Origin: Candidatus Rokuibacteriota bacterium
GTDB taxonomy: Bacteria; Methylomirabilota; Methylomirabilia; Rokubacteriales; CSP1-6
DNA length: 64,000 bases
Direction of reading: 5' to 3'
NCBI GenBank assembly: GCA_016184125.1
Contig: JACPDG010000042.1
Location: forward strand, 39,884 to 103,883
Shown here: positions 1 through 64,000 of the stretch, one piece after another
How the letters are laid out: each line of letters begins with the position of its first letter
How positions within the stretch are numbered: the first letter of the stretch is position 1
Notes under the pieces: generated by a model
The model's input: the letters and a program-made list of their open reading frames with translations, nothing else
Told to the model about the DNA's origin: nothing
Databases searched by the model: none
Position numbers and translations under genes: made by a program

Positions 1-870
1 GTGGGGGAACCGCTTCGTCCCGTAGTTCGCGACGTCCGGCGTCTTGACGCCGATCGGCTCGTGGCACAGCACCGCGCAGTACCCGCCGCGCACGAGCGCG
101 TCGTCCACCTTCGCCGGCGTCTTCCCGAGCGCGCGCATCGCGTCGCCCGCCCAGCCGTTCGCGAGGCGCAGGAGGTCGGCGGCGTAGAACACGTTGTGCA
201 CGCCGCGGCCGAGCTCGACGAACCGCACGTTGAACTCGGTGTCGGCGAGCAGCTTCCTGGCCTGGCCGGCCTTCGGGTGCTTGGGGGACGCCGCCAGCGC
301 GGCCCGGGCCGCCGTCACCCTGGAACCGACGATCGCGCGCATCTTCCCGAGCGTCCCCGACCACTGCCCCACCATGCCGCGATAGCGCTCGCCGTGACAG
401 CCGATGCACGCTTTCTCGCTGGGCCGGTACGTCTGTCCCACGATCGCCGCCGTCGCTTCCGGCTCCTTCTCGGCGACGTGGCACGCGATGCACTCGAGTC
501 TCAGCTGCGACATGTGGCTCGGCACGGGTTTCGCGCCGCGGCCGCCGCGGCCGAGGTACATGCGGACGACCCCCTGGTGCTTCGACACGTGACAGTTCTT
601 GCAGTCGAGCTCGCTCTCGACGTGCGGCCGCTCGGGCGGCATCGTCTCTTCGGGCCGCGGCATGGGCGACATGCCGGGATGCTGGGACGCGCCGGGCGGC
701 GTGCTCTCGGGCGCGGGCGACGTGTCGCCGCGCTGCGCGGGAGCGGACGCCGCCGCCGGCGCCGAGGATCGAGCTGCGGCGCGCGGCGCGGCGGCGGCCG
801 CCACGCCGGCCTCGGCACCCAGGGCGGCAAGCGCGAACAGCACCGTGACGGTGATCGCACGCCGGATCAT
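1..870 (-). CDS. Multihaem c-type cytochrome, C-terminus cut by window edge
   Basis: This is a secreted periplasmic cytochrome c, seen as 290 codons running off the left edge. An N-terminal Sec signal (residues 1 to about 25, starting MIRRAITVTV) is followed by an Ala/Pro/Ser-rich linker to about residue 85. Then come haem motifs CKNCH, CIACH and CIGCH, and a CX3CH motif (CAVLCH) near the edge. Its ATG overlaps the TGA of the upstream NapC/NirT-like gene (ATGA), so the two are almost certainly co-translated. The likely role is accepting electrons from that membrane-anchored partner. The linker and the variant CX3CH site are unusual. I do not recognise the family, and the missing C-terminus prevents a haem count. 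Confidence 0.8.
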   Translation of the reverse strand, partial: MIRRAITVTVLFALAALGAEAGVAAAAAPRAAARSSAPAAASAPAQRGDTSPAPESTPPGASQHPGMSPMPRPEETMPPERPHVESELDCKNCHVSKHQGVVRMYLGRGGRGAKPVPSHMSQLRLECIACHVAEKEPEATAAIVGQTYRPSEKACIGCHGERYRGMVGQWSGTLGKMRAIVGSRVTAARAALAASPKHPKAGQARKLLADTEFNVRFVELGRGVHNVFYAADLLRLANGWAGDAMRALGKTPAKVDDALVRGGYCAVLCHEPIGVKTPDVANYGTKRFPH

Positions 871-1937
871 CGGCGCACCTCCCCGGGCTTTGCCGCCGGT
901 GTCCCCGGCGGCGACGCAGGCGGAGCAGTCGCTGCGGCGGGCCTCGCCGACGACGCGGGCGCCGAGGCCGCCGCCGTGGGCGCCGAGGCCGCCGCCGTGG
1001 GCGGTGCTCCGGCCGGCGCCACGCTCGCCGTCCGCTGCTCGCGCGTCGGCGCCAACCGGTGCTTGATCTCCGTGTGGCACCGGGCGCACTCGATGTTGTG
1101 TCCCGCGACGTGGAAGTCGTGGATGAAGGGAATGTCCGTGTAGCGCTTGAGCTTGTCCGGCTGGTTGTGGCACGTGAAGCAGCGCTCGCGTGGCGCTTCG
1201 CCTTCTCCCTCGACCACGTTGAGATGGCAGTTCTGGCAGGCGATGCCCCGCTTCATGATGTCCGCGTGGTTGAACGTCCCGCCCGCCACCTTGATGTCCC
1301 CCTTCGGCGGCTGGTGGCACCCGGGGCACCCACCGATCGGCTGCAGCTCACGCGCGGTCTTCGTCCCCTTGAAGTGGCAGAGGAAGCACGTCGACTCCGT
1401 GACCTCGATGTGCGTGCCGACGACGATCTGGCTGTGGCAGCTCGTGCACCGCAGCTGCCGGCCGCGCCGCGGTTCCTCGAGGTGCGGCTTGTGGTCGAAC
1501 TCGATCCCGCGCTTGAACACGACCTTGCCCTGGAGCAGCCGCCGGTCGTGGCACCCGGAGCGCAGGCAGCTCGCGTCCTCGACCTCCGCGAAGGGCTTCG
1601 AGCTGTAGGTCTGCGTCGCCCACTTCGCGACCTGGGTGATCGCCTGGTACTTGACCCAGATCGTGTCGCGGAAGCCGGGCGGGTAATGGCACTGCACGCA
1701 CGCGACGTCCTTGTGCTTGGACGTCTTCCAGGCCTCCACGTACGGCTTCATGATGTGGCACGAGTTGCAGAGGAGCGGGCTCGTCGAGAAGTGCCACGCG
1801 CCGGCGCCGCCCGCAACCATCACGACGAGCACGATCCCGAGCGTGACCGCCAGCGGGATGCCGAAGATGCGCCGCCGCCAGCGCGAGCCTTGCGACGGCG
1901 CCGGCGGTGTCTGCTCGTTGGCCGGTCCATCCGTCAT
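867..1937 (-). CDS. NapC/NirT-like membrane-anchored nonahaem cytochrome c
   Basis: This is probably an inner-membrane quinol dehydrogenase passing electrons to periplasmic cytochromes. A cytoplasmic N-tail precedes one transmembrane helix (about residues 25-47). Immediately after it comes the NapC/NirT-type first haem site CNSCH, with CVQCH and then a CX4CH site (CLRSGCH). Six further sites follow: CTSCH, CFLCH, CPGCH, CQNCH, CFTCH, CARCH, making nine in all. The C-terminus is a low-complexity Ala/Pro tail of about 55 residues. I chose the ATG at 1937 because it has a GAGGGGG Shine-Dalgarno sequence; an in-frame GTG at 1967 would add ten residues. It overlaps the next cytochrome by ATGA. Only the front part resembles NapC, so the rest is a multihaem extension of unknown partner. 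Confidence 0.85.
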   Translation of the reverse strand: MTDGPANEQTPPAPSQGSRWRRRIFGIPLAVTLGIVLVVMVAGGAGAWHFSTSPLLCNSCHIMKPYVEAWKTSKHKDVACVQCHYPPGFRDTIWVKYQAITQVAKWATQTYSSKPFAEVEDASCLRSGCHDRRLLQGKVVFKRGIEFDHKPHLEEPRRGRQLRCTSCHSQIVVGTHIEVTESTCFLCHFKGTKTARELQPIGGCPGCHQPPKGDIKVAGGTFNHADIMKRGIACQNCHLNVVEGEGEAPRERCFTCHNQPDKLKRYTDIPFIHDFHVAGHNIECARCHTEIKHRLAPTREQRTASVAPAGAPPTAAASAPTAAASAPASSARPAAATAPPASPPGTPAAKPGEVRR

Positions 1938-2065
1938 CGCATCCCCCTCGACTCCGGCATCCTGCACCCCCTGAGCTCCGGGACGCGGTCGGCCGCGCCT
2001 CCGGGATCTTGCCAGTCCATCACCGGCATCGTTTCTCGTGGAATCGGGCGCATGCCGGATTGGCC

Positions 2066-2080
2066 CGGCTGGCCCGTTGC
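2066..2080 (+). promoter_or_regulatory. Weak sigma-54-like -24/-12 element
   Basis: The 15-mer CGGCTGGCCCGTTGC has GG and GC separated by exactly 10 nt and a good TTGC -12 box. Its -24 box departs from the TGGCAC consensus. It lies 49 nt before the small membrane protein start at 2129. It is weaker than the other sigma-54 candidates in this window. Confidence 0.35.
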
Positions 2081-2128
2081 GGTTTCATGGGCCCAGAAGC
2101 AGCCACCACACAAAAGGAGGTCACGGAC

Positions 2129-2434
2129 ATGCTGACGCATCGAGGCGGATCGACGGTCAAGGGCGGCTTCTACTGGAACGTCAAGGCGTGGAGCCTTCAC
2201 CCGCTCTCCGGGGAGCGGGGCGTGCTGCCCGGCGGCGAAGAGCTCCGCTACGTGAAGGTGCCGGCGCTGCTCCTGCTGGTCCTGGCGCCGGTCATGGGCG
2301 GGCTCTACGTCATGTTCCTGCCGTGCATCGGCTTCGTGCTGGTGTTCCGCTTCCTGCTCGAGAAGGCGGGCGTGACGCTCGCGAAGGCGGTCGCCGGCGC
2401 CCGCGAGGAGCCCGCACCGAAGAAGTCGCGGTGA
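2129..2434 (+). CDS. Small hypothetical membrane protein (101 aa)
   Basis: A perfect AAAGGAGG ribosome binding site ends 8 nt before the ATG, which makes this short gene credible and rejects the longer upstream frame. The protein has a soluble N-terminus of about 45 residues and one long hydrophobic segment (about residues 45-75, VKVPALLLLVLAPVMGGLY onward). A charged tail ending PKKSR follows. It is divergent from the NapC-like gene and tail-to-tail with the NarL-type regulator. I do not recognise a family. Its position among redox genes suggests a small membrane accessory, but no function can be assigned. Confidence 0.75.
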   Translation: MLTHRGGSTVKGGFYWNVKAWSLHPLSGERGVLPGGEELRYVKVPALLLLVLAPVMGGLYVMFLPCIGFVLVFRFLLEKAGVTLAKAVAGAREEPAPKKSR

Positions 2435-2439
2435 GCGCC

Positions 2440-3099
2440 TCACGACTCGCTCGCGATCACGCCCTTCTTGAGGGCGAACTTGATCAGCTCGGTGCGGCTG
2501 TGGAGGTCGAGCTTCTCCATGACGCGCTCGCGGTGGGACATGGCGGTCTTGACGCTGATCCCGAGGACCTGGGCGGCCTCCTTGCTGCTGCGGCCCTCGG
2601 CGATCAGCTTGAGGATCTGCTTCTCGCGGGCGGTCAGCGCGTCGTAGGGATCGGGCGCCTCGGCTCCCACCGTCGGGCGCACCGATCCCTCGACGACGGC
2701 CTTCGCCACCTTCGGGTCGAGCACGAGCCCGCCGGCATGCGCGGCGCGGATCCCTGACTGGAGATCCGACGCCGCCGCCTTCTTGAGCACGTATCCCGAC
2801 ACGCCGGCGGCGAGGAACCGCCGGGCGTACTCGCGGTCCTCGTACTGCGTCAGCACCAGGATCTTCACGCGCGGGTTCTCGCGCCGGATCTCCAGCGTCG
2901 CCTCCAGACCGCCGAGCCCGGGCATGGCGACGTCCATCAGGATGACGTCCGGGTCGAGCCGCCGGCACTGGTCGATCGCCTCGCGCCCGTCGGCCGCCTC
3001 GCCGACCACCTCGATGTCGCTCGACAGGGCGAGGAGCGCGCGGATGCCGTCCCGCAGGATGGCGTGGTCGTCGGCGATGAGAACGCGGATCTTCGCCAC
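2440..3099 (-). CDS. NarL/FixJ-family response regulator
   Basis: This is a DNA-binding two-component regulator of 219 residues, the usual length for the family. The receiver domain (about residues 4-120) shows the acidic pair in IADDH, the phospho-acceptor Asp in LMDVAMPG and the conserved Lys in VLKKA. The C-terminal LuxR-type helix-turn-helix (about 150-212) contains LTAREKQILKLIAEGRSSKE. Its start lies just after the stop of the haem-bearing sensor kinase (1 nt gap), so the two form a cognate pair at the end of the cytochrome operon. It presumably reports redox or respiratory state to that operon or to other targets. Targets are not visible from sequence. Confidence 0.95.
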   Translation of the reverse strand: MAKIRVLIADDHAILRDGIRALLALSSDIEVVGEAADGREAIDQCRRLDPDVILMDVAMPGLGGLEATLEIRRENPRVKILVLTQYEDREYARRFLAAGVSGYVLKKAAASDLQSGIRAAHAGGLVLDPKVAKAVVEGSVRPTVGAEAPDPYDALTAREKQILKLIAEGRSSKEAAQVLGISVKTAMSHRERVMEKLDLHSRTELIKFALKKGVIASES

Positions 3100-3100
3100 C

Positions 3101-4993
3101 TCACCCCCGCGCGGCCAGCGGCACCGTCACCGCGATCCGCGTGCCCTGGCCCGGCGACGCGTCGATCGTCAGCGTGCCGCCCAGCAGCGTCACGCGCTCC
3201 CGGATGCCGGTCAGACCGAGCCCGGTGCCGCTCGCCGACGGTCCGATCGCCTGCAGGTCGAAGCCCTTGCCGTCGTCCTCGATCTCGATCGTTACGGCGT
3301 CGTCGCGCGCCGCGCACTCCACGAGCACGGTCTCCGCCGCAGAGTGCTTCGCGACGTTGTTGAGCGCCTCCTGCACGACCCGGAAGAGCGCGGTCTCGAT
3401 CTCCGCCGGCAGGCGGCGATCGAGGCCGCTGAACTCGCATCGCACGGTGATCCCGAGCGGCTCCAGGTGCCGCTCGGCGTACCAGCGAACCGCCGAGGCC
3501 AGCCCGAGGTCGTCGAGCACCGATGGGCGGAGGTCGAAGAGGAGCCGGTGGAGCTCGTCGAGCGCGCGGCCGGCGATCGCCTTGGCGTCGTCGATCCGCT
3601 CGCGTGCGGGTCCGGAGGCGAGCGTCGACGCCGTCTCGAGACCGATCGCCACCGCCGCGAGCGACTGGCTGGTCTCGTCGTGGAGCTCACGGGCGATCCG
3701 CTTGCGCTCGTCCTCCTGTGCGGAGATGACCTTTCGGAGGAGCTCGCCACGCGAGCGATCGCGCTCGGACAGCTCCCGGTAGAGCCGCTCGAGATCCCGC
3801 GTGCGCTCCTCGACGCGCCGCTCGAGCGTCTGGTGCGACTCGCGGATCGTCGCGCGCATCCGGTCGAGCGATCGGCCGAGCCGCCCCACCTCGTCGTCGC
3901 CGAGCGGCGGGACCGGCTCCGCCATGTCCCCGGCCGCGATACGTTCCGCCACGCGCGTCAGCAGGCGGATCGGCTTGCGGATGGACCACGCCGCGCCCCA
4001 CGCGAAGACCAGGCCCACGGCGAGGACGGCGGGAATGACGAGCGCCAGCCGCTTCGTGAGCGCGGCCAGCGCGCCGAACGCCTCGGCTTCCGGCTGACGG
4101 ATGGCGATGCCCCACGGCACGACCGCGAGCGGCACGAACGCCAGGACGTCCGACGCGCGAATGCGCGGCCGCTCCGGTGTACGCTGGCGCAGCGGCTCCG
4201 GCGCGGCGGCGCACTGCGTCGCGCGCGAGTCCCCGGGAGCCTCGGCCTCGTGGCAGCTGTGACAGGTCCCGGCTGCCGACTTCCGGTCGCGGATCAGCCC
4301 TTCGATGAACCGGCCGTGGTCGCTCTTGATGTAGCGGCGGCTCGGGTCAGTCGTGGCGATGACCACCCCGGTGCGGTCGACGAGCTCCGTGCACCCGTGC
4401 TGGCCGAACCGGAACGGCCGCAGCAGCGCGGCGAAGCGCTCGCCCTCGGGATCGATCGCCCCGGCGGCCACGCTCACGATGCGGCCCTTCCAGTCACGCA
4501 GCGGCACGGCGAGATACACGCGCTTGCCGCGGCCGGGTTCGTCGACGAGCGTCGAGACTTCCGGCTTGCCCGTCCGGAAGGCCTGGGCGATGACCTCCAC
4601 CTGCGCGAGGCCCGCGGCGTCGGCACGCGCGCGCGCCGGCTCCTCCCAGACGATCGTCGCCGGTGGCGAGAGCAGGATCACCGACTCGAACGTGTTCGCG
4701 CGCAGGTAGGCGGCGCGCACGGCCTCGCGCTCGCGTGCCGCGTCCGCCGGGTCCCCCGAGCGCCAGACTGCGCCGATCGCCTGCAGGGTCTCCAGGTCCG
4801 ACTTCACGACGCCGTCGAGATGGTCCGCCACGCTCCTGCCGAGCAGCATGCGCTCGGCCTGGAGCTCCCGGGTGATCGCCGCCACGCCGGTCCATGCCGC
4901 CCATGCGACGGCGCTCGCCGGCACGACCATCGCGAGCGCGACGACGAGCATGATGCGCGCATGGAGGCCGTGGAGGTTCGGGCGAACGGGCAT
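3101..4993 (-). CDS. Sensor histidine kinase with periplasmic c-haem site (NarX-like)
   Basis: This is a membrane sensor kinase of 630 residues. TM1 spans about residues 14-35 and TM2 about 315-337. The periplasmic sensor domain between them carries a c-type haem motif CHSCH at about 244-248. A HAMP segment follows (WSIRKPIRLLTRVAERI), then a coiled coil, the HisKA_3 phospho-acceptor region (KRIARELHDETSQ, about residue 430) and an HATPase domain (ALNNVAKH, DDGKGFDL, GTGLGLTGI). The start overlaps the preceding cytochrome b stop by 1 nt (TGATG). A covalently attached haem in the sensor suggests redox or gas sensing. The ATPase and HisKA_3 identity is clear; the signal is inferred. Confidence 0.93.
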   Translation of the reverse strand: MPVRPNLHGLHARIMLVVALAMVVPASAVAWAAWTGVAAITRELQAERMLLGRSVADHLDGVVKSDLETLQAIGAVWRSGDPADAAREREAVRAAYLRANTFESVILLSPPATIVWEEPARARADAAGLAQVEVIAQAFRTGKPEVSTLVDEPGRGKRVYLAVPLRDWKGRIVSVAAGAIDPEGERFAALLRPFRFGQHGCTELVDRTGVVIATTDPSRRYIKSDHGRFIEGLIRDRKSAAGTCHSCHEAEAPGDSRATQCAAAPEPLRQRTPERPRIRASDVLAFVPLAVVPWGIAIRQPEAEAFGALAALTKRLALVIPAVLAVGLVFAWGAAWSIRKPIRLLTRVAERIAAGDMAEPVPPLGDDEVGRLGRSLDRMRATIRESHQTLERRVEERTRDLERLYRELSERDRSRGELLRKVISAQEDERKRIARELHDETSQSLAAVAIGLETASTLASGPARERIDDAKAIAGRALDELHRLLFDLRPSVLDDLGLASAVRWYAERHLEPLGITVRCEFSGLDRRLPAEIETALFRVVQEALNNVAKHSAAETVLVECAARDDAVTIEIEDDGKGFDLQAIGPSASGTGLGLTGIRERVTLLGGTLTIDASPGQGTRIAVTVPLAARG

Positions 4994-5673
4994 CAGGGCT
5001 TGTGCTCGGCCGCCCCGACCATGCGCTCGTACTCGAGCGGGTGCTCGTGGTGCAGGCGCCTGGCACTGATCTTCCCGGTGAAGATCGACGGGTCGAACGG
5101 GAACACGTCGGGCGACAGGTGCGCGTTGTAGATGTGCCAGGTGATGACGACCAGGAAGGCGAGCAGCCCCTCGTTGCTGTGCGCGACCTTCGCCGCCGGG
5201 ATGAGCTCGCCGGGGAGGAACCGCGCCGCGAGGACGGGGAGGTAGAGGATGAAGCCGGTCGCGGTCATCACACCGCCGCCCAGCACCATCCCCCAGTACT
5301 CGAACTTCTGCCGGTAGTCGTACCGGTCGAAGCGCGCGGGCTGGTCCGCGAGCCCGAGGTAGTACCGCAGCGTCTGCACGGCGTCCGTGAAGTCCTTCCG
5401 GATCGGCACGATCGACCACGACCGTCCGGTGAGTCCGATGACGAGCGCGACGGTCACGTGGACGATGGTGAAGACGGCGAAGAGGATGCCGGACATCCGG
5501 TGCAGCCATCGCGTGCGCTCGACACCGCCCAGCACGTCGACGGTCCACCGCGCCCAGTCGGCGTCGGCGAACTTCTGCGGGAACCCGGTGACCGCGAGGA
5601 TCGTGAACAGGACCATCACGGCGAGGTGCTCGACGCGGCGGTGCAGCGTGAAGCGCGGCAGCATGTCACTCAT
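4993..5673 (-). CDS. Di-haem cytochrome b561 / formate dehydrogenase gamma-like subunit
   Basis: This is an integral membrane b-type cytochrome of 226 residues with four predicted helices. Histidines lie in RRVEHLAVM, WLHRMSG, IVHVTVAL, HSNEGLLAF and TWHIYNAHLSPDVFPFD. The last motif resembles the C-terminal haem-ligand helix of HydC/FdnI-type quinone-reactive subunits. The ATG overlaps the TGA of the 9-haem cytochrome (ATGA). That arrangement matches a quinol dehydrogenase in which this subunit oxidises menaquinol and hands electrons to the anchored multihaem partner. It is a paralogue of the cytochrome b at 6738-7559. Confidence 0.9.
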   Translation of the reverse strand: MSDMLPRFTLHRRVEHLAVMVLFTILAVTGFPQKFADADWARWTVDVLGGVERTRWLHRMSGILFAVFTIVHVTVALVIGLTGRSWSIVPIRKDFTDAVQTLRYYLGLADQPARFDRYDYRQKFEYWGMVLGGGVMTATGFILYLPVLAARFLPGELIPAAKVAHSNEGLLAFLVVITWHIYNAHLSPDVFPFDPSIFTGKISARRLHHEHPLEYERMVGAAEHKP

Positions 5674-6725
5674 CGGTTCACCACCACCCGCCACAGGTGA
5701 AGGACGATCTGCAGGACCAGACCGCCGATCACGAACGGGATGAAGATCCAGTAGAAGATGGTCACGCCGTACACGATCGGGGCCTTCGACCAGCTCGGCT
5801 CGTAGTGCCCCAGCCACGCGGCCGGGAAGTTGGCCGTCGCGTCCGCGTGGCAGCGCTGGCACACCTTGACGAGATTCTCCCGCATCACCGCGGAGCCCGG
5901 CTCCCGGACCCTGGTGATGTCGTGGATCCCGTGACAGTCCGTGCACACCGCCGCGATGCGCTCGCCGGACGCCGTGCCGGAGCGCTGCAGCGACGCGGTC
6001 ACGCCGTGGAAGTCGCCGAGGTACGTGGACACGACCTTCGTGGACAGCCCGTACTTCTCCATGACCTGTTCGTCGGTGTGGCAGGACCCGCAGAGCTCGG
6101 GCGTCGCGAGGTGGAAGCGCGACGTGCGGGGATCCCCGATGTCGTGGGAGCGGTGACAGTCCGTGCACACCGGCACGTCGCGATTGCCCTCTTCCAGCAG
6201 CGCCCGGCCGTGCACGCTCTTCGCGTACGCGGCGAAGACCGGCTGATGGCAGCGGGCGCACGTCTGCGAGATCCGGGACCGGGACCCGTTCTTCTTCGCC
6301 ACCGCGTGGGCCGTGTGGCAGTCGCTGCAGACCGGCGCGCGGGCGTCGCCCTTCGCGACGCGCTGGTAGTGCACGGAATCGAGCGTCTTCGTGAAGTTAT
6401 CGAAGTGGCATCCCTTGCACTGCTCGTAGTACGCCAGCGTGACGTCGCGCGCCGTGCGGAACGGCTTCGCCGGATGCGGCACCTGTCGCATCCCGGCGTG
6501 GCACTCGACGCAGCCGAGCCGGTCGCCGTGCACGGAGCGGCGGAAGGTCTGCGCGTCGACGAAGAGCGCCAGGCGCTCGCCACTCGGCAGCGTCATCGAG
6601 AGATTGCGGTCGCCGTGGCACCCGAGGCACGTGTCGACCTCCTCGGATGCCGCCGGCGCGGCGGGCGCGCCCGCGACTGCCGCGAGCAGGACGACCGCCA
6701 CCGAGACCAGGCGTTGGACGATCAC
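5670..6725 (-). CDS. Membrane-anchored nonahaem cytochrome c
   Basis: This is a periplasmic electron carrier with a Sec signal (residues 1-26). Nine CXXCH sites follow in order: CLGCH, CVECH, CKGCH, CSDCH, CARCH, CTDCH, CGSCH, CTDCH, CQRCH. A C-terminal transmembrane helix (about 318-342) then anchors it in the inner membrane. It starts at GTG, with GGAGG six nt upstream. It sits between two cytochrome b genes and overlaps the downstream one by ATGA, so the pair most likely forms one complex. This looks like a two-gene version of CbcL, in which Geobacter fuses multihaem and b-type domains. Haem count and anchor are directly visible; the quinol dehydrogenase role is inferred. Confidence 0.92.
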   Translation of the reverse strand: MIVQRLVSVAVVLLAAVAGAPAAPAASEEVDTCLGCHGDRNLSMTLPSGERLALFVDAQTFRRSVHGDRLGCVECHAGMRQVPHPAKPFRTARDVTLAYYEQCKGCHFDNFTKTLDSVHYQRVAKGDARAPVCSDCHTAHAVAKKNGSRSRISQTCARCHQPVFAAYAKSVHGRALLEEGNRDVPVCTDCHRSHDIGDPRTSRFHLATPELCGSCHTDEQVMEKYGLSTKVVSTYLGDFHGVTASLQRSGTASGERIAAVCTDCHGIHDITRVREPGSAVMRENLVKVCQRCHADATANFPAAWLGHYEPSWSKAPIVYGVTIFYWIFIPFVIGGLVLQIVLHLWRVVVNR

Positions 6726-6737
6726 GGCGATCCTCCG

Positions 6738-7559
6738 TCACGAGCCATAGCCGAAGACGGCGTACATGATCAGCGCGAAGAGCGTGAGACCGATGGCCAC
6801 GGCCGTCGTGCCGACGATGCGGCCGAAGTTCTTGAGCCACCGCGGCGGCGCGTCGGCCTTGATCGTGCCGAGCCGGCCCTCGGCCCTGAGGCGCTCCCAC
6901 TCGTCGGGACGCTCGTGCTCGAGCTCGTCGTCGCGCACGCGTCCGGTGAAGATGACGAGGTCCATCGGGAACTTCTCGGGGCGCAGGTGACTGTTGAAGA
7001 AGTGAATCGTGAAGATGAACCCCACGGCGAGCAGCGCCTCTTCGCCGTGGATCAGGTTCGTGATGTTGAACACCCAGCCCGGCACGAACCGCGAGAAGAA
7101 CGTGTGGAACCAGAGGACGTAGCCGGAGGCGCCGATGATGAGCATCCCCCAGAACACGGCGAAGTAGTCGAACTTCTCCCAGTACGTGAACCGCCCGAAC
7201 CGGGGCTGCGCCCCGAGGCCGAGGAAGTAGCGGATGTGCTGGAGCATCTCGACCGCGTCGCGCGGCTGGGGCACCAGGGAATCGGGGCCCCACAGGATGT
7301 GGAGCTCCCGCTTGACGAAGAGCCGGTAGAGGAGGTGGACGACGTGGATCGTGAAGCACGTGGTGAGCAGCACCGCGAAGACGCGATGGAAGAACCCCAT
7401 CACGCCGAAGCCGCCCATCGTGTGCGAGATCCAGACCGCCCAGGGGCTCTGGTTGAAGTGGAGCGGCAGCCCGGTCGTGGCGAGCCCGAGGAAGCTCGTC
7501 ATCAGGAGGCCGTGCAGCAGGCGCTGCCCCAGCGAGAAGCGGAAGTACCACTCAGGCAT
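6738..7559 (-). CDS. Cytochrome b subunit of a quinol dehydrogenase
   Basis: This is an integral membrane di-haem cytochrome b of 273 residues, homologous to HydC/FdnI-type gamma subunits and paralogous to 4993-5673. Helices run through [55 protein letters not shown] and the [19 protein letters not shown] segment. A fifth helix (about 247-268) is added at the C-terminus. The [17 protein letters not shown] motif parallels the haem-binding helix of the paralogue. Its start overlaps the stop of the 13-haem cytochrome by 8 nt (ATGCCTGA), which suggests a fixed stoichiometry with that protein. Confidence 0.9.
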
Positions 7560-9057
7560 CCTGGCCCTCCTGGTCGGATCCCTCCGCCGGAGGCGGCGCG
7601 TGCCGCCCGCCGTTCCTGCCGACGAGGCTCCTCACACCCCAGAGGACCGTGTGCACGCCGAAGAACGAGAACGTGCCGACGAGCAGCCACACCATGAACT
7701 TCCACGTGTAGTGCAGCAGCGGGCTGCGGTCCACGTTCTCCGGCTCGGCGTGCGGATCGTACTTCGCGAAGTTCTCGTTGGAGGCGGGATGACACTTGGC
7801 GCACGTCGTGACGCGATTGGCGACGTTCACCGTCGAGCGGACGTCGCGCGTCGGATAGATGTCGTGCGCGCCGTGACAGTCGGAGCAGCGGGCGACCCGC
7901 GTGAAGCCGAGGGCCGTCACCTTGCCGTGGAACGTGTCGCGGTACGTCCGGAGCGACTCCTTGTGGCACGTGCCGCACTCCCGCACGATCTCGAGCTTCC
8001 AGCCCTCCGCCTCGACCCGGCGGATCTCGTGCGCGGAGTGGCAGTCGATGCAGATCGGGGCGATCGTGCTCCCCGCCGCGACCGCCTGTCCGTGGACGCT
8101 CTGCCGGTACTCCCTCAGCACACCCGCGTGACACGTGCCGCACGTGGCCGGAACGTTCGTGCGGAACACCCGCGACGTCGGCTGATCCTTCGCCTTGATG
8201 TCGTGGGCACCGTGGCAGTCCGAGCAGTTCGCCGCCACGAGCAGGCCGCTCCTCGTGATGGCGCGCCCGTGGATCGAGTCCATGTAGAGCTTGTAGACGT
8301 CGCCCACCTCGATGTTGTGACGCCGTGCGATCTCCGGGTCGCCGTGACACGTGGCGCACGTCCGGGGCAGATTGAGGTGGTACGTCGGCGCCTGGGGGTC
8401 GGTCTTCACCTGGAGCGTGTGCGCCGGGCCGTGACACGAGGTGCAGGTCGCCGCCTCGGTGTCGCCCCGCGCCCGGGCCTTGCCGTGGATCGACTCCCGG
8501 TAGAGCCCGACCTGCGCCTGGTGGCACGCCGCACACCTCTCGGTGCCGAGCGTCTTCGGGTCCCGCACGTCGTGCGTGCCGTGGCAGTTGGCGCACGTCG
8601 TCGCCCGGTCGCCCGCCCGCGCCGCCGCGGGGCTGCCGTGCACGCCGGTCTTCAGCACCTCGGCCTTGTCGGCGTGACAGCCCGCGCAGTCGACCCGCGG
8701 CAGCTTCTCGTCGTGCGGTGCGGTCGCGGTCGTGTGGCAGGACGCGCAGTCGAGGCCCGCGTGCCGCGAGCCGTCGAGCACCTGCGCGTCGACGAACAGC
8801 GAGCCTCCACGCTTGCCGCCGCGCTCGAGGTCCTTGTCGGCATGGCAGGCGAGGCAGTCCTCGTTCTTCGGCGTCTCGGCCTTCGCGGCCTTGCCCTTCG
8901 CCGACTGCCCCGGGCTCGTCTCGGCCTTCGGCATCGCGAAGTCCGCGGGCCCCTTGCCCTGCGCGCGCACGAGGACGACCCCGCCGACCAGGACGAGGAA
9001 GGCCGCCACCGCCATCGCGCCCGGCCATGTCGGGGCCCCCCACTCTAGCGATGGCAT
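7552..9057 (-). CDS. Membrane-anchored 13-haem cytochrome c
   Basis: This is a large periplasmic multihaem protein (501 residues from the ATG at 9057). The N-terminal hydrophobic segment AVAAFLVLVGGVVLV is a signal or anchor. Thirteen CXXCH sites follow: CLACH, CASCH, CAGCH, CANCH, CAACH, CTSCH, CATCH, CSDCH, CGTCH, CIDCH, CGTCH, CSDCH and CAKCH. A C-terminal transmembrane helix (about 448-470) closes the protein. Many sites share the pattern CxxCHGAHD, indicating internal repeats. It is followed by its likely cytochrome b partner. The start is uncertain: an in-frame ATG at 9015 avoids the 13-nt overlap with the upstream c7 gene, and a family B repeat core lies across this region. Confidence 0.9.
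   Translation of the reverse strand: MPSLEWGAPTWPGAMAVAAFLVLVGGVVLVRAQGKGPADFAMPKAETSPGQSAKGKAAKAETPKNEDCLACHADKDLERGGKRGGSLFVDAQVLDGSRHAGLDCASCHTTATAPHDEKLPRVDCAGCHADKAEVLKTGVHGSPAAARAGDRATTCANCHGTHDVRDPKTLGTERCAACHQAQVGLYRESIHGKARARGDTEAATCTSCHGPAHTLQVKTDPQAPTYHLNLPRTCATCHGDPEIARRHNIEVGDVYKLYMDSIHGRAITRSGLLVAANCSDCHGAHDIKAKDQPTSRVFRTNVPATCGTCHAGVLREYRQSVHGQAVAAGSTIAPICIDCHSAHEIRRVEAEGWKLEIVRECGTCHKESLRTYRDTFHGKVTALGFTRVARCSDCHGAHDIYPTRDVRSTVNVANRVTTCAKCHPASNENFAKYDPHAEPENVDRSPLLHYTWKFMVWLLVGTFSFFGVHTVLWGVRSLVGRNGGRHAPPPAEGSDQEGQDA
9018..9042. repeat. Family B repeat core at the start of the 13-haem gene
   Basis: A 25-bp segment around CCATGTCGGGGCCCCCCA matches the core of the family B repeats at 35.6, 43.2 and 58.6 kb. 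It overlaps the first codons of the 13-haem cytochrome. Only the palindromic core is present, so it may be a decayed copy or a coincidental GC-rich match. Confidence 0.5.
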
Positions 9058-9383
9058 TTGTCGCACTCGTCGATCGCGAACACCGTCGCGCCGGCCATCG
9101 ACGTCTTGCCGTCGTGGCAGGCGCCGCAGTACTTGCCTTCCTGCTTCGCGTCCAGCGTGATCGGGCCGGACCCGCCGCGCTTCATCTTCAGGTCCTTCAT
9201 GTGGCACGTCGTGCACTTGCCGGTCTTCGGCACGTGCGTCGCGTGGCTGAACGTCACGGGGCCCGGACTCGAATCCGCCTGCGGGATCTGGAAGTCGGGC
9301 GGGAGCTTCGGCGGGGCGCCGGCGGATGCGGATGCGGACGCCACGAGGAGTACCACGGCGAGCAGACAGCGGATGCAGAGCAC
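9045..9383 (-). CDS. Triheme periplasmic cytochrome c7
   Basis: This is a small soluble periplasmic electron shuttle (112 residues) of the cytochrome c7/c3-like class, comparable to Geobacter PpcA. The Sec signal ends at about residue 20 (VLLVASASASA). The mature part carries the FSHATH bis-His segment and three haem sites, CTTCH, CGACH and CDKCH. It starts at GTG, with AAGGAG eight nt upstream. It is a close paralogue of the protein at 10050-10421, sharing the PPDF, PGxVTFSH and CGACHDGK blocks. Its position between the diheme cytochrome and the anchored quinol dehydrogenases fits a carrier from the inner membrane toward the outer-membrane conduit. Confidence 0.93.
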   Translation of the reverse strand: MLCIRCLLAVVLLVASASASAGAPPKLPPDFQIPQADSSPGPVTFSHATHVPKTGKCTTCHMKDLKMKRGGSGPITLDAKQEGKYCGACHDGKTSMAGATVFAIDECDKCHR

Positions 9384-9415
9384 GCGGGCGTCTCCTTGCC
9401 TGGTCCGGAACGGGC

Positions 9416-10036
9416 TCAGGGCGGTCCGTCGCCGAGGTACGCGGCGAGGTGTCGCATCTCGGCGCCGGAGAATCGGGGATGGAGGATGCCGCGCTCCATC
9501 GCCACCGCGGCCATCTTCGGCGTGTGGCGCCAGATCGTGGCCGCCCACCGCGCCGGCGGCGCGAACACCGCCCGGCGCTCGCCGAGGTCGGGCGCGATCC
9601 GCGCGCCCTCGCCGCGGAGGCTGTGGCACTTGAGACATCCCTTCGTGACCAGCGCGTCGTGACCGCGCAGGCGGTCCGGCTTCGGATCGCGGGCGGGATC
9701 GGCGCCGAGGTACGCCATCAGGTCGGCCACCTCGTCGTCGGAGATCACCGGCCACGGAACGCCTTCCTGGGTGAGCGCGGTGAACATCTGCGGGACGTGA
9801 CTCCAGAAGCGTCCGGTCAGCTCGTACGCGCCTTGCGGACGCCGCAGCCGCTCGATCGGCGGGCCGCCGCCCGGCTCGCCCTGGCCGCGATGACACCGCG
9901 CGCACTGCTTGACCTCGAAGAGCTGACGGCCACGGGACGCGTCGCCAGGCCCGCCGGCGGCGCCGGCGGCGACGACCACGAGCGCACCGACGGCTCCACC
10001 GAGCAGGATCCGAACGACGCGTCCCCGGGTCACCAC
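9416..10036 (-). CDS. Diheme class I cytochrome c
   Basis: This is a secreted cytochrome of 206 residues with two cytochrome c domains. The signal covers residues 1 to about 27. Domain 1 carries CARCH (about 46-50) with a distal region ending in EVADLMAYLG. Domain 2 carries CLKCH (about 133-137) and ends in MRHLAAYLG. The repeated W(S/R)HTPKM-type segments supply likely Met ligands. It is a clear paralogue of 38476-39120, with the same spacing, CARCHR and KGCLKCHSLR blocks, and probably does the same job in two electron-transfer operons. It lies between the two c7 genes. Confidence 0.92.
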   Translation of the reverse strand: MVTRGRVVRILLGGAVGALVVVAAGAAGGPGDASRGRQLFEVKQCARCHRGQGEPGGGPPIERLRRPQGAYELTGRFWSHVPQMFTALTQEGVPWPVISDDEVADLMAYLGADPARDPKPDRLRGHDALVTKGCLKCHSLRGEGARIAPDLGERRAVFAPPARWAATIWRHTPKMAAVAMERGILHPRFSGAEMRHLAAYLGDGPP

Positions 10037-10049
10037 TGACGGTCGGCTC

Positions 10050-10421
10050 TCAGGCCTTCTTCTTGTGGCAGGTCTCGCACTTGGACTTGTCGTCGACCGC
10101 GAAGGGAACCTTGTCGCCCACCTTCTTCTTGCCGTCGTGGCAGGCCCCGCACTGTTCGCCGGCCTTCATCTTCTCCATGGTCGGCGTGCCCGTCTGCCCC
10201 TTCTTCATCTTGAAGACCTTGGTGTGGCAGGCGGTGCACTTGTCGACGCCGGCGTCCCGGTGCTTCTGATGGCTGAACGTGACCGCGCCCGGGCTGTCCT
10301 TCTGGGGCTCGTAGCTAAAGTCCGGGGGGATCTTCGGCTGGCTTTCCACGGGCGCGAACATCGTGAGCGAGAGCGCTGTCGCACCGACGACCGCCAGGAT
10401 GACGAGTGTGGTGAATCGCAC
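10050..10421 (-). CDS. Triheme periplasmic cytochrome c7
   Basis: This is a soluble periplasmic carrier of 123 residues with a Sec signal (residues 1 to about 28) and the haem sites CTACH, CGACH and CETCH. The FSHQKH segment supplies further His ligands. The mature part is very Lys-rich (KKGQ, DGKKKVGDK), typical of PpcA-like c7 proteins that dock to many partners. It starts at GTG with a strong AAGGAGG six nt upstream. It is the first intact gene of the operon, about 350 nt downstream of the sigma-54-type promoter near 10790. Confidence 0.95.
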   Translation of the reverse strand: MRFTTLVILAVVGATALSLTMFAPVESQPKIPPDFSYEPQKDSPGAVTFSHQKHRDAGVDKCTACHTKVFKMKKGQTGTPTMEKMKAGEQCGACHDGKKKVGDKVPFAVDDKSKCETCHKKKA

Positions 10422-10513
10422 GTGGTTCCTCCTTGCCGGGGTTGACCGCACTGTGACGCGCGTGAACGATGTGAACGAGCACCTCCCCTGTCCGGCGGCT
10501 TCGATGCTCACCG

Positions 10514-10618
10514 TCACCTCGCGGACGCCGCGGGCGCGCGACGCACCGACCGGAGGTACGCGATGAGATCCGCCATGTCCTGGGCCCGGAACGCGGGCCA
10601 CGGCGTGCGCTGACGCGC
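10514..10618 (-). pseudogene. Remnant C-terminus of a class I cytochrome c
   Basis: An open stretch of 34 codons between in-frame stops reads TPWPAFRAQDMADLIAYLRS, the C-terminal helix of cytochrome c domains. The intact proteins at 9416 and 10923 have the corresponding VPWP...VADLMAYLG and AWPM...LADVSAYL. No haem motif or start codon remains. It lies between the sigma-54 promoter and the first intact gene, so it is the tail of a lost first cytochrome of this operon. Confidence 0.7.
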
Positions 10619-10782
10619 TCATCGTAGCCAGCTAAGACAAGGCGCTTCAATCATTCGAACGCATCATCATGCTCAATATTTCCACACTGTCCGGACGTGC
10701 GGTCGCCGGCGCGCGTGCACGGCGCTGTGGCATGGCCAGGACCGTCTCTTGCTCGACCCTTGCCCGGGCTTGGGACACTTGG

Positions 10783-10797
10783 GCAAGGCGTGTGCCA
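10783..10797 (-). promoter_or_regulatory. Sigma-54 (-24/-12) promoter of the cytochrome operon
   Basis: On the minus strand the 15-mer TGGCACACGCCTTGC matches the consensus TGGCAC-N5-TTGC perfectly, with GG and GC separated by 10 nt. Transcription would start near 10771 and run into the c7/diheme/13-haem/9-haem operon. Two NtrC-type activators with GAFTGA loops are encoded in the window. No clear enhancer palindrome was found just upstream. Confidence 0.75.
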
Positions 10798-10885
10798 GGC
10801 AGCGAAGTGCCGTAACGTGTCAGAATGAGAAGCGAAGGATCCAACGGTCTAGTGCGTCGAGACGGGAACGGAGGGGCGGGCAAGC

Positions 10886-10913
10886 CCGGGTGAGGCGCGA
10901 TTACCTCACCCGG
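10886..10913 (-). terminator. Hairpin after the tetrahaem cytochrome
   Basis: Two perfect 10-bp arms, CCGGGTGAGG and its complement, are separated by 8 nt. They start about 10 nt beyond the stop codon at 10923. There is no clear U-tract, so this may be a Rho-assisted terminator or 3' end stabiliser rather than a simple intrinsic terminator. Confidence 0.6.
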
Positions 10914-10922
10914 ACACTACGT

Positions 10923-12266
10923 TCAGCGGGTCTCGGACTTCGGCCTGGCGCCCGGCGCGGGCTTGCGTGCGGGCGAAGGCTTCGCCGCTGGCGGTGCCTT
11001 CGCGAGCGACGTGAGGTACGCGCTCACGTCGGCGAGCTCGATCGGCGAGAGCATCGGCCACGCGACCTGCTGGCGCTGCGCGCTCGCCTCCATGAGCGCG
11101 CTGTGGTTCCACATGCCGGCGACGACACCGGCGGCGGACTTCACGACGTTCGAGCTCGCGAAGTCGGCCGCTGCCTTGCCCCCCTTGCCGCGGATCGAGT
11201 GGCAGCCGAGACAACCCTTGTCCCGCACGAGCTTCTGCCCGCGCGCGGCGCTCGCGCCGTGGTCGAAGTAGTGGGACACGTAGAGGTACGCGAGGACGTC
11301 GGCCATGTCCTGGCCGGTCAGGCGGGGCACCTCGAGTCCGCGCTCCTTCATCTTGGCCCACATCGACGGCCCATGGTTCCACATGCGCGAGGCGAAGCTC
11401 GTCAGGCTGACGTGATGACCGGCCCGCCCGAGGTCCGGGCCCACCTTGCCGCCTTTGCCCGCCACGGCATGGCACGTCGAGCAGTGTCGCTCGGCAAAGA
11501 TCTTCTCGCCGCGCTCAGGCGTGCCCGGGATGATCTGCAGGGTCTCGGTCGACGTGTCCTTCGACGCGGCGACGATGTACGCGATGAGGTCCACCATCTC
11601 CTTGCCCTGGAAGGTCGGGCGCGCGATACCGCGCTCCTTCATCACCTCCGCCATCTGCGGACCGTGGTTCCACATGCCGGTCGCGACCAGCACCGGCGAG
11701 TTCGCGCGCTTGAGCGCGTCCAGCGAGGGCCCGACGGTGCCCCCGGTGCCACCCAGCGCGTGACACGAGGCGCATCCCTTCGCGCTCCAGAGCTTCTCGC
11801 CGACCTTCGGGTCACCGAGCTCGTCCCAGTACTGCGCGGTGAACAGGAACGCGATCAGGTCGTTCGCCTCGCGCGGCGTGAGGTGCGGCCGCTCGATGCG
11901 CGCCTCGCGCATCCGGGCCCCCATGCGCGGCAGGTGGTTCCACATCGCCGCGGCGATGTCGTAGTAGCCCTTGGCGCCCTCGAGCCGGCCGAGGTCCGGG
12001 CCCGGGCCGCCACCCACGCCACGGATCGCGTGGCACTTGCCGCAGCCCTTGCGCGAGAAGACGTCGAAGCCCGCGAGCATCCCCCAGTCGGGCGCGAACG
12101 GGGCCGGCACCTGCGGAGCCGTCTGCTGCGGGCTGGATGGCTCCTGGGTCTGCGCCTGCTGGCCCGACGCGCCGGACGCACCGGAGAGGACGGCGAGGGC
12201 GAGCAGCGTCAGGCTCGTCACGGATCTCAGAGCCCGTGAACGAATCGGGTGATCGAGGAGCGCCAC
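10923..12266 (-). CDS. Four-domain tetrahaem class I cytochrome c
   Basis: This is a secreted cytochrome with four tandem cytochrome c domains, each with one haem: CGKCH, CASCH, CSTCH, CLGCH. Each domain repeats the pattern MWNHxPxM (likely Met ligand) and a closing helix such as ANDLIAFLF, MVDLIAYIV, MADVLAYLY or LADVSAYLT. The tail is Pro/Ala/Lys-rich. The GTG at 12266 gives a credible signal peptide (Arg-rich n-region, then SLTLLALAVLSGASGASG). That GTG and the n-region lie inside the end of a family A repeat, and a GTG at 12221 just after it is the alternative. The protein resembles four fused copies of the diheme cytochrome domains elsewhere here. Its partners are unknown. Confidence 0.88.
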   Translation of the reverse strand: MALLDHPIRSRALRSVTSLTLLALAVLSGASGASGQQAQTQEPSSPQQTAPQVPAPFAPDWGMLAGFDVFSRKGCGKCHAIRGVGGGPGPDLGRLEGAKGYYDIAAAMWNHLPRMGARMREARIERPHLTPREANDLIAFLFTAQYWDELGDPKVGEKLWSAKGCASCHALGGTGGTVGPSLDALKRANSPVLVATGMWNHGPQMAEVMKERGIARPTFQGKEMVDLIAYIVAASKDTSTETLQIIPGTPERGEKIFAERHCSTCHAVAGKGGKVGPDLGRAGHHVSLTSFASRMWNHGPSMWAKMKERGLEVPRLTGQDMADVLAYLYVSHYFDHGASAARGQKLVRDKGCLGCHSIRGKGGKAAADFASSNVVKSAAGVVAGMWNHSALMEASAQRQQVAWPMLSPIELADVSAYLTSLAKAPPAAKPSPARKPAPGARPKSETR

Positions 12267-12448
12267 GGCTTTGTCGGGTGCGTCCGCGCACCCCTCGGGT
12301 GCGTCCGCGCACCCCTCGGGTGCGTCCGCGCACCACGGGTGCGTCCGCGCACCCCCCCCGTGGCGCTCCGAGCGCGGGGCCGGGGGAGTACGAGGGGGGC
12401 GTGAGCCCCCTCCGTACGAGTGTCGGGGGCATCGATAGTCCCCCCATG
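12231..12448 (-). repeat. Family A repeat, copy 1
   Basis: This element is an inverted copy of the one at 15715-15916. Its outer end is the CATGGGGGGACTATCGA-type sequence (here read on the minus strand) and its inner end is the GTGGCGCTCCTCGA...CGGGCT block. The middle holds four hairpin units of the type GGGTGCGTCCGCGCACCC. The inner end overlaps the start of the tetrahaem cytochrome. Copies 1 and 2 flank the kinase/NtrC pair in opposite orientations. Confidence 0.9.
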
Positions 12449-12570
12449 AACTCAGGGCTCGACTCATCGGCTGATCTTTCCGTCGATTGACGTTGTGCGC
12501 GGGCCGCGCGGTGAACGGGAGGAGGAGAGGGGACACGGCGACCCATGCTAAAGTCGCGCCCCGCCAGCCG

Positions 12571-12741
12571 TCAAGCGGCGTCGCGCGTCGCGTCCTGCCC
12601 GAGGTCGTCGACGTCGTAGCAGTAGACGTTGCCGAGCTCGCTGACGTCCGCCGCGACGTTGCGCGGGATCGCGATGTCGATGAGGAAGAGCGGGCGGGTG
12701 CGGCGGCCGAGGACGCGCCGGACGTCGGCGGCGCGGATGAT
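12571..12741 (-). pseudogene. hemA: Glutamyl-tRNA reductase (hemA) fragment
   Basis: Fifty-six codons between a TAG and a TGA encode RPLFLIDIAIPRNVAADVSE followed by LGNVYCYDVDDL. This is the conserved NADPH-domain end of glutamyl-tRNA reductase (typically RPLFLIDIAVPRD...VYLYDIDDL). The catalytic N-terminal domain and the rest are absent, so this is a remnant. It sits beside repeat copy 1. Its presence next to cytochrome genes is notable because HemA makes the haem precursor, but the fragment cannot be functional. Confidence 0.85.
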
Positions 12742-13098
12742 CTAGTCCTGTTTCACGTCGAACAGGATCTGCGCGCGGTGCCAGTGTCCTCGATCGCCCT
12801 GTGGGCTGCCTCGAGCTGATGTCGGAGCTCCCCGGGCTCGGTCATGCCGGCGGGCGCTGTGCCAGTCCAGTGCCACGTCGATGACCACTCACCGCATTGC
12901 CGGGAAACTTCGCGGCGCCGTGGCGCAATCGCACGAAGCCGATGAGCCAAAGACCGGCGCTCGGTGCCGCTGCCGTGGGGAGCAGACGCCTCAAACGGGA
13001 CAGCGACACCCCGCTGCTAGCGGCGCGGCTGGGCGCGCGTGCGTGAATGGTTTACCACGCGCCGTGGCACCCTCATTGCTCCCCGAGGAAGCTTCACG
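12742..13098. other. Gene-poor spacer
   Basis: I see no supported gene here. Short minus-strand frames read into the hemA remnant but are interrupted by stops and show no recognisable motif. The right end carries the ribosome binding site (GAGGAAG) of the sensor kinase at 13099. Confidence 0.5.
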
Positions 13099-14334
13099 AT
13101 GGAGCCCGTGGGAAGGCCAGCGCCGTTTCTCCGCCTCGAGCGCCAGGTGCGGCGACTCCAGTGGCTGGCGGTCGTGCTCGTCGCCGTCATCGCGATCCTG
13201 CCGCCGTCGCTCTTCGTCGTGTTCGAGCTGCGCCACCTCCGGACGGAGACCGAGCGCCACGCGCGCCAGCTGGCGCTCCTCGTCGTCGCGGAAGTCGAAC
13301 GCGCCGGGCCGGACGTCGATGCGCTCCGTGCGCTCCTCGAGCGCGAGACGCGCTTCGGGCTCGCGGCGCTCGCGCTCACCGATCCGGACGGCCGTGAGGT
13401 CGTGCAGATCGGCCACGGGGCGAGCCTGCTGTCGACAAGCCGCATCGCAGTCGGCCTGCCGGCGTCCACCGCGCCGTTCGCGGAAATCCGGGTGGCCGGC
13501 GACGACAAGCGCCTGCTCCTCGACGCCGCGCGTGTCCTCGCCATCCACATCCTGGTCGCCGGCCTCCTCGCGCTCGCGGTCTACCGGCTGCCCATGCGGA
13601 GCCTCCGGCACGCGATCGAGGAGGTCGAGAAGACGCACACCCAGCTCCTGCACTCCGCGAAGCTCTCGGCCATCGGCGAGACCTACGCCGGACTCGCCCA
13701 CGAGATCAACAACCCGCTCGGGATCTTGCTCTCGCGCGTGCGGCTCATGCTCGCCGCCGCCAGGGGGCGCGGCTTCGACACGGACCTGGTGCGCGACCTC
13801 GAGATGATCGAGCGCCACGGCAGCCGGATCGGCGCGATCGTGCGCGGATTGCTCGTGTTCTCGCGAAAGACCTCCTTCGAGGCGATCGACACCGACATCA
13901 ACGAGCTGCTGCACGAGGTCATCGCCCTCGTCGAGCCGCCGCTGGGCAAGCACGGCGTCAAGGTCCTCGCGATGCTCGATCCCGGGCTGCCGCCGATCGC
14001 GGGCAGCCGCGATCACCTGCAGCAGGTGTTCGTCAACCTGCTCAACAACGCCCGTGACGCCATGCCGGGCGGGGGCACCGTCGCGGTGCGGACGTACACG
14101 GTGAACGGCACGGTGGTGGCCGAGGTCGAGGACAGCGGCAGCGGCGTGCCGCCCGAGATCGTCGACCGGATCTTCGAGCCGTTCTTCACCACGAAGGATC
14201 ACGGCACCGGGCTCGGGCTGTCCGTGAGCTACGGCATCGTGCGCGCGCACGGCGGGACGATCGCCGTCGAGTGTGCGCCGACCCGCGGCGCCTGCTTCCG
14301 CGTCAGCCTGCCGGCCGGAGGGAGACCAACGTGA
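13099..14334 (+). CDS. NtrB-type sensor histidine kinase
   Basis: This is a membrane kinase of 411 residues with two transmembrane segments (about residues 19-45 and 150-170). They enclose a periplasmic sensor of about 100 residues that has no haem motif. The HisKA box is GLAHEINNPLG. HATPase motifs VNLLNNARDAM, DSGSGVPPE, FTTKDHGTGLGL and a G2-type GTGLGLSVSYG loop complete the catalytic core. The ATG at 13099 has GAGGAAG upstream. It overlaps the NtrC-type regulator by GTGA. The pair lies directly upstream of the sigma-54 promoter of the nanowire operon, so it most likely controls that operon. Confidence 0.93.
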   Translation: MEPVGRPAPFLRLERQVRRLQWLAVVLVAVIAILPPSLFVVFELRHLRTETERHARQLALLVVAEVERAGPDVDALRALLERETRFGLAALALTDPDGREVVQIGHGASLLSTSRIAVGLPASTAPFAEIRVAGDDKRLLLDAARVLAIHILVAGLLALAVYRLPMRSLRHAIEEVEKTHTQLLHSAKLSAIGETYAGLAHEINNPLGILLSRVRLMLAAARGRGFDTDLVRDLEMIERHGSRIGAIVRGLLVFSRKTSFEAIDTDINELLHEVIALVEPPLGKHGVKVLAMLDPGLPPIAGSRDHLQQVFVNLLNNARDAMPGGGTVAVRTYTVNGTVVAEVEDSGSGVPPEIVDRIFEPFFTTKDHGTGLGLSVSYGIVRAHGGTIAVECAPTRGACFRVSLPAGGRPT

Positions 14335-15692
14335 CGCGCCGAGCAGCGAAGATCCTGGTCGTCGACGACGAGGCCGACATGGCGGAGAACCTCGCGCTCG
14401 TGCTCAGGAGCGCCGGCCACGAGCCGATCATCGAGCTCGACTCGCGCAGCGCACCCGACGTGATCGACCGTGAGCGCCCGGATCTCGTCATCACCGACCT
14501 CCGCATGCCGGGGCTCGACGGGCTCGCGCTCATCGAGCGGGTGCGCGCCGCGCACCCCGACATCCCGGTCGTGGTCCTCACCGGCTACGCCACCATCGAC
14601 TCCGCCGTGGACGCGATGAAGAAGGGCGCGACGGACTACGTCACCAAGCCGTTCGTGCCCGAGGAGCTCGTGTTCCGCATCGAGCGCGCGCTCGCGTGGA
14701 TGCAGCTCGCCGAGCAGAACCGCTATCTCCGTGAGCGCATCGAGCAGCACGGCGAGCACCGCGACGTCGTGGGCCGGAGCCCGGCGCTCGCCGAGGTGCT
14801 GCGGGTCGTCGACCGCGTGGCCCCGACCGACGCGCGCGTGCTGCTCGTCGGCGAGAGCGGCACGGGCAAGGAGCTCATCGCCCGCACCATGCACCGGCGC
14901 AGCCCGCGCCGCGACGCGCCCTTCTTCGCGGTGAACTGCGGGGCGCTGGCGGAAAGCCTGCTCGAGTCGGAGCTGTTCGGCCACGAGCGCGGCGCGTTCA
15001 CCGGCGCCGTCCATACGAAGAAGGGCATCTTCGAGGTCGCCGACGGCGGCACCCTGTTCCTCGACGAGATCACCGAGACGAGCCCCGCCTTCCAGACGAA
15101 GCTCCTGCGCGTGGTCCAGGAGGGCGAGCTGACGCGAGTCGGCGGGACGCGGGCGCTCAAGGTGGACGTGCGGCTCATCTCGGCATCGAACCGGGATCTG
15201 CGCAAGGCGATCGCCGAGAGCCGTTTCCGCGAGGACCTGTTCTACCGCCTGTCCGTCGTGCGCATCGACCTGCCGCCGCTCCGCGAGCGCGTCGAGGACA
15301 TCCCGCTCCTCGCGGCGCACTTCCTCGCGCGGTACGCGGCGCAGATCAAGAAGCGCGTGCGCGGCTTCCACCCGGAGGCGATGGACCGCCTCCTGCGCTA
15401 TCCGTGGCCCGGGAACATCCGCGAGCTCGAGAACGTCATCGAGCGCGCCGTGATCATGGCCGAGGACGCCGACGAGATCCTCGTCGAGGATCTTCCGGGC
15501 GATCTCGACGAGGTGCGCGCGCACGAGGCGACGCCGCTGGCCGAGGTCGCGAACACCGAGCGCGAGGTCATCGTCCGCACGCTGCGCGAGTGCGGCGGCA
15601 ACCGGAGCCTCGCGGCCAAGAAGCTCGGCATCGGACGCCGCACGCTCTACGACAAGCTCGCGCGTCTCGGCATCCCGCTCCGGTCGTCGTAG
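14331..15692 (+). CDS. NtrC-family sigma-54-dependent response regulator
   Basis: This is an enhancer-binding activator of 453 residues. The receiver has the acidic pair in VVDDE, phospho-acceptor Asp56 (TDLRMPG) and Lys106 (VTKPF). The AAA+ domain has Walker A GESGTGKE (about 174-181), the sigma-54-contacting GAFTGA loop (about 221-226), Walker B GGTLFLDEI and the arginine-finger region FREDLFYRL. A Fis-type helix-turn-helix lies at the C-terminus (NRSLAAKKLGIGRRTLYDKL). The GTG start overlaps the kinase stop and has GGAGGGAG upstream. The palindromes at 15932-15970 and the -24/-12 element at 16070 immediately downstream are its best target candidates. Confidence 0.96.
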   Translation: MTRRAAKILVVDDEADMAENLALVLRSAGHEPIIELDSRSAPDVIDRERPDLVITDLRMPGLDGLALIERVRAAHPDIPVVVLTGYATIDSAVDAMKKGATDYVTKPFVPEELVFRIERALAWMQLAEQNRYLRERIEQHGEHRDVVGRSPALAEVLRVVDRVAPTDARVLLVGESGTGKELIARTMHRRSPRRDAPFFAVNCGALAESLLESELFGHERGAFTGAVHTKKGIFEVADGGTLFLDEITETSPAFQTKLLRVVQEGELTRVGGTRALKVDVRLISASNRDLRKAIAESRFREDLFYRLSVVRIDLPPLRERVEDIPLLAAHFLARYAAQIKKRVRGFHPEAMDRLLRYPWPGNIRELENVIERAVIMAEDADEILVEDLPGDLDEVRAHEATPLAEVANTEREVIVRTLRECGGNRSLAAKKLGIGRRTLYDKLARLGIPLRSS

Positions 15693-15714
15693 CGCGCGCT
15701 CGCCGAACCGAGAT

Positions 15715-15916
15715 CATGGGGGGACTATCGAAGCCCCCGACACTCGTACGAAGGGGGCTCACGCCCCCCTCTCACTCCCCCGGCCCCGCGCTCGGAGCGC
15801 CCCGCGGGGGGTGCGCGGACGCACCCGGGGGGTGCGCGGACGCACCCGAGGGGTGCGCGGACGCACCCGACAAAGCCGTGGCGCTCCTCGACCACCCGAT
15901 TCGTTCACGGGCTTTG
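15715..15916 (+). repeat. Family A repeat, copy 2
   Basis: This is the most complete copy. It begins CATGGGGGGACTATCGA, continues with a GC-rich section containing GCTCGGAGCGCCCC and then three 17-21 bp hairpin units based on GGTGCGCGGACGCACC. It ends with the GTGGCGCTCCTCGACCACCC block and CGGGCT. It is nearly identical in layout to copy 1 but inverted. It lies between the NtrC gene and the enhancer palindromes of the nanowire operon. Confidence 0.9.
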
Positions 15917-15931
15917 AGCTGCCGGCGCGTA

Positions 15932-15970
15932 CCGCACAGTGTGCGGCACACCTGTGCGGCAGCCCGCACA
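15932..15970. promoter_or_regulatory. Palindromic activator-binding sites (NtrC-type enhancer)
   Basis: Four 7-mer half-sites form two palindromes. CCGCACA, one base, TGTGCGG lies at 15932-15946; TGTGCGG, four bases, CCGCACA lies at 15953-15970. They are about 130-165 nt upstream of the predicted start of transcription at the sigma-54 promoter 16070, the usual enhancer distance. A related CGCACAGTCTGCGG lies at 16054-16067. The adjacent NtrC-type regulator is the natural candidate to bind here. Confidence 0.65.
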
Positions 15971-16069
15971 TCGAGACGAAAGACGGTCGTGTTCAGTTCG
16001 TTCGCTTCGCGCCACGCGGTGGCGCATCCGCGGGGACGCGGCCCACCACGTGACGCACAGTCTGCGGAA

Positions 16070-16084
16070 CGGCATCCGTCTTGC
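16070..16084 (+). promoter_or_regulatory. Sigma-54 promoter of the nanowire operon
   Basis: CGGCATCCGTCTTGC matches the -24/-12 consensus with GG and GC separated by exactly 10 nt and a TTGC -12 box. Transcription would start near 16096, 56 nt before the NHL-protein ATG. Enhancer-like palindromes lie upstream, and an NtrC-type activator gene ends 378 nt upstream. Confidence 0.75.
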
Positions 16085-16151
16085 GGTCCATGGTCAACGA
16101 CTCACCAGCTGGATCGTCAACGGAGGCCTCGCGGTCACGCGAGATGTCAGC

Positions 16152-17078
16152 ATGCGGCTCTGCATAACGTCCGCGATTCTCGGCGTCACCCTCGTCGCTG
16201 GCCCCGCTGCCGCGCAGTCTCTCAGGGCCGCGTACCTGTACACCCTCTCGGACTTCACCGGGTCGATTCGCGTCGACTGGTCGCGCGTCGCGGTGGATCG
16301 GCAGCGGAACGAGGTCTACGCGTTGCACCAGAACACCGTGCGGGTCTTCAACGAGTCGGGGATGGAGGTCTATCGCTTCGGCGACGATCTCGATATCGGT
16401 CACATCGTGGACGTCGCGGTGGACGATCGGGGCGACGTGTTCCTGCTCTCCTACCGGGACTCGAAGGCCGCCATCGTCCGCTGCAATTACCGGGGTGAGC
16501 TCCAGGCCCGGATCACGCTGAAGCGATTGCCGGCCGAGTTCTCCGACTTCGTCCCGAACCGCATGGTCTTCCAGCAGGGACGGTTCTTTCTGGCCTCCTC
16601 CAGCGGCCTCAAGATCGTGACCGCCGACCGCGACGGCCATTTCGTTGAGGGCTTCGACCTCGTGCCATTGCTCGACCTCGAGGAGCAGGACCGGGGCAGC
16701 GCCGAGCTCGGCGGGTTCAGCGTGGACCCGGCCGGCAACGTGTTGATGACGATCCCCGTCCTGTTTCGCGCATTCGTCATGTCACGCGATGGCACCGTCA
16801 CCGCGTTCGGCAGGGCGGGCAGCGCGCCCGGGCGGTTCAACATCGTCGGAGGCATCGCGAGGGACCGCGAGGGCAACGTGCTGGTGGTCGACAAGGCCAA
16901 GGGCGCGGTGCTGGTGTTCGACCCGACCTTGAAGTTCGTGAGCCAGTTCGCCACGCGGGGCTCCAAGCCGGGCCAGCTCCTCACCCCGGGCGATCTCGCG
17001 ATCGACGATCGCGGCACCGTGTACGTCACCCAGGCAGGCAAGCGAGGCGTCAGCGTCTTCCGGCTGACGCACGACTGA
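16152..17078 (+). CDS. Secreted NHL-repeat beta-propeller protein
   Basis: This is a 308-residue secreted protein with a Sec signal (residues 1 to about 22, ending AGPAAAQ). It is followed by about six blades of the NHL type, recognisable from repeated V(A/D)VDxxGxVxVxD-like strands such as VAVDDRGDVFLLSYR, FSVDPAGNVLMTIPV, IARDREGNVLVVDKA and LAIDDRGTVYVTQAG. It is the first gene of the omcS operon; Geobacter omcS also has an NHL gene next to it. A scaffold or assembly role for the extracellular cytochrome is inferred. A second NHL protein closes the operon at 29018. The ATG is the only start that leaves a clean signal peptide. Confidence 0.85.
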   Translation: MRLCITSAILGVTLVAGPAAAQSLRAAYLYTLSDFTGSIRVDWSRVAVDRQRNEVYALHQNTVRVFNESGMEVYRFGDDLDIGHIVDVAVDDRGDVFLLSYRDSKAAIVRCNYRGELQARITLKRLPAEFSDFVPNRMVFQQGRFFLASSSGLKIVTADRDGHFVEGFDLVPLLDLEEQDRGSAELGGFSVDPAGNVLMTIPVLFRAFVMSRDGTVTAFGRAGSAPGRFNIVGGIARDREGNVLVVDKAKGAVLVFDPTLKFVSQFATRGSKPGQLLTPGDLAIDDRGTVYVTQAGKRGVSVFRLTHD

Positions 17079-17186
17079 GGCCCATTCCCTATGACGACGA
17101 TGGAGGAGGTGGAGGAGGGCGCGACAGGACACGGACGCGGCGCACCCGCAAACGGGTTGCGGGCTCAACGAGAACGAAGGGAGACC

Positions 17187-18437
17187 ATGAACAGCATGAG
17201 ATGGGCTTTCGTCGCAGTACTCGCGGCGACACTCGTGGCCGCGGGAATGGTTGGAATCTCCTCGGCGTATCACTCGGGCGGCGCCGCCGAGTGCACCGGC
17301 TGCCACACGATGCACGGCAGCAACACCTACCTGCTGCAGGGCAGCGACCCGAGCTCCACCTGCCTGAACTGCCACCAGCACACCGGCGACACGGGCCCGA
17401 CCAGCTACCACTCCAGCACCGCCCCGGCCGACATGCCGGCTGGCGTTCCGCCCAAGCAGCGCGCGCCGGGCGGCGACTTCGGGTGGCTGAAGAAGACGTA
17501 CACCTTCACCCTGCGCGGCACGCCGACGACGGACGACGGCAACCTGTTCGGGCACAACATCGTCGCGGCCGACTACGGCTACGTCGTGGACCCGAACAAC
17601 GCGACGGCGCCCGGCGGGACGTTCCCGAGCGCCCAGCTCGGATGCACGAGCTGCCACGACCCGCACGGCCAGTACCGCCGCAACGCCAACGGGACGATCT
17701 CGAAGACGGGGGCGCCGATCGCCAACTCCGGGTCCTACGCCACCAGCGCCGAGCCCACGGCAACCTCGGCCGTCGGCGTGTACCGGCTGCTCGCCGGCGC
17801 CGGCTACACGAAGGGCGGCGTCACGTTCCTCGGCAACCCGGCGGCCAAGGTGCCCAGCAGCTACAACCGGACGGAAGCGGCGACCCAGACGCGTGTCGCC
17901 TACGGGCACGCGACCACCGGCGGCCACGTGTCCTGGGCCGACTGGTGCAAGACCTGCCATTCGAACCACGGCGCGTTCCCGCACCCGAACGACCAGCAGC
18001 TCGGGTCGACGATCGCCACGAACTACAACAGCTACGTGAAGACGGGCGACATGACGGGCACCGCCGCCACCTCGTTCACGTCGCTCGTCCCGTTCGTCGA
18101 GAACACGAGCGACTACACCGTCCTCGCGAGCCACGCGAAGAACGACAACACCTACCTGCAGGGCCCGAGCGGCGGGGACAGGATCACCTGCCTGAGCTGC
18201 CACCGGGCGCACGCGAGCGGGTGGAACCACGCGCTGCGGTGGAACATCGAGTACGAGTTCATGGTCTCGGGCACCTCCTGGTACGGGACGGACACGACCC
18301 CCGGCGACACCAATGCGAACAAGCACCGCGGGCGGACGTCCACCGAGACCGCCGCGGCCTACTACGACCGCCCGGCGACGCAGTTCGCCGAGGGGGGCCA
18401 GCGCCTGCTCTGCAACAAGTGTCACGCCAAGGACTAG
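17187..18437 (+). CDS. omcS: OmcS-like hexahaem nanowire cytochrome
   Basis: This secreted hexahaem cytochrome (416 residues) matches Geobacter sulfurreducens OmcS, which polymerises into extracellular conductive filaments. The signal ends GISSA, giving a mature N-terminus YHSGGAAECTGCHTMH; OmcS begins FHSGGVAECEGCHTMH. Haem sites are CTGCH, CLNCH, CTSCH, CKTCH, CLSCH and CNKCH, and the protein ends CNKCHAKD as OmcS does. Other shared blocks are CLNCHQHTGDTGP, PGGDFGWLKKTYT, APGGTFP, NRTEAATQTRVAYG and YTVLASHAK. Mature His16, which in OmcS ligates a haem of the neighbouring subunit, is conserved in the same place. The ATG has GAAGGGAG upstream. Haem count and sequence match are read directly; filament formation is inferred. 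Confidence 0.95.
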   Translation: MNSMRWAFVAVLAATLVAAGMVGISSAYHSGGAAECTGCHTMHGSNTYLLQGSDPSSTCLNCHQHTGDTGPTSYHSSTAPADMPAGVPPKQRAPGGDFGWLKKTYTFTLRGTPTTDDGNLFGHNIVAADYGYVVDPNNATAPGGTFPSAQLGCTSCHDPHGQYRRNANGTISKTGAPIANSGSYATSAEPTATSAVGVYRLLAGAGYTKGGVTFLGNPAAKVPSSYNRTEAATQTRVAYGHATTGGHVSWADWCKTCHSNHGAFPHPNDQQLGSTIATNYNSYVKTGDMTGTAATSFTSLVPFVENTSDYTVLASHAKNDNTYLQGPSGGDRITCLSCHRAHASGWNHALRWNIEYEFMVSGTSWYGTDTTPGDTNANKHRGRTSTETAAAYYDRPATQFAEGGQRLLCNKCHAKD

Positions 18438-18473
18438 GCCACCTCTTGACTCCGACCTCGGCGTGACTCGTGC

Positions 18474-18513
18474 GCGGAGGGCTGACGAGCCGATCAGCCC
18501 TCCGCCTTCTTGT
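18474..18513 (+). terminator. Intrinsic (attenuating) terminator after omcS
   Basis: A perfect 12-bp stem (GCGGAGGGCTGA and its complement, loop 8 nt) is followed by CTTCTTGT. It begins 36 nt after the omcS stop and before the next gene on the same strand. Partial termination here would give high expression of the filament subunit relative to the downstream conduit genes. Confidence 0.85.
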
Positions 18514-18577
18514 AGCTCGATCGGCAAACAAGCTCTTTGACTCATTGAGGTTGCGTCCCAACTTTCTCATTCTGTCC

Positions 18578-19981
18578 ATGGTGATTCGCCGTCGTTCCTG
18601 CGCGCTCCTCATCGGGTTGATCCTCACCGGTTGCCAGCCGAGCCTGCCCCAGCTCACCGCTCGCCTCGAGAACGAGGGCGCCGTCTACCTCTACCTGCAG
18701 CCCCTGCCACGTGAGGCGGAGCGCCTCCGGATGTCCATCGAGGCGGTTGCGGCCGTCCCTCGCGACGGCAGTGAACGCCCGATCCCGGTCTTGCTTCGCG
18801 AGCTCGCGGGCGAGGACGCGAGGCGGCAGCGGCTCCTTGCGGCAGGCGCTCTCCCGGCCGGTGACTACACCGGCTTCGCGATCCGGACCGGACGAGCATC
18901 TCTCCGAGGTGAAGCCGGGCGGTCGCCGGCGCCGGCGCCGGAGGCCGTCGCCAAGGTCGACTTCCCGTTCACGGTGCGCCGACGTGACGGTCAGGTCGTC
19001 CTGCTCACGCTCGACCCCGCCGAGTCCCGGAGCGGGGACCGGCTCGATCCGGTCTTCTCCGCCGCCGCGCCCCGGCGACCGGCCGTCGGCCACGTCGCGT
19101 TCGTCGCGAACAGCCGATCGAGCGACGTGACGGTGTTCGACAAGAAATCCCTGGACGTGTTCGATGTCGTCGTCACCGGCAGGCAGCCGGCCGGGATGGC
19201 GCTGGATCGGCGAGCCCGCAAGCTCTACGTGGCTCTCGCCGGCGACGCCGGCGTGGACGTCGTCGACGTCTTCGCTGGCCAGGTCACGGAGCGCTTCACC
19301 CTGACGCCGGGGGACGAGCCGGCCGCGCTCGCCCTCACACCGGATGGCCGAACGTTGCTGTCCGCCAATCGGGGCTCGAACACGGTCAGCATCCTCGATA
19401 CAGCCTCGGGGTTCGAGGTCGCCAGACTGCCCGTCGGCAACGGACCGCGATTCGTCGTCATCGACCCCACGGGACGCGGAGCGTTCGTCTTCAACTCGCT
19501 CTCGAACACGGTGTCGGTGATCGACATCGCGGGCCGGACCGCCGTGCGGACCATCGCGACGGACCCTGCGCCCGTGCAGGGCGCGTTCAGTCGCCGGGGC
19601 GACCGGCTCTGGGTGGTCCACGAGAGGACCGCGTTTGTCACCGTGATCAATCCCACGACGCTGGCCGTGACCGGACGGTTCGCGATCCGGTCGGCGATGG
19701 ACACGCTCGCGGTCGACCCCGGCACCGACGTCGTCTACGTCGGGGGGCGCCGCGAGTTCGCCGTCGGCGTCTACGATCCCCTCTCCTTCGCCGCGGTGGA
19801 CTTCATCGACACGGGCGCGGGCGTCGCCCACATCGCGGTCGACAGCGAGGAGAACGCGCTGTATTTCGTCAGCCCCGGCGCCAATCGCGTCCTGGTCTCC
19901 CACCGGGTCCGCAAGGGCGTGGTGGGCGCCATCGATGTCGGAGATGGCCCGGCCTGGGTCAGCCTCATGGGGGAGCGGTAG
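18578..19981 (+). CDS. YVTN-type beta-propeller lipoprotein
   Basis: This is a 467-residue lipoprotein with lipobox LILTGC at residues 15-20. An N-terminal domain of about 170 residues of unknown fold is followed by a seven-bladed YVTN/cytochrome d1-like propeller (about 180-460). Blade motifs include VANSRSSDVTVFD, VALAGDAGVDVVDV, LLSANRGSNTVSILD, FNSLSNTVSVIDI and YFVSPGANRVLVS. There is no haem motif. It ends 5 nt before the barrel gene. A surface or periplasmic scaffold role for the conduit is inferred. The ATG at 18578 is the first codon giving a lipoprotein signal; no strong ribosome binding site is visible. Confidence 0.82.
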   Translation: MVIRRRSCALLIGLILTGCQPSLPQLTARLENEGAVYLYLQPLPREAERLRMSIEAVAAVPRDGSERPIPVLLRELAGEDARRQRLLAAGALPAGDYTGFAIRTGRASLRGEAGRSPAPAPEAVAKVDFPFTVRRRDGQVVLLTLDPAESRSGDRLDPVFSAAAPRRPAVGHVAFVANSRSSDVTVFDKKSLDVFDVVVTGRQPAGMALDRRARKLYVALAGDAGVDVVDVFAGQVTERFTLTPGDEPAALALTPDGRTLLSANRGSNTVSILDTASGFEVARLPVGNGPRFVVIDPTGRGAFVFNSLSNTVSVIDIAGRTAVRTIATDPAPVQGAFSRRGDRLWVVHERTAFVTVINPTTLAVTGRFAIRSAMDTLAVDPGTDVVYVGGRREFAVGVYDPLSFAAVDFIDTGAGVAHIAVDSEENALYFVSPGANRVLVSHRVRKGVVGAIDVGDGPAWVSLMGER

Positions 19982-19986
19982 CTGCG

Positions 19987-22266
19987 GTGCGCGCCCCCCG
20001 GCAGGCGGCCCCGGCTCTCGTCGGCGTCGCGATGCTCTGCGTGACGTCGGCCCGTCCGGCGCGGGCGGATGGACTGCTGGATGGCATCAACGTCAGAGAG
20101 GAAGCGGTCTACAGCCTCTTCTCGAGCAAGACGAGGGATGCCCTGACGGGGCTCCGGACGACCAGCGAGACGGAGAGCTACGGGACCAAGACGAACGTCA
20201 GGCTCAACTACTCGCTCCTGCCGAAGCTCCACCTCAACGCCGGCGGCACCTACGAGAAGGACTTCTCGAATCTGTCAGCCGACCCGATCGACCTGGAGAC
20301 GAACGTCACGAGGTTCCGGCCGTACGGCTGGCTGACGCTCCGCGATCCGGTGCTCGGCGCCTCGGTCGGCTACGACCTCGCGGACGAGACGGTCAAGAGC
20401 TCGGGGCGACCGGAGACCTCGCTGACCCGGGAGACGTACAACGCGCACCTGGAGTGGAAGCCGATCGAGCTCCCGTGGACGCAGGTGCGGTACACGCGCA
20501 CCTCGGTCGAGGACGAGCCGAACGTGACGCTGGACAACCGCCAGGACCTGGTGTTCCTCAAGTCCGAGTATCTCTACAAGGGGCTCAACGCCTACTATGC
20601 CGGCACGTACCTGACCACGACCGACGAGCTCCGGGACCTCGGCTCCACGCAGTGGTCGCACGAGGGGAAGCTGCTGTACGCGATCACCTTCCTCGCCGAC
20701 CGCATCGCGCTGACGACCGACCACCGGATCCGCTTCACGGACGTCACCACCGATGTTCCCCTCCGGGTCACCGGGCTGGAGCAGACGGTCGAGGTGGCGC
20801 TCGTCCCGGCGAGGGGTCTCTCCTCGCTCGACGACACACCGGCGGACACGCCGCTGGACTCCACCCCGGCACTGATCGACGGCAACACGACGGTGAGCGC
20901 GAGCGCCACCCTCAACATCGGGTCGGACCGGGGCCTGGCGGGGGATTTCACGCGGCGGAACGTGGGGCTCGAGTTCAGGCCGCCCGCGGCCGTGAACCGG
21001 CTCCACGTCTCGGTCGACGTGCCGGCTCTGCCGAGCAACGAGAACCTGCCCTCGGACATCTCGAGCTCGTTCCTGTGGGAGATCTACACGAGCCGGGACA
21101 ACAGCACCTGGACACTTCACGCGACGGTCGTCGGGAGCTTCGGGCCGTTCGTCCGCCGCTTCGAGCTCACCTTCCCGACGGTGACGGCAAACTTCATCAA
21201 GGCCGTCACCCGACCGCTCTCCGGCGGCGTCATCGGCACGACGAACTCGAGTGACGCGAGATACCGCACCATCGTCATCACCGAGGTGCAGGCATTCGCC
21301 GACCGGGCCGCCCCGCCCGGTGTCGGGAAGCAGCGTATCAGCCAGACGCTCCGGACCCACAACCTGGACGTCAGGGCCGCCCTGTTCCGGTCGCCGTCGC
21401 TCTACTACCAGTTCAACGCCGACTACCAGGAGCTCGAGCTCGACGACGACGTGCAGGAGCGATACGCCATCTCGAACGGCCTGTTCTTCACGCATCGCTT
21501 CAACCCGGTCCTCTCCACGAACGTCAATACCTCGATCGAGTTCGGGCGAGAGCGCGAGGAGCCCCGGACGGCGGCCCTCTACTACGCGTCGCTCGCCGCC
21601 ACGCCGCTCCCGACCCTGACCGACAGCCTCGTCTTCAGCGGCAACCAGCAGCGGGTGGGATCCGCGACGGCGCGGAGCCACTCCATCGTCCTCTACAACA
21701 CCGCGCAGCTCTACCGGGGGCTCGACGCCAGCCTGAACCTCGGCGCCGCGCTCACGTCGGACGAGGAGGGCGGCCGCGTGCTGTCCCGGCGGCGGGATCT
21801 GTACGTGAACGTCGGGACGTCGATCACGCCCCATCCCACCTTCGCGACGACGGTCTACTACCTCGGCAGGCTCTCGAACTTGTCGGGCAGCAACCTCGGC
21901 CGGACCCGGGACACGACCGACCACCGGCTCGATCTGAGCGCGTCGTTCACCCCTGTCCGGACGCTGGTCCTGTCGGCCGCCACGAGCATCGTCGCGGAGA
22001 CGGACCGGGACACGACCACGACGCAGAATTACGGGGTGAGCTGGGCGCCGTTCCCCGATGGCACGCTGCAGTTCTCGGTCTTCTACGCCGAGAACCGCCT
22101 CCCCGAGGAGCTGACCTCACGGATCATCCAGCCCGTCGTCCGCTGGTACGTCAATGCCAGACGGCGGTCGTACCTCGAAGCCAACTATCAGCTCAATACC
22201 ACCGAGGCGGCCTCGATCAAGACCGACTCGCAGGTCGTCAGCGCGCGACTGACCATTGATTTCTGA
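19987..22266 (+). CDS. Outer-membrane beta-barrel protein, candidate electron-conduit porin
   Basis: This is a 759-residue protein starting at GTG, with a Sec signal (about residues 1-27) and long alternating hydrophobic/polar strands. Examples are TNVRLNYSLLPKLHLNAGGTY, SVFYAENRLPEELTSRI and the final SARLTIDF. The C-terminal Phe is typical of barrels inserted by BamA. A central segment (about 270-430) looks like a beta-sandwich insert rather than strands of the barrel. There are no haem motifs. It is flanked by omcS, a propeller lipoprotein and 26- and 16-haem cytochromes, exactly the company expected for a porin-cytochrome conduit. It is larger than OmbB/PioB-type barrels as I remember them, and I cannot assign it to a named family. 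Confidence 0.82.
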   Translation: MRAPRQAAPALVGVAMLCVTSARPARADGLLDGINVREEAVYSLFSSKTRDALTGLRTTSETESYGTKTNVRLNYSLLPKLHLNAGGTYEKDFSNLSADPIDLETNVTRFRPYGWLTLRDPVLGASVGYDLADETVKSSGRPETSLTRETYNAHLEWKPIELPWTQVRYTRTSVEDEPNVTLDNRQDLVFLKSEYLYKGLNAYYAGTYLTTTDELRDLGSTQWSHEGKLLYAITFLADRIALTTDHRIRFTDVTTDVPLRVTGLEQTVEVALVPARGLSSLDDTPADTPLDSTPALIDGNTTVSASATLNIGSDRGLAGDFTRRNVGLEFRPPAAVNRLHVSVDVPALPSNENLPSDISSSFLWEIYTSRDNSTWTLHATVVGSFGPFVRRFELTFPTVTANFIKAVTRPLSGGVIGTTNSSDARYRTIVITEVQAFADRAAPPGVGKQRISQTLRTHNLDVRAALFRSPSLYYQFNADYQELELDDDVQERYAISNGLFFTHRFNPVLSTNVNTSIEFGREREEPRTAALYYASLAATPLPTLTDSLVFSGNQQRVGSATARSHSIVLYNTAQLYRGLDASLNLGAALTSDEEGGRVLSRRRDLYVNVGTSITPHPTFATTVYYLGRLSNLSGSNLGRTRDTTDHRLDLSASFTPVRTLVLSAATSIVAETDRDTTTTQNYGVSWAPFPDGTLQFSVFYAENRLPEELTSRIIQPVVRWYVNARRRSYLEANYQLNTTEAASIKTDSQVVSARLTIDF

Positions 22267-22291
22267 CGTGCCCCGGGGGAGGTGCCGAACG

Positions 22292-22870
22292 ATGCGAATC
22301 ACGACTCGTAGCGCCCTGCTGGTGTGCCTGCTCGCCCCGCTCCTCGCGGCGTGCGGCCCGGTCGTCACGAGGGACTCCTACCGCGACAAGAACATGGATT
22401 TCGCGGCGATCCAGACCGTCGGCGTGATGCCGTTCCAGAACCTCTCGCGCGACACGCTCGCCGCGGAGCGAGTCCGCGACGTGTTCATCAACCGGTTGCT
22501 GTCCACGGGCGCGGTCTACGTGGTGCCCGTCGGCGAGGTGGCCCGAGCCGTGGCGCGGGCCGAGATCCAGTCCCCGATCACCCCCGCCCCCGACGACGTG
22601 ATCAGGCTCGCCGGACTCCTGAAGGCTCACGCCATCATCACCGGGGCGGTCCAGGAGTACGGAGAGGCCCGATCAGGGGTGACCTCCGCCAACGTGATCT
22701 CCGTCAGCGTGCAGATGCTGGAGGGTCAGACGGGACGGATCGTGTGGACGGCGTCGTCCACGAAGGGCGGCGTCAACTTCTTGGACCGCCTGTTCGGAGG
22801 CGGCGGCCGCCCGATGGAGGGGGTGACGCGAGACGCCGTCAACGACCTCATCGCGAAGCTGTTCGAATAG
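22292..22870 (+). CDS. LpoB/CsgG-like lipoprotein
   Basis: This is a 192-residue lipoprotein with a clear lipobox (LLAAC at about residues 17-21) and a strong GGGGGAGG ribosome binding site. The mature part has the pattern of the LpoB/CsgG/DUF799 fold: VGVMPFQNLSRD, then RVRDVFINRL, HAIITGAVQEYGE and VSVQMLEGQTGRIVWTASST. Such proteins support outer-membrane or envelope assembly. Here it probably assists the barrel and cytochrome complex. It is paralogous in fold to the larger lipoprotein that follows. The exact family is uncertain. Confidence 0.78.
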   Translation: MRITTRSALLVCLLAPLLAACGPVVTRDSYRDKNMDFAAIQTVGVMPFQNLSRDTLAAERVRDVFINRLLSTGAVYVVPVGEVARAVARAEIQSPITPAPDDVIRLAGLLKAHAIITGAVQEYGEARSGVTSANVISVSVQMLEGQTGRIVWTASSTKGGVNFLDRLFGGGGRPMEGVTRDAVNDLIAKLFE

Positions 22871-22874
22871 ACTC

Positions 22875-24059
22875 GTGGTCACCGCGGCGGAGCCGTCGGT
22901 CAGGAAGGGCCATTCGTTCCGCGTCGTAGCGGGCGCCCTGCTCGCGTCGGTCGCGCTCTACGCATCCGGGTGCGCCGCGGTCCCGATGCTGGCGGGCACC
23001 GAGCCTCGCGTCCAGAGCGTGCCGTACCGGATCGCCGTGTTCCCGGTGGAGAACCTCTCGGGCAGGGCCGCTCCGCTCGGCGACATCCGTGGACTGCTCG
23101 TGGACCGACTCGCGGCCCACGGCTTGGCGACGGTGGACGACCAGACCCTGGAGCAGGTCCTCTCGAGACACCGTGTTCGATACACCGCCGGCGTGGAACG
23201 GGAGCTGGCGAAGGCGCTGAAGGAGGAGACGGGGGCCGGCGCGGTCCTCGTTCCGTCGCTGGAGCACTACGACGACGTCACCCCGCCGCGCGTGGCCGTC
23301 TTCGCGCGACTGGTCTCGACCGGCGACGACCCCCGGGTCCTGCACGTCGCCGGCGCCGGCGTTGCCGGAGACGAGGCCCCCGGCCTGCTCGGGATGGGGC
23401 TCGTCGACGACCCTCGCGCGCTCCTGACACGCGTCGTCGACTCCCTGGCGACCTCGCTCGCCGCGCGGGAACCGGGCGCCGAGAGCCACCCGACGGGAGC
23501 ACGGGCCCCCGCCAAGTTCGCGCCGAAGATCGCCTACCGCTCCGCCGCCCTGGACGCCCGCCGGACGTACTCCGTGGCGGTGGTGCCGTTCTTCAACAAG
23601 AGCGCCAGGAAATACGCCGGCGAGATCGTCTCCCTCCACATGATCCGGAGTCTCATGGCGTCGGGGCGCCTCGCCGTGGTCGAGCCGGGCGTCGTGCGGG
23701 CGGAGCTCTTGCGGTCCCGGGTCATCATGACCGACGGGATCTCGCTGTCCGACACCGACACGATCCTCAACGCCGTCGATGCCGACCTGGTGCTGAACGG
23801 CGAGGTGCTGGAGTATCGAGAACCCCGGGGATCGGGGTCGCCGAGGGTCGACTTCTCGGTCCTGGTCATCGAGCGAACGACCCGCCGCGTCGTGTACAGC
23901 GCGTCCAGCCACAATGCCGGCGACGACAGGGTCTTCTTCTTCGACTGGGGTCGCGTCGCCACCGGGCATGCCCTCACGGCGCAGATGAGTCGGGCCGTCA
24001 CGGAACGGATGCTCTCCGCGCCCGCGACCCCGGCGGCTCGCCGATGGGCGCCGCGGTGA
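22875..24059 (+). CDS. Two-domain LpoB/CsgG-like lipoprotein
   Basis: This is a 394-residue lipoprotein starting at GTG, with a signal ending ASGC (Cys at about residue 33). Two related domains follow. The first begins RIAVFPVENLSGRAAP and the second YSVAVVPFFNKSARKYAG; both match the start of LpoB/CsgG-type domains. The second contains VDADLVLNGEVLEYRE and VVYSASSHNAGDD strands. It sits 4 nt after the smaller paralogue and overlaps the isomerase gene by GTGA, so it belongs to the same transcription unit. A role in assembling or anchoring the outer-membrane conduit is inferred. Confidence 0.78.
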   Translation: MVTAAEPSVRKGHSFRVVAGALLASVALYASGCAAVPMLAGTEPRVQSVPYRIAVFPVENLSGRAAPLGDIRGLLVDRLAAHGLATVDDQTLEQVLSRHRVRYTAGVERELAKALKEETGAGAVLVPSLEHYDDVTPPRVAVFARLVSTGDDPRVLHVAGAGVAGDEAPGLLGMGLVDDPRALLTRVVDSLATSLAAREPGAESHPTGARAPAKFAPKIAYRSAALDARRTYSVAVVPFFNKSARKYAGEIVSLHMIRSLMASGRLAVVEPGVVRAELLRSRVIMTDGISLSDTDTILNAVDADLVLNGEVLEYREPRGSGSPRVDFSVLVIERTTRRVVYSASSHNAGDDRVFFFDWGRVATGHALTAQMSRAVTERMLSAPATPAARRWAPR

Positions 24060-25741
24060 GATCCCCGATGAGAAGCCATGCGGTCCCGGCGGCGTTCGGC
24101 CTCGCGCTCGTCGTGCTGACCGCCGCCACGAGCGCCGCGCAGGGCCTGCCAGTCTTCAAGGGGAAGACGATCGTCGCGATGGTGCAGGGGGAACCGATCA
24201 CGCTCGACGAGCTCAACCGGCAGGTGGCCGCCATGAAGCGCGACCGGGCGCCCGGCGCGGCGGCCGACAGACGGGCGGAGCTCGCGCTGCTCGACCGCAT
24301 GGTCTACGCCCTCCTCATCACGCAGGAAGCCCGGCGCATGGGGTTCGACAGGCTGCCTGAGCTCCGCAAGATGCTCGACTCCCATGCGCGGGTGGCGCTC
24401 CGTCAGGAGCTCGTCGACTGGATCGTGAAGGACGTCCAGGCGGATGCGAAGCAGGTCGAGGAACGGTACCGGGCCTCCGTGCGGGAATGGACCGTCAGCG
24501 CCGCCCTCTTCGACGACGAGAAGCACGCGGAGGCCATGGCGGCCGAGGTCAGCGCGGGCAGGGACTTCGGCGACGTCGCCAGGACCTATCTGGCCGCGGG
24601 GAAAGCGGCGAAGGTGGATGTCGGACTCGCGCTCAAGCGGCAGGTGATGGACCCGGCGATCGGCAACGCGGTCGCCACCATGGCCGTGGGCTCGATCAGC
24701 CCGGTGATCGCCACGAAGTCGGGGTTCGTGCTCGTCAGGCTCGACGACGTCCGGTACCCGGACGATGCGGCGGCGAGAGCCGCGGCCGAGGACGCGGTCC
24801 TCCTCGACCAGCGGAAGGAAGCGGTGGCCGCATTCGATCGCGCGCTCAAGCAGAAGTACGTGAAGATCCATGGTCAGGTGCTCGAGAGCCTCGATTACGA
24901 GGCGCCAACGCCGGGGATCGAGGCGCTCATGAAGGACCACCGCGCGCTCGCGGACATCAGGGGCGAGAAGCCGATCACCGTGGGCGACCTGACCGAGGAG
25001 CTGAAGTTCACGTTCTTCCACGGCACGGCCATGGCCATCGAGCGAAAGACGTTGAACGCCAGGAAGACGCAGCTCCTCGACGGCATGCTGCACCGGCGCG
25101 TCTTCCGGAAAGAGGCCCTGCGTCTCAAGCTCGACAGGACCGACACCTACAAGGCCAGGCTCAAGGACTACGAGCAGTCCGTGCTGTTCGACCTGGTCGT
25201 GCGCAAGGCCATCGCGCCGGACGTCAAGCTCGACGAGAAGCAGCTCGAGGCGTATTACGACCGGCACAGGAACGACTACAGCCGGCCCGAGATGATGCGG
25301 ATCAAGAGCCTCGTCTTCGGGACCAGGCCCGACGCCGAGCGCACGCTGGAGTCGCTCAGGACCGGAGCCGATTTCCAGTGGGTCGCGGGCCGAGCCGACG
25401 GCCAGCTTCCCCCGGGCACGAAGGGGGTCCACGTCTTCGACGGCAAACCGATCATGACCGCCGAGCTGCCCGAGGGCGTCCGGAAAGCCGTCGCCGGAGC
25501 GAAGGCCGGCGACGCGCGCCTGTACGCAAGCCCCGAGAGCCACTTCTACGTGCTGGCGGTCCAGCAGGTCGTCGCGGCGAGCCCCCAGCCCTACGAGGAG
25601 GTCAGGGCCGAGATCGTCGAGCGGGTGTGGAAGGTGGAGCTCGAGAAGGCCGTGAAGGCGTACGCGGAAAAGCTCATGTCCCTCTCGGACGTCGAGATCT
25701 ACCTGAAGGCGCCGCCGGCGCACATCGGGTCGGCGCCGTGA
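24056..25741 (+). CDS. SurA-like periplasmic peptidyl-prolyl isomerase
   Basis: This is a 561-residue periplasmic chaperone and isomerase. After a signal ending TSAAQG it has a SurA N-type helical domain (VQGEPITLDELNRQVAAM, ALLDRMVYALLITQEARRMG). A first parvulin-like domain (about 140-260, FGDVARTYL, SPVIATKSGFVLVRLDDV) and a second in the C-terminal half (RIKSLVFGTRPDAE, LYASPESHFYVLAVQQV) follow. The GTG at 24056 overlaps the upstream stop; an ATG at 24068 is also possible. It precedes two very large cytochromes, so its likely clients are the barrel and the cytochrome polypeptides during folding and haem attachment. Confidence 0.85.
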   Translation: MRSPMRSHAVPAAFGLALVVLTAATSAAQGLPVFKGKTIVAMVQGEPITLDELNRQVAAMKRDRAPGAAADRRAELALLDRMVYALLITQEARRMGFDRLPELRKMLDSHARVALRQELVDWIVKDVQADAKQVEERYRASVREWTVSAALFDDEKHAEAMAAEVSAGRDFGDVARTYLAAGKAAKVDVGLALKRQVMDPAIGNAVATMAVGSISPVIATKSGFVLVRLDDVRYPDDAAARAAAEDAVLLDQRKEAVAAFDRALKQKYVKIHGQVLESLDYEAPTPGIEALMKDHRALADIRGEKPITVGDLTEELKFTFFHGTAMAIERKTLNARKTQLLDGMLHRRVFRKEALRLKLDRTDTYKARLKDYEQSVLFDLVVRKAIAPDVKLDEKQLEAYYDRHRNDYSRPEMMRIKSLVFGTRPDAERTLESLRTGADFQWVAGRADGQLPPGTKGVHVFDGKPIMTAELPEGVRKAVAGAKAGDARLYASPESHFYVLAVQQVVAASPQPYEEVRAEIVERVWKVELEKAVKAYAEKLMSLSDVEIYLKAPPAHIGSAP

Positions 25742-27681
25742 ACCGCCTGCTCCTCGGCGTGCTCATCGGTGTCTCGGCGCTGCTGCTGTCCGCATGTGTC
25801 GAGGTGCAGCAGCGCGTGCGCATGGTGCAGAAGGATTGCCTCGAGTGCCACAAGACCTTCACGGAGGTCTCCGCGGGGATGGCCAGCGTCCATCCCACGG
25901 TGAAGGCGAAGCAGTGCGAGAGCTGCCATCTGCGGCACGGTCTCATCGCCAAGGCCGTCATGAAGAAGGACGGCAACGACCTCTGCGTGCAGTGCCACGC
26001 CAAGGACAAGATCGGCCTGAACAAGAAGCACGTGCACACGGCCATCGACAAGCGCCGGTGCACCGCGTGCCATGACCCCCACGCCTCTCGAACGAGCCAC
26101 CTCCTGAAGGCATCGGGCGACGAGCTCTGCTACCGGTGCCACGACAAGGCGAAGCATCAGCGGACGGTCGTGCACGCCGCCTCGCCGGCGCAGGGCTGCC
26201 TCGCCTGCCATGCCGCCCACAGCGCCGACCAGAAGGACCTGTTGCGCGCGGAGCCTGTCGCCCTGTGCCTGTCCTGCCACGTGGCGACGAGCGCCGAATT
26301 CGGCGAAGCCCACGGCGGCTATCCCGTCGAGAAGGGCGAGTCCTGCGCAGGGTGCCACAACCCGCACTCCTCCGCGCAGGCGAAGCTCCTGAAGACGAGC
26401 GCTCACGGCCCCGTCGCGACCGGTCAGTGCGAGAGTTGCCACCAGGCGGCCTCGTCCGCAACGCCGTTCAAGACGCTGGACGCACCGGACACGCTGTGCG
26501 CCACCTGCCACGATTCCGCGACCCTGAGGGCGGGCGGTACGGTCGACCACCTGCCGTTCAAGGATGGCGCGTGCACCGCGTGCCACGCGCCTCACGCCTC
26601 CGAGTTCACGAAGCTCACCGTCACGAGCGTCACCCGACTCTGCACGACGTGCCATCAGGACATGGCCGAAACGGTCTCGGTGACGCACGCGCCGCTGGCC
26701 GGCGAACGCGGGTGCCTCTCGTGCCATCCGCCGCATTCCGCAAAGCTCAAGAAGCTGCTGAACCAGGCGGAAGGGCCGCTCTGCTTCTCCTGCCACCCGA
26801 CGACCAGGCAGGGACTCGAGAGCAAGGTGGCCCATGCGCCGTTCGCCGGAGAGGAATGCAGCACGTGTCACGACGCGCACGGCGCGAACGCGAAGTCCCT
26901 CGTCCGCGACCGTCTCGATCGCGTCTGCTACAGCTGCCACCCCGAGACGGGAGCCAAGTTCCTCACCACGTACACGCACGGCCCGGTCGCGGAGGGCACG
27001 TGCAACGCCTGTCACGCCGCCCATGGTGGGAGCGAGGCGAAGCTGCTGAAGGCGACCGGCGGCCAGCTGTGCGTGCAGTGCCATGGCGACTTCATGAAGC
27101 CGGCGGCGGACGGCACGAATCACGACCCGTTCGCCGGCGGCATGTGTCTCGACTGCCATGACCCGCACGGCAGCAATCTCAAGGGCATGACGTCCAAGGC
27201 CCAGGCGGCGCTCTGCTCGTCGTGTCACGAGATCCAGAAGCCCGGCGAGGCGACGAAGACCACGCACCGCCCGGTCGAGGCGTCGCAGTGCACGGAGTGC
27301 CACAACCCGCACAAGGCGCGGCTGAAGGGGCTCCTGCGCGCCCGGACGCCCGACCTCTGCCTGACATGCCACAAGGACCTGAAAGAGCGAATGGAGAAGG
27401 AACGGGCGCATCAGCCCGCCGCGAAGGATTGCCAGCGCTGCCACACGCCACACGCCTCGGCGCAGGATGCGCTGCTCAGGGAGGCGCTCCAGCCGACGTG
27501 CCTCGGCTGCCACGCGCCCGGGCAACCGGCGTTCGCCAAGGCCCACCTCGGGATCGATCCGGGGGCGATGAATTGCCGGCAATGCCACGACCCGCACGCC
27601 TCGAACGATCCGAAGCTCTTCAAGGCGAACGTCCACGTGCCGTTCGCGGCCGGCGCGTGCGACGAGTGCCACACGCGATGA
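25738..27681 (+). CDS. 26-haem c-type cytochrome lipoprotein
   Basis: This is a 647-residue lipoprotein (lipobox LLSAC, Cys20) with 26 CXXCH motifs that I counted one by one, from CLECH near residue 33 to CDECH at the C-terminus. Most lie in tandem repeats of about 45-55 residues of the form CxxCHxPHxS...LC.xCH, i.e. doubled-CXXCH units. A long linear haem chain tethered to the outer membrane is implied. It starts at GTG overlapping the isomerase stop and overlaps the 16-haem gene by ATGA. As I recall, the Geobacter omcS neighbourhood also contains a 26-haem cytochrome (GSU2495). Most likely this is the main electron wire through or beside the barrel. Confidence 0.93.
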   Translation: MNRLLLGVLIGVSALLLSACVEVQQRVRMVQKDCLECHKTFTEVSAGMASVHPTVKAKQCESCHLRHGLIAKAVMKKDGNDLCVQCHAKDKIGLNKKHVHTAIDKRRCTACHDPHASRTSHLLKASGDELCYRCHDKAKHQRTVVHAASPAQGCLACHAAHSADQKDLLRAEPVALCLSCHVATSAEFGEAHGGYPVEKGESCAGCHNPHSSAQAKLLKTSAHGPVATGQCESCHQAASSATPFKTLDAPDTLCATCHDSATLRAGGTVDHLPFKDGACTACHAPHASEFTKLTVTSVTRLCTTCHQDMAETVSVTHAPLAGERGCLSCHPPHSAKLKKLLNQAEGPLCFSCHPTTRQGLESKVAHAPFAGEECSTCHDAHGANAKSLVRDRLDRVCYSCHPETGAKFLTTYTHGPVAEGTCNACHAAHGGSEAKLLKATGGQLCVQCHGDFMKPAADGTNHDPFAGGMCLDCHDPHGSNLKGMTSKAQAALCSSCHEIQKPGEATKTTHRPVEASQCTECHNPHKARLKGLLRARTPDLCLTCHKDLKERMEKERAHQPAAKDCQRCHTPHASAQDALLREALQPTCLGCHAPGQPAFAKAHLGIDPGAMNCRQCHDPHASNDPKLFKANVHVPFAAGACDECHTR

Positions 27682-29015
27682 CCGGACGACAGGTGAGCGT
27701 GACGGTGTTCTGGGTGACCCTCGGCGCCATCCTGCTGCCGTGGCTGGCGACGCCGGTCGCCGACGGCAACGAGAAGTTCCGGTTGAAGCCGGGCGCCGAA
27801 GGCAAGCTCTGCCTCGACTGCCATTCGGACTTCACGCTGAAGCTGAAGAGCCGGTTCGTCCACACCCCGGTGAAGACCGGGAACTGCACCGGGTGCCACA
27901 GCCCGCACACCTCCGCGCACGGCAAGCTCCTGTCCGCGTCGACGCGCTCCATCTGCCTGACGTGCCACGAGGACGTCCTCCCCGAGAAGGCGCGCAGCGC
28001 GCACAGACCCGTCATCGAGGGCCGGTGCGGCACGTGCCACGATCCGCACGCGTCGAGCTACAAGGGCAATCTCTCGAAGAACGGCAACGAGCTGTGCGTC
28101 GGCTGCCACACGACCGTCGTCGACACGGCGGCGAAGGCCAAGTTCCCGCACCTGCCGGTCTCCGATGGCTGCCTGGACTGCCACAACCCGCACGCTTCGA
28201 CCGCGGCCACGCGCCTGCTCAGGAGCCCCCTGCCGGCGCTCTGCATCGAGTGCCACCAGCCGGACGCGGGCTTCACGAAGCAGCACGGCGGCTACCCGGT
28301 CGGGACGGCGAACTGCGTGTCGTGCCACGCCGCGCACGGGTCGAACACGCGCGGCATCCTGTTCGACACCGTCCACGCGCCCGTGGCCGGCAAGGCCTGC
28401 ACGCAGTGCCACAACCCGCCGACGGCGGCTCAGCCGTTCGCCACGACGCGGACGGGCTTCGAGCTCTGCCGCGGGTGCCACGGCAAGACGATGAACGAGA
28501 CGTTCGGCAAGACCCGCGTGCACTGGCCCCTGCTGGACAAGACCGGGTGCCTGAACTGCCACGAAGCCCACGCGTCGCGAAAGCCCAAGCTGCTGAATGT
28601 CGACGAGGCGGCCCTGTGCGGGCGGTGCCATGGAGAGACGACGGCGTTCCAGCGGCGACTGACCGAGAAGGCCAAGCAGGAAAAGCCGCGCTCGAAATCG
28701 CGCGTGGAGATCGGCTCGCTGACCCACGACCCGGTCCAGCGCGGGACCTGCTCGGCGTGTCACTCGCCCCACGCCTCGAACAGCACCCGGCTGCTAAATC
28801 AGGAGTCGACCGTCGAGCTGTGCGGCGGGTGCCACGACTGGCTGAAGCACGAATCGCACCCGATGGGCGAGAGGTACCGGGACAAGCGGAGCAAGAACCT
28901 CTCCGTCGACTGTCTGAGCTGCCACCGGTCGCACGGCACGGGCTACCGGTACCTGATCGCGTTCCCGACGCCGACCGAGCTCTGCGTCCAGTGCCACAAG
29001 CAGCAGAAGAGGTGA
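27678..29015 (+). CDS. 16-haem c-type cytochrome
   Basis: This is a 445-residue secreted multihaem cytochrome. The signal is at about residues 1-29 (FWVTLGAILLPWLATPVADG). I counted 16 CXXCH motifs, from CLDCH to CVQCH near the C-terminus, many in doubled-CXXCH units (CxxCHxPHAS) like those of the upstream 26-haem protein. The two are therefore paralogous in repeat type but differ in membrane attachment. It overlaps its neighbours by ATGA upstream and ends 2 nt before the NHL gene. It probably bridges the periplasmic carriers and the outer-membrane cytochrome. Confidence 0.92.
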   Translation: MTGRQVSVTVFWVTLGAILLPWLATPVADGNEKFRLKPGAEGKLCLDCHSDFTLKLKSRFVHTPVKTGNCTGCHSPHTSAHGKLLSASTRSICLTCHEDVLPEKARSAHRPVIEGRCGTCHDPHASSYKGNLSKNGNELCVGCHTTVVDTAAKAKFPHLPVSDGCLDCHNPHASTAATRLLRSPLPALCIECHQPDAGFTKQHGGYPVGTANCVSCHAAHGSNTRGILFDTVHAPVAGKACTQCHNPPTAAQPFATTRTGFELCRGCHGKTMNETFGKTRVHWPLLDKTGCLNCHEAHASRKPKLLNVDEAALCGRCHGETTAFQRRLTEKAKQEKPRSKSRVEIGSLTHDPVQRGTCSACHSPHASNSTRLLNQESTVELCGGCHDWLKHESHPMGERYRDKRSKNLSVDCLSCHRSHGTGYRYLIAFPTPTELCVQCHKQQKR

Positions 29016-29017
29016 CC

Positions 29018-29926
29018 GTGCGAAGACTGGTCGGCTCGCTGCTGATCATCGGCTCGCTCGCCGGGCTCGGCCACGACGCGATGGCCGCCCAGGCCGGCCG
29101 GCTTCGCTATCTCGCGGCGGTCTATCTCGACGATCAGGGCCATGGCATGCGGCAGCCGGAAGCCGTCGCCTGCAACGACAGGTCGGCCCTCGTCGTCGCG
29201 GATACCGGCGGAGGCCGGCTGCTGCGGTACACCGTCGGCGACTGGGACGCGAAACCGGCCGGCGAGATCCGCGCGCCGGAACTGTCGCTCCCCGTCAGGG
29301 TCCAGATGAACTCGAAGGACGAGGTCTTCGCACTGGACGGCGCCCGGCGCCGAGTCGTCCGGTTCAACGCGAACGGCACGTTCAAGGGCTATCTCGCGCC
29401 CGAAGGGATCCCGGCGCCGGCGAGCGTCGTGCCGCGCAGCCTGGCCATCGACCGGAACGACACCATCTATCTCCTCGACATCTTCTCGGCACGGGTGCTC
29501 GTGCTCGACCCGAACGGCCGGTACGTGCGCGCGGTCCCCTTCCCGAAGGACCACGGGTTCTTCTCGGACGTCGCGGTCGACAGCCGGGGCACGATCTATC
29601 TCGTGGACTCGATCACCACCACGGTCTACGCCACACGGAAGAGCCCGGGGGAGTTCGCCCCGCTGGCCAAGAGCCTCCGGGCGCACGTGACCTTCCCGAC
29701 CTCGATCGTCGTCGACGGTCGCGGCATCATCTACGTCGTGGATCAGGCCGGGGGCGGCATCGTGCTGCTCGATCGCGACGGGACGGTGCTCGGGCGGCAG
29801 CTCGCCATGGGCTGGAACGAGGGGCTGGTCCGGTCTCCATCGCAGCTCTGCATCAACGACAAGGGACAGGTGTTCGTCGCCGATCGAGGGAACAGCAGGG
29901 TCCAGATCTTCTCGATCGCGCGATAA
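29018..29926 (+). CDS. Secreted NHL-repeat beta-propeller protein
   Basis: This 302-residue protein has a Sec signal (about residues 1-23, ending DAMAAQ) and NHL blades. Motifs are AVACNDRSALVVADTGGGR, LAIDRNDTIYLLDIFSARV, VAVDSRGTIYLVDSITTTV, IVVDGRGIIYVVDQAGGGI and CINDKGQVFVADRGNSRV. It is the last gene of the conduit operon and related to the NHL protein at 16152. I chose the GTG at 29018 because AGAGG lies about 6 nt upstream; a GTG at 29012 would overlap the previous stop. Assembly or attachment of extracellular cytochromes is the inferred role. Confidence 0.85.
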   Translation: MRRLVGSLLIIGSLAGLGHDAMAAQAGRLRYLAAVYLDDQGHGMRQPEAVACNDRSALVVADTGGGRLLRYTVGDWDAKPAGEIRAPELSLPVRVQMNSKDEVFALDGARRRVVRFNANGTFKGYLAPEGIPAPASVVPRSLAIDRNDTIYLLDIFSARVLVLDPNGRYVRAVPFPKDHGFFSDVAVDSRGTIYLVDSITTTVYATRKSPGEFAPLAKSLRAHVTFPTSIVVDGRGIIYVVDQAGGGIVLLDRDGTVLGRQLAMGWNEGLVRSPSQLCINDKGQVFVADRGNSRVQIFSIAR

Positions 29927-29938
29927 CGCGCGCCGTCG

Positions 29939-30595
29939 ATGAGCCGCCGCGCGGCTTCCGCGATCCGCCTCGTCCCGCCCGCGCTCTTCGCAGCAGGAAT
30001 CGTGGCCCTCGTGGTGGCGGTGTACTGGCACGTCGGGAGTTTCGGGTTCCTCGAGTGGGACGATGGCCGCTACGTCGTCGAGAACCCCGAGGTGCGCCGC
30101 GGACCGACGACCCGCGGCCTCGTGTGGGCCTTCACGACGCTGCACGCCTCGAACTGGCACCCGGTGACGTGGCTCTCGCACATGCTCGACGTGGCGGTGT
30201 TCGGCCTCGACGCCGGCTGGCACCACCGCGTCAACGTCGCCTGGCACGCGGCGAACTCCGTGCTCCTGTTCTTCCTGCTGCGCGCCTCGACCGGCTCCGC
30301 GTGGCGCAGCGCATTCGCAGCGGCGCTGTTCGGGGTCCATCCGCTCAACGTCGAGTCCGTGGCCTGGGTCGCCGAGCGCAAGAACGTCCTGAGCACCTTC
30401 TTCTGCTTTCGGATCAGCCCGTCCTCGCCATGGAGGCCGTCGCGCGCCTTCACACCCTCAACCCGGCACGGGCGACGGCGCTCACGACGGCGATCCGCGA
30501 GGGGCGACGGCATGCACGCTGACGCTCAGCGCCTCCTCCAGTCGCTGGGGAACCCGTACCCCACCGCCGACCCGCTCCCGCCTCAGCATCCCTGA
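29939..30595 (+). pseudogene. Truncated membrane glycosyltransferase/TPR protein
   Basis: The first 150 residues match the N-terminus of large membrane proteins that carry C-terminal TPR repeats: FLEWDDGRYVVENPEV, NWHPVTWLSHMLDVAVFGLD, HPLNVESVAWVAERKNVLST. Such proteins usually exceed 500 residues. After NVLSTFFC the frame becomes nonsense. Two bases out of frame the sequence reads AMEAVARLHTLNPARATA and ends at TGA 30522, which looks like the C-terminal TPR end of the same gene. The middle is therefore missing through an internal deletion. The gene is not expected to be functional. Confidence 0.75.
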
Positions 30596-30645
30596 GTCAA
30601 TCGATCCACGCGGCGCCTTTCCAGCTACTTACACGTGCCCCCGTC

Positions 30646-30660
30646 TGGCATATCAGTTGC
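30646..30660 (+). promoter_or_regulatory. Sigma-54 promoter
   Basis: TGGCATATCAGTTGC is a full match to TGGCAY-N5-TTGC with 10 nt between GG and GC. It lies 42 nt before the ATG of the redox protein at 30702. Together with the other copies it suggests a shared sigma-54 regulon in this window. Confidence 0.78.
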
Positions 30661-30701
30661 CTGATCCGCGGTGGGCCACACGCTCCAAGGAGGTGCAACG
30701 C

Positions 30702-31178
30702 ATGACCAGGCAGCGCGCGGCAGGGCGCACGCCGCGGCAACGCCGCGCCCCGTACATCTGGGGTGCGGTCTTCATCGTCGCGGTCGCGATCGGCGGCGGC
30801 ATCGCCATCGCCTGGCGCACGGATCCGCCCGCGCCCGCCGAGACGGCCGGCTCGCGGATCGCGAACGCCTCGATGGTTCCCGCCGGGTACGTCCGCCGCG
30901 AGACGAGGCCGACGCTCGATCCGGCGCGCTTCGTGGGCAAGGCAGCCGTGACGCACCAGATCGCCCGCGACATCCCCGACGTCCTCGACCACCTCTACTG
31001 TTACTGCCAGTGCGACAAGAGCGTCGGCCACAAGAGCCTGCTGTCCTGCTACACCGACGGCCACGCGGCGACCTGAGACATCTGCATGGACGAGGCGCTG
31101 GATGCGTCTCAGATGGTCAAGCAGGGCTACAAGGTCGCGGACATCCGGAAGGCGATCGATCGCAAGTACGGAAGGTAG
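30702..31178 (+). CDS. PCYCGC-type membrane redox protein with in-frame TGA (possible selenocysteine)
   Basis: The gene has a strong AAGGAGG site and a transmembrane anchor (about residues 18-38). A Cys-rich core follows: C100, C102, C104 in YCYCQC, then C116. Codon 125 is TGA (31074-31076), after HAAT. Without a frame change the reading continues DICMDEALDASQMVKQGYKV...DRKYGR to a TAG at 31176. In proteins with the PCYCGC motif, as I recall them, this position carries Cys in a HAAxCxxC context, so TGA would give a UxxC redox pair. A hairpin starts at the TGA itself: TGAGAC and GCAT pair with ATGCGTCTCA, with a 14-nt loop starting GG. Either selenocysteine insertion or a nonsense mutation explains this. 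Function is unknown, probably thiol redox. Confidence 0.62.
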
Positions 31179-31200
31179 CGCCGCGCCAACGCGGCGGTTC

Positions 31201-33264
31201 ATGAGCGGGCCCGACGGGCGGACCGGTGTTGGGGTACTGGTGGCGAGCCACGCTCGCCCGCGCGGGCTCGTCGCCCACCATCCGGCCGGCGCGCGCGCGA
31301 CGATCCGTTCGCTCGTCGCGCTCATCGTCGTCGGCGGGCTCGCTCTCGTCGCTGGCGTGGCGCCTGCCCACGCGCACGGCGGCGAGGGCCACGGTGCGAC
31401 GAAACCGCTGGGCGGCGCCGGCGCCGTCGTCATCGACGGCTACCGGATCGAGCTCCAGGGCAAGCCGTCGCCGCTCGCGGTGGGGGTCGAGAGCGGTCTC
31501 GTCGCGAGGATCGACCGCGCGGGCGGGGGGCTCGCACCGGTCTCCGGCGGCACGGTCATGATCGGTATCGGGCGCAACGGCGCACCGATCGCGACGCACG
31601 CCGCCACTGAGAAGACCTGGGCCGGCAGCTACACGCTGCCGTTCACGCCGATCCAGGCGGGTGCGCACGACGTGCGCGTCGTGATCGCCGAGCTCGAAGG
31701 GCGGCGCTTCGCGACGCCGCTCACGCTGGACTTCCACGTCGACGTCGAGCGCGCGCCCGGGCTCGGTTGGCCCGCGTGGACGGCGCTCGCGCTCACGGCC
31801 CTGATCGGCGGCATCGGGCTCTACGCTGCGGCGATCCGCGCCCGCCGCGCACCGGCCGGCGCGCTGAACCTGCTCGAGATCGACTGGCTGCGTCGCGTGC
31901 TGACCTCGCCCGCGTTCTTGCCCGTGATCCAGGTGTCCGCGGTCGCGGTGATGGCCGCGATCGCCGTGCTGGGCTTCATCGACGTGCAGGACGGCGGGGT
32001 GAACCTCGCGACGAAGCTCACGTGGACCATCTGGTGGCCGGGCATCATCTTCACGTTCGTGCTCGCCGGTCGCGTCTGGTGCCTCGCCTGCCCGTTCGGT
32101 GCGCTGAACGAGTGGACGTCGCGGGCGACCGGCGCGTGGCGGCGACTCCCGCGCGTGTTCCGCAACCTCTGGTGGGCGACCGCGATGTTCCTGGCACTGA
32201 CGTGGGCCGACGAGCAGCTCGGCGTCGTGCGCTCGCCGGCCGTGACCGCCTGGATCATCCTGATCGTTGGCGCCGTGGCGGTCGGGGTCGGGCTGCTCTA
32301 CGAGCGGCGGAGCTTCTGCCGCTACCTCTGCCCGATCGGGGGACTCATCGGGATCTATTCGATGACGGCGCCGCTCGAGCTGCGCGCGAAGGACAGCGCC
32401 GTCTGCCGAGGCCACACCGAGAAGCAGTGCTACCAGGGCGGCGGCGGCGGGCGCGGCTGCCCGATGTTCGAGTTCCCGCAGGCGCTCGACCGCAACAACT
32501 ACTGCACGGTCTGCCTCGAGTGCGCGAAGGGCTGCTCGCGCGACAACCTCACGCTGCGCCTGCGTACGTTCGGCAAGGACCTGTGGGCCGCCACGCGCCG
32601 CGCGCTCGACGAGGCGTACCTCGCGGTCGCGCTCGTGGGGCTCACGATCCTGGTCACCGCGCAGATGCTCTCCGCCTGGCCGGAGTGGGTCTCCGCGCTC
32701 GCGCGGTGGCTGCCGCCGGTCGTCCGGACGAACCTCAAGCCGGTCACGTACCTCGGGCTCGTCGAGACCGTCCTGCTCTTCGGCGCGAGCCTCGTCGTCG
32801 GCCCCCTCCTCGTGCTGGCGGCGGCCGTCGTGAGCCGCAGGCTCACCGGTCCCGACGCGCCGGGGCTCAAGCGGACGTTCGTCGTGTTCGGCTACATGTT
32901 CGTCCCGATCGGGCTCGCGATGCATCTCGCGCACAACCTCGCGCACCTCCTGCTCGAGGGCAGTGCGGCCTGGCCGGCGCTGCAGCGCGCGGTCGCCGCG
33001 TTCACGCCGCTCTCGCTCGGGGAGCCGGACTGGACGGTCGCGCCGCTGGCACACGAGCCCGTCGTCGGCCTGCTCCAGATGGCGGTTGTCGTGGGGTTGT
33101 TCGGCCTGTCGCTCGTTGCGGGACACCGGCTCTCGCTCCGGCTGCACGCCGACCGCGTGCGCGCGAGCCGGGCGCTCGTCCCGTTCGCCGTGCTGGCGTT
33201 CGTCTTCACGGTGGCCGGCATCTGGCTCTTGAACCAGCCCATGGGCATGCGGCACGGCATGTAA
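31201..33264 (+). CDS. NapH/NosR/CcoG-like polyferredoxin membrane protein
   Basis: This is a 687-residue membrane protein. An N-terminal signal/TM (about 30-55) is followed by a His-rich stretch and a periplasmic beta domain to about residue 180. Several helices and the conserved NapH/NosR-type motifs WCLACPFGALNEW and CRYLCPIGGL come next. A ferredoxin-like cluster motif CTVCLECAKGCSRDN follows, then four to six C-terminal helices. These proteins pass electrons across or along the membrane through 4Fe-4S clusters. It begins 22 nt after the putative selenoprotein and is likely in the same sigma-54 unit. The ATG at 31201 was chosen for the signal; the physiological partner is not identifiable. 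Confidence 0.85.
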   Translation: MSGPDGRTGVGVLVASHARPRGLVAHHPAGARATIRSLVALIVVGGLALVAGVAPAHAHGGEGHGATKPLGGAGAVVIDGYRIELQGKPSPLAVGVESGLVARIDRAGGGLAPVSGGTVMIGIGRNGAPIATHAATEKTWAGSYTLPFTPIQAGAHDVRVVIAELEGRRFATPLTLDFHVDVERAPGLGWPAWTALALTALIGGIGLYAAAIRARRAPAGALNLLEIDWLRRVLTSPAFLPVIQVSAVAVMAAIAVLGFIDVQDGGVNLATKLTWTIWWPGIIFTFVLAGRVWCLACPFGALNEWTSRATGAWRRLPRVFRNLWWATAMFLALTWADEQLGVVRSPAVTAWIILIVGAVAVGVGLLYERRSFCRYLCPIGGLIGIYSMTAPLELRAKDSAVCRGHTEKQCYQGGGGGRGCPMFEFPQALDRNNYCTVCLECAKGCSRDNLTLRLRTFGKDLWAATRRALDEAYLAVALVGLTILVTAQMLSAWPEWVSALARWLPPVVRTNLKPVTYLGLVETVLLFGASLVVGPLLVLAAAVVSRRLTGPDAPGLKRTFVVFGYMFVPIGLAMHLAHNLAHLLLEGSAAWPALQRAVAAFTPLSLGEPDWTVAPLAHEPVVGLLQMAVVVGLFGLSLVAGHRLSLRLHADRVRASRALVPFAVLAFVFTVAGIWLLNQPMGMRHGM

Positions 33265-33552
33265 CGCGCGTGCCGCCATGCTCGAACGCGCGCACCATCA
33301 GCTCCTCGATCCTCCGCTGAGCCGCGTCGCGTTCCAGGACCATAGCGCGCTCAGCGGAGCCGCGTGCAGTCGCCGGCCGAACGGGATGACGGTGTCGCCG
33401 GGATAGAGCACCAGGCCGCGGTGGAAGCGCCTCGGCCGGTCGGCCGCTTCGTGCGGCACTCGCGCCCCATGCGAGTCGGTCGCACGCCACCTGGCGATGC
33501 CGGACGTCGCGTGCAATCGCCCGATATTGCGGGGCACGTCTCGCGTCCGGCG
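33265..33552. other. Spacer without supported gene
   Basis: A minus-strand frame here reads GLVLYPGDTVIPFGRRLHA but has no start signal or recognisable family, so I do not call it. A GCTTCGTGCGGCA 13-mer at about 33449 recurs at about 58366, each roughly 100-140 nt before a sigma-54 element, and could be an activator site. Confidence 0.4.
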
Positions 33553-33567
33553 CGGCACCTGCCTTGC
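33553..33567 (+). promoter_or_regulatory. Sigma-54 promoter
   Basis: CGGCACCTGCCTTGC fits the -24/-12 consensus with 10 nt between GG and GC and is followed by A, completing TTGCA. It lies 147 nt before the small membrane protein at 33714. Confidence 0.72.
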
Positions 33568-33713
33568 ATACCATCCTGGCGTCGCCGTGTCGGTTCGTTG
33601 CCGGCGCGGGGAGGCCCCGTGCGGAGGGAGGTGATCCACCCCCGACGTGCAACGCCGCGGACCATGCGGCACGAGTCGTTGTCGCTCTGCGTTCTCGGAG
33701 AGAGGTGAGGACG

Positions 33714-34118
33714 ATGGCCTGGCTCACCACACTCGTCGGCGTGATCGGGCTGGCGATCCTGCTGGCGCCGGTCGCGATGCTGCTCTTGACCGTGTTCGTG
33801 CTCGTTCCGCTCGCCCACCTCGTCCCGCGCCCGCCGATGCTCGGCCGCGTGACGTTCACCTGCCCCTTCTCCCGGCGGACGGTCACCGTCGCCTTCCTGT
33901 CGCCCGCCGGCGCCGATCACCCGTCCGACGTGGCCGCGTGCTCCTTCTACGGCGACGGGCCGGTGCGCTGCAAGAAGGGATGCATCGACCTCGCGACGAC
34001 CGGATGGGCCGCATCCGCGATGACGCCGCGGTTCTCGCTCGTCGCCGATGGCGTCGCGCTGCGTGACGTCGCGCGGACCAACGGAGCGGCCAGTTGGGCC
34101 CAGGAACGAATCCGGTGA
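33714..34118 (+). CDS. Small membrane protein with Cys-rich tail
   Basis: This is a 134-residue protein with one long hydrophobic stretch (about residues 5-40, possibly two helices). A soluble C-terminal part contains FTCPFSRRTV, AACSFYGDG and RCKKGCID, four or more cysteines that could bind a metal or form disulfides. It has GAGAGGTGAGG upstream of its ATG and a sigma-54 promoter. Its stop overlaps a GTG that opens the decayed DtxR frame. I do not recognise the family. The sigma-54 link suggests it belongs to the electron-transfer regulon. Confidence 0.7.
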   Translation: MAWLTTLVGVIGLAILLAPVAMLLLTVFVLVPLAHLVPRPPMLGRVTFTCPFSRRTVTVAFLSPAGADHPSDVAACSFYGDGPVRCKKGCIDLATTGWAASAMTPRFSLVADGVALRDVARTNGAASWAQERIR

Positions 34119-34154
34119 TCGAGGAGCGCCACGGCTTTGCCGGGGCGCTCCGCG
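34103..34154 (-). repeat. Family A repeat fragment (inner end only)
   Basis: About 50 bp closely match the inner end of repeat copies 1 and 2, including GATCGAGGAGCGCCACGGCTT. The outer end and hairpin units are missing. The fragment forms the first codons of the DtxR-like frame. Confidence 0.75.
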
Positions 34155-34629
34155 ACGGCGGCCAGGTGCCGCCGCTGCTGCTCGAAACCCTCGACGCCGT
34201 CCATCGCCTGGCGCTCGAGCGCGCGTCGCCGACTCCGGCTCTCGTCGCGCGACGGCTCGGAGTCGCGAAGTCGGTCGCCGCGGAACGCGTGCTCCAGCTC
34301 CAGGCCATGGGCCTCGTCCACGCCGAGCCTTCGGGGCATCTCACGGTCACACCCGAAGGCCGCGTCCTCGCCGTCGGCCTCGTCAGGAACCACCGGCTGC
34401 TCGAGCGGTTTCTCACCGATACGCTGAAGCTGCCGTGGGAGCGCGTACACGAGGAAGCGGCCCGCCTGGCCCCCGTGCTCGCGCCTGACGTCGCCGATGC
34501 GCTCGCCGATCTCCTCGGCCACCCGGCCACGTGCCCGCACGGCAACGCGATCCCGTCGACGGATGGGGGCCTGCCTGACGAGGGGGACGTCCCGCTCTCG
34601 CGTCTCGGCGCGGGTGGTCGTGGCGTCAT
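34115..34629 (+). pseudogene. DtxR-family metalloregulator with truncated FeoA-like end
   Basis: From the GTG at 34115 the frame encodes a DtxR/MntR-type helix-turn-helix (ASPTPALVARRLGVAKSVAAE), a wing, and the metal-binding dimerisation region. The latter shows NHRLLERFLTDTL, WERVHEEAARL and HPATCPHGNAIP. The C-terminal SH3/FeoA-like domain begins (PLSRLGAGGRGVI) but breaks off after about 15 residues. FeoB sequence follows immediately in another frame. The most economical reading is one deletion that removed the rest of FeoA and the GTPase part of FeoB. The N-terminus is built from repeat sequence. The DNA-binding part could still be made, but the protein would end in an unrelated tail. 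Confidence 0.75.
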
Positions 34630-35558
34630 CACGCGGGCGTCGACGGCGGCATCAACGCCGCGCTCTCGGTCGGGATCCCGTACGTGTTCACGTTCTACCT
34701 CTTCCTCTCCGTCCTCGAGGACTCGGGGTACCTCAACGCGGTCGCGTTCCTGACCGACCCGTTCATGCATCGGCTCGGGCTTCACGGGCGCGCGGTCATC
34801 CCCCTCGTCGCCGGCGCCGGCTGCAACGTGCCGGCGATCATGGGCACGAGAGTCCTGACGACGATGCGCGAGCGCATCCTCGCGTCGACGCTGGTCACGC
34901 TGGTTCCGTGCAGCGCGCGCACGGCCGTCATCGCGGGCGCGGTCTCGCGGTACGTCGGCCCGGGGGCGGCCGTCGCGATCTACGCGCTGGCCGGCGTGAT
35001 CGGCATGGGCGCCGGGATCGCGTTGAACCGCCTCGTGCCCGGCCGCTCCACCGGCCTCGTGATGGAGATGTTCCCGTTCCGCACGCCGTCGATGCGGACG
35101 ATGCTGCGCCGCACCTGGCACCGCTTCCACGGGTTCGTCGTCGTCGCCCTCCCGGTCGTGCTCGCCGGCAGCTTCGCGCTCGGCGTCCTCTACGAGACTC
35201 GCCTCGTGTGGCTGTTCACGGCACCGCTCGCGCCGGTCGTCGAGGGGTGGCTCGGCCTGCCGCCCGTCGCCGGGCTCACGCTGCTGTTCGCCGTCCTGCG
35301 CAAGGAGCTGGCGCTCCAGCTCCTCGTCACCCTCGCGATCACCCAGTACGGGGCGAGCGCGGCGGAGCTGACGCGCTTCATGGACGCGAGCCAGCTCTTC
35401 ACGTACGCGCTCGTCAACACGCTTTACGTGCGTGCATCGCGACCGTCGCCGTGCTGGCGAAGGAGCTGGGCTGGCGGCGCGCGATCATGATCTCGCTCTT
35501 CACGATCGCCGTCGCGCTCGTGGCCGGCGGCCTCGCCCGCCGCCTGGTGGTCCTGTAG
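34630..35558 (+). pseudogene. feoB: FeoB ferrous iron transporter fragment lacking the GTPase domain
   Basis: This frame encodes the membrane half of FeoB: YVFTFYLFLSVLEDSGYLNA, then AGCNVPAIMGTRVL and PCSARTAV, typical gate-region motifs. LRKELALQLL follows near the C-terminus. The N-terminal G domain (GxxxxGKS) is absent. At about 35428 one base is missing: the frame must shift to give LYVP-CIATVAVLAKELGW and the final helix. The gene is therefore doubly broken, by a large 5' deletion and a one-base deletion. A sequencing error could explain the frameshift but not the missing G domain. Confidence 0.85.
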
Positions 35559-35560
35559 TA

Positions 35561-35652
35561 GACCGGGTTCTCGAGCACCGGCCCGGGTCCCCCGGGCCGG
35601 TGGCGAGCGCTGGGGGGTTTGGGGGGCCATCTCGGGGCCCCCCATGAGGTCG
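35561..35652. repeat. Family B repeat
   Basis: The element runs from the CGAGCACCGGCCCGGG block through a T/G-rich GGGGGGTTTGGGGGGCC to the palindromic CCATCTCGGGGCCCCCCATG core. It has the same order as the copies at 43.1-43.2 and 58.5-58.7 kb. It lies between the feoB fragment and the 3' end of the NrfD-like gene. Confidence 0.88.
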
Positions 35653-35655
35653 ACT

Positions 35656-36891
35656 TCAGCCGGTCACGACGGGCGCCGGGACGCGCTCCGTCGAGGGCGA
35701 TGACGTCTCGGCACGCTCGAGCGGCAGCAGCCTGATCAGGACGCCGAGGATCACGAACGGCGCCACGAGGAGCACCAGCGCCACGCCGAGCCCTTCGATG
35801 CCCGTCAGCTCCATCTTGTACGTCATGAGTCCGCGGAAGCTCTTCGAGAACAGCTGGCCGCCGATGACGACGTTCCACCGCGTGGCGAAGATGCCGATCT
35901 GGATCAGGATCGCCGAGGTGAAGTAGAGGAGCTTGCGCATGTCGTCGTTGAAGTGCCGGGACTTCGCGACGACGAGCATGCCGAGCGGGATGAGCATGCC
36001 GAGCAGGATCTGCAGCACCAGCAGGCTCATGGACAGCTTCAGGGTGATCAGCTTGCCCAGGATCCCGACGGATTCCTCGCTCTCGTAGAGCCGGTGGATG
36101 AAGTCGAGGCCCTCGAGCGAGAAGTCGACGATCACCGCGTAGAAGAGGTACGAGCTGATCGTGTCGATGCACGGCATGTCGATCGGCCGCCGGCGCAGCG
36201 CGGTGAGCACCATGTAGAGGAGCAGGACGAGCGCGATGCCCGACACGATGGCCGACATCAGGAACACGATCGGCATCAGCACGCTCGACCACCACGGGTT
36301 CGCCTTGACCGAGCCGAAGATGAACCCGACGTAGCCGTGCAGCAGGAACGCGGACGGGATGCCGATGATCGTGATGACCCGGATCGCCTTCTTGTCGAAC
36401 GCGAGGGCCGCCGGACTCACGTCGTTCGAGAAGAGCGCCAGCGCACGGTAGAGCCAGCGGAGCGGGCCGCGCGTGCTCCGGCCGAGCAGGATCAGGTCGT
36501 GGCGGTACTCGAACCAGATCTCGAGGAGCAGCACGCCCATCAGGTACCAGGCGTAGACGAACCCGAACATCGCCATCGCGGAGGTCGGGTTCGGCGTCAG
36601 GAAGATCTCGAAGGCGCGTTCCGGCCGCCCCAGGTGCAGGTTGAGCGGGAGCGGCGCGATCAGCAGGAAGGCGAGCGCGGTCAAGAGCGCGAGCCGGTAG
36701 GTCGGCTGCACGGCCCGGACGTTGAAGACCTTCACGAGCGAGGCGAGGATGAACGCGCCCGCCACGAGGCCCGTGACGTACGGGTACACCACGATGAGGA
36801 TGGACCAGTGGATCTCCACCTCGTTCGGGTAGATGAACCCCGTGATCTGCTCGAGGTGCTCCGCCAGGCTTGCCGCCATCTCCGTCGTCAT
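35656..36891 (-). CDS. NrfD/PsrC-family quinone-interacting membrane subunit
   Basis: This is a 411-residue integral membrane protein with about ten helices. The N-terminus EVEIHWSILIVVYPYVTGLVAGAF is the typical NrfD/PsrC start, and LNLHLGRPERAFEIF and LHGYVGFIFGSVKANPWW are family-type loops. It is the last gene of an operon with an FeS protein, an octahaem and a diheme cytochrome. Its ATG overlaps the FeS gene stop (ATGA). By analogy with Qrc, Nrf or alternative complex III modules it oxidises or reduces menaquinone, exchanging electrons with the FeS subunit. The direction of electron flow cannot be read from sequence. Confidence 0.92.
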   Translation of the reverse strand: MTTEMAASLAEHLEQITGFIYPNEVEIHWSILIVVYPYVTGLVAGAFILASLVKVFNVRAVQPTYRLALLTALAFLLIAPLPLNLHLGRPERAFEIFLTPNPTSAMAMFGFVYAWYLMGVLLLEIWFEYRHDLILLGRSTRGPLRWLYRALALFSNDVSPAALAFDKKAIRVITIIGIPSAFLLHGYVGFIFGSVKANPWWSSVLMPIVFLMSAIVSGIALVLLLYMVLTALRRRPIDMPCIDTISSYLFYAVIVDFSLEGLDFIHRLYESEESVGILGKLITLKLSMSLLVLQILLGMLIPLGMLVVAKSRHFNDDMRKLLYFTSAILIQIGIFATRWNVVIGGQLFSKSFRGLMTYKMELTGIEGLGVALVLLVAPFVILGVLIRLLPLERAETSSPSTERVPAPVVTG

Positions 36892-37685
36892 CGCACCTCT
36901 CCGTCGAGCTGCGCGTAGTAGACCTTCGGCTCGGTGTTGAGCGCCGGCTTCAGCACGTTCAGCTTGTTCATCCTCCGGAACCGGACCAGCCGGCTCGCCT
37001 TCGAGCGGAGGTCGCCGAACACCCGGGCCTCCGTCGGACAGACCTCGACGCAGGCGGGCTTGAGCCCGCGCACGACCCGGTGGTAGCAGAACGTGCACTT
37101 GCCCGCCGTCCGCGTGCGCGGATCGAGGTAGCGGGCGCCGTACGGACACGCCTGGATGCAGTACCGGCACCCGATGCAGCGCTCGCCGTCGACGAGCACC
37201 ACGCCGTCCTCGGTCGAGAACGTCGCGCCGACCGGGCACACCTGCACGCACGGCGGTTGCGCGCAGTGGTTGCAGAGCTTCGGCACGAAGAACGTGCGGA
37301 TGACGTCACGGTCGTCGGTGGTCTCGACGTGCCGCGTCCGCTGGTTCGGGCTCTGGACCGCGACCTCGCCGTCGGCGCGCACCGTGTACCGCTCGATCCA
37401 CGTGCGGAAGAAGTACGGCTCGGCCGGCACGTCGTTCTCCGCCTTGCACGCCTCGACGCACCGGCTGCAGCCGATGCACTTCTCGACCTCGATCCCCATG
37501 CCGTAGTAGTGATCCGCCGGGTTGTAGCGCTTCCCGCTCGGCTTCGGCGCCTCCGGCGCCGCCGCCTTCTCGGCCTCCCGGGCGGGTCCCGGCGCGGCCG
37601 CCCGCGCGCCGTCGCGCGCGAGCGCCAGCAGCCCGCCGGCCGGGAAGAAGAGGATCGCGCCCTTCAGGAAGTCGCGCTTGTTCAC
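36888..37685 (-). CDS. Four-cluster 4Fe-4S ferredoxin subunit (NrfC/PsrB/TtrB-like)
   Basis: This is a 265-residue electron-transfer subunit starting at GTG. The N-terminus KRDFLKGAILFFPAGG is a Tat-like signal with only one Arg, so it may be co-translocated with a partner or retained. Four cysteine sets are visible: CIGCSRCVEAC, CNHCAQPPCVQVCP, CIGCRYCIQACP, and CTFCYHRV...ACVEVCP. It overlaps both neighbours by 4 nt. It links the octahaem cytochrome to the NrfD subunit in one membrane complex. Confidence 0.93.
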   Translation of the reverse strand: MNKRDFLKGAILFFPAGGLLALARDGARAAAPGPAREAEKAAAPEAPKPSGKRYNPADHYYGMGIEVEKCIGCSRCVEACKAENDVPAEPYFFRTWIERYTVRADGEVAVQSPNQRTRHVETTDDRDVIRTFFVPKLCNHCAQPPCVQVCPVGATFSTEDGVVLVDGERCIGCRYCIQACPYGARYLDPRTRTAGKCTFCYHRVVRGLKPACVEVCPTEARVFGDLRSKASRLVRFRRMNKLNVLKPALNTEPKVYYAQLDGEVR

Positions 37686-38479
37686 GAGCGGCCCTCCGGC
37701 AGATGGGGATAGTGGCACTGCCAGCACTGGAACGTCTCCCCGTGCGTGGAAAGGTCGACGCGAGGAGCCTGCCGCGCGGTCTTCGCGCGTTTCGCCGCGG
37801 CGTCGGTCGCGGTCGTGCCCTTCGCTGCCGCTTCCTTGGCCCCGGCGTCCTTCGCGTGGCACGTGCCGCAGAACTCGCGCGTCTGGGGCTTCGACGGCCG
37901 GACGGTGCGCGGAGACTTCTTGTGCGCCTCGGGGACGGTGTGACACGTCGTGCAGGCGAGCAGCGCGTGGGTCGAGATCGCCTTGGTCCGCTCGATCTGC
38001 GCGTGGCACGCGGCACAGGCCTTTGGCGTCCGTGGCGGCACCGGGTCGTGCGCGTCGTGACAGCCGATGCACGGCGTGAGCGGGTTGTGCGCGGTCGGGT
38101 TGATCTGCGGGAAGCCGGTCGGCCGCGCCGCATCGTACGCGTGGCAGACGGGACAGAACTTCCGGTCCCGAGGCGCGGCCGGCGTGACGGCGGATGGATC
38201 CTCGGTGTGCTTCACCGCGGGACCGTGACAGCCCTCGCACGCGAGGCCCTTGTGATAGCCCTTGGCCTTCTTCTCGACGACGTTGTCATGGCAGTCCTGG
38301 CAGGCGGACGAGCCGGCGAACTTCACCGGCTTGGCGGCCTCGCGCTGCTCGGTGGAGCTGCGATGCAGCTCCCGCGCGACGAGCGTTGGCGGCATCAGGA
38401 CGAAGCGGCCGACGAGCACGACGGCCGCGATGACGCCGATGACGATGGCGAGGCGCTGCACCTGTTCGGGCATTCTCAT
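37682..38479 (-). CDS. Membrane-anchored octahaem cytochrome c
   Basis: This 265-residue protein has an N-terminal transmembrane anchor (about residues 8-30) and eight CXXCH sites: CQDCH, CEGCH, CPVCH, CIGCH, CAACH, CTTCH, CGTCH, CWQCH. The region before the last site is Lys/Ala-rich. Its place at the head of the FeS-NrfD genes matches the multihaem subunit of Qrc- or ACIII-like complexes. It overlaps the diheme gene by ATGA. The start at 38479 has GGGAG upstream; Met3 is an alternative. Confidence 0.92.
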   Translation of the reverse strand: MRMPEQVQRLAIVIGVIAAVVLVGRFVLMPPTLVARELHRSSTEQREAAKPVKFAGSSACQDCHDNVVEKKAKGYHKGLACEGCHGPAVKHTEDPSAVTPAAPRDRKFCPVCHAYDAARPTGFPQINPTAHNPLTPCIGCHDAHDPVPPRTPKACAACHAQIERTKAISTHALLACTTCHTVPEAHKKSPRTVRPSKPQTREFCGTCHAKDAGAKEAAAKGTTATDAAAKRAKTARQAPRVDLSTHGETFQCWQCHYPHLPEGRS

Positions 38480-39120
38480 CGATCGGATCTCCCGGTGGTT
38501 CGCGGCCCGGCGCCGGAGACCTGCCGCAGGTACGCGAGCAGGTTCGCCATCTCGTCCCCGGCGAACCGCGGGTACTGGATGCCTTGCTCCGCGGCCGCCG
38601 CGGCCATGCGCGGCGTGTGCGTCCACATGGTCGCCGCCCACGCGGCCGGCGACGCGTAGTCGGCGCGGCGCTCGGCGAGGTCGGGCTGGGTCCGCCCGCC
38701 TTCGCGGCGCAGGCTGTGACACTTGAGGCAGCCCTTGCGCATGACCAGCGTCTGCCCCTTCGCGGCGTCGGGCTTCGGGTCGCGCGCGCCCGTCGCGCCG
38801 AGGTACGTCATCAGCGATGCCATCTCCACGGCGCTCACCGTCGGCCACTGGAGCCCGGCCTGCCCGAGGGACGTGAGCATGCCGGGCACGTGGTTCCACA
38901 GGCGGCCCGCGAGCTCCATCTCCCCCTGCGGGCGCTTGAGCTCTTCGAGCGCGGGCCCCATGCCCGGCTCGCCGCGCGAGCGATGACAGCGCGCGCACTG
39001 CTTGTCGGCGAACAGCGTCTGGCCCGCCGCCGGCTGGGCGGGCGCCCCGGCCGAGCCCGCGAGCACCACGCCGAGCGCGCCGGACGACACGACCATCGCG
39101 AGCCTCCGCCTCGATGTCAT
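38476..39120 (-). CDS. Diheme class I cytochrome c
   Basis: This is a secreted 214-residue cytochrome with haem sites CARCH and CLKCH, each followed by a WNHVPGM- or WTHTPRM-type Met segment and a closing MASLMTYLG/MANLLAYLR helix. It is a clear paralogue of 9416-10036. It overlaps the upstream receiver gene by ATGA. It is the probable soluble exchange partner of the octahaem/FeS/NrfD complex. Confidence 0.93.
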   Translation of the reverse strand: MTSRRRLAMVVSSGALGVVLAGSAGAPAQPAAGQTLFADKQCARCHRSRGEPGMGPALEELKRPQGEMELAGRLWNHVPGMLTSLGQAGLQWPTVSAVEMASLMTYLGATGARDPKPDAAKGQTLVMRKGCLKCHSLRREGGRTQPDLAERRADYASPAAWAATMWTHTPRMAAAAAEQGIQYPRFAGDEMANLLAYLRQVSGAGPRTTGRSDR

Positions 39121-39569
39121 CGCGGTTCCTCCCCGGCCCTCGCCGCGCCTCTATTCGCCTCGTCGACGGCGCGCGCGAGCGCCTCGATGTCGAGCGGCTT
39201 CGGGAAGCAGCGAAACGACTCCGTGCGCTGGCGCTCGCGCGGCTCGGGTGCCGCGGTCGCGTCGCACGTCAGGATGATGCGGATGCGGGGATCGAGCGTG
39301 CGGAGGATCGCCGCGGCCTCGAAGCCGTCGAGCCCGGGCAGCAGGACGTCCATGACGACCACGTCGACCCGGTGGGCGAGGCTCCGCGTGACGGCCTCGA
39401 CACCATCGGCGACGAGGATCACCTCCCAGCCGCGGGCCGCGAAGTACTCGCTGAGGGCGGCGCGCGGCGCGTCCGACGCGTCGACCACCATCAGGCGCGG
39501 CCGACGAGCGCCACGCTCCCGCGCCGCGGCTCTCGTGACCGTCCTCGTCCCGCTCTCGGCGTTGGTCAT
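39117..39569 (-). CDS. Stand-alone response regulator receiver protein
   Basis: This is a 150-residue single receiver domain without an output domain. The phospho-acceptor lies in VVMDVLLPG and the conserved Lys in CFPKPLD. The N-terminal acidic pair is altered (VVDASDAP rather than VDDE), so Mg binding may be weakened. It opens the diheme/octahaem/FeS/NrfD operon and overlaps the diheme gene by ATGA. It could relay or buffer phosphate from the adjacent kinase pair. No strong ribosome binding site is visible. Confidence 0.85.
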   Translation of the reverse strand: MTNAESGTRTVTRAAARERGARRPRLMVVDASDAPRAALSEYFAARGWEVILVADGVEAVTRSLAHRVDVVVMDVLLPGLDGFEAAAILRTLDPRIRIILTCDATAAPEPRERQRTESFRCFPKPLDIEALARAVDEANRGAARAGEEPR

Positions 39570-39594
39570 CAGCGCACCCCGGGCGGGGACGAAA

Positions 39595-39609
39595 GCAAGA
39601 AGGGCGCCG
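39595..39609 (-). promoter_or_regulatory. Sigma-54-like promoter of the NrfD operon
   Basis: On the minus strand CGGCGCCCTTCTTGC keeps GG and GC 10 nt apart and has a perfect TTGCTT -12 box; the -24 box deviates from GGCAC. It lies 26 nt before the ATG at 39569, leaving only a short leader. A 12-bp palindrome lies about 80-105 nt upstream of the predicted start of transcription. Confidence 0.5.
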
Positions 39610-39660
39610 GACCACGAGCGCCGTGATTCCAGGAGGTTCGCGGCACCCGACCGAGCAGCG

Positions 39661-39687
39661 TTTCATCCTGAACGTTTCAGGATGAAA
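39661..39687. promoter_or_regulatory. Perfect 12-bp palindrome, candidate activator site
   Basis: Arms TTTCATCCTGAA and its exact complement are separated by 3 nt. The element is AT-richer than its surroundings and lies between the NtrC-type gene stop (39695) and the sigma-54-like element of the next operon. An enhancer site for that NtrC protein fits best. A Rho-independent terminator is less likely because no U-tract follows. Confidence 0.6.
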
Positions 39688-39694
39688 TGGGCCG

Positions 39695-41103
<1,409 letters not shown>

Positions 41104-41107
<4 letters not shown>

Positions 41108-43002
41108 GTGGCCACCGGCAGCTCGACGTACACCGTCGTGCCGTGCTCGGGACCGTCCACGACGCTCTCGAGCCACATCCGCCCGCCGTGGCGCTCCACG
41201 ATGCCGTGCGAGATCGCGAGGCCCAGACCCGTGCCCTCCGCCTTCGTCGTGTAGAACGGCTCGAACACGTGCGGCCGGTTCTCCGGCGAGATCCCGCGGC
41301 CGCTGTCATGGACGGCGACGACCACGCCCGCGCCGTCCGCCGACGGTCGCGTGAGCAGCGCGAGGCGGCCGTGGCCGTCCTCGATGGCCTCGATACCGTT
41401 CTGGAGCAGATTCACGAGCACCTGCTGCATCTGCCGCGCATCGCACTCGACGCGCGGCAGATCGCGCGCGAGGGCGACGTCGCACGCGATGCGTCGCTGC
41501 GCGACCTGGCCGGCCACGAGCTCCATCGAGCGCTCGACCACCTCGTTCAGGTCGGTCGGCGCGATCCGCACCTCCGACTGCCGCGCGTAATCGAGCAGGC
41601 TGCGCACGATGGTCCGGCACCGGAGGATGTTGTCCACGATCCGCCGCGCGTTCGCCGCGCCCGGGTCGTCGTGGTCGAGACGCTCCTCGAACAGCTTCGC
41701 GTACATCAGCACGTTGCCGAGCGGGTTGTTCAGCTCGTGCGCCAGACCGGCGGCGAGGCGGCCGACGGCGGCGAGCTTCTCGGTCTGCGCGAGCTGCTCG
41801 TCGAGCCGCTCCTTCAGCTTCTCCTCCGTCAGGTCGCGCACGACGGCGACGTACGCGAGCGACGAGGCCGCGGCCACCTCGTGGCCGGCCGCGGCCACCT
41901 CGTGGCCGGCAGCGCTGTCGGACCTCGGGAGATCGACGAGCGCCACGCGGACCTGGGCCGGAAACGTCCCTCCGTCCGCCCGGGCCAGCGGGAGCTCCGC
42001 GGTCACCGGCCCCGCGCGACGCGCGCGCCCGAACAGTCCCTCCTGCCCGGGGCCGAGCAACGCGGGCGCCAGGCCGACGGTCTCATCCGCGTCGAGCCCG
42101 AACGCAACCTCCGCGCCGTGGTTGAGCGCGAGGACCGTCCCTCCGGCATCGAACACCACGACGGCGTCATGGATGTTGTCGAGGACGCTCTCGAGCAGCT
42201 CCTTGCGCTCGCGCAGCGCCTTGGCCCGCCTGAGCGCCTCGACCATCTCGTTGAACGAGGTGGCCAGCTCGCCGATCTCGTCGCGCGAGCCGACCGTCAC
42301 GGCGAGGTCCAGGCGGCCGCGCCCGAGCAGGCGCGTGGCGTCGACGACGCGCTCGACCCGTGCCACGACGAGCCGGTTCATCATCAGCGTCATCGCGACC
42401 GCCGTGACGCCCGCGGCGAGGAGCAGCGCGAGCAGCATCTGGCGCGACTCGACGGCGAGCCGGCGCTCGACGCCGGCCACCGAGAAGTCGCTGATCAGCA
42501 CCCCGAGCAGCGCGTCGCGCGAGCCGTGACAGCCGAAGCACGCGGGCTCGTTGGCGATCGGGTTGACGTTGCGGAACACCTGCCCGCCATCGGCCGCCGC
42601 GAACATGACGGTCTTGCTTCGGTTCTCGGGGGTGATGCGGTGGCAGATCTGACAGGTGGGATCGTCGAGGGGAAGGCGCGTGCCGATCTCGGCGCGATCG
42701 GGCGAGAAGCGGATCTGCCCCTTCTTGTCGAGGATGAGGACCTTGATCACCCCGCTCTGCCGGCTGACGTTGTCGACGATCGCCGCGACCTGTTCCAGGT
42801 GGCGCGTCTGCATCGCGTGCCGGAGGCTCCCCTTGATCACGTCGGACAGCGGGGTGGATGCGAGGTCGAGGCGCTGGAGCATCTGGTGACGGTAGGACCG
42901 GTACTGGACGGCGAAGACGAGACCCATCGCCACGGCAAGGATGAGCACCACGGTGGCGGCCACCTTGAAGCGGAGGCTCTGGAGGACGCTCCGTCCCGTC
43001 AT
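41104..43002 (-). CDS. Di-haem c-type sensor histidine kinase
   Basis: This 632-residue kinase has TM1 at about 11-33 and TM2 at about 175-195. The periplasmic domain carries two c-haem motifs, CQICH (107-111) and CFGCH (145-149). A HAMP segment, a PAS domain (about 255-390), the HisKA box GLAHELNNPLG and an HATPase domain (VNLLQNGIEAI, DSGRGISPE, GTGLGLAISHG) follow. The PAS region contains a short tandem duplication of AAGHEVA. Covalent periplasmic haems suggest that the signal is redox potential or a small ligand. It is coupled by GTGA to its NtrC-type partner. Confidence 0.93.
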
Positions 43003-43093
43003 GGCGATTGCTGCTGCATGATCGGCGTCAAACCATTGTTCTGACACGTGCACCGGGGAACCATGGGCCTGGCGACGCAATTTTCTAGTCCGA

Positions 43094-43213
43094 GCGGGGG
43101 CCATGTCGGGGCCCCCGAGATGAGCGCGAAGTCGAGCCGCGACCCGGGTCCCCCGGGGCGCGGCGAGCGTTGGGGGGCTTGGGGGGCCATGTCGGGGCCC
43201 CCCATGAGGTCGG
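43094..43213. repeat. Family B repeat, tandem pair
   Basis: Two cores of the type CCATGTCGGGGCCCCC are separated by a block with ACCCGGGTCCCCCGGGG and a GGGGGGCTTGGGGGG run. The order matches the 35.6 and 58.6 kb copies. The pair fills the gap between the divergent di-haem kinase and the 3' end of the IclR gene. Confidence 0.88.
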
Positions 43214-43230
43214 ACGTCGCGGTACGACTT

Positions 43231-43899
43231 CTACCGGTCGAGGTCGCGCGCGAGACGGTCGCGAGAGGACCGGAGGGCCGAAACGAGCGAGGGCACGCGG
43301 TCCGGCGTCACCCTGCTGATGGGCCCGGAGACGGTCAGCGCGCCGAGCAAGCGCCCCGCGGAGTCGAAGAGGGGTATCGCGACCGCCGCGAGATGCGGGT
43401 CACGCGCTCCGAACGTCGCCGCCCACCCGCGGGCCCGGACCTCGGCGAGCGCGCCACGCGGCCGGTCGGCGCCGAATGCGAGGAGCACCTCGCCCGCCGC
43501 GCCCTTCCGGAGCGGCAGGCGCGTGCCCTCCTCGAGGTGATCGCGCACGGATTCCGGCGACGGCACGAGGACCAGCAGTAACCGCGTCGCGCCGTCGCGC
43601 ACGGCGAAGCTCGCCGTCTCGCGTGTCTGGCGCACCAGGCGCATCAGCTCGGGTCTAAGACGCCGCGCCAGCTCGCCCCACGAGTGGCGTAGCGCCGCGA
43701 GGCGCGTGACCAGGGGCCCCGGCGAGAACCGGCCGTCGCCGTCGCGCGACAGCAGGCCGCCCTGCACGAGCGACGTGAGCAGGCGCAGCGTCGACGACTT
43801 CGCGCGGCCGGTCGCCGTGGCGAGGTCCGTCAGCCGCGCCGGGTCGCGGCGTGTCGCGAGCGCGTCGAGCAGCGCGCACGCCGCGGCGATCGAGGTCAT
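43231..43899 (-). CDS. IclR-family transcriptional regulator
   Basis: This is a 222-residue regulator with an N-terminal winged helix (DPARLTDLATATGRAKSSTLRLLTSLVQGGLL) and a C-terminal effector domain. The latter shows RETASFAVRDG, LPLRKGAAGEVLLAF, and AVAIPLFDSAGRLLGALTVSGP. IclR proteins commonly control transport and breakdown of organic acids, which fits the adjacent TctABC transporter. I chose the ATG at 43899. The open frame extends upstream through a family A hairpin array that would add a repeated GGCADAP heptapeptide, which is improbable as genuine protein but cannot be excluded. Confidence 0.9.
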   Translation of the reverse strand: MTSIAAACALLDALATRRDPARLTDLATATGRAKSSTLRLLTSLVQGGLLSRDGDGRFSPGPLVTRLAALRHSWGELARRLRPELMRLVRQTRETASFAVRDGATRLLLVLVPSPESVRDHLEEGTRLPLRKGAAGEVLLAFGADRPRGALAEVRARGWAATFGARDPHLAAVAIPLFDSAGRLLGALTVSGPISRVTPDRVPSLVSALRSSRDRLARDLDR

Positions 43900-43955
43900 C
43901 GGCGCTGCGGTCGGTCGTCCCGCCGGCCGTCCCCGAGGGCGCACTTCGGGTTCCC

Positions 43956-44032
43956 CGGGTGCGTCCGCGCACCCCCCGGGTGCGTCCGCGCACCCCCCGG
44001 GTGCGTCCGCGCACCCCCCGGGTGCGTCCGCG
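43956..44032. repeat. Hairpin array of family A units
   Basis: Four units of 21 bp based on GGGTGCGTCCGCGCACCC lie in tandem just upstream of the IclR start. Each unit is an inverted repeat with 7-bp arms. The 21-bp period equals seven codons, so the array is open in frame with the regulator. The other parts of family A are absent. Confidence 0.92.
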
Positions 44033-44110
44033 CCGCGCGTCGGGGTCGCGGGCGGCGCGGCGGCGTCGCTCGAAATGGCGGAGCGCGTAACGCGCCACGC
44101 CATGGCCCGG

Positions 44111-45631
44111 TCAGCTCCGGCCGATCGCCGGCTCACCGCGCGCGCTTCGCCGCGAGAGGAACCACGACTGCAGGTACGGGCTGAAGAGCGACAGCACGCA
44201 GAGGACGAGGATGGCCGCCGAGATCGGACGCGAGACGAAGATCGTGAGGCTGCCGTCGGAGAGCGTCGTCGCCCGGCGGAAGTTGTCCTCCATGCTGCGC
44301 TCGAGCACCAGGGCCAGGATCAGCGGCGCCGGCGGGAAATCGGCGCGGCGCGCCAGGTACCCGAGGACGCCGAAGCCGAGCGCCAGCCAGAGGTCGAACG
44401 TGCGCCCGTTCGTGGCGTACACGCCGACGGTGGACAGGACGAGGACGGCCGCGACCAGCACCGCGGGGCGCACGTCGATCAGCTTCACGAACAGGCGGAT
44501 CAGCGGCAGGTTCAGCACGAGCAGCATCACGTTGCCGATGTACATGCTGGCGATGAGCGCCCAGATCACGTCCGGGTTCTTCTGGAACAGCAGCGGGCCG
44601 GGCTGGAGCCCGAACATCATGAACGCGCCGAGCAGGATCGCCGTCGTGCCCGACCCGGGGATGCCGAGCGTGAGCAGCGGGACCATCGCGCCGCCGACGG
44701 AGGCGTTGTTCGCCGCCTCCGGTCCGGCGACGCCCTCGATCGCGCCCTTGCCGAACTCCTCGGGGTGCCGCGACATCCGGCGCTCCAGCGCGTACGAGAA
44801 GAACGACGCGATCGTGGCGCCGGCGCCCGGCAGCACGCCGACCAGGAAGCCGAGGACCGAGCCGCGGAGCCACGGCGCCGTGGACTTCCGGAACTCCTCG
44901 CGCGTGAGCCACGCGCGGCCCTTGAACTCGAAGTGCGTCATCTGCTTCCGGCGGACCACCGCGGCCTGGTCCAGCGCCTCGCCGAAGGCGAACAGCCCGA
45001 TGGCGGGGATGATGAAGTCCACGCCCTCGTAGAGCTCGACGACCCCGAAGTTGAACCGCGGGAACCCACCCATGTCGAGCCCGACCGTCCCGAGCAGGAG
45101 GCCGAGGCACATCGAGATCAGCGATTTCACGACCGAGCGGCCGCCGAGCGCGGACACCGCGGTGAGCCCGAGCAGCATCAGGCTGAAGTACTCCGCGGGC
45201 CCGAACCTGATCGCGACGGACGCCAGGCTCGGCGCCAGGAACATGAGGCCCGCGGTGGCGATCGTCCCCGCGACGAACGACCCGATCGCCGCGGTCGCCA
45301 GGGCCGCGCCGGCACGGCCCTGCTTCGCCATGGGGTGACCGTCGAGCGTCGTGACGACGGCCGAAGACTCGCCCGGGATGTTCGCGAGGATCGACGTCGT
45401 CGATCCCCCGTACATGGCGCCGTAGTACACGCCCGCCATGAGGATCAGGCCGGACGTGGGATTCATGCCGAACGTGATCGGGATGAGCAGCGCGACCGTC
45501 GTGACCGAGCCGATGCCGGGCAGCACCCCGATCAGGGTCCCGACGAGGCAACCGATGAACGCGTACACGAGGTTCATCGGCGTGACGGCGATGCCGAAGC
45601 CGGTGACGAGGTTCGCGAAGAAATCGGTCAC
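44111..45631 (-). CDS. tctA: Tripartite tricarboxylate transporter, large membrane subunit
   Basis: This is a 506-residue TctA protein with about twelve helices and the family motifs LVGTLIGVLPGIGSVTTVALLIP, YYGAMYGGSTTSILANIPGE, GVLPGAGATIASFFSYALE and LTLGIPGSGTTAILLGAF. It is the translocating subunit for carboxylates delivered by TctC. The GTG at 45631 lies 2 nt after the TctB stop. The substrate is not predictable; the linked IclR regulator and CoA transferase suggest an organic acid fed into CoA-ester metabolism. Confidence 0.96.
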   Translation of the reverse strand: MTDFFANLVTGFGIAVTPMNLVYAFIGCLVGTLIGVLPGIGSVTTVALLIPITFGMNPTSGLILMAGVYYGAMYGGSTTSILANIPGESSAVVTTLDGHPMAKQGRAGAALATAAIGSFVAGTIATAGLMFLAPSLASVAIRFGPAEYFSLMLLGLTAVSALGGRSVVKSLISMCLGLLLGTVGLDMGGFPRFNFGVVELYEGVDFIIPAIGLFAFGEALDQAAVVRRKQMTHFEFKGRAWLTREEFRKSTAPWLRGSVLGFLVGVLPGAGATIASFFSYALERRMSRHPEEFGKGAIEGVAGPEAANNASVGGAMVPLLTLGIPGSGTTAILLGAFMMFGLQPGPLLFQKNPDVIWALIASMYIGNVMLLVLNLPLIRLFVKLIDVRPAVLVAAVLVLSTVGVYATNGRTFDLWLALGFGVLGYLARRADFPPAPLILALVLERSMEDNFRRATTLSDGSLTIFVSRPISAAILVLCVLSLFSPYLQSWFLSRRSARGEPAIGRS

Positions 45632-45633
45632 GG

Positions 45634-46110
45634 TTACCCGAGGATCCCGGCGGGGAGCGTGACGCCCAGCAGCGTCACGAACAGCAGGTAAAGCGCGACC
45701 GGCAGCAGGAGCACCACCGGCAGCGCCCACGGCCAGCGCCGCCGGTCGACCTCGAGCACGGCGATCTCGCCGGCCATGAACAGCACCGTCGACAGGATGA
45801 AACCGACGCGCTCGTAGAGGAACGTGTAGAGCGCGAGCCCGGCGAGCACCGCGAGGATCGCGGCCACGTCGGGCGGCCCCTCGAGCTCGGCCTCCGTGGG
45901 CCGCGCGGGCCATCCCGCCGCGCGGCGCAGCAACGGTCCGATGGCCAGCACCGTCCCCAGCACGACGAGCGCGCCGGCGATGAGGTGTGGGAACACCTCG
46001 GGACCGACGGCCTGCTGGAGGAGCGGCTTCGGCAGCGCCGAAGCCGCTCGCCAGTACGCGACGCCGAGGACGATGATCGCGAGACCGGTGATCCGGTCGG
46101 CGACGCTCAC
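45634..46110 (-). CDS. tctB: Tripartite tricarboxylate transporter, small membrane subunit
   Basis: This is a 158-residue TctB-type protein with four helices (LAIIVLGVAYWRAASALP, LIAGALVVLGTVLAIG, VAAILAVLAGLALYTFLYERVG, and the WALPVVLLLPVALYLLFVTLLG end). TctB proteins are poorly conserved in sequence, so identity rests on topology and position. The GTG start overlaps the TctC stop by GTGA, and TctA follows after 2 nt. Confidence 0.9.
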   Translation of the reverse strand: MSVADRITGLAIIVLGVAYWRAASALPKPLLQQAVGPEVFPHLIAGALVVLGTVLAIGPLLRRAAGWPARPTEAELEGPPDVAAILAVLAGLALYTFLYERVGFILSTVLFMAGEIAVLEVDRRRWPWALPVVLLLPVALYLLFVTLLGVTLPAGILG

Positions 46111-47105
46111 TTCTTCTTGAACACTCCGGCGTTCTTCAGGATGTCCGACATCAGCCTGTCGTTCTCCGCGAGGAACCGGTCGAAGCCGTCCGCCATGAAC
46201 GCGTCCGCCCAGCTGTAGCGCGCGCGCAGGTCCTCCCACGTCTGCGTCTTCACCGTCTCGCCAAACTTCTGCTGCCAGTAGGCGAGCGCCTCCTTCGGCA
46301 TGCCTGGAGGCCCGACGAAGCCGCGCCAGTTCATGAACACGACATCGACGCCGGACTCCTTGACCGTCGGCACGCTCTGGAACTTCGGCTCGCGCTCCGG
46401 CCCCGTCGTGGCGAGCGGCTTCATCTTGCCCGCCTCGACGTGCTGCGCGAACTCGCCGACGGTGTTGACCGCCGCCTGGATGTGCCCGCCGAGCAGCGCG
46501 CCCGCGACCTGTGCGCCGTCGTAGCCGATGAACTTGAGCTTCGTGACGTCCAGCCCGGCGCCGCCGAACACCGCCATCGCGGCGGCCCAGTCGTCGGCGG
46601 GCGGTGTCGAGCCGCCGATCGACACCGACTTCGGGTCCTTCCGGAGTCGTGCGATGAGGTCCTTGAAGTCCTTGATGTCGGAGTTGGCGGGCACGGCCAC
46701 CAGGTAGTGCGTCGCGGCCAGGCGCACGATCGGCGTCAGGTTCTTGTAACCGTACGGCGACGTCCCCATGATCTTGTTCGTGATCAGGGGCAGCGACGTG
46801 ACCAGGATCACGTCGTCCTTGCCCTTGTGCTGGTTCACCATCTCGGCGACGGCGATCGCGCCCGCGCCACCGGGCTTGTTGACGACGGTCACCGGATGCT
46901 TGAGCACCTTGTGGGCGGTCATCGCCTGGAGCGCGGCGCGCGCGGTCGTGTCCCAGCCGCTGCCGGGCCCCGCGCCGGCCATCCAGGAAACGTTCCCCTT
47001 GGGCGCCCACTCGGCCGAGGCGCCGAGCGCGGTCGCGACGAGCACGGCCAGGACGGCGACGACGCCGAGGGCCGCGCGGCTCGAAGATCGAAGAGTGTTC
47101 CTCAT
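46107..47105 (-). CDS. tctC: TctC/Bug-family periplasmic solute-binding protein
   Basis: This is a 332-residue secreted protein with a signal at about residues 1-31 (ending ALGASA) and Bug-family blocks. These are VSWMAGAGPGSGWDTTARAA, VVNKPGGAGAIAVAEM, SVSIGGSTPPADDWAAA and FIGYDGAQVAGALLGGHI. It captures the carboxylate ligand for TctAB. The IclR, TctA, TctB and TctC genes and the CoA transferase are all on the same strand. Confidence 0.95.
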   Translation of the reverse strand: MRNTLRSSSRAALGVVAVLAVLVATALGASAEWAPKGNVSWMAGAGPGSGWDTTARAALQAMTAHKVLKHPVTVVNKPGGAGAIAVAEMVNQHKGKDDVILVTSLPLITNKIMGTSPYGYKNLTPIVRLAATHYLVAVPANSDIKDFKDLIARLRKDPKSVSIGGSTPPADDWAAAMAVFGGAGLDVTKLKFIGYDGAQVAGALLGGHIQAAVNTVGEFAQHVEAGKMKPLATTGPEREPKFQSVPTVKESGVDVVFMNWRGFVGPPGMPKEALAYWQQKFGETVKTQTWEDLRARYSWADAFMADGFDRFLAENDRLMSDILKNAGVFKKK

Positions 47106-47127
47106 GCGCTCCTCCCTTGTCTCTGCA

Positions 47128-48375
47128 TCACAGCACCCCTTCCTCGTGCAGGGACGCGATCTCGCCGGCGGAGAGACCGAGCAGGTCGCCGAGGACCGCG
47201 TCGTTGTGCGCTCCGGCGTCCGGGCCTCCGTGGAGGACCCGGCCGGGCGTGGCTGACAGCGCCGGGACGATCCCCGGCACAGGGACCTTGCCCAGTCGCG
47301 GGTGGTCGATCTCGACGATGTCGCCGCGCGCCCGGTAGTGCGGGTCGGCGAAGATCTCGGCGATCGAGTTGACCGGGCTCATCGGGCAGCCGACGGTGTC
47401 GAGGATGCGCTGGCTCTCCGCGAGCGTCCTCTCCCCGAGCCACGCGCCGACGATGGCGTCCACCTCGGCACGGTGCTCGACGCGCCGCGCGTTCGTCGAG
47501 TAGCGCGGGTCCGTGATCATGTCCGCGCGCCCCATCGCCTCGGCGAGGCGATTGAAGGTGCGGTCCGTGCTGCAGACCAGCACCACCCATCGACCGTCGC
47601 CGGTCCGGTACGAGCCCGCAGGCGACGCGCCACCGCTCAGGTCGCCGGTGCGCTGGCGCACGCGGCCGGTCACGCCGTACTCGGCGACGAGCGCATCGAG
47701 CAGGCGGAACGTCGACTCGTAGAGCGACACGTCGGCGACCTGTCCCTCGCCGTCCCTGGCGTCGCGCCAGTACAGCGCCATGAGCGCCGCGATGGCCCCG
47801 TACATCCCCGCGAGCATATCGGAAAGCGGGATCGGGATGTTGAGCGGCGGACGGTCCGGGTATCCGAGCAGGTGCGTGAGCCCGGCGTACGCCGTGGCCG
47901 GCGTTCCGAACCCGGCCTTGTCGCGATACGGCCCGGTCTGCCCGTAGCCCGAGATGCGGACGAAGATGAGCCGGGGATTGTCCGCCCGGAGGACGTCGGG
48001 CCCGAGACCGAAGCGCTCCATCACGCCCGGCCGGTAGTTCTCGACGACGAGGTCGGCTCCGGCGCTCAGCTGACGGAACAGCCCGGCGCCGCGGGGGTGG
48101 CCGAGGTTGAGCGTGACCGCCTTCTTGTTGCGGTTCAGGCTCGGGAACCTGAGCGCCTCGCCGTTCGCGAACGGCCCCATGGTCCGGGCCGCGTCTCCCG
48201 CGCCCGGCTGCTCGACCTTGATGACCTCGGCGCCGAAGTCGGCGAGCAGGTTGGTCGCGAAGGGGCCCGCGATGACCGACGTCACGTCGATCACGCGCAC
48301 GCCGCGCAGCGGGCCGGCGTGGTCGCGCCAGAGAGACGATTCCGAGATCGGGACTTCGGTTCGCACGCCGTCCAC
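47128..48375 (-). CDS. CaiB/BaiF-family (class III) CoA transferase
   Basis: This is a 415-residue class III CoA transferase. Diagnostic blocks are GVRVIDVTSVIAGPFATNLLADFGAEVIKVEQ near the N-terminus, written here only as its position (about residues 20-51), then NRNKKAVTLNLGHPRG and LVENYRPGVMERFGLG. DISGYGQTGPYRDKAGFGTP-like sequence follows (here VRISGYGQTGPYRDK). The catalytic Asp region YGAIAALMALYWRDARDGEG is present. It swaps CoA between acids, probably the carboxylate imported by TctABC. The GTG at 48375 has GGAGGAGG seven nt upstream. A family A repeat begins 22 nt upstream of the start. Confidence 0.93.
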   Translation of the reverse strand: MDGVRTEVPISESSLWRDHAGPLRGVRVIDVTSVIAGPFATNLLADFGAEVIKVEQPGAGDAARTMGPFANGEALRFPSLNRNKKAVTLNLGHPRGAGLFRQLSAGADLVVENYRPGVMERFGLGPDVLRADNPRLIFVRISGYGQTGPYRDKAGFGTPATAYAGLTHLLGYPDRPPLNIPIPLSDMLAGMYGAIAALMALYWRDARDGEGQVADVSLYESTFRLLDALVAEYGVTGRVRQRTGDLSGGASPAGSYRTGDGRWVVLVCSTDRTFNRLAEAMGRADMITDPRYSTNARRVEHRAEVDAIVGAWLGERTLAESQRILDTVGCPMSPVNSIAEIFADPHYRARGDIVEIDHPRLGKVPVPGIVPALSATPGRVLHGGPDAGAHNDAVLGDLLGLSAGEIASLHEEGVL

Positions 48376-48396
48376 GTGACTGCCTCCTCCGATTGT

Positions 48397-48498
48397 CATG
48401 GGGGGATTATCGAAGCCCCCCATACCCCCCGCGCTCGGAGCGCCCCGGCACAGCCGTGGCGCTCCTCGACACACGGATTCGTTCTCGGGCTCGCAGCC
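48397..48498 (+). repeat. Family A repeat lacking the hairpin units
   Basis: The outer end (CATGGGGGGATTATCGAAG), the GCGCTCGGAGCGCCCC block and the inner end (GTGGCGCTCCTCGA...CGGATTCGTTCTCGGGCT) are present and joined directly. The tandem hairpin units are missing. It lies upstream of the CoA transferase start. Confidence 0.88.
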
Positions 48499-48845
48499 GG
48501 CCCGGTGACGCGCAGGCGGGGCGCCCGCGCGCGCCGCGAATTGTTCCGGCATGGTGAAATGCCGTGCCGGCGCGATGAACCTAGGCCGGCGCGCCATTCG
48601 AGCACAATGAGGCGAACGCATCAATCTGGCGCGGGCGTCGCTGCCGCCGAGGCGCCCGCGCCCCACGTGCGCGCCCGCGCGGCCGCGCCGCGGCGCGTCC
48701 GTGCGACGTCACCACGGCCGCTCGCCGTCCGCTTCCTGCGCTCGACCAGTCTCCGAATCCGAATCCCGCGCTGGCCCGAAGAGCAGCCGGCAAGCGTCGC
48801 GTCGTGCAACGGTAGTTGGCAACCAGGCCGGCATGGCCGCACTCG
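48499..48845. other. Spacer without supported gene
   Basis: I see no convincing gene or tRNA here on either strand. Short frames are Arg-rich and random in composition. The right side ends in a hairpin (48846-48874). Confidence 0.5.
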
Positions 48846-48874
48846 AGGCCCGGGGGGCGATGGCTCCCGGGCCT
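48846..48874 (-). terminator. Hairpin downstream of the universal stress gene
   Basis: Nine-base arms AGGCCCGGG and CCCGGGCCT are separated by 11 nt and lie about 30 nt beyond the stop at 48906. There is no long U-run. It could act on either strand. Confidence 0.55.
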
Positions 48875-48905
48875 TCGTCGTCTGCGCCGACCGCCGACCG
48901 CCCGG

Positions 48906-49346
48906 TCAGCGCCCGTCGTGCGGGCGGACCGTCAGCACGGGGCACGGGGCCAGCCGGATGACGCGCTCGGCGACGCTTCCGAGAAGCAGCCGCTCGAGGC
49001 CGGTACGGCCGTGCGTGCCCATGACGATCATGTCGGCCTTGTCGTCGCGGGCCGCCTTCACGATCTCGACGTGGGGCGTGCCGACGCGCAGGCTCATGCG
49101 AGCCATGACGCCCCGGTCCTTCGCGGCCGTCACGCGCGCGGAGAGCGTCTCCGTCGCCCACTGCCGCTGCGCGTCGTAGACACGCTGGACGTCGGCCATG
49201 GTGAACGGGCCCTCGCCGTAGAGCCGCGCCTCGACCGACACGTGCAGGTACACGAGCTCGGTCCGGAGCGCCTGCGCGAGCTGGATCGCCTGCGCCTCGG
49301 CCGGCTCCGCCGATTCCGAGAAATCCGTCGCACAGATGATGGGCAT
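48906..49346 (-). CDS. Universal stress protein, UspA family
   Basis: This is a 146-residue single-domain Usp protein. It begins MPIICATDFSESAEPA (the ATP-site DFS motif) and ends with MIVMGTHGRTGLERLLLGSVAERV and CPVLTVRP, the G-2x-G-9x-G(S/T) nucleotide-binding signature. It starts 14 nt after the GH57 gene stop and is likely in the same unit. It is related to the broken copy at 52202-52450. Confidence 0.95.
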   Translation of the reverse strand: MPIICATDFSESAEPAEAQAIQLAQALRTELVYLHVSVEARLYGEGPFTMADVQRVYDAQRQWATETLSARVTAAKDRGVMARMSLRVGTPHVEIVKAARDDKADMIVMGTHGRTGLERLLLGSVAERVIRLAPCPVLTVRPHDGR

Positions 49347-49360
49347 GGCGACCTCCTCCG

Positions 49361-50632
49361 TCAGCCGGCGACGAGCGCCGCGACCTCCGGCTCGAGCATC
49401 TCGAGCTGGTCACCGGTCGCGTCCGGGGCCGGGCTCGGTCCCCCGACCGCGCGAACGAAGTTGACGTACACCTGCTGGATCTCCCACACCAGGCGATCCG
49501 CGCCGAGGCTCCACCACTCGCGTGGCGTGAAGTACGCCGACACCTCCGCCTCGGAGCCCGAACGACCGAACCACTGGATCAGGTGCAGGTTGTCGGACTG
49601 CGCGAGCCAGAGCGCCAGGTCCAGGAGCGCGGGGTCGCCCGAGAGCTGCGCCTTCCCGTAGGCCTCGCGCATGAGCTGGAAGACGGCCTGCTGGACGGGG
49701 TTGCCCAGGAAGAACTCCATGCCGCCGCTTCCGGCCCAGGTCGACGGGAACACGGGCAGCGGCAGGTGCTGGCTCCGCGGTCGATGGGCCGCGATCGCCT
49801 CGCTCGCCGTGAGGAACCGAAGGCCACGGTCGCGGGCGCCGGTGACGAACCGGCGCACGAAGTCGAAGATGCCGGTGTCCGCGCCGTGGTGCTCGCCGAA
49901 CGTCTCGTAGTCCCATCCGAGGACGACGACATCTCCCGGCGCGGCCGCGATCCAGTCGAGGTACGTGTCCGCCATCAGCGGCCATCCCGACCACGTCCGG
50001 TCCGAGAACCGGTATCCGACGTCGTCGCTGAGCGCGTGGTGGCGCGCGAGCAGCGCGAGCCGCCGGCCCGAGTGGTACAGGAACGACGGCGCTCGCCACT
50101 CGAGCACCCAGGGACGCCCGTCGATGAATCCGCCGTCGAAGCCGGCGTGATCGAGCGCCGTGTAGATCGTCTCCGACATCGACAGCTCGGTCGTGTCCGC
50201 GACCGTCGGACGGGAGCCGAAGTAGCCGGCGAGCGCCTCGCGTGACCACCGCATGCGCTGCACGAACCCTGGCAGGTCGATGAGCATCGCGAAGCTGTGA
50301 TACGGCTCGACCGCGACCGGCTCCGCCCGCGGATGCGCCATCAGGTCACGCAGGCGCGCCACGAGCGCCGGGTCCCACGCATCGGCCTGGCGCAGGAAGG
50401 AGAACGAGAAGCCGACCGACAGCGCCAGGTCCTGATCGAGCAGCCGACGGAACATCCCGGTCGCGGGGTGGTAGCAGCGGGCGGCGACCTTCTCGAGATA
50501 ACGCCGGTTCATCGGCTCGTCGAACAGGCAGCGCTCGACGTCCGGTGCGGCAGCTCCTGCGGGAATCGGCTGCGCCGGCAGCTTCAGCCGACGCGGCTGG
50601 TGCACGACGGTGTAGACGACGACGTCACGCAT
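49361..50632 (-). CDS. Glycoside hydrolase family 57 (alpha-amylase type)
   Basis: This is a 423-residue cytoplasmic GH57 enzyme acting on alpha-1,4-glucans. Visible family features are VVYTVVHQPRRL at the N-terminus (substrate-binding His), LSMSETIYTALDHAGFDGGFIDG, and VVLGWDYETFGEH, which holds the conserved acid. WAQSDNLHLIQWF near the end also fits. It stands beside a starch/glycogen-synthase-like GT4, the usual pairing for glycogen or maltodextrin metabolism. The ATG at 50632 lies 7 nt from a family A repeat. Confidence 0.92.
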   Translation of the reverse strand: MRDVVVYTVVHQPRRLKLPAQPIPAGAAAPDVERCLFDEPMNRRYLEKVAARCYHPATGMFRRLLDQDLALSVGFSFSFLRQADAWDPALVARLRDLMAHPRAEPVAVEPYHSFAMLIDLPGFVQRMRWSREALAGYFGSRPTVADTTELSMSETIYTALDHAGFDGGFIDGRPWVLEWRAPSFLYHSGRRLALLARHHALSDDVGYRFSDRTWSGWPLMADTYLDWIAAAPGDVVVLGWDYETFGEHHGADTGIFDFVRRFVTGARDRGLRFLTASEAIAAHRPRSQHLPLPVFPSTWAGSGGMEFFLGNPVQQAVFQLMREAYGKAQLSGDPALLDLALWLAQSDNLHLIQWFGRSGSEAEVSAYFTPREWWSLGADRLVWEIQQVYVNFVRAVGGPSPAPDATGDQLEMLEPEVAALVAG

Positions 50633-50639
50633 CTGTCTT

Positions 50640-50862
50640 CATGGGGGGACTATCGATGCCCCCCATGCCCCCCACGCTCCCCGCGCCCCGGGAAACCCGG
50701 GGCGCGGCTCGATCACCCGATTGGTTCTCACGCATCTGTCTTCATGGGGGGGACTATCGATGCCCCCCATGCCCCCCGCGCTCGGAGCGCCCCGGAGGGT
50801 GCGCGGATGCACCCGACGAAGCCGTGACGCTCCTCGAGCACCCGGTTGGTTCATGGGCTCTG
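50640..50862 (+). repeat. Two family A repeats in tandem
   Basis: The outer end appears twice, at 50640 and 50742, each preceded by CACGCATCTGTCTTCATGGG, so about 104 bp have been duplicated. The first unit is a mixed copy carrying CCCCGGGAAACCCGGGG. The second has GCTCGGAGCGCCCC, one hairpin unit and the inner end. The GT4 reading frame runs into the second unit. Confidence 0.88.
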
Positions 50863-52205
50863 ACCCCGTTGCCGCCCGAGAGCGGCGGAGCGAGCAGACG
50901 CCGCGCCTGCACGCCCTGGTTCGCCGCCGCCAGATCGACCTTCGCGAGCAGGTTGACGAGCACCCGCTCCCACACGAAGCGACCGGCCGTCGCGCGAGCA
51001 GCGCGCGCGAGGCCCGCGGCGACCTCACGGCGCTCACCGAGGAACCGCACGTACCACGAGGCCTCCGCGGGGTCCGCGGTGTCGAGCACGATCGCGTTCT
51101 CGAGGTGAACGGCGTACTCCTCGCCCGTTCCCCCGGTGATCGCGATCCCTCCCGACGCCATGGTCTCGAGGCCCACGAGCCCGAACGGCTCGTGGCCCGA
51201 ATTCGCGAGCACCGCGTCCGCGGCGCGATACAGCGTGCGGAGCAGCGGCAGCGGTGCGAACGCGCGGACGACCGCGACCTCGGCATCGCGAGCGTCGTGG
51301 AGCGCGGCCGCCCAGGCCTCGACCGTGGGCTCCGCGGGCACGACGTCCCGGACGCGAAGGCCGAGATGCCGTGCGCGATCGAGGACCTCCGCCTGGTGCG
51401 GCTCGACCCCGCCGAGCGCGACGAGGGTCGTGCGCCGGCCGCGTGCGCGGAGATCCGCGACGGTCTCGACGGCCATCAGCCATCGCTTGTCCGGGTTCCA
51501 GCGCCCGACCTTCAGGAGCATGACCGCCGCGCCGAGGCTGCGGCGGAGGCGGCCGACGTCCCCCGGCCTCGCGGCCTCGAGCAGCGTGGCAGGGATGCCG
51601 TTCGGGATGACGAGCGGGTTCACGCCGAGCGGCCACATGAGGCGCTTCATGTAGCGGCTGACCGTGGTGAGCGCCGTGACGTACTCGAGCCGCGGCCAGT
51701 CGATGCGGTCGAATCCCATCGTGTTGTTCGCGTTCCACAGCAGCACCGCGCGCGAGCGGAGGCCCGCGTGCCAGAGCCGGTCCGAGATGCGGCACATCGC
51801 CTCCGCCGTGTGCCACTCCTCCCCCATGACGACCACGAGGCGCCCGGCCTCGATCGCGGGACGCGCCAGCGTCTCGACGACGAAGCCGGGCAGCGACTCG
51901 TTCACGTCGTAGAGCTTCGCCTCCTCGCCCTCGTACACGCCGCCCGGGTAGTAGCGGCTGATCCACTGAGACCAGCGATGCAGGTGCAGCCGTGGCTTCG
52001 GAGACTCGTACCCGGGCGCGGCCGGCTCGCCGACGAAGACCACGTGCGTGTCGAGCCCGGCGGCGGCGAGCGTGCGCGACAGCCACGCGACACGCACACC
52101 CAGGCCGCCCGCGGTGGCGTAGCGATCCGGCCCTTCGAACGAGATCAGCACGATCGTCGCCTGCGCCGGCTCCGCCGCCGCGCGCCCGGCCCGCCGCGCG
52201 ATCAC
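50754..52205 (-). CDS. GT4 glycosyltransferase, glycogen/starch synthase-like
   Basis: This is a 483-residue enzyme with two Rossmann domains. The N-domain has FEGPDRYATAGGLGVRVAWLS (synthase-type Gly-rich loop) and LVVVMGEEWHTAEA. The C-domain has VMLLKVGRWNPDKRWLMAVE and HEPFGLVGLETMASGGIAITGG, the nucleotide-sugar binding E-x7-E motif. It probably elongates alpha-glucan together with the GH57 enzyme. The GTG at 52205 overlaps the stop of a broken stress gene. The last roughly 36 codons, after SGGNGVRAHEPTG, are translated family A repeat (SGASAHPPGRSERGG), so the natural C-terminus has been replaced or extended. Confidence 0.9.
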   Translation of the reverse strand: MIARRAGRAAAEPAQATIVLISFEGPDRYATAGGLGVRVAWLSRTLAAAGLDTHVVFVGEPAAPGYESPKPRLHLHRWSQWISRYYPGGVYEGEEAKLYDVNESLPGFVVETLARPAIEAGRLVVVMGEEWHTAEAMCRISDRLWHAGLRSRAVLLWNANNTMGFDRIDWPRLEYVTALTTVSRYMKRLMWPLGVNPLVIPNGIPATLLEAARPGDVGRLRRSLGAAVMLLKVGRWNPDKRWLMAVETVADLRARGRRTTLVALGGVEPHQAEVLDRARHLGLRVRDVVPAEPTVEAWAAALHDARDAEVAVVRAFAPLPLLRTLYRAADAVLANSGHEPFGLVGLETMASGGIAITGGTGEEYAVHLENAIVLDTADPAEASWYVRFLGERREVAAGLARAARATAGRFVWERVLVNLLAKVDLAAANQGVQARRLLAPPLSGGNGVRAHEPTGCSRSVTASSGASAHPPGRSERGGHGGHR

Positions 52206-52450
52206 TGCGCGACGCCCTTCACCACCAGGACGGGACACGCGACGCGATGGAGCACGCGCTCCGACACGCTGCCGAGCAGCAGGCGCCTGATCGTGCCGGC
52301 GCCTCGGGCCCCGATGACGACCAGGTCGACGTCCCCGGACCTCGCCGCCTCGATGATCTTCGCATTGTCCGAACCGTCGGTCGCCACCAGGACTCGCCTC
52401 CCGTCGCCTCTTTCGTGCGTCAGGGTACGCGCTCGTCGCCCCGCGAGCAT
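52202..52450 (-). pseudogene. Universal stress protein with internal deletion
   Basis: The frame joins an N-terminal Usp strand, RRVLVATDGSDNA, directly to the C-terminal half, KIIEAARSGDVDLVVIGARG and LLLGSVSERVLHRVACPVLVV. A complete Usp domain needs about 70 more residues between them (compare 48906-49346). Upstream codons show no proper start. The ATP-binding end is intact, but the fold cannot be complete. Confidence 0.75.
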
Positions 52451-52702
52451 CCGCCCCGGCGGCTCGGTTCCATCGCGCCATCGCCCATGCGAATGATCCG
52501 CCGGGCCGCGAATGGGAGCAACGGCAATGCCGCAGCCACGGCCTTCAACCCGCTCGATTGCACCGCAGAGCTCGTGCATTCGGCGACCTCCGGGACGGGG
52601 CCGTGTGGCAACTTCGCCCCACAGGCCGACCGCCGCCGGCACGGCTCCGGAGGTACGCGATCCGGTGAACGCTCCGCGGCGAGGACGAGCTCGTATGTCG
52701 TG

Positions 52703-52939
52703 TCAGGGGCGCGGGAGACGCCCGTCGCGACTCGCCTCTGCCCGACGTCGCGCATCGCCACGCTCCGGCACCCGTCCGCGATGGATCAGATCGCACATCA
52801 GTCGGTTCGCCTCGGCCCAGCCGAGGGGCGCGCCGAGCACCGGCGACACGTCGTCGGTTCGCCAGGGACATCGCGTCCCCGGAACGAGGACGATCTCGGT
52901 TCTCGGCATGACGCTCACGTCGATCTCCTTCAGGGTCAC
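52703..52939 (-). CDS. Small hypothetical protein after AOR
   Basis: This is a 78-residue frame whose ATG overlaps the AOR stop (ATGA), which suggests a co-translated partner. It begins MTLKEIDVSVMPRTEIVLVP and ends in an Arg-rich stretch that may be a truncated or frameshifted tail. I do not recognise a family. AOR genes often have a small sulfur-carrier protein next to them, but the terminal Gly-Gly expected for that is absent. Confidence 0.4.
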   Translation of the reverse strand: MTLKEIDVSVMPRTEIVLVPGTRCPWRTDDVSPVLGAPLGWAEANRLMCDLIHRGRVPERGDARRRAEASRDGRLPRP

Positions 52940-54825
52940 ACCCCGGCAGGCAGCGGTCTCCCGACGTCCCGCGCGATATCGCCGAGACCGAGCGCCGCGA
53001 GACGCGCCGCGCTCGGGCGCGCGCTCGCCGGGTCCCAGTCCATCGCGGCGCAGAAGTCGCGGACCTGTGAGTCGATGTCCACCGTCACGCCCCGCACGTT
53101 GCCTGCCGTCTGCGGCGGCACGCCGAGGACCCGCGCGGGAACCTCGAACTGGATCGGGTTCAGTCCTTCACGCAGGTTGAAGGCGTGACGGATCTGCGCG
53201 ATGCGCTCGCCGATGACGTAGCACTCGTCCGTATCGATCGGCCACCCGGTCACCGCGGTGAGGAATTCCGGAACGAAGTTCCAGTCGTACGACAGGTACG
53301 CGAACAGACACACACCGGCCGCGTTGACGACGTGGACCATCGCCATGCACCGGCGGTGCAGCTCGCCCTTGCCGGTCCACTGATAGCGCTCGTGTCCGGG
53401 CCAGCCTTCGAGGACCGGCGGCATGTCCTCGTGTCCCTGGGTGTGGCGCGCGGGGGTCGCGTCCAACTTGTACGTCGTCGCGAGGCCCGGCTGGAATTTC
53501 GGGTCGTGCATCGGCAGCTCGGCGCCGTGCACGTGGATCGCGAAGGCCTCGGCACCGCGGCCGATGCGCTCGGCGGCGAGCCGGACGCCGTCGGCGAGCA
53601 CGTCGCCGATCCCCTCGCGCCGCGCCATCTTCTCGAGGAGCGCCACGAGCGCCGCCGCGTTGCCCCAGCGGAGCGGGAGCCCGTCCGTGTCCGCGATCGT
53701 CAGGATGCCGTGCTCGAAGCACTCGACGGCGAACGCCGCCGTGCAGCCCGCGGCGATCGTGTCGAACCCGTACCGGTTGCAGAGCTCGTTGAGACGGATG
53801 ATCGCGGGGAAGTCGTCGGTGAGCGTCATCGTGCCCCAGGCCGCCGCCGTCTCGTACTCGACCTTGTGATGGCTCACGCCGTGGAAGGGCCCCGGCTCCT
53901 TCACGGACATGTGGCCGCCGCAGCTCATCGTGCAGCGCCAGCAGCCGTACTTGCGGTCCTGGTAGGCGATGAGCCGCTCGTCGCGGAACGTCTCGGCCGC
54001 GCGCGGGAAATCGACGGGACCGACGCCACCCCAGTTCTTGACCGGTGAGTCGCCGCTCATCGCCGAGGTGCCGGTGATGCCGATGGTGCCGTAGCGCCGG
54101 AACAGCTCGTACGCGCCACCGGAACGTTTCCGGTGCTCGCGCCGGAGCCTCGCGGCCCGCACGCCGTCGAAGAGCGGCACCCGCTGATCGCCCATGACCG
54201 CGATCGCCTTCAGGTTCTTCGACCCCATCACCGCGCCGACGCCCGAGCGTCCAGCGGCACGGCCCTTGTCGTTCATCACCGCGGCGATGAGGCTCCGCCG
54301 CTCACCCGCCTGCCCGATGCACGCGACGTCGACCCGGCGAGCGGCTCCACCGGGCCGCGCCCCGAGCGACGCCTCGAGCTCGTCCTCGGTCTGGTTGGAG
54401 TCCATCCCCCACAGCCACCGCGCGTCACGGAGGGCCGCCTCGCCGTTGTCGATGACGAGGTACGTCGGGTGCGGTGCGACCCCGCGGACGATGACGCCGT
54501 CGTAGCCCGCGAACTTCAGGTGCGGGCCGAAGGTGCCGCCGCAGTTCGCGTCGCCCCACGTGCCCGTGAGCGGCGACTTGCACACGACCGCGAAGCGATT
54601 GCCCTCGATGGCCGGCGTGCCGGTGAGCGGGCCCGTGAAGAACCCGAGCACCGCGTCCGGTCCGAGCGCGTCCGTGCGCGGCGTCATCCGGTCGTACAGC
54701 AGCCGTGCGCCGAGCCCGTAGCCGCCGAGGAACGCGCGGCCGAGCGACTCGTCGAGCACCTCGTCATGAAGACGCCCCGTGGAGAGATCGACGTTCAGGA
54801 TCCTGCCCATGAACCCTCTGGCCAT
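52936..54825 (-). CDS. Tungsten-dependent aldehyde:ferredoxin oxidoreductase family protein
   Basis: This is a 629-residue AOR-family enzyme that oxidises aldehydes to acids with a bis-pterin tungsten cofactor and one 4Fe-4S cluster. The N-terminus (MARGFMGRILNVDLSTGRL) and TGPLTGT...NRFAVVCKSPLTG are typical. The cluster ligands are CWRCTMSC (about residues 292-299) plus a distal Cys in AAGVCLFAYL. SGVGAVMGSKNLKAIAV binds the pterin. The ATG at 54825 has GGGAGGG upstream. The physiological aldehyde is unknown. No ferredoxin gene lies adjacent. Confidence 0.95.
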   Translation of the reverse strand: MARGFMGRILNVDLSTGRLHDEVLDESLGRAFLGGYGLGARLLYDRMTPRTDALGPDAVLGFFTGPLTGTPAIEGNRFAVVCKSPLTGTWGDANCGGTFGPHLKFAGYDGVIVRGVAPHPTYLVIDNGEAALRDARWLWGMDSNQTEDELEASLGARPGGAARRVDVACIGQAGERRSLIAAVMNDKGRAAGRSGVGAVMGSKNLKAIAVMGDQRVPLFDGVRAARLRREHRKRSGGAYELFRRYGTIGITGTSAMSGDSPVKNWGGVGPVDFPRAAETFRDERLIAYQDRKYGCWRCTMSCGGHMSVKEPGPFHGVSHHKVEYETAAAWGTMTLTDDFPAIIRLNELCNRYGFDTIAAGCTAAFAVECFEHGILTIADTDGLPLRWGNAAALVALLEKMARREGIGDVLADGVRLAAERIGRGAEAFAIHVHGAELPMHDPKFQPGLATTYKLDATPARHTQGHEDMPPVLEGWPGHERYQWTGKGELHRRCMAMVHVVNAAGVCLFAYLSYDWNFVPEFLTAVTGWPIDTDECYVIGERIAQIRHAFNLREGLNPIQFEVPARVLGVPPQTAGNVRGVTVDIDSQVRDFCAAMDWDPASARPSAARLAALGLGDIARDVGRPLPAGV

Positions 54826-54880
54826 GCGGTGCCCTCCCATTCGCATGCAATGTCCCCGGGGCGTCGTCGCGATGGTGGCG

Positions 54881-55255
54881 TCAGGTCACTTCGCCCGCCA
54901 CCGCGCCCCCGCGCTCCGCGCGCGTCTGGCAGGCCACACAGTATCGGGCCGTCGGGACCGCTCGCAGGCGCGTGAGGGGAATCGTCTGCCCACAGCCCTC
55001 GCACACGCCGTACGTGCCCGCCTCGAGCCGAGCCTGGGCCGCGTCGATCTCGTCGAGCTCGTGCTTCTCGCGACCCTCGAGCCGTGACAGCACGCCCTCG
55101 ACCAGATCGCGCGTCGCGTCCTCGGTCGGCGCGCCCGGCTGATGCGCTTCGAGCGTGGCCAGCTCGTCGTCCGTGACCTTCACGTCTCGCATCACGCGGC
55201 GCCGCGCCTGCGCCAGCAGGCGCCTCCACTCGTCGACGTGCTGCATCGGAGCCAT
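54881..55255 (-). CDS. DksA/TraR-type C4 zinc-finger protein
   Basis: This is a 124-residue protein with a coiled-coil N-terminal region (RRLLAQARRRVMRDVKV...GREKHELDEIDAAQARLEAGT) and a C-terminal C4 zinc finger, CEGCGQ and CVACQ. The family binds RNA polymerase in the secondary channel. The ATG at 55255 has GGAGG five nt upstream, which excludes the longer frame. It is monocistronic between AOR and the large kinase. It is shorter than E. coli DksA, nearer the YbiI/TraR-like members. Confidence 0.9.
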   Translation of the reverse strand: MAPMQHVDEWRRLLAQARRRVMRDVKVTDDELATLEAHQPGAPTEDATRDLVEGVLSRLEGREKHELDEIDAAQARLEAGTYGVCEGCGQTIPLTRLRAVPTARYCVACQTRAERGGAVAGEVT

Positions 55256-55418
55256 CTGTGCCTCCACGTGCCTCGGCGGAAGAGACGCTTGCATCGGAAA
55301 TGCCGGACCTTCGGCCCGGGAATTCAACGACTTTGCTCGATCACCCACCGTGCGGCCGCCTCACATGGGGCGGACGCTCCCCATCGTGCCTCCCGTCCAT
55401 CGCGGATGTCTTGGCCGG

Positions 55419-58052
55419 CTACCGCGGCGGCCCGCCACCGTTCGGCAGCGCGGGGAACGTCAGGGTGAACGTCGTTCCCCGGCCGACCTCCGACTCCACG
55501 TCGATCACGCCCCGGTGCTCGCGCACGATGCCGTAGCTCACGGCGAGCCCGAGGCCGGTCCCGTTCGCCTTCGTCGTGTAGAACGGCTCGAAGATCCTCG
55601 CGAGGTCCGCCGACGAGATCCCGCAGCCCGTGTCGCTCACGACGAGCCGCACGCGGTCGCGCTCACCCGGGACGCTGCGCAGCGAGATACGGAGCTCGCC
55701 GCCGCCGGCCATCGCCTCGCGGGCATTCGTGAGCAGGTTGAGCACCACCTGCTGGAGCGCGTTGCCGTCCCCCAGCAGCCGCGGCGTCTCCTGGAGCTCG
55801 GTCCGGATCGCGATGCCCTGCGACGCCACCTGGCGCTCGACCAACGCGATGGTGTCCTGCACGACGCGGCCGAGATCGACGGGCGCCATCTCCCCGCACG
55901 GCGAGCGCGAGAACGCCAGCAGCCGCTGGACGATGCGTGCCACGCGCTGCGCGTGCCGCTGGAGGACGCGCAGATCGTCGTGGAACGCCGCCGGCAGCTC
56001 CTGACCGCCAGCCTCGCCCAGCATCACCTCGATGCGAGAGAGGATGATCCCGATCGGGTTGTTGATCTCGTGCGCGGTGCCGGCGGCGAGCGTGCCGAGC
56101 GCCGCGAGCTTCTCGGCTTGACGGGCCGCGTGGGCCAGCGTGACGCGCTCCGTGATGTCCTCCACGAGCAGGACAGCGCCCGACGGCTCCGTCTCGCGTC
56201 CGAGACGGCTGCCCGTCACGTTGAGGACCACGCGCTGGCTCGCCGAGCGGCGCCGCTCGACCCCTTCGAGCCTGAGCTCGTCCGTCTGCCTGGCGAGGAG
56301 TCGGCCGATGCCATGGCAGAACGTCTGGTCCATCTCCGCGAAGATCTCCTCGCACGGGCGGCCCACGACGACGTCCGCGGACATCGCCCAGATGCGCTCC
56401 ATCGCGGCGTTCCACGCGACGATCCGGCGCCGGGCGTCGATGACGAACAGCCCCTCGCCGAGGCTCTCGATGACGTTCCGGATGAACGCCTCCCGTGCCT
56501 GCGCCTCGCGCGACAGCCGTGAGATCTCCTCGACGCGCTCGGCGAGCGCGCGTTCCGCCCACTTGCGATCCGTGATGTCCCGGATCACGCCGACGGTGCC
56601 GGTGACGGTGCCGGCATCGTTGCGGAGGAGCGAGAGCGATACGCTCACGTCGAGCTGCCGGCCGTCCGCACAGCGGATGACCGTCTCGACGTCGCGGATG
56701 TGCCCCGCCTCGGCGAGCTCGACGACGAGACCGCGGACTTCCCCGGCGCTCAGCCGGGCATAGCTCGCGAGCGGGCGACCGACCAGGTCCTGCGCCTGAT
56801 AGCCGAGCATCTCGCCCGTCCGCGGGCTCGCGAACGTCACCATGCCTCGCACGTCGGTCGTCACGATGGCGTCGGCCGAGTTGGACGTGATGGATCGCAG
56901 GAAGTCGAGCGTCTCGGTGGCCGCCTGGTAGAGCCGCGCGTTCTCGAGCGCGAGCGCGGCCTGGTCCGCGAACGCGCCGAGCAGCCGGACCTCGTCATCG
57001 GAGAAGTCGTGGGGGACGCCATGGCCGACGCCGAGGACCCCGATCGTGCGTCCGTGCGCGATGAGCGGCGTGACGAGGCACGCACGGATCCCGACGCCGG
57101 TGAAACGCTCGCGCATGTCCTTGTCCCGGTTCCCGTCGCAGGCCTGCAGGTCGCGGCACCACACGGCCCGGCCCTCGACGACCGCGCGGCCCGCCAGACC
57201 CGTGCGCGCCGTCTGCACATCGCGCTCGGGGAGGAAGGCGTGCGTCTCGCCGGCCGCGGCGACGGACACGAGCGAGCCGTCCGGGCGCATGAGCCGGAGC
57301 ACCACGTAGCGGACGCCGAAGAGTGGCAGGACGGTGTCGACGGTCCGCTGGCCGACCGTCGCGACGTCGAGCGTCTCGGTCAGCGCATGCGCCGCGCGCG
57401 CGAGGCCCTCCGCGGCCCGCCGCCGAGCCTCGCTCTCCTCGAAGATGCGCGCGTTCTGGATCGCGATCGCGGCGTGCGCGCCGAAGGCCGTGAGCAGCTC
57501 GACCTCGTCCGCGGTGAACCGGTGCCGGCGGCGGACGAGCACGCTGAGCACGCCGACGAGGCGATCGCCGGTCACGAGCGGCAGACCGACGAACGCGGCG
57601 ATCCCTTCGCGCCGCATCCAGTCCCGGTTCACCGTGCGATCGTCAGCCAGCACGTCGTCGAGGAAGAGCGCCTCGCGGTTCCGTGCGACGTACCCCGTGA
57701 GGCCTTCGCCGAGCGCGAGCACGGTCTGGTGACCGCCTCCGTGCGGCTCGCGGTTGTCGGCCTCGGCCTTGAGCACGAGGCGGCCGTGTTCGAGGACCCA
57801 GGTGCGCGCGGTCGAGCCGGGCACGAGGTCGACGGCTGCGAGCACGACCGCTCCGAGGACCTCGCCCATCGCCAGGGAGCGACTGACCGCCTGCGAGAGG
57901 CGAACGAGGCGCCGGAAGCGGTCCTCCGCGACGCTCAGGACACCACCACGGGACGGAGGATCGCGTCCATCTGCCGGGTCGACCAGCTCATCCAGTCCGG
58001 TCCTCCATGCTCGGTGTGCGGAGCAGTTGCCCGTGTGCAACACGGCTGCCAC
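55419..58052 (-). CDS. Soluble GAF-GAF-PAS-PAS sensor histidine kinase
   Basis: This large cytoplasmic kinase has no transmembrane helix. Two GAF domains (about residues 60-200 and 225-370) are followed by two PAS domains (about 380-500 and 525-640). The HisKA box is GTAHEINNPIG, and the HATPase domain has LNLLTNAREAM, DTGCGISSADL, GTGLGLAVSYG. The start is unclear. I list the GTG at 58052, but a CTG at 57995 with a GGAGG site is possible, and a short ATG-initiated frame (MSWSTRQMDAILRPVVVS) overlaps there and ends just before the conserved region. It is divergent from the NxrA-like operon. No regulator lies adjacent. Confidence 0.88.
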   Translation of the reverse strand: MAAVLHTGNCSAHRAWRTGLDELVDPADGRDPPSRGGVLSVAEDRFRRLVRLSQAVSRSLAMGEVLGAVVLAAVDLVPGSTARTWVLEHGRLVLKAEADNREPHGGGHQTVLALGEGLTGYVARNREALFLDDVLADDRTVNRDWMRREGIAAFVGLPLVTGDRLVGVLSVLVRRRHRFTADEVELLTAFGAHAAIAIQNARIFEESEARRRAAEGLARAAHALTETLDVATVGQRTVDTVLPLFGVRYVVLRLMRPDGSLVSVAAAGETHAFLPERDVQTARTGLAGRAVVEGRAVWCRDLQACDGNRDKDMRERFTGVGIRACLVTPLIAHGRTIGVLGVGHGVPHDFSDDEVRLLGAFADQAALALENARLYQAATETLDFLRSITSNSADAIVTTDVRGMVTFASPRTGEMLGYQAQDLVGRPLASYARLSAGEVRGLVVELAEAGHIRDVETVIRCADGRQLDVSVSLSLLRNDAGTVTGTVGVIRDITDRKWAERALAERVEEISRLSREAQAREAFIRNVIESLGEGLFVIDARRRIVAWNAAMERIWAMSADVVVGRPCEEIFAEMDQTFCHGIGRLLARQTDELRLEGVERRRSASQRVVLNVTGSRLGRETEPSGAVLLVEDITERVTLAHAARQAEKLAALGTLAAGTAHEINNPIGIILSRIEVMLGEAGGQELPAAFHDDLRVLQRHAQRVARIVQRLLAFSRSPCGEMAPVDLGRVVQDTIALVERQVASQGIAIRTELQETPRLLGDGNALQQVVLNLLTNAREAMAGGGELRISLRSVPGERDRVRLVVSDTGCGISSADLARIFEPFYTTKANGTGLGLAVSYGIVREHRGVIDVESEVGRGTTFTLTFPALPNGGGPPR

Positions 58053-58109
58053 ACCTTCGGACCGGCATCCACAGGCTGCGCCTCGGGGTGACCGCAGGTC
58101 ATGACCACT

Positions 58110-58335
58110 GTGCACGAATCGGCTGGTCGGGGAGCGCCACGGCTTTGGCGGGTGCGTCCGCGCTCCACGGGTGCGTCTGCGCATCCCCACGGGTGCGTCC
58201 GCGCACCTCCACGGGTGCGTCCGCGCACCTCCACGGGTGCGTCCGCGCTCCACGGGTGCGTCCGCGCACCCCCCGGGGGCGCTCCGAGCGCCGAGGGGAA
58301 TTGCGGGGCCATTTCGGCGCCCCCGTGAACTCGGT
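58110..58335 (-). repeat. Family A repeat with six hairpin units and a family B-like end
   Basis: The inner end (GGGGAGCGCCACGGCTTTG) is followed by about six diverged units of the GGGTGCGTCCGCGCACC type. GGGCGCTCCGAGCGCC and a GGGGCCATTTCGGCGCCCCC core resembling family B then follow. It shows that the two families share parts. It lies upstream of the large kinase and the NxrA-like operon. Confidence 0.88.
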
Positions 58336-58502
58336 CCGATACTGATGCGCGTCATACCGCGCGGCGGCTTCGTGCGGCAAGCTCAAGCTGTGCAGGCCAA
58401 GGTGACGGCGCAGACGGGCAGACGAGCCACACATGGGGAGCCGATGCCCCGTACGGCCAGGGTTGCGCCGAGTCGAAGCGCACGAAATCCCTGATGCGAG
58501 TT

Positions 58503-58517
58503 CGGCACATCATTTGC
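58503..58517 (+). promoter_or_regulatory. Sigma-54 promoter of the NxrA-like operon
   Basis: CGGCACATCATTTGC fits -24/-12 with GG and GC 10 nt apart. Transcription would begin near 58529, leaving a leader of about 227 nt that consists mostly of family B repeats. A GCTTCGTGCGGCA 13-mer about 136 nt upstream also occurs before the 33553 promoter. Confidence 0.75.
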
Positions 58518-58535
58518 CCTACGCGCTAGGGCCCG

Positions 58536-58736
58536 CCCGGGGCCATCTCGGGGCCCCTCGCCGAGCGCACCGTCGAGCACCGGCCCGGGTCTCCCGGGCC
58601 GGTTGCGAGCGTTGGGGGGTTTGGGGGGCCATCTCGGGGCCCCTCGCCGAGCGCACCGCCGAGCACCGGCCCGGGTCCCCCGGGCCGGTTGCGAGCGTTG
58701 GGGGGGTTTGGGGGGCCATCTCGGGGCCCCCCATGA
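58536..58736. repeat. Family B repeats in the leader of the NxrA-like gene
   Basis: Two nearly identical units of about 90 bp occur, each with CCGGCCCGGGTCTCCCGGGCCGG-type dyads (arms CCGGCCCGGG), a GGTTTGGGGGGCC run and the CCATCTCGGGGCCCC core. A third core lies at the left edge. The last unit ends 5 nt before the GGAGGAA ribosome binding site at 58741. Confidence 0.9.
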
Positions 58737-58755
58737 AGAAGGAGGAACAAGCCAC

Positions 58756-62220
<3,465 letters not shown>

Positions 62221-62232
62221 GAGGACCGAGAC

Positions 62233-63360
62233 GTGGCCAAGGTCTACAACTGGCAACTCGGGCGCGAGATGGACTACCCGTACGAGTCCCGGCGTCCGGA
62301 GCGGCAGTTCGCGATGATCTTCGACACCAACAAGTGCATCGCCTGCCAGACGTGCACGGTCGCGTGCAAGACCACGTGGACGCCCGGCCGCGGGCAGGAA
62401 TACATGTTCTGGAACAACGTCGAGACGAAGCCGTACGGGTACTACCCGCTCGGCTGGGACGTGAACATCCTCGAGAGGCTCGGCGTGCAGGACATGGACG
62501 GGCCCGTGTACAGGGGCAAGACGCTCTTCGACGCGGCGCCCGCCGGCGAGGTCATTCTCGGGTACCTGCCGGAAGACATCGACTACGCGCACCCGAACAT
62601 CGGCGAGGACGACTCGGTCGGCGTGATGCCCCAGGGCGCGCACCTGACGACCCCGCACATGCAGTGGATGTTCTACCTGCCGCGCATCTGCAATCACTGC
62701 ACGTACCCCGCGTGCCTGTCCGCGTGCCCGCGCCAGTCGATCTACAAGCGGAAGGAGGACGGCATCGTCCTTCTCGACCAGAGCCGGTGCCGCGGCTACC
62801 GCGAGTGCGTCAGGGCGTGTCCGTACAAGAAGGTCTACTTCAACGCGCAGACGCGCGTGAGCGAGAAGTGCATCGGCTGCTACCCCGCCGTCGAGGGCGG
62901 CCGGCAGACGCAGTGCACGACGACGTGCATCGGCAAGATCCGCCTCCAGGGCTTCATGAACGCGCCGGACAAGGTGAACGAGGACAATCCGCTCGACTAC
63001 CTCGTCCTCGTCAAGAAGCTCGCGCTGCCGCTCTACCCGCAGTTCGGGCTGGAGCCGAACACGTACTACATCCCGCCGATCCACGTGCCGCCCGCGTATC
63101 TCAGACAGATGTTCGGCTGGGGCGTCGAGCAGGCGACCGCGCTCTATCGCAAGGCGCACGAGGACCGGAAGCTGCTCGGCGCGCTCACGCTGTTCGGCGC
63201 GACGCCCGAGATCTCGCACTCCTTCCGTGTCGACGGCGACTGGGTGTACGGCTACGACGGCAAGCAAGCGGAGATCGCGCGCGTGCCGATCAAGGAGCCC
63301 GTGGTCATCCGCGACGTCTACGACATCAAGCACAAGGCCTACCGCACGAACATCACGTAG
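62233..63360 (+). CDS. nxrB: NxrB/NarH-like iron-sulfur beta subunit
   Basis: This 375-residue subunit carries four clusters: [37 protein letters not shown], and CIGCYP...CTTTC. In the third set a Tyr takes the place of one Cys (NarH has Trp there), so a 3Fe-4S cluster is expected. There is no signal peptide, as usual for beta subunits co-exported with a Tat-bearing alpha. It starts at GTG 12 nt after the alpha stop. Electrons pass from the Mo site through these clusters to the haem b of the gamma subunit. Confidence 0.92.
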
Positions 63361-63375
63361 CGGGGTGAGGAACCG

Positions 63376-64000
63376 ATGGGCGAGAACTCCCGGAACCCGA
63401 TGACGATGGTCCCCACCGTGACGCCGGCCTGGCGGAGCCCCGGAAAGGCGCTCGCCACGGCGCTCGCCGCGATCGTGCTCCTGACCGCGCCGGCGACGGC
63501 CCAGACGAAGCCGGCCGACACGAAGGCTGCGGCGGCCAGGTCCGGCGCGGCGGCCGGAGAGACGAAGCCGGCGCCGAGGAAGCCGTCGGCGAAGGCGGCG
63601 CAGCCGCCTCCCGCCACGACCCTCACGGCGGTGCGCGTCGCTGGCAGCGGCCCGATCAACGACGCCTTCGGCACGCACTGGGCGCGGGCGCGACCCGTGA
63701 AGGTCGCGATGATCCCGCAGACCGTGACGCTCCCGCACAACCCGCGGCCCGCGGTCACCGAGCTCGCCGTGCGGGCCGTGCACAACGGCGGCTGGATCGC
63801 GTTCCTGATCGAGTGGAAGGACGAGTCGCTCTCGAACAAGATCATCCTCGACAACTTCGGCGACCAGGTCGCCGTGCAGCTGCCGATCGACACGAAGGCG
63901 GCGCCGCCGTCACCGATGATGGGCAACGCCGGCGGCCGCGTGAACATCATGCAGTGGCGCGCGGCCTTCCAGCGCGATCTCGACCACGGGCCGCCGACGG
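63376..64000 (+). CDS. Type II DMSO reductase gamma subunit, haem b-binding, partial
   Basis: The first 208 residues are seen; the rest is beyond the right edge. There is a Sec signal at about residues 23-43 (ALATALAAIVLLTAPATA). A Lys/Ala/Pro-rich linker to about 80 precedes the start of an EbdC/NxrC/DdhC-type beta-sandwich domain. That domain shows AVRAVHNGGWIAFLIEWKDESLSNK and DQVAVQLPI, with MMGNAGG further on. In this family a single haem b is bound by Met and Lys later in the domain. The gene completes the alpha-beta-gamma arrangement. Its ATG lies 15 nt after the beta stop. Confidence 0.85.
   Translation, partial: MGENSRNPMTMVPTVTPAWRSPGKALATALAAIVLLTAPATAQTKPADTKAAAARSGAAAGETKPAPRKPSAKAAQPPPATTLTAVRVAGSGPINDAFGTHWARARPVKVAMIPQTVTLPHNPRPAVTELAVRAVHNGGWIAFLIEWKDESLSNKIILDNFGDQVAVQLPIDTKAAPPSPMMGNAGGRVNIMQWRAAFQRDLDHGPPT

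Follow-up and report, generated by a model that had tools for sequence, protein, structure and literature searches.

Does a bacterium outside Geobacter carry, in one place, an OmcS-type filament cytochrome and the genes needed to export it and connect it to the cell? The question is raised by a 64,000-nucleotide stretch of DNA from a Candidatus Rokuibacteriota genome (here called the window), for which an earlier note had proposed a complete, transferable nanowire and conduit operon in a non-Geobacter lineage. Ten genes, all on the plus strand at positions 16152 to 29926, encode an OmcS-family protein, three propellers, a barrel, two lipoproteins, a peptidyl-prolyl isomerase (PPIase) and 26- and 16-haem cytochromes (Table 1); the described gene set is therefore present at nearly the place given, and it sits in Rokubacteria. 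The most likely start of the first gene is 16152, not 16070, and the 4-nt overlaps described for the cluster were found at two of the nine junctions (PPIase/26-haem and 26-haem/16-haem), the other seven being gaps of 2 to 140 nt. We consider it probable, at about three chances in four, that this is an osc/oet-type cluster whose hexahaem cytochrome polymerises into an extracellular, haem-chained filament, and in which the PPIase likely assists folding, the barrel and PelC-like lipoproteins likely serve export, and the 26- and 16-haem cytochromes likely form a route across the outer membrane. The sequence families, gene order, co-occurrence and histidine conservation on which this reading draws are observed directly.

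Table 1. Features of the cluster and its upstream neighbours, in window coordinates
Feature	Position	Strand	Evidence
Histidine kinase, possible regulator	13039..14334	+	HATPase_c 1.3e-26, HisKA
NtrC-type sigma-54 response regulator, possible regulator	14271..15692	+	NtrC/AtoC-type models below their cut-offs; GAFTGA in sequence
NHL propeller, secreted	16152..17078	+	NHL match; order NHL1-OmcS-YVTN in 23/51 loci
OmcS-family hexahaem cytochrome, predicted filament subunit	17187..18437	+	6 CXXCH; OmcS match E 1.1e-121; aligned histidines kept
Hairpin, terminator-like, conserved sequence, 3' of subunit gene	18474..18505	+	12-bp stem
YVTN-type beta-propeller lipoprotein, OscD-like by position	18578..19981	+	YVTN repeats, lactonase-type propeller; lipobox LTGC
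Predicted outer-membrane beta-barrel, OscE/OetI-like; start uncertain	19987..22266	+	AlphaFold2 model, Foldseek
Barrel insert, galactose-binding-like (F5/8C, CBM32) domain	20785..21309	+	CBM32 profile match; Pfam matches in other members
Lipoprotein with PelC/GNA1162-like domain, OscF-like by position	22292..22870	+	Profile matches; lipobox LAAC
Lipoprotein, two tandem domains, OscG-like by position	22875..24059	+	
SurA/PpiC-type prolyl isomerase, OscH-like by position	24068..25741	+	Rotamase_2 9.7e-25, SurA_N
26-haem cytochrome lipoprotein, OetB-like	25738..27681	+	Exactly 26 CXXCH; lipobox LSAC
16-haem cytochrome without lipobox, OetA-like	27678..29015	+	Exactly 16 CXXCH
NHL propeller, secreted, last gene of cluster	29018..29926	+	NHL 1.3e-15

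The identification of the 17187-18437 protein as OmcS-like was borne out by a phmmer search of all PDB chains, in which OmcS (6ef8/6nef) was matched over its full length (E 1.1e-121, 410 bits, query 28-416 to chain 1-407); the sole other row at E <= 10 was a cytochrome c7 (0.054), and neither OmcE nor OmcZ gave a row at that threshold. Aligned among 170 sequences, the window protein and OmcS carry the same residue at 217 of 374 shared columns (58%). Six non-CXXCH histidines, at OmcS mature positions 2, 16, 110, 147, 257 and 335, recur in 167 to 170 of the 170 rows, and the window protein carries all six; together with its six CXXCH motifs, these partner histidines, the His16 position included, place it in the OmcS family. 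Because a further histidine, OmcS 247, recurs in 155 of the 170 rows, we make no claim that the ligands number exactly six. We take His16 of OmcS to be the inter-subunit haem ligand, and the histidine aligned with it would link haems between neighboring subunits. According to the literature excerpts covered, one histidine of OmcS coordinates the haem of the next subunit, wire formation is known for OmcS itself only among its Geobacter relatives, and the physiological role of the filaments is disputed (PMC11077965). It is conceivable, but quite unlikely, that the window protein is a non-polymerising relative, comparable to OmcT or the protein of GSU2501, that serves as the surface cytochrome of a conduit: its position in the tree, where it does not group specifically with G. 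sulfurreducens OmcS, would fit this, whereas the 58% identity, a His16 position that is conserved in 167 of 170 rows and the finding of a single OmcS copy in the window genome argue against it.

Gene order and co-occurrence were examined in 51 OmcS loci, 43 OmcS-bearing genomes and 57 genomes of the window's family. The order OmcS-YVTN-barrel-lipoprotein-lipoprotein recurs on one strand in 22 of the 51 loci, and one more locus has the block on the other strand. The barrel was found in 40 of the 43 OmcS-bearing genomes (E <= 1e-10) and the 26-haem gene in 38 (E <= 1e-60); among the orthologues kept by our script, 21 of 22 distinct 26-haem proteins have exactly 26 CXXCH motifs, and all 11 of the 16-haem proteins have 16. 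Within the window's family the trait is patchy, since the barrel occurs in 4 of 57 genomes and OmcS (E <= 1e-30) in 3, all within those four. One database entry is labelled as an OmcS-family protein from a Candidatus Rokubacteria genome. Transfer of the cluster between lineages is plausible from sequence, given seven phylum labels and the distribution in the family; it is unproven, as the canonical barrels of Rokubacteria, three in number, fall into a single clade. No tRNA that could mark an integration site was found. Loss of the 26- and 16-haem genes from two Rokubacteria loci (L002 and L005) was considered and rejected, because the genes lie just past the locus edges, on the other strand and behind an inserted gene.

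OscD- to OscH-like and OetA/B/I-like genes are all present, in line with the proposed conduit and assembly set. Whether the barrel is a conduit, an exporter or both bears on how the filament would leave the cell; it could be any of these. The AlphaFold2 model (pLDDT 84.3, pTM 0.64) has approximately 28 long strands, and its top Foldseek row is MtrB (6r2q_B, E 1.9e-9), but with a TM score of only 0.32 and with siderophore receptors close behind. The barrel insert has a profile match to CBM32 (E 0.0026); PF22633 and PF00754 are found there in 13 and 10 of 29 members, respectively, and neither in the window member itself. Both neighboring lipoproteins contain domains with the PelC fold, the OscF-like protein matching PelC (9h80, E 1.5e-7) and GNA1162 (2.2e-6); such domains suggest export, and we met no account of them for these proteins in the parts of the literature covered. 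The 26-haem protein has a lipobox and the 16-haem protein has none, a pattern that, with the barrel model, gives the periplasmic cytochrome, barrel and surface cytochrome lipoprotein of an OetABI cluster.

One rather improbable alternative is that the barrel is solely an electron conduit, with the 16-haem cytochrome inside it in the manner of MtrA in MtrB (the model that Murali et al. gave for OetABI), and that OmcS exits elsewhere, for example by the pilin-dependent pathway proposed in Geobacter. The strand number of the model and, weakly, its MtrB match are consistent with this, as are the assignment of OetI as the porin between OetA and OetB (PMC10553843) and the discussion of pilin-dependent export in PMC12307469. 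However, in four Nitrospirota loci (L018, L019, L029 and L033) and in the two Rokubacteria loci L002 and L005, the barrel gene lies on one strand with the OmcS and lipoprotein genes, whereas the 26-haem gene, and the 16-haem gene where held, are on the opposite strand; the PelC-like domains and the report of OscE/F/G as proposed secretion proteins (PMC13194489) also point away from a conduit-only role. In the reading that we prefer, which includes export, we propose that the PPIase would help to fold OmcS in the periplasm, that the OscF- and OscG-like lipoproteins, with three PelC/CsgG-type domains in total, would form a ring at the barrel's periplasmic opening, and that this ring would pass OmcS through or onto the large barrel. 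The periplasmic 16-haem protein and the 26-haem lipoprotein would move electrons across the membrane, between periplasmic carriers and the filament; both the export path and this electron flow are predictions.

The hairpin behind the subunit gene has a conserved core. This core, GGGCYGG...CCRGCCC, lies 3' of the subunit gene in loci under seven phylum labels; among the terminator-like hairpins of these loci, the core was found in 20 of 30 behind 3- to 8-haem frames and in 1 of 35 elsewhere, and 25 of 31 core hairpins follow hexahaem frames. A perfect stem of at least 8 bp within 150 nt is absent after 29 of 50 omcS copies, and no core stem lies behind the compact proteins of G031, described below. 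Eight of the 16 non-training matches to the hairpin model are not behind a 3- to 8-haem frame. The model gave three weak other matches in the window's own genome and missed the window's own copy, so that search was not exhaustive. Pairing statistics are not independent evidence here, because most rows were chosen for perfect core-carrying stems. By plain count the terminators in the region are not above chance (4 versus 5.3 expected), and the 140-nt gap 3' of omcS as a whole has a folding z of only -2.0.

The hairpin and its core are observed directly; from them we infer that it would terminate or trim most transcripts at that point, with the result that subunits would outnumber machines. It may instead be an ordinary terminator or mobile stem-loop, carried along by omcS duplication or transfer and without a role of its own, an explanation that has some appeal, though we do not favor it: many copies have T-rich tails, and the core hairpin is also found behind tandem omcS paralogues (L032 and L033), as duplication would give. 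A mere passenger fits less well with a core that is constant in 24 aligned examples under seven phylum labels, in contrast to a variable outer stem, loop and flanks, and that is found in only one of the 35 other terminator-like hairpins of the same loci. The conserved core was not met in the parts of the literature covered, by a search not aimed at the hairpin.

One relative in the window's family pairs the platform with two compact OmcS-like proteins in which twelve aligned histidines are kept, an arrangement not met in the literature excerpts covered. OmcS was not matched at E <= 1 by one of these proteins (L068:159-1187) and was matched by its neighbor only at E 0.013; their kinship to OmcS is hence based on the haem-motif and histidine alignment and on a tblastn match of 1e-12, a value inflated by haem motifs. 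Of six alignment-free checks on 111 compact proteins, five hold in 105 to 111; the sixth, for the GHx(I/V) motif around OmcS His110, is passed by only 4, though a histidine aligns there in all 111. We tentatively suggest, as a conjecture, that the core hairpin is a cross-phylum RNA element that sets the number of filament subunits per export/conduit machine, and that the machine is a general platform with swappable subunits, found in one family with OmcS (three genomes) or with two compact proteins (a fourth genome), the latter drawn from a second, large class of predicted filaments that retain the same haem ligands at approximately 26% identity.

Promoter and RNA searches were negative: no sigma-54 -24/-12 promoter stood above chance (72 matches with <= 3 mismatches versus 84.5 expected), no sigma-70 promoter was found in 15400-31200, and Rfam gave no matches. 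By eye, L005 also has a kinase and response regulator ahead of the cluster, and L002 has a kinase.

Export of OmcS-type filaments is still called speculative (PMC12307469). A cluster that is conserved across distant lineages, contains separable sub-modules and places PelC-like lipoproteins beside the barrel provides a short list of testable export parts; the compact family provides new filament candidates, and the conserved hairpin opens a simple transcription question for omcS clusters.

The type of system is already described, in the osc and Oet clusters of Geobacter and methane-seep sulphate reducers, and our additions are the host lineage, Rokubacteria, and the patchy distribution there. 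One ImcH homologue has been reported in Candidatus Rokubacteria (PMC6295460), and no report of the cluster in this lineage was met in the portions of the literature covered (including PMC13264449, PMC6295460 and PMC7005843); Shen et al. 2025 ("widespread and ancient"), known here via PMC12977616, PMC13194489 and PMC12307469, may cover it. Names and proposed roles exist for the Osc proteins (PMC13194489), and the OetA/OetB/OetI conduit is named in PMC10553843. A close likeness is to the osc (omcS companion) cluster of Geobacter sulfurreducens, where the eight-gene block GSU2500-GSU2493 after the omcS-like gene GSU2501 is tied to OmcS maturation and secretion (PMC12977616, citing Shen et al. 2025), with OscH proposed to act in folding, OscE/F/G in secretion and OscD in morphology (PMC13194489, citing the same work). 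The window has such an eight-gene block in Geobacter-type order, its genes being named by position against Geobacter-type loci, not the GSU2500-GSU2493 sequences. Loci L034 to L039 and L049 match this order as far as the stretches reach; L035 (Geobacter sp. L1geo) and L049 (Geomobilimonas luticola, likely the G. luticola of that paper) have the window's order OmcS-D-E-F-G-H-26, and both genomes are named in PMC12977616 for these neighborhoods. Unlike the osc cluster, the window has one omcS and no second hexahaem copy, in another lineage and at 70% G+C. In syntrophic sulphate reducers, the OetABI conduit next to OmcS/OmcX (Murali et al. 2023, PMC10553843) likewise combines a periplasmic cytochrome, a barrel and a cytochrome lipoprotein beside an OmcS-like gene; in the parts covered, that trait was mapped on Desulfobacterota, whereas the loci here are from Rokubacteria and from genomes labelled Nitrospirota, Acidobacteriota, Myxococcota and others. 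The core of PPIase, 26-haem, 16-haem and six-bladed propeller genes was described as a four-gene operon in SEEP-SRB1 (Skennerton et al. 2017, PMC5539420), where the four proteins were suggested not to be membrane attached; the window's 26-haem protein, in contrast, has a lipobox. Finally, the barrel and PelC-type lipoproteins resemble the PelB-PelC exopolysaccharide exporter, in which PelC is a dodecamer (according to PDB titles); however, no PelB similarity was shown for the barrel, and the window has two different lipoproteins, one of them with two such domains.

An osc/oet-type gene cluster is well supported as a real feature of this DNA (see the table). The ten genes share one strand (plus), in line with the earlier note; the 4-nt overlaps that it described occur at only two junctions, the others being gaps of 2, 4, 5, 8, 25, 108, and 140 nt. 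The window has a G+C content of 70% and is part of contig 71 of a 4.09-Mb genome (92.8% complete), which shares a family with G015 and G042, the genomes of the OmcS loci L002 and L005, both titled Candidatus Rokubacteria.

Positions and composition of the cluster, its hairpin, and candidate partner genes
Feature	Position (nt)	Strand	Remarks
Ten-gene cluster	16152-29926	+	Gene calls, domain matches, haem motifs, lipoboxes; order: NHL propeller, hexahaem protein, YVTN propeller lipoprotein, barrel, two lipoproteins, SurA/PpiC-type isomerase (PPIase), 26-haem lipoprotein, 16-haem protein, NHL propeller
Hairpin, 12-bp stem	18474-18505		Begins 37 nt past the omcS stop codon
8-haem NapC/NirT-type protein	867-1964	-	Candidate inner-membrane partner
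9-haem, b561-like, and 13-haem gene set	5673-9216	-	Candidate inner-membrane partner

The proposed kinship of the hexahaem protein with OmcS was borne out by comparison with the PDB, where OmcS was the sole significant match (E, 1.1e-121). The six CXXCH motifs and six further histidines, all present in the window protein, were kept in 167 to 170 of 170 aligned homologues. Among 7996 database candidates scored, 3982 matched at an E value of ≤1e-10; a search of the window genome itself found one copy.

The gene order also recurs, a point that the earlier note had proposed to check. Among 51 named loci, of which L035 and L042 cover partly the same stretch of a contig, OmcS, YVTN propeller, barrel, and both lipoproteins follow one another on one strand in 22; in L023, the block is on the opposite strand. 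The run from the YVTN gene reaches the PPIase in 18 loci and the 26-haem gene in 14, and the cytochrome alone is visible in 12. Searches of the 43 distinct OmcS-bearing genomes found the barrel in 40 (E ≤ 1e-10), the exceptions being those of L004, L024, and L050. The 26-haem gene turned up in 38 (E ≤ 1e-60), all but those of L006, L009, L024, L040, and L050. The contigs bearing L004, L006, L009, and L050 are 3 to 7 kb long, and that of L040 stops near its PPIase. When incomplete frames and frames more than three motifs off were left out, exactly 26 motifs were counted in 21 of 22 distinct 26-haem orthologues (25 in L019) and 16 in all 11 16-haem orthologues; the L047 26-haem orthologue, outside the kept set, has 25. 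In the barrel tree, which like the OmcS tree carries NCBI phylum labels from submitters' titles, the window groups with L002 and L005 (support, 100). The predicted barrel contains a galactose-binding-like insert (20785-21309) that could contact glycans; up to 13 of 29 family members show it recognisably.

A second conserved element is the hairpin behind omcS. In 49 loci, the best 40-nt fold within 100 nt past omcS beat that of base-shuffled copies by a mean of 7.1 kcal/mol, and by >5 kcal/mol in 25; the same measure at the ends of five other cluster genes gave +0.2 to -1.6. With the window counted, 21 of 50 omcS ends have a perfect stem of at least 8 bp, and GGCYGG or GGGCYG occurs in 17 of these 21 stems versus 13 of 232 at other places in these loci, where stems behind omcS paralogues are counted too. 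Of 31 stems found to carry the core, 25 begin 19 to 54 nt after a frame with five to eight haem motifs. When stems of at least 7 bp were taken from the 51 loci plus the window, the core was present in 28 of 53 after frames with three to eight haem motifs versus 9 of 725 elsewhere; for terminator-like stems only, the figures were 20 of 30 versus 1 of 35 (Fisher, 1.8e-8, with non-independent rows). Twenty-four examples align around an invariant core, GGC.G/C.G.C; they comprise the window, two unlabelled loci, and rows labelled Rokuibacteriota, Nitrospirota, Myxococcota, Acidobacteriota, Thermodesulfobacteriota, Schekmaniibacteriota, and Pseudomonadota. The model derived from these rows matched 40 places in 1 Mb (E ≤ 0.5), and 8 of the 16 matches outside training lay behind a frame of three to eight haems, a zone of 1.15% of bases. 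We infer that the hairpin may tune the ratio of subunit to machine.

Within the window's family, the system is patchy: the barrel was found in 4 of 57 genomes and OmcS in 3 of 57 (3 of 99 over all relatives). The 26-haem gene was found in 3 of 60 relatives searched and is also in G042, outside those 60. The system is also modular. The PPIase/26-haem unit runs divergently from the OmcS/barrel/lipoprotein unit in L018, L019, L029, and L033 (the last ending before its 16-haem gene), and in G015 and G042 an inserted gene separates the 26-haem/16-haem/propeller unit, which faces the rest of the cluster. G031, another family member, has the YVTN, barrel (22 to 24% identity), both lipoprotein, PPIase, and 26- and 16-haem genes, with an extra 8-CXXCH frame overlapping the YVTN-barrel interval; neither NHL propeller was found at this locus. 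There, the place of OmcS is taken by a pair of hexahaem proteins, 343 and 361 amino acids long.

These compact OmcS-like proteins (L068:159-1190 and 1162-2247) head the osc-type platform of G031. With a cut-off of E ≤ 1e-10, 1145 of the 7994 sequences scored are relatives of the 343-residue protein. In an alignment of the 111 six-CXXCH proteins among 120 relatives listed (nine others were dropped), histidines align with OmcS 2, 16, 110, 147, 257, and 335 in 106 to 111 of 111, the motif around OmcS 110 is kept in only 4 of 111, and identity to OmcS is about 22 to 30%. Passages of PMC10553843 mention a six-haem protein, Apc2a.

Contig 71 holds 25 of the genome's 29 paired-CXXCH matches, most within the two large cytochromes, and 5 of its 10 cytochrome-c7 matches, and because of this share it looks like an electron-transfer island. 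The minus-strand genes in the table are candidate quinol oxidisers that would supply the conduit. Upstream of the cluster, L002:5461-6999 and L005:5396-6931 encode, by eye, sensor kinases with C-x4-CH in the N-terminal part, which may be a haem sensor; neither CXXCH nor C-x(3-5)-CH occurs in the window's kinase. Downstream, 31102-33264 encodes a polyferredoxin-like membrane protein (Fer4_5), and a protein resembling it by eye comes after the G031 platform. The window also encodes DMSO-reductase type II-like alpha and beta subunits (NCBIfam scores under cut-off) and an aldehyde ferredoxin oxidoreductase (58603-63360 and 52936-54846). One repeat, whose inverted arms are 7 bp long (GGGTGCGTCCGCGCACCC), forms 21-nt tandem arrays at 12274-12355, 15805-15869, 43953-44033, and 58149-58286, one of them directly upstream of the cluster; it has 267 genome matches (≤1 mismatch) versus none for a reversed control pattern.

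The cluster type is already known from earlier papers; the interest of this one lies in its host, its swappable platform, and its conserved hairpin. Sections of PMC5539420 report PPIase, 26-haem, 16-haem, and propeller genes as a core in sulphate reducers of seeps and note homologues in Geobacter and Anaeromyxobacter. Parts of PMC10553843 name OetA, OetI, and OetB and put the adjoining OmcS at the position that omcS/omcT hold in G. sulfurreducens. The osc names and proposed roles appear in portions of PMC13194489; their one-to-one assignment to the window genes follows gene order and is likewise inferred. The stretch from the YVTN gene to the last propeller contains eight genes, as does the block GSU2500-GSU2493, which an excerpt of PMC12977616 ties to OmcS maturation and secretion.
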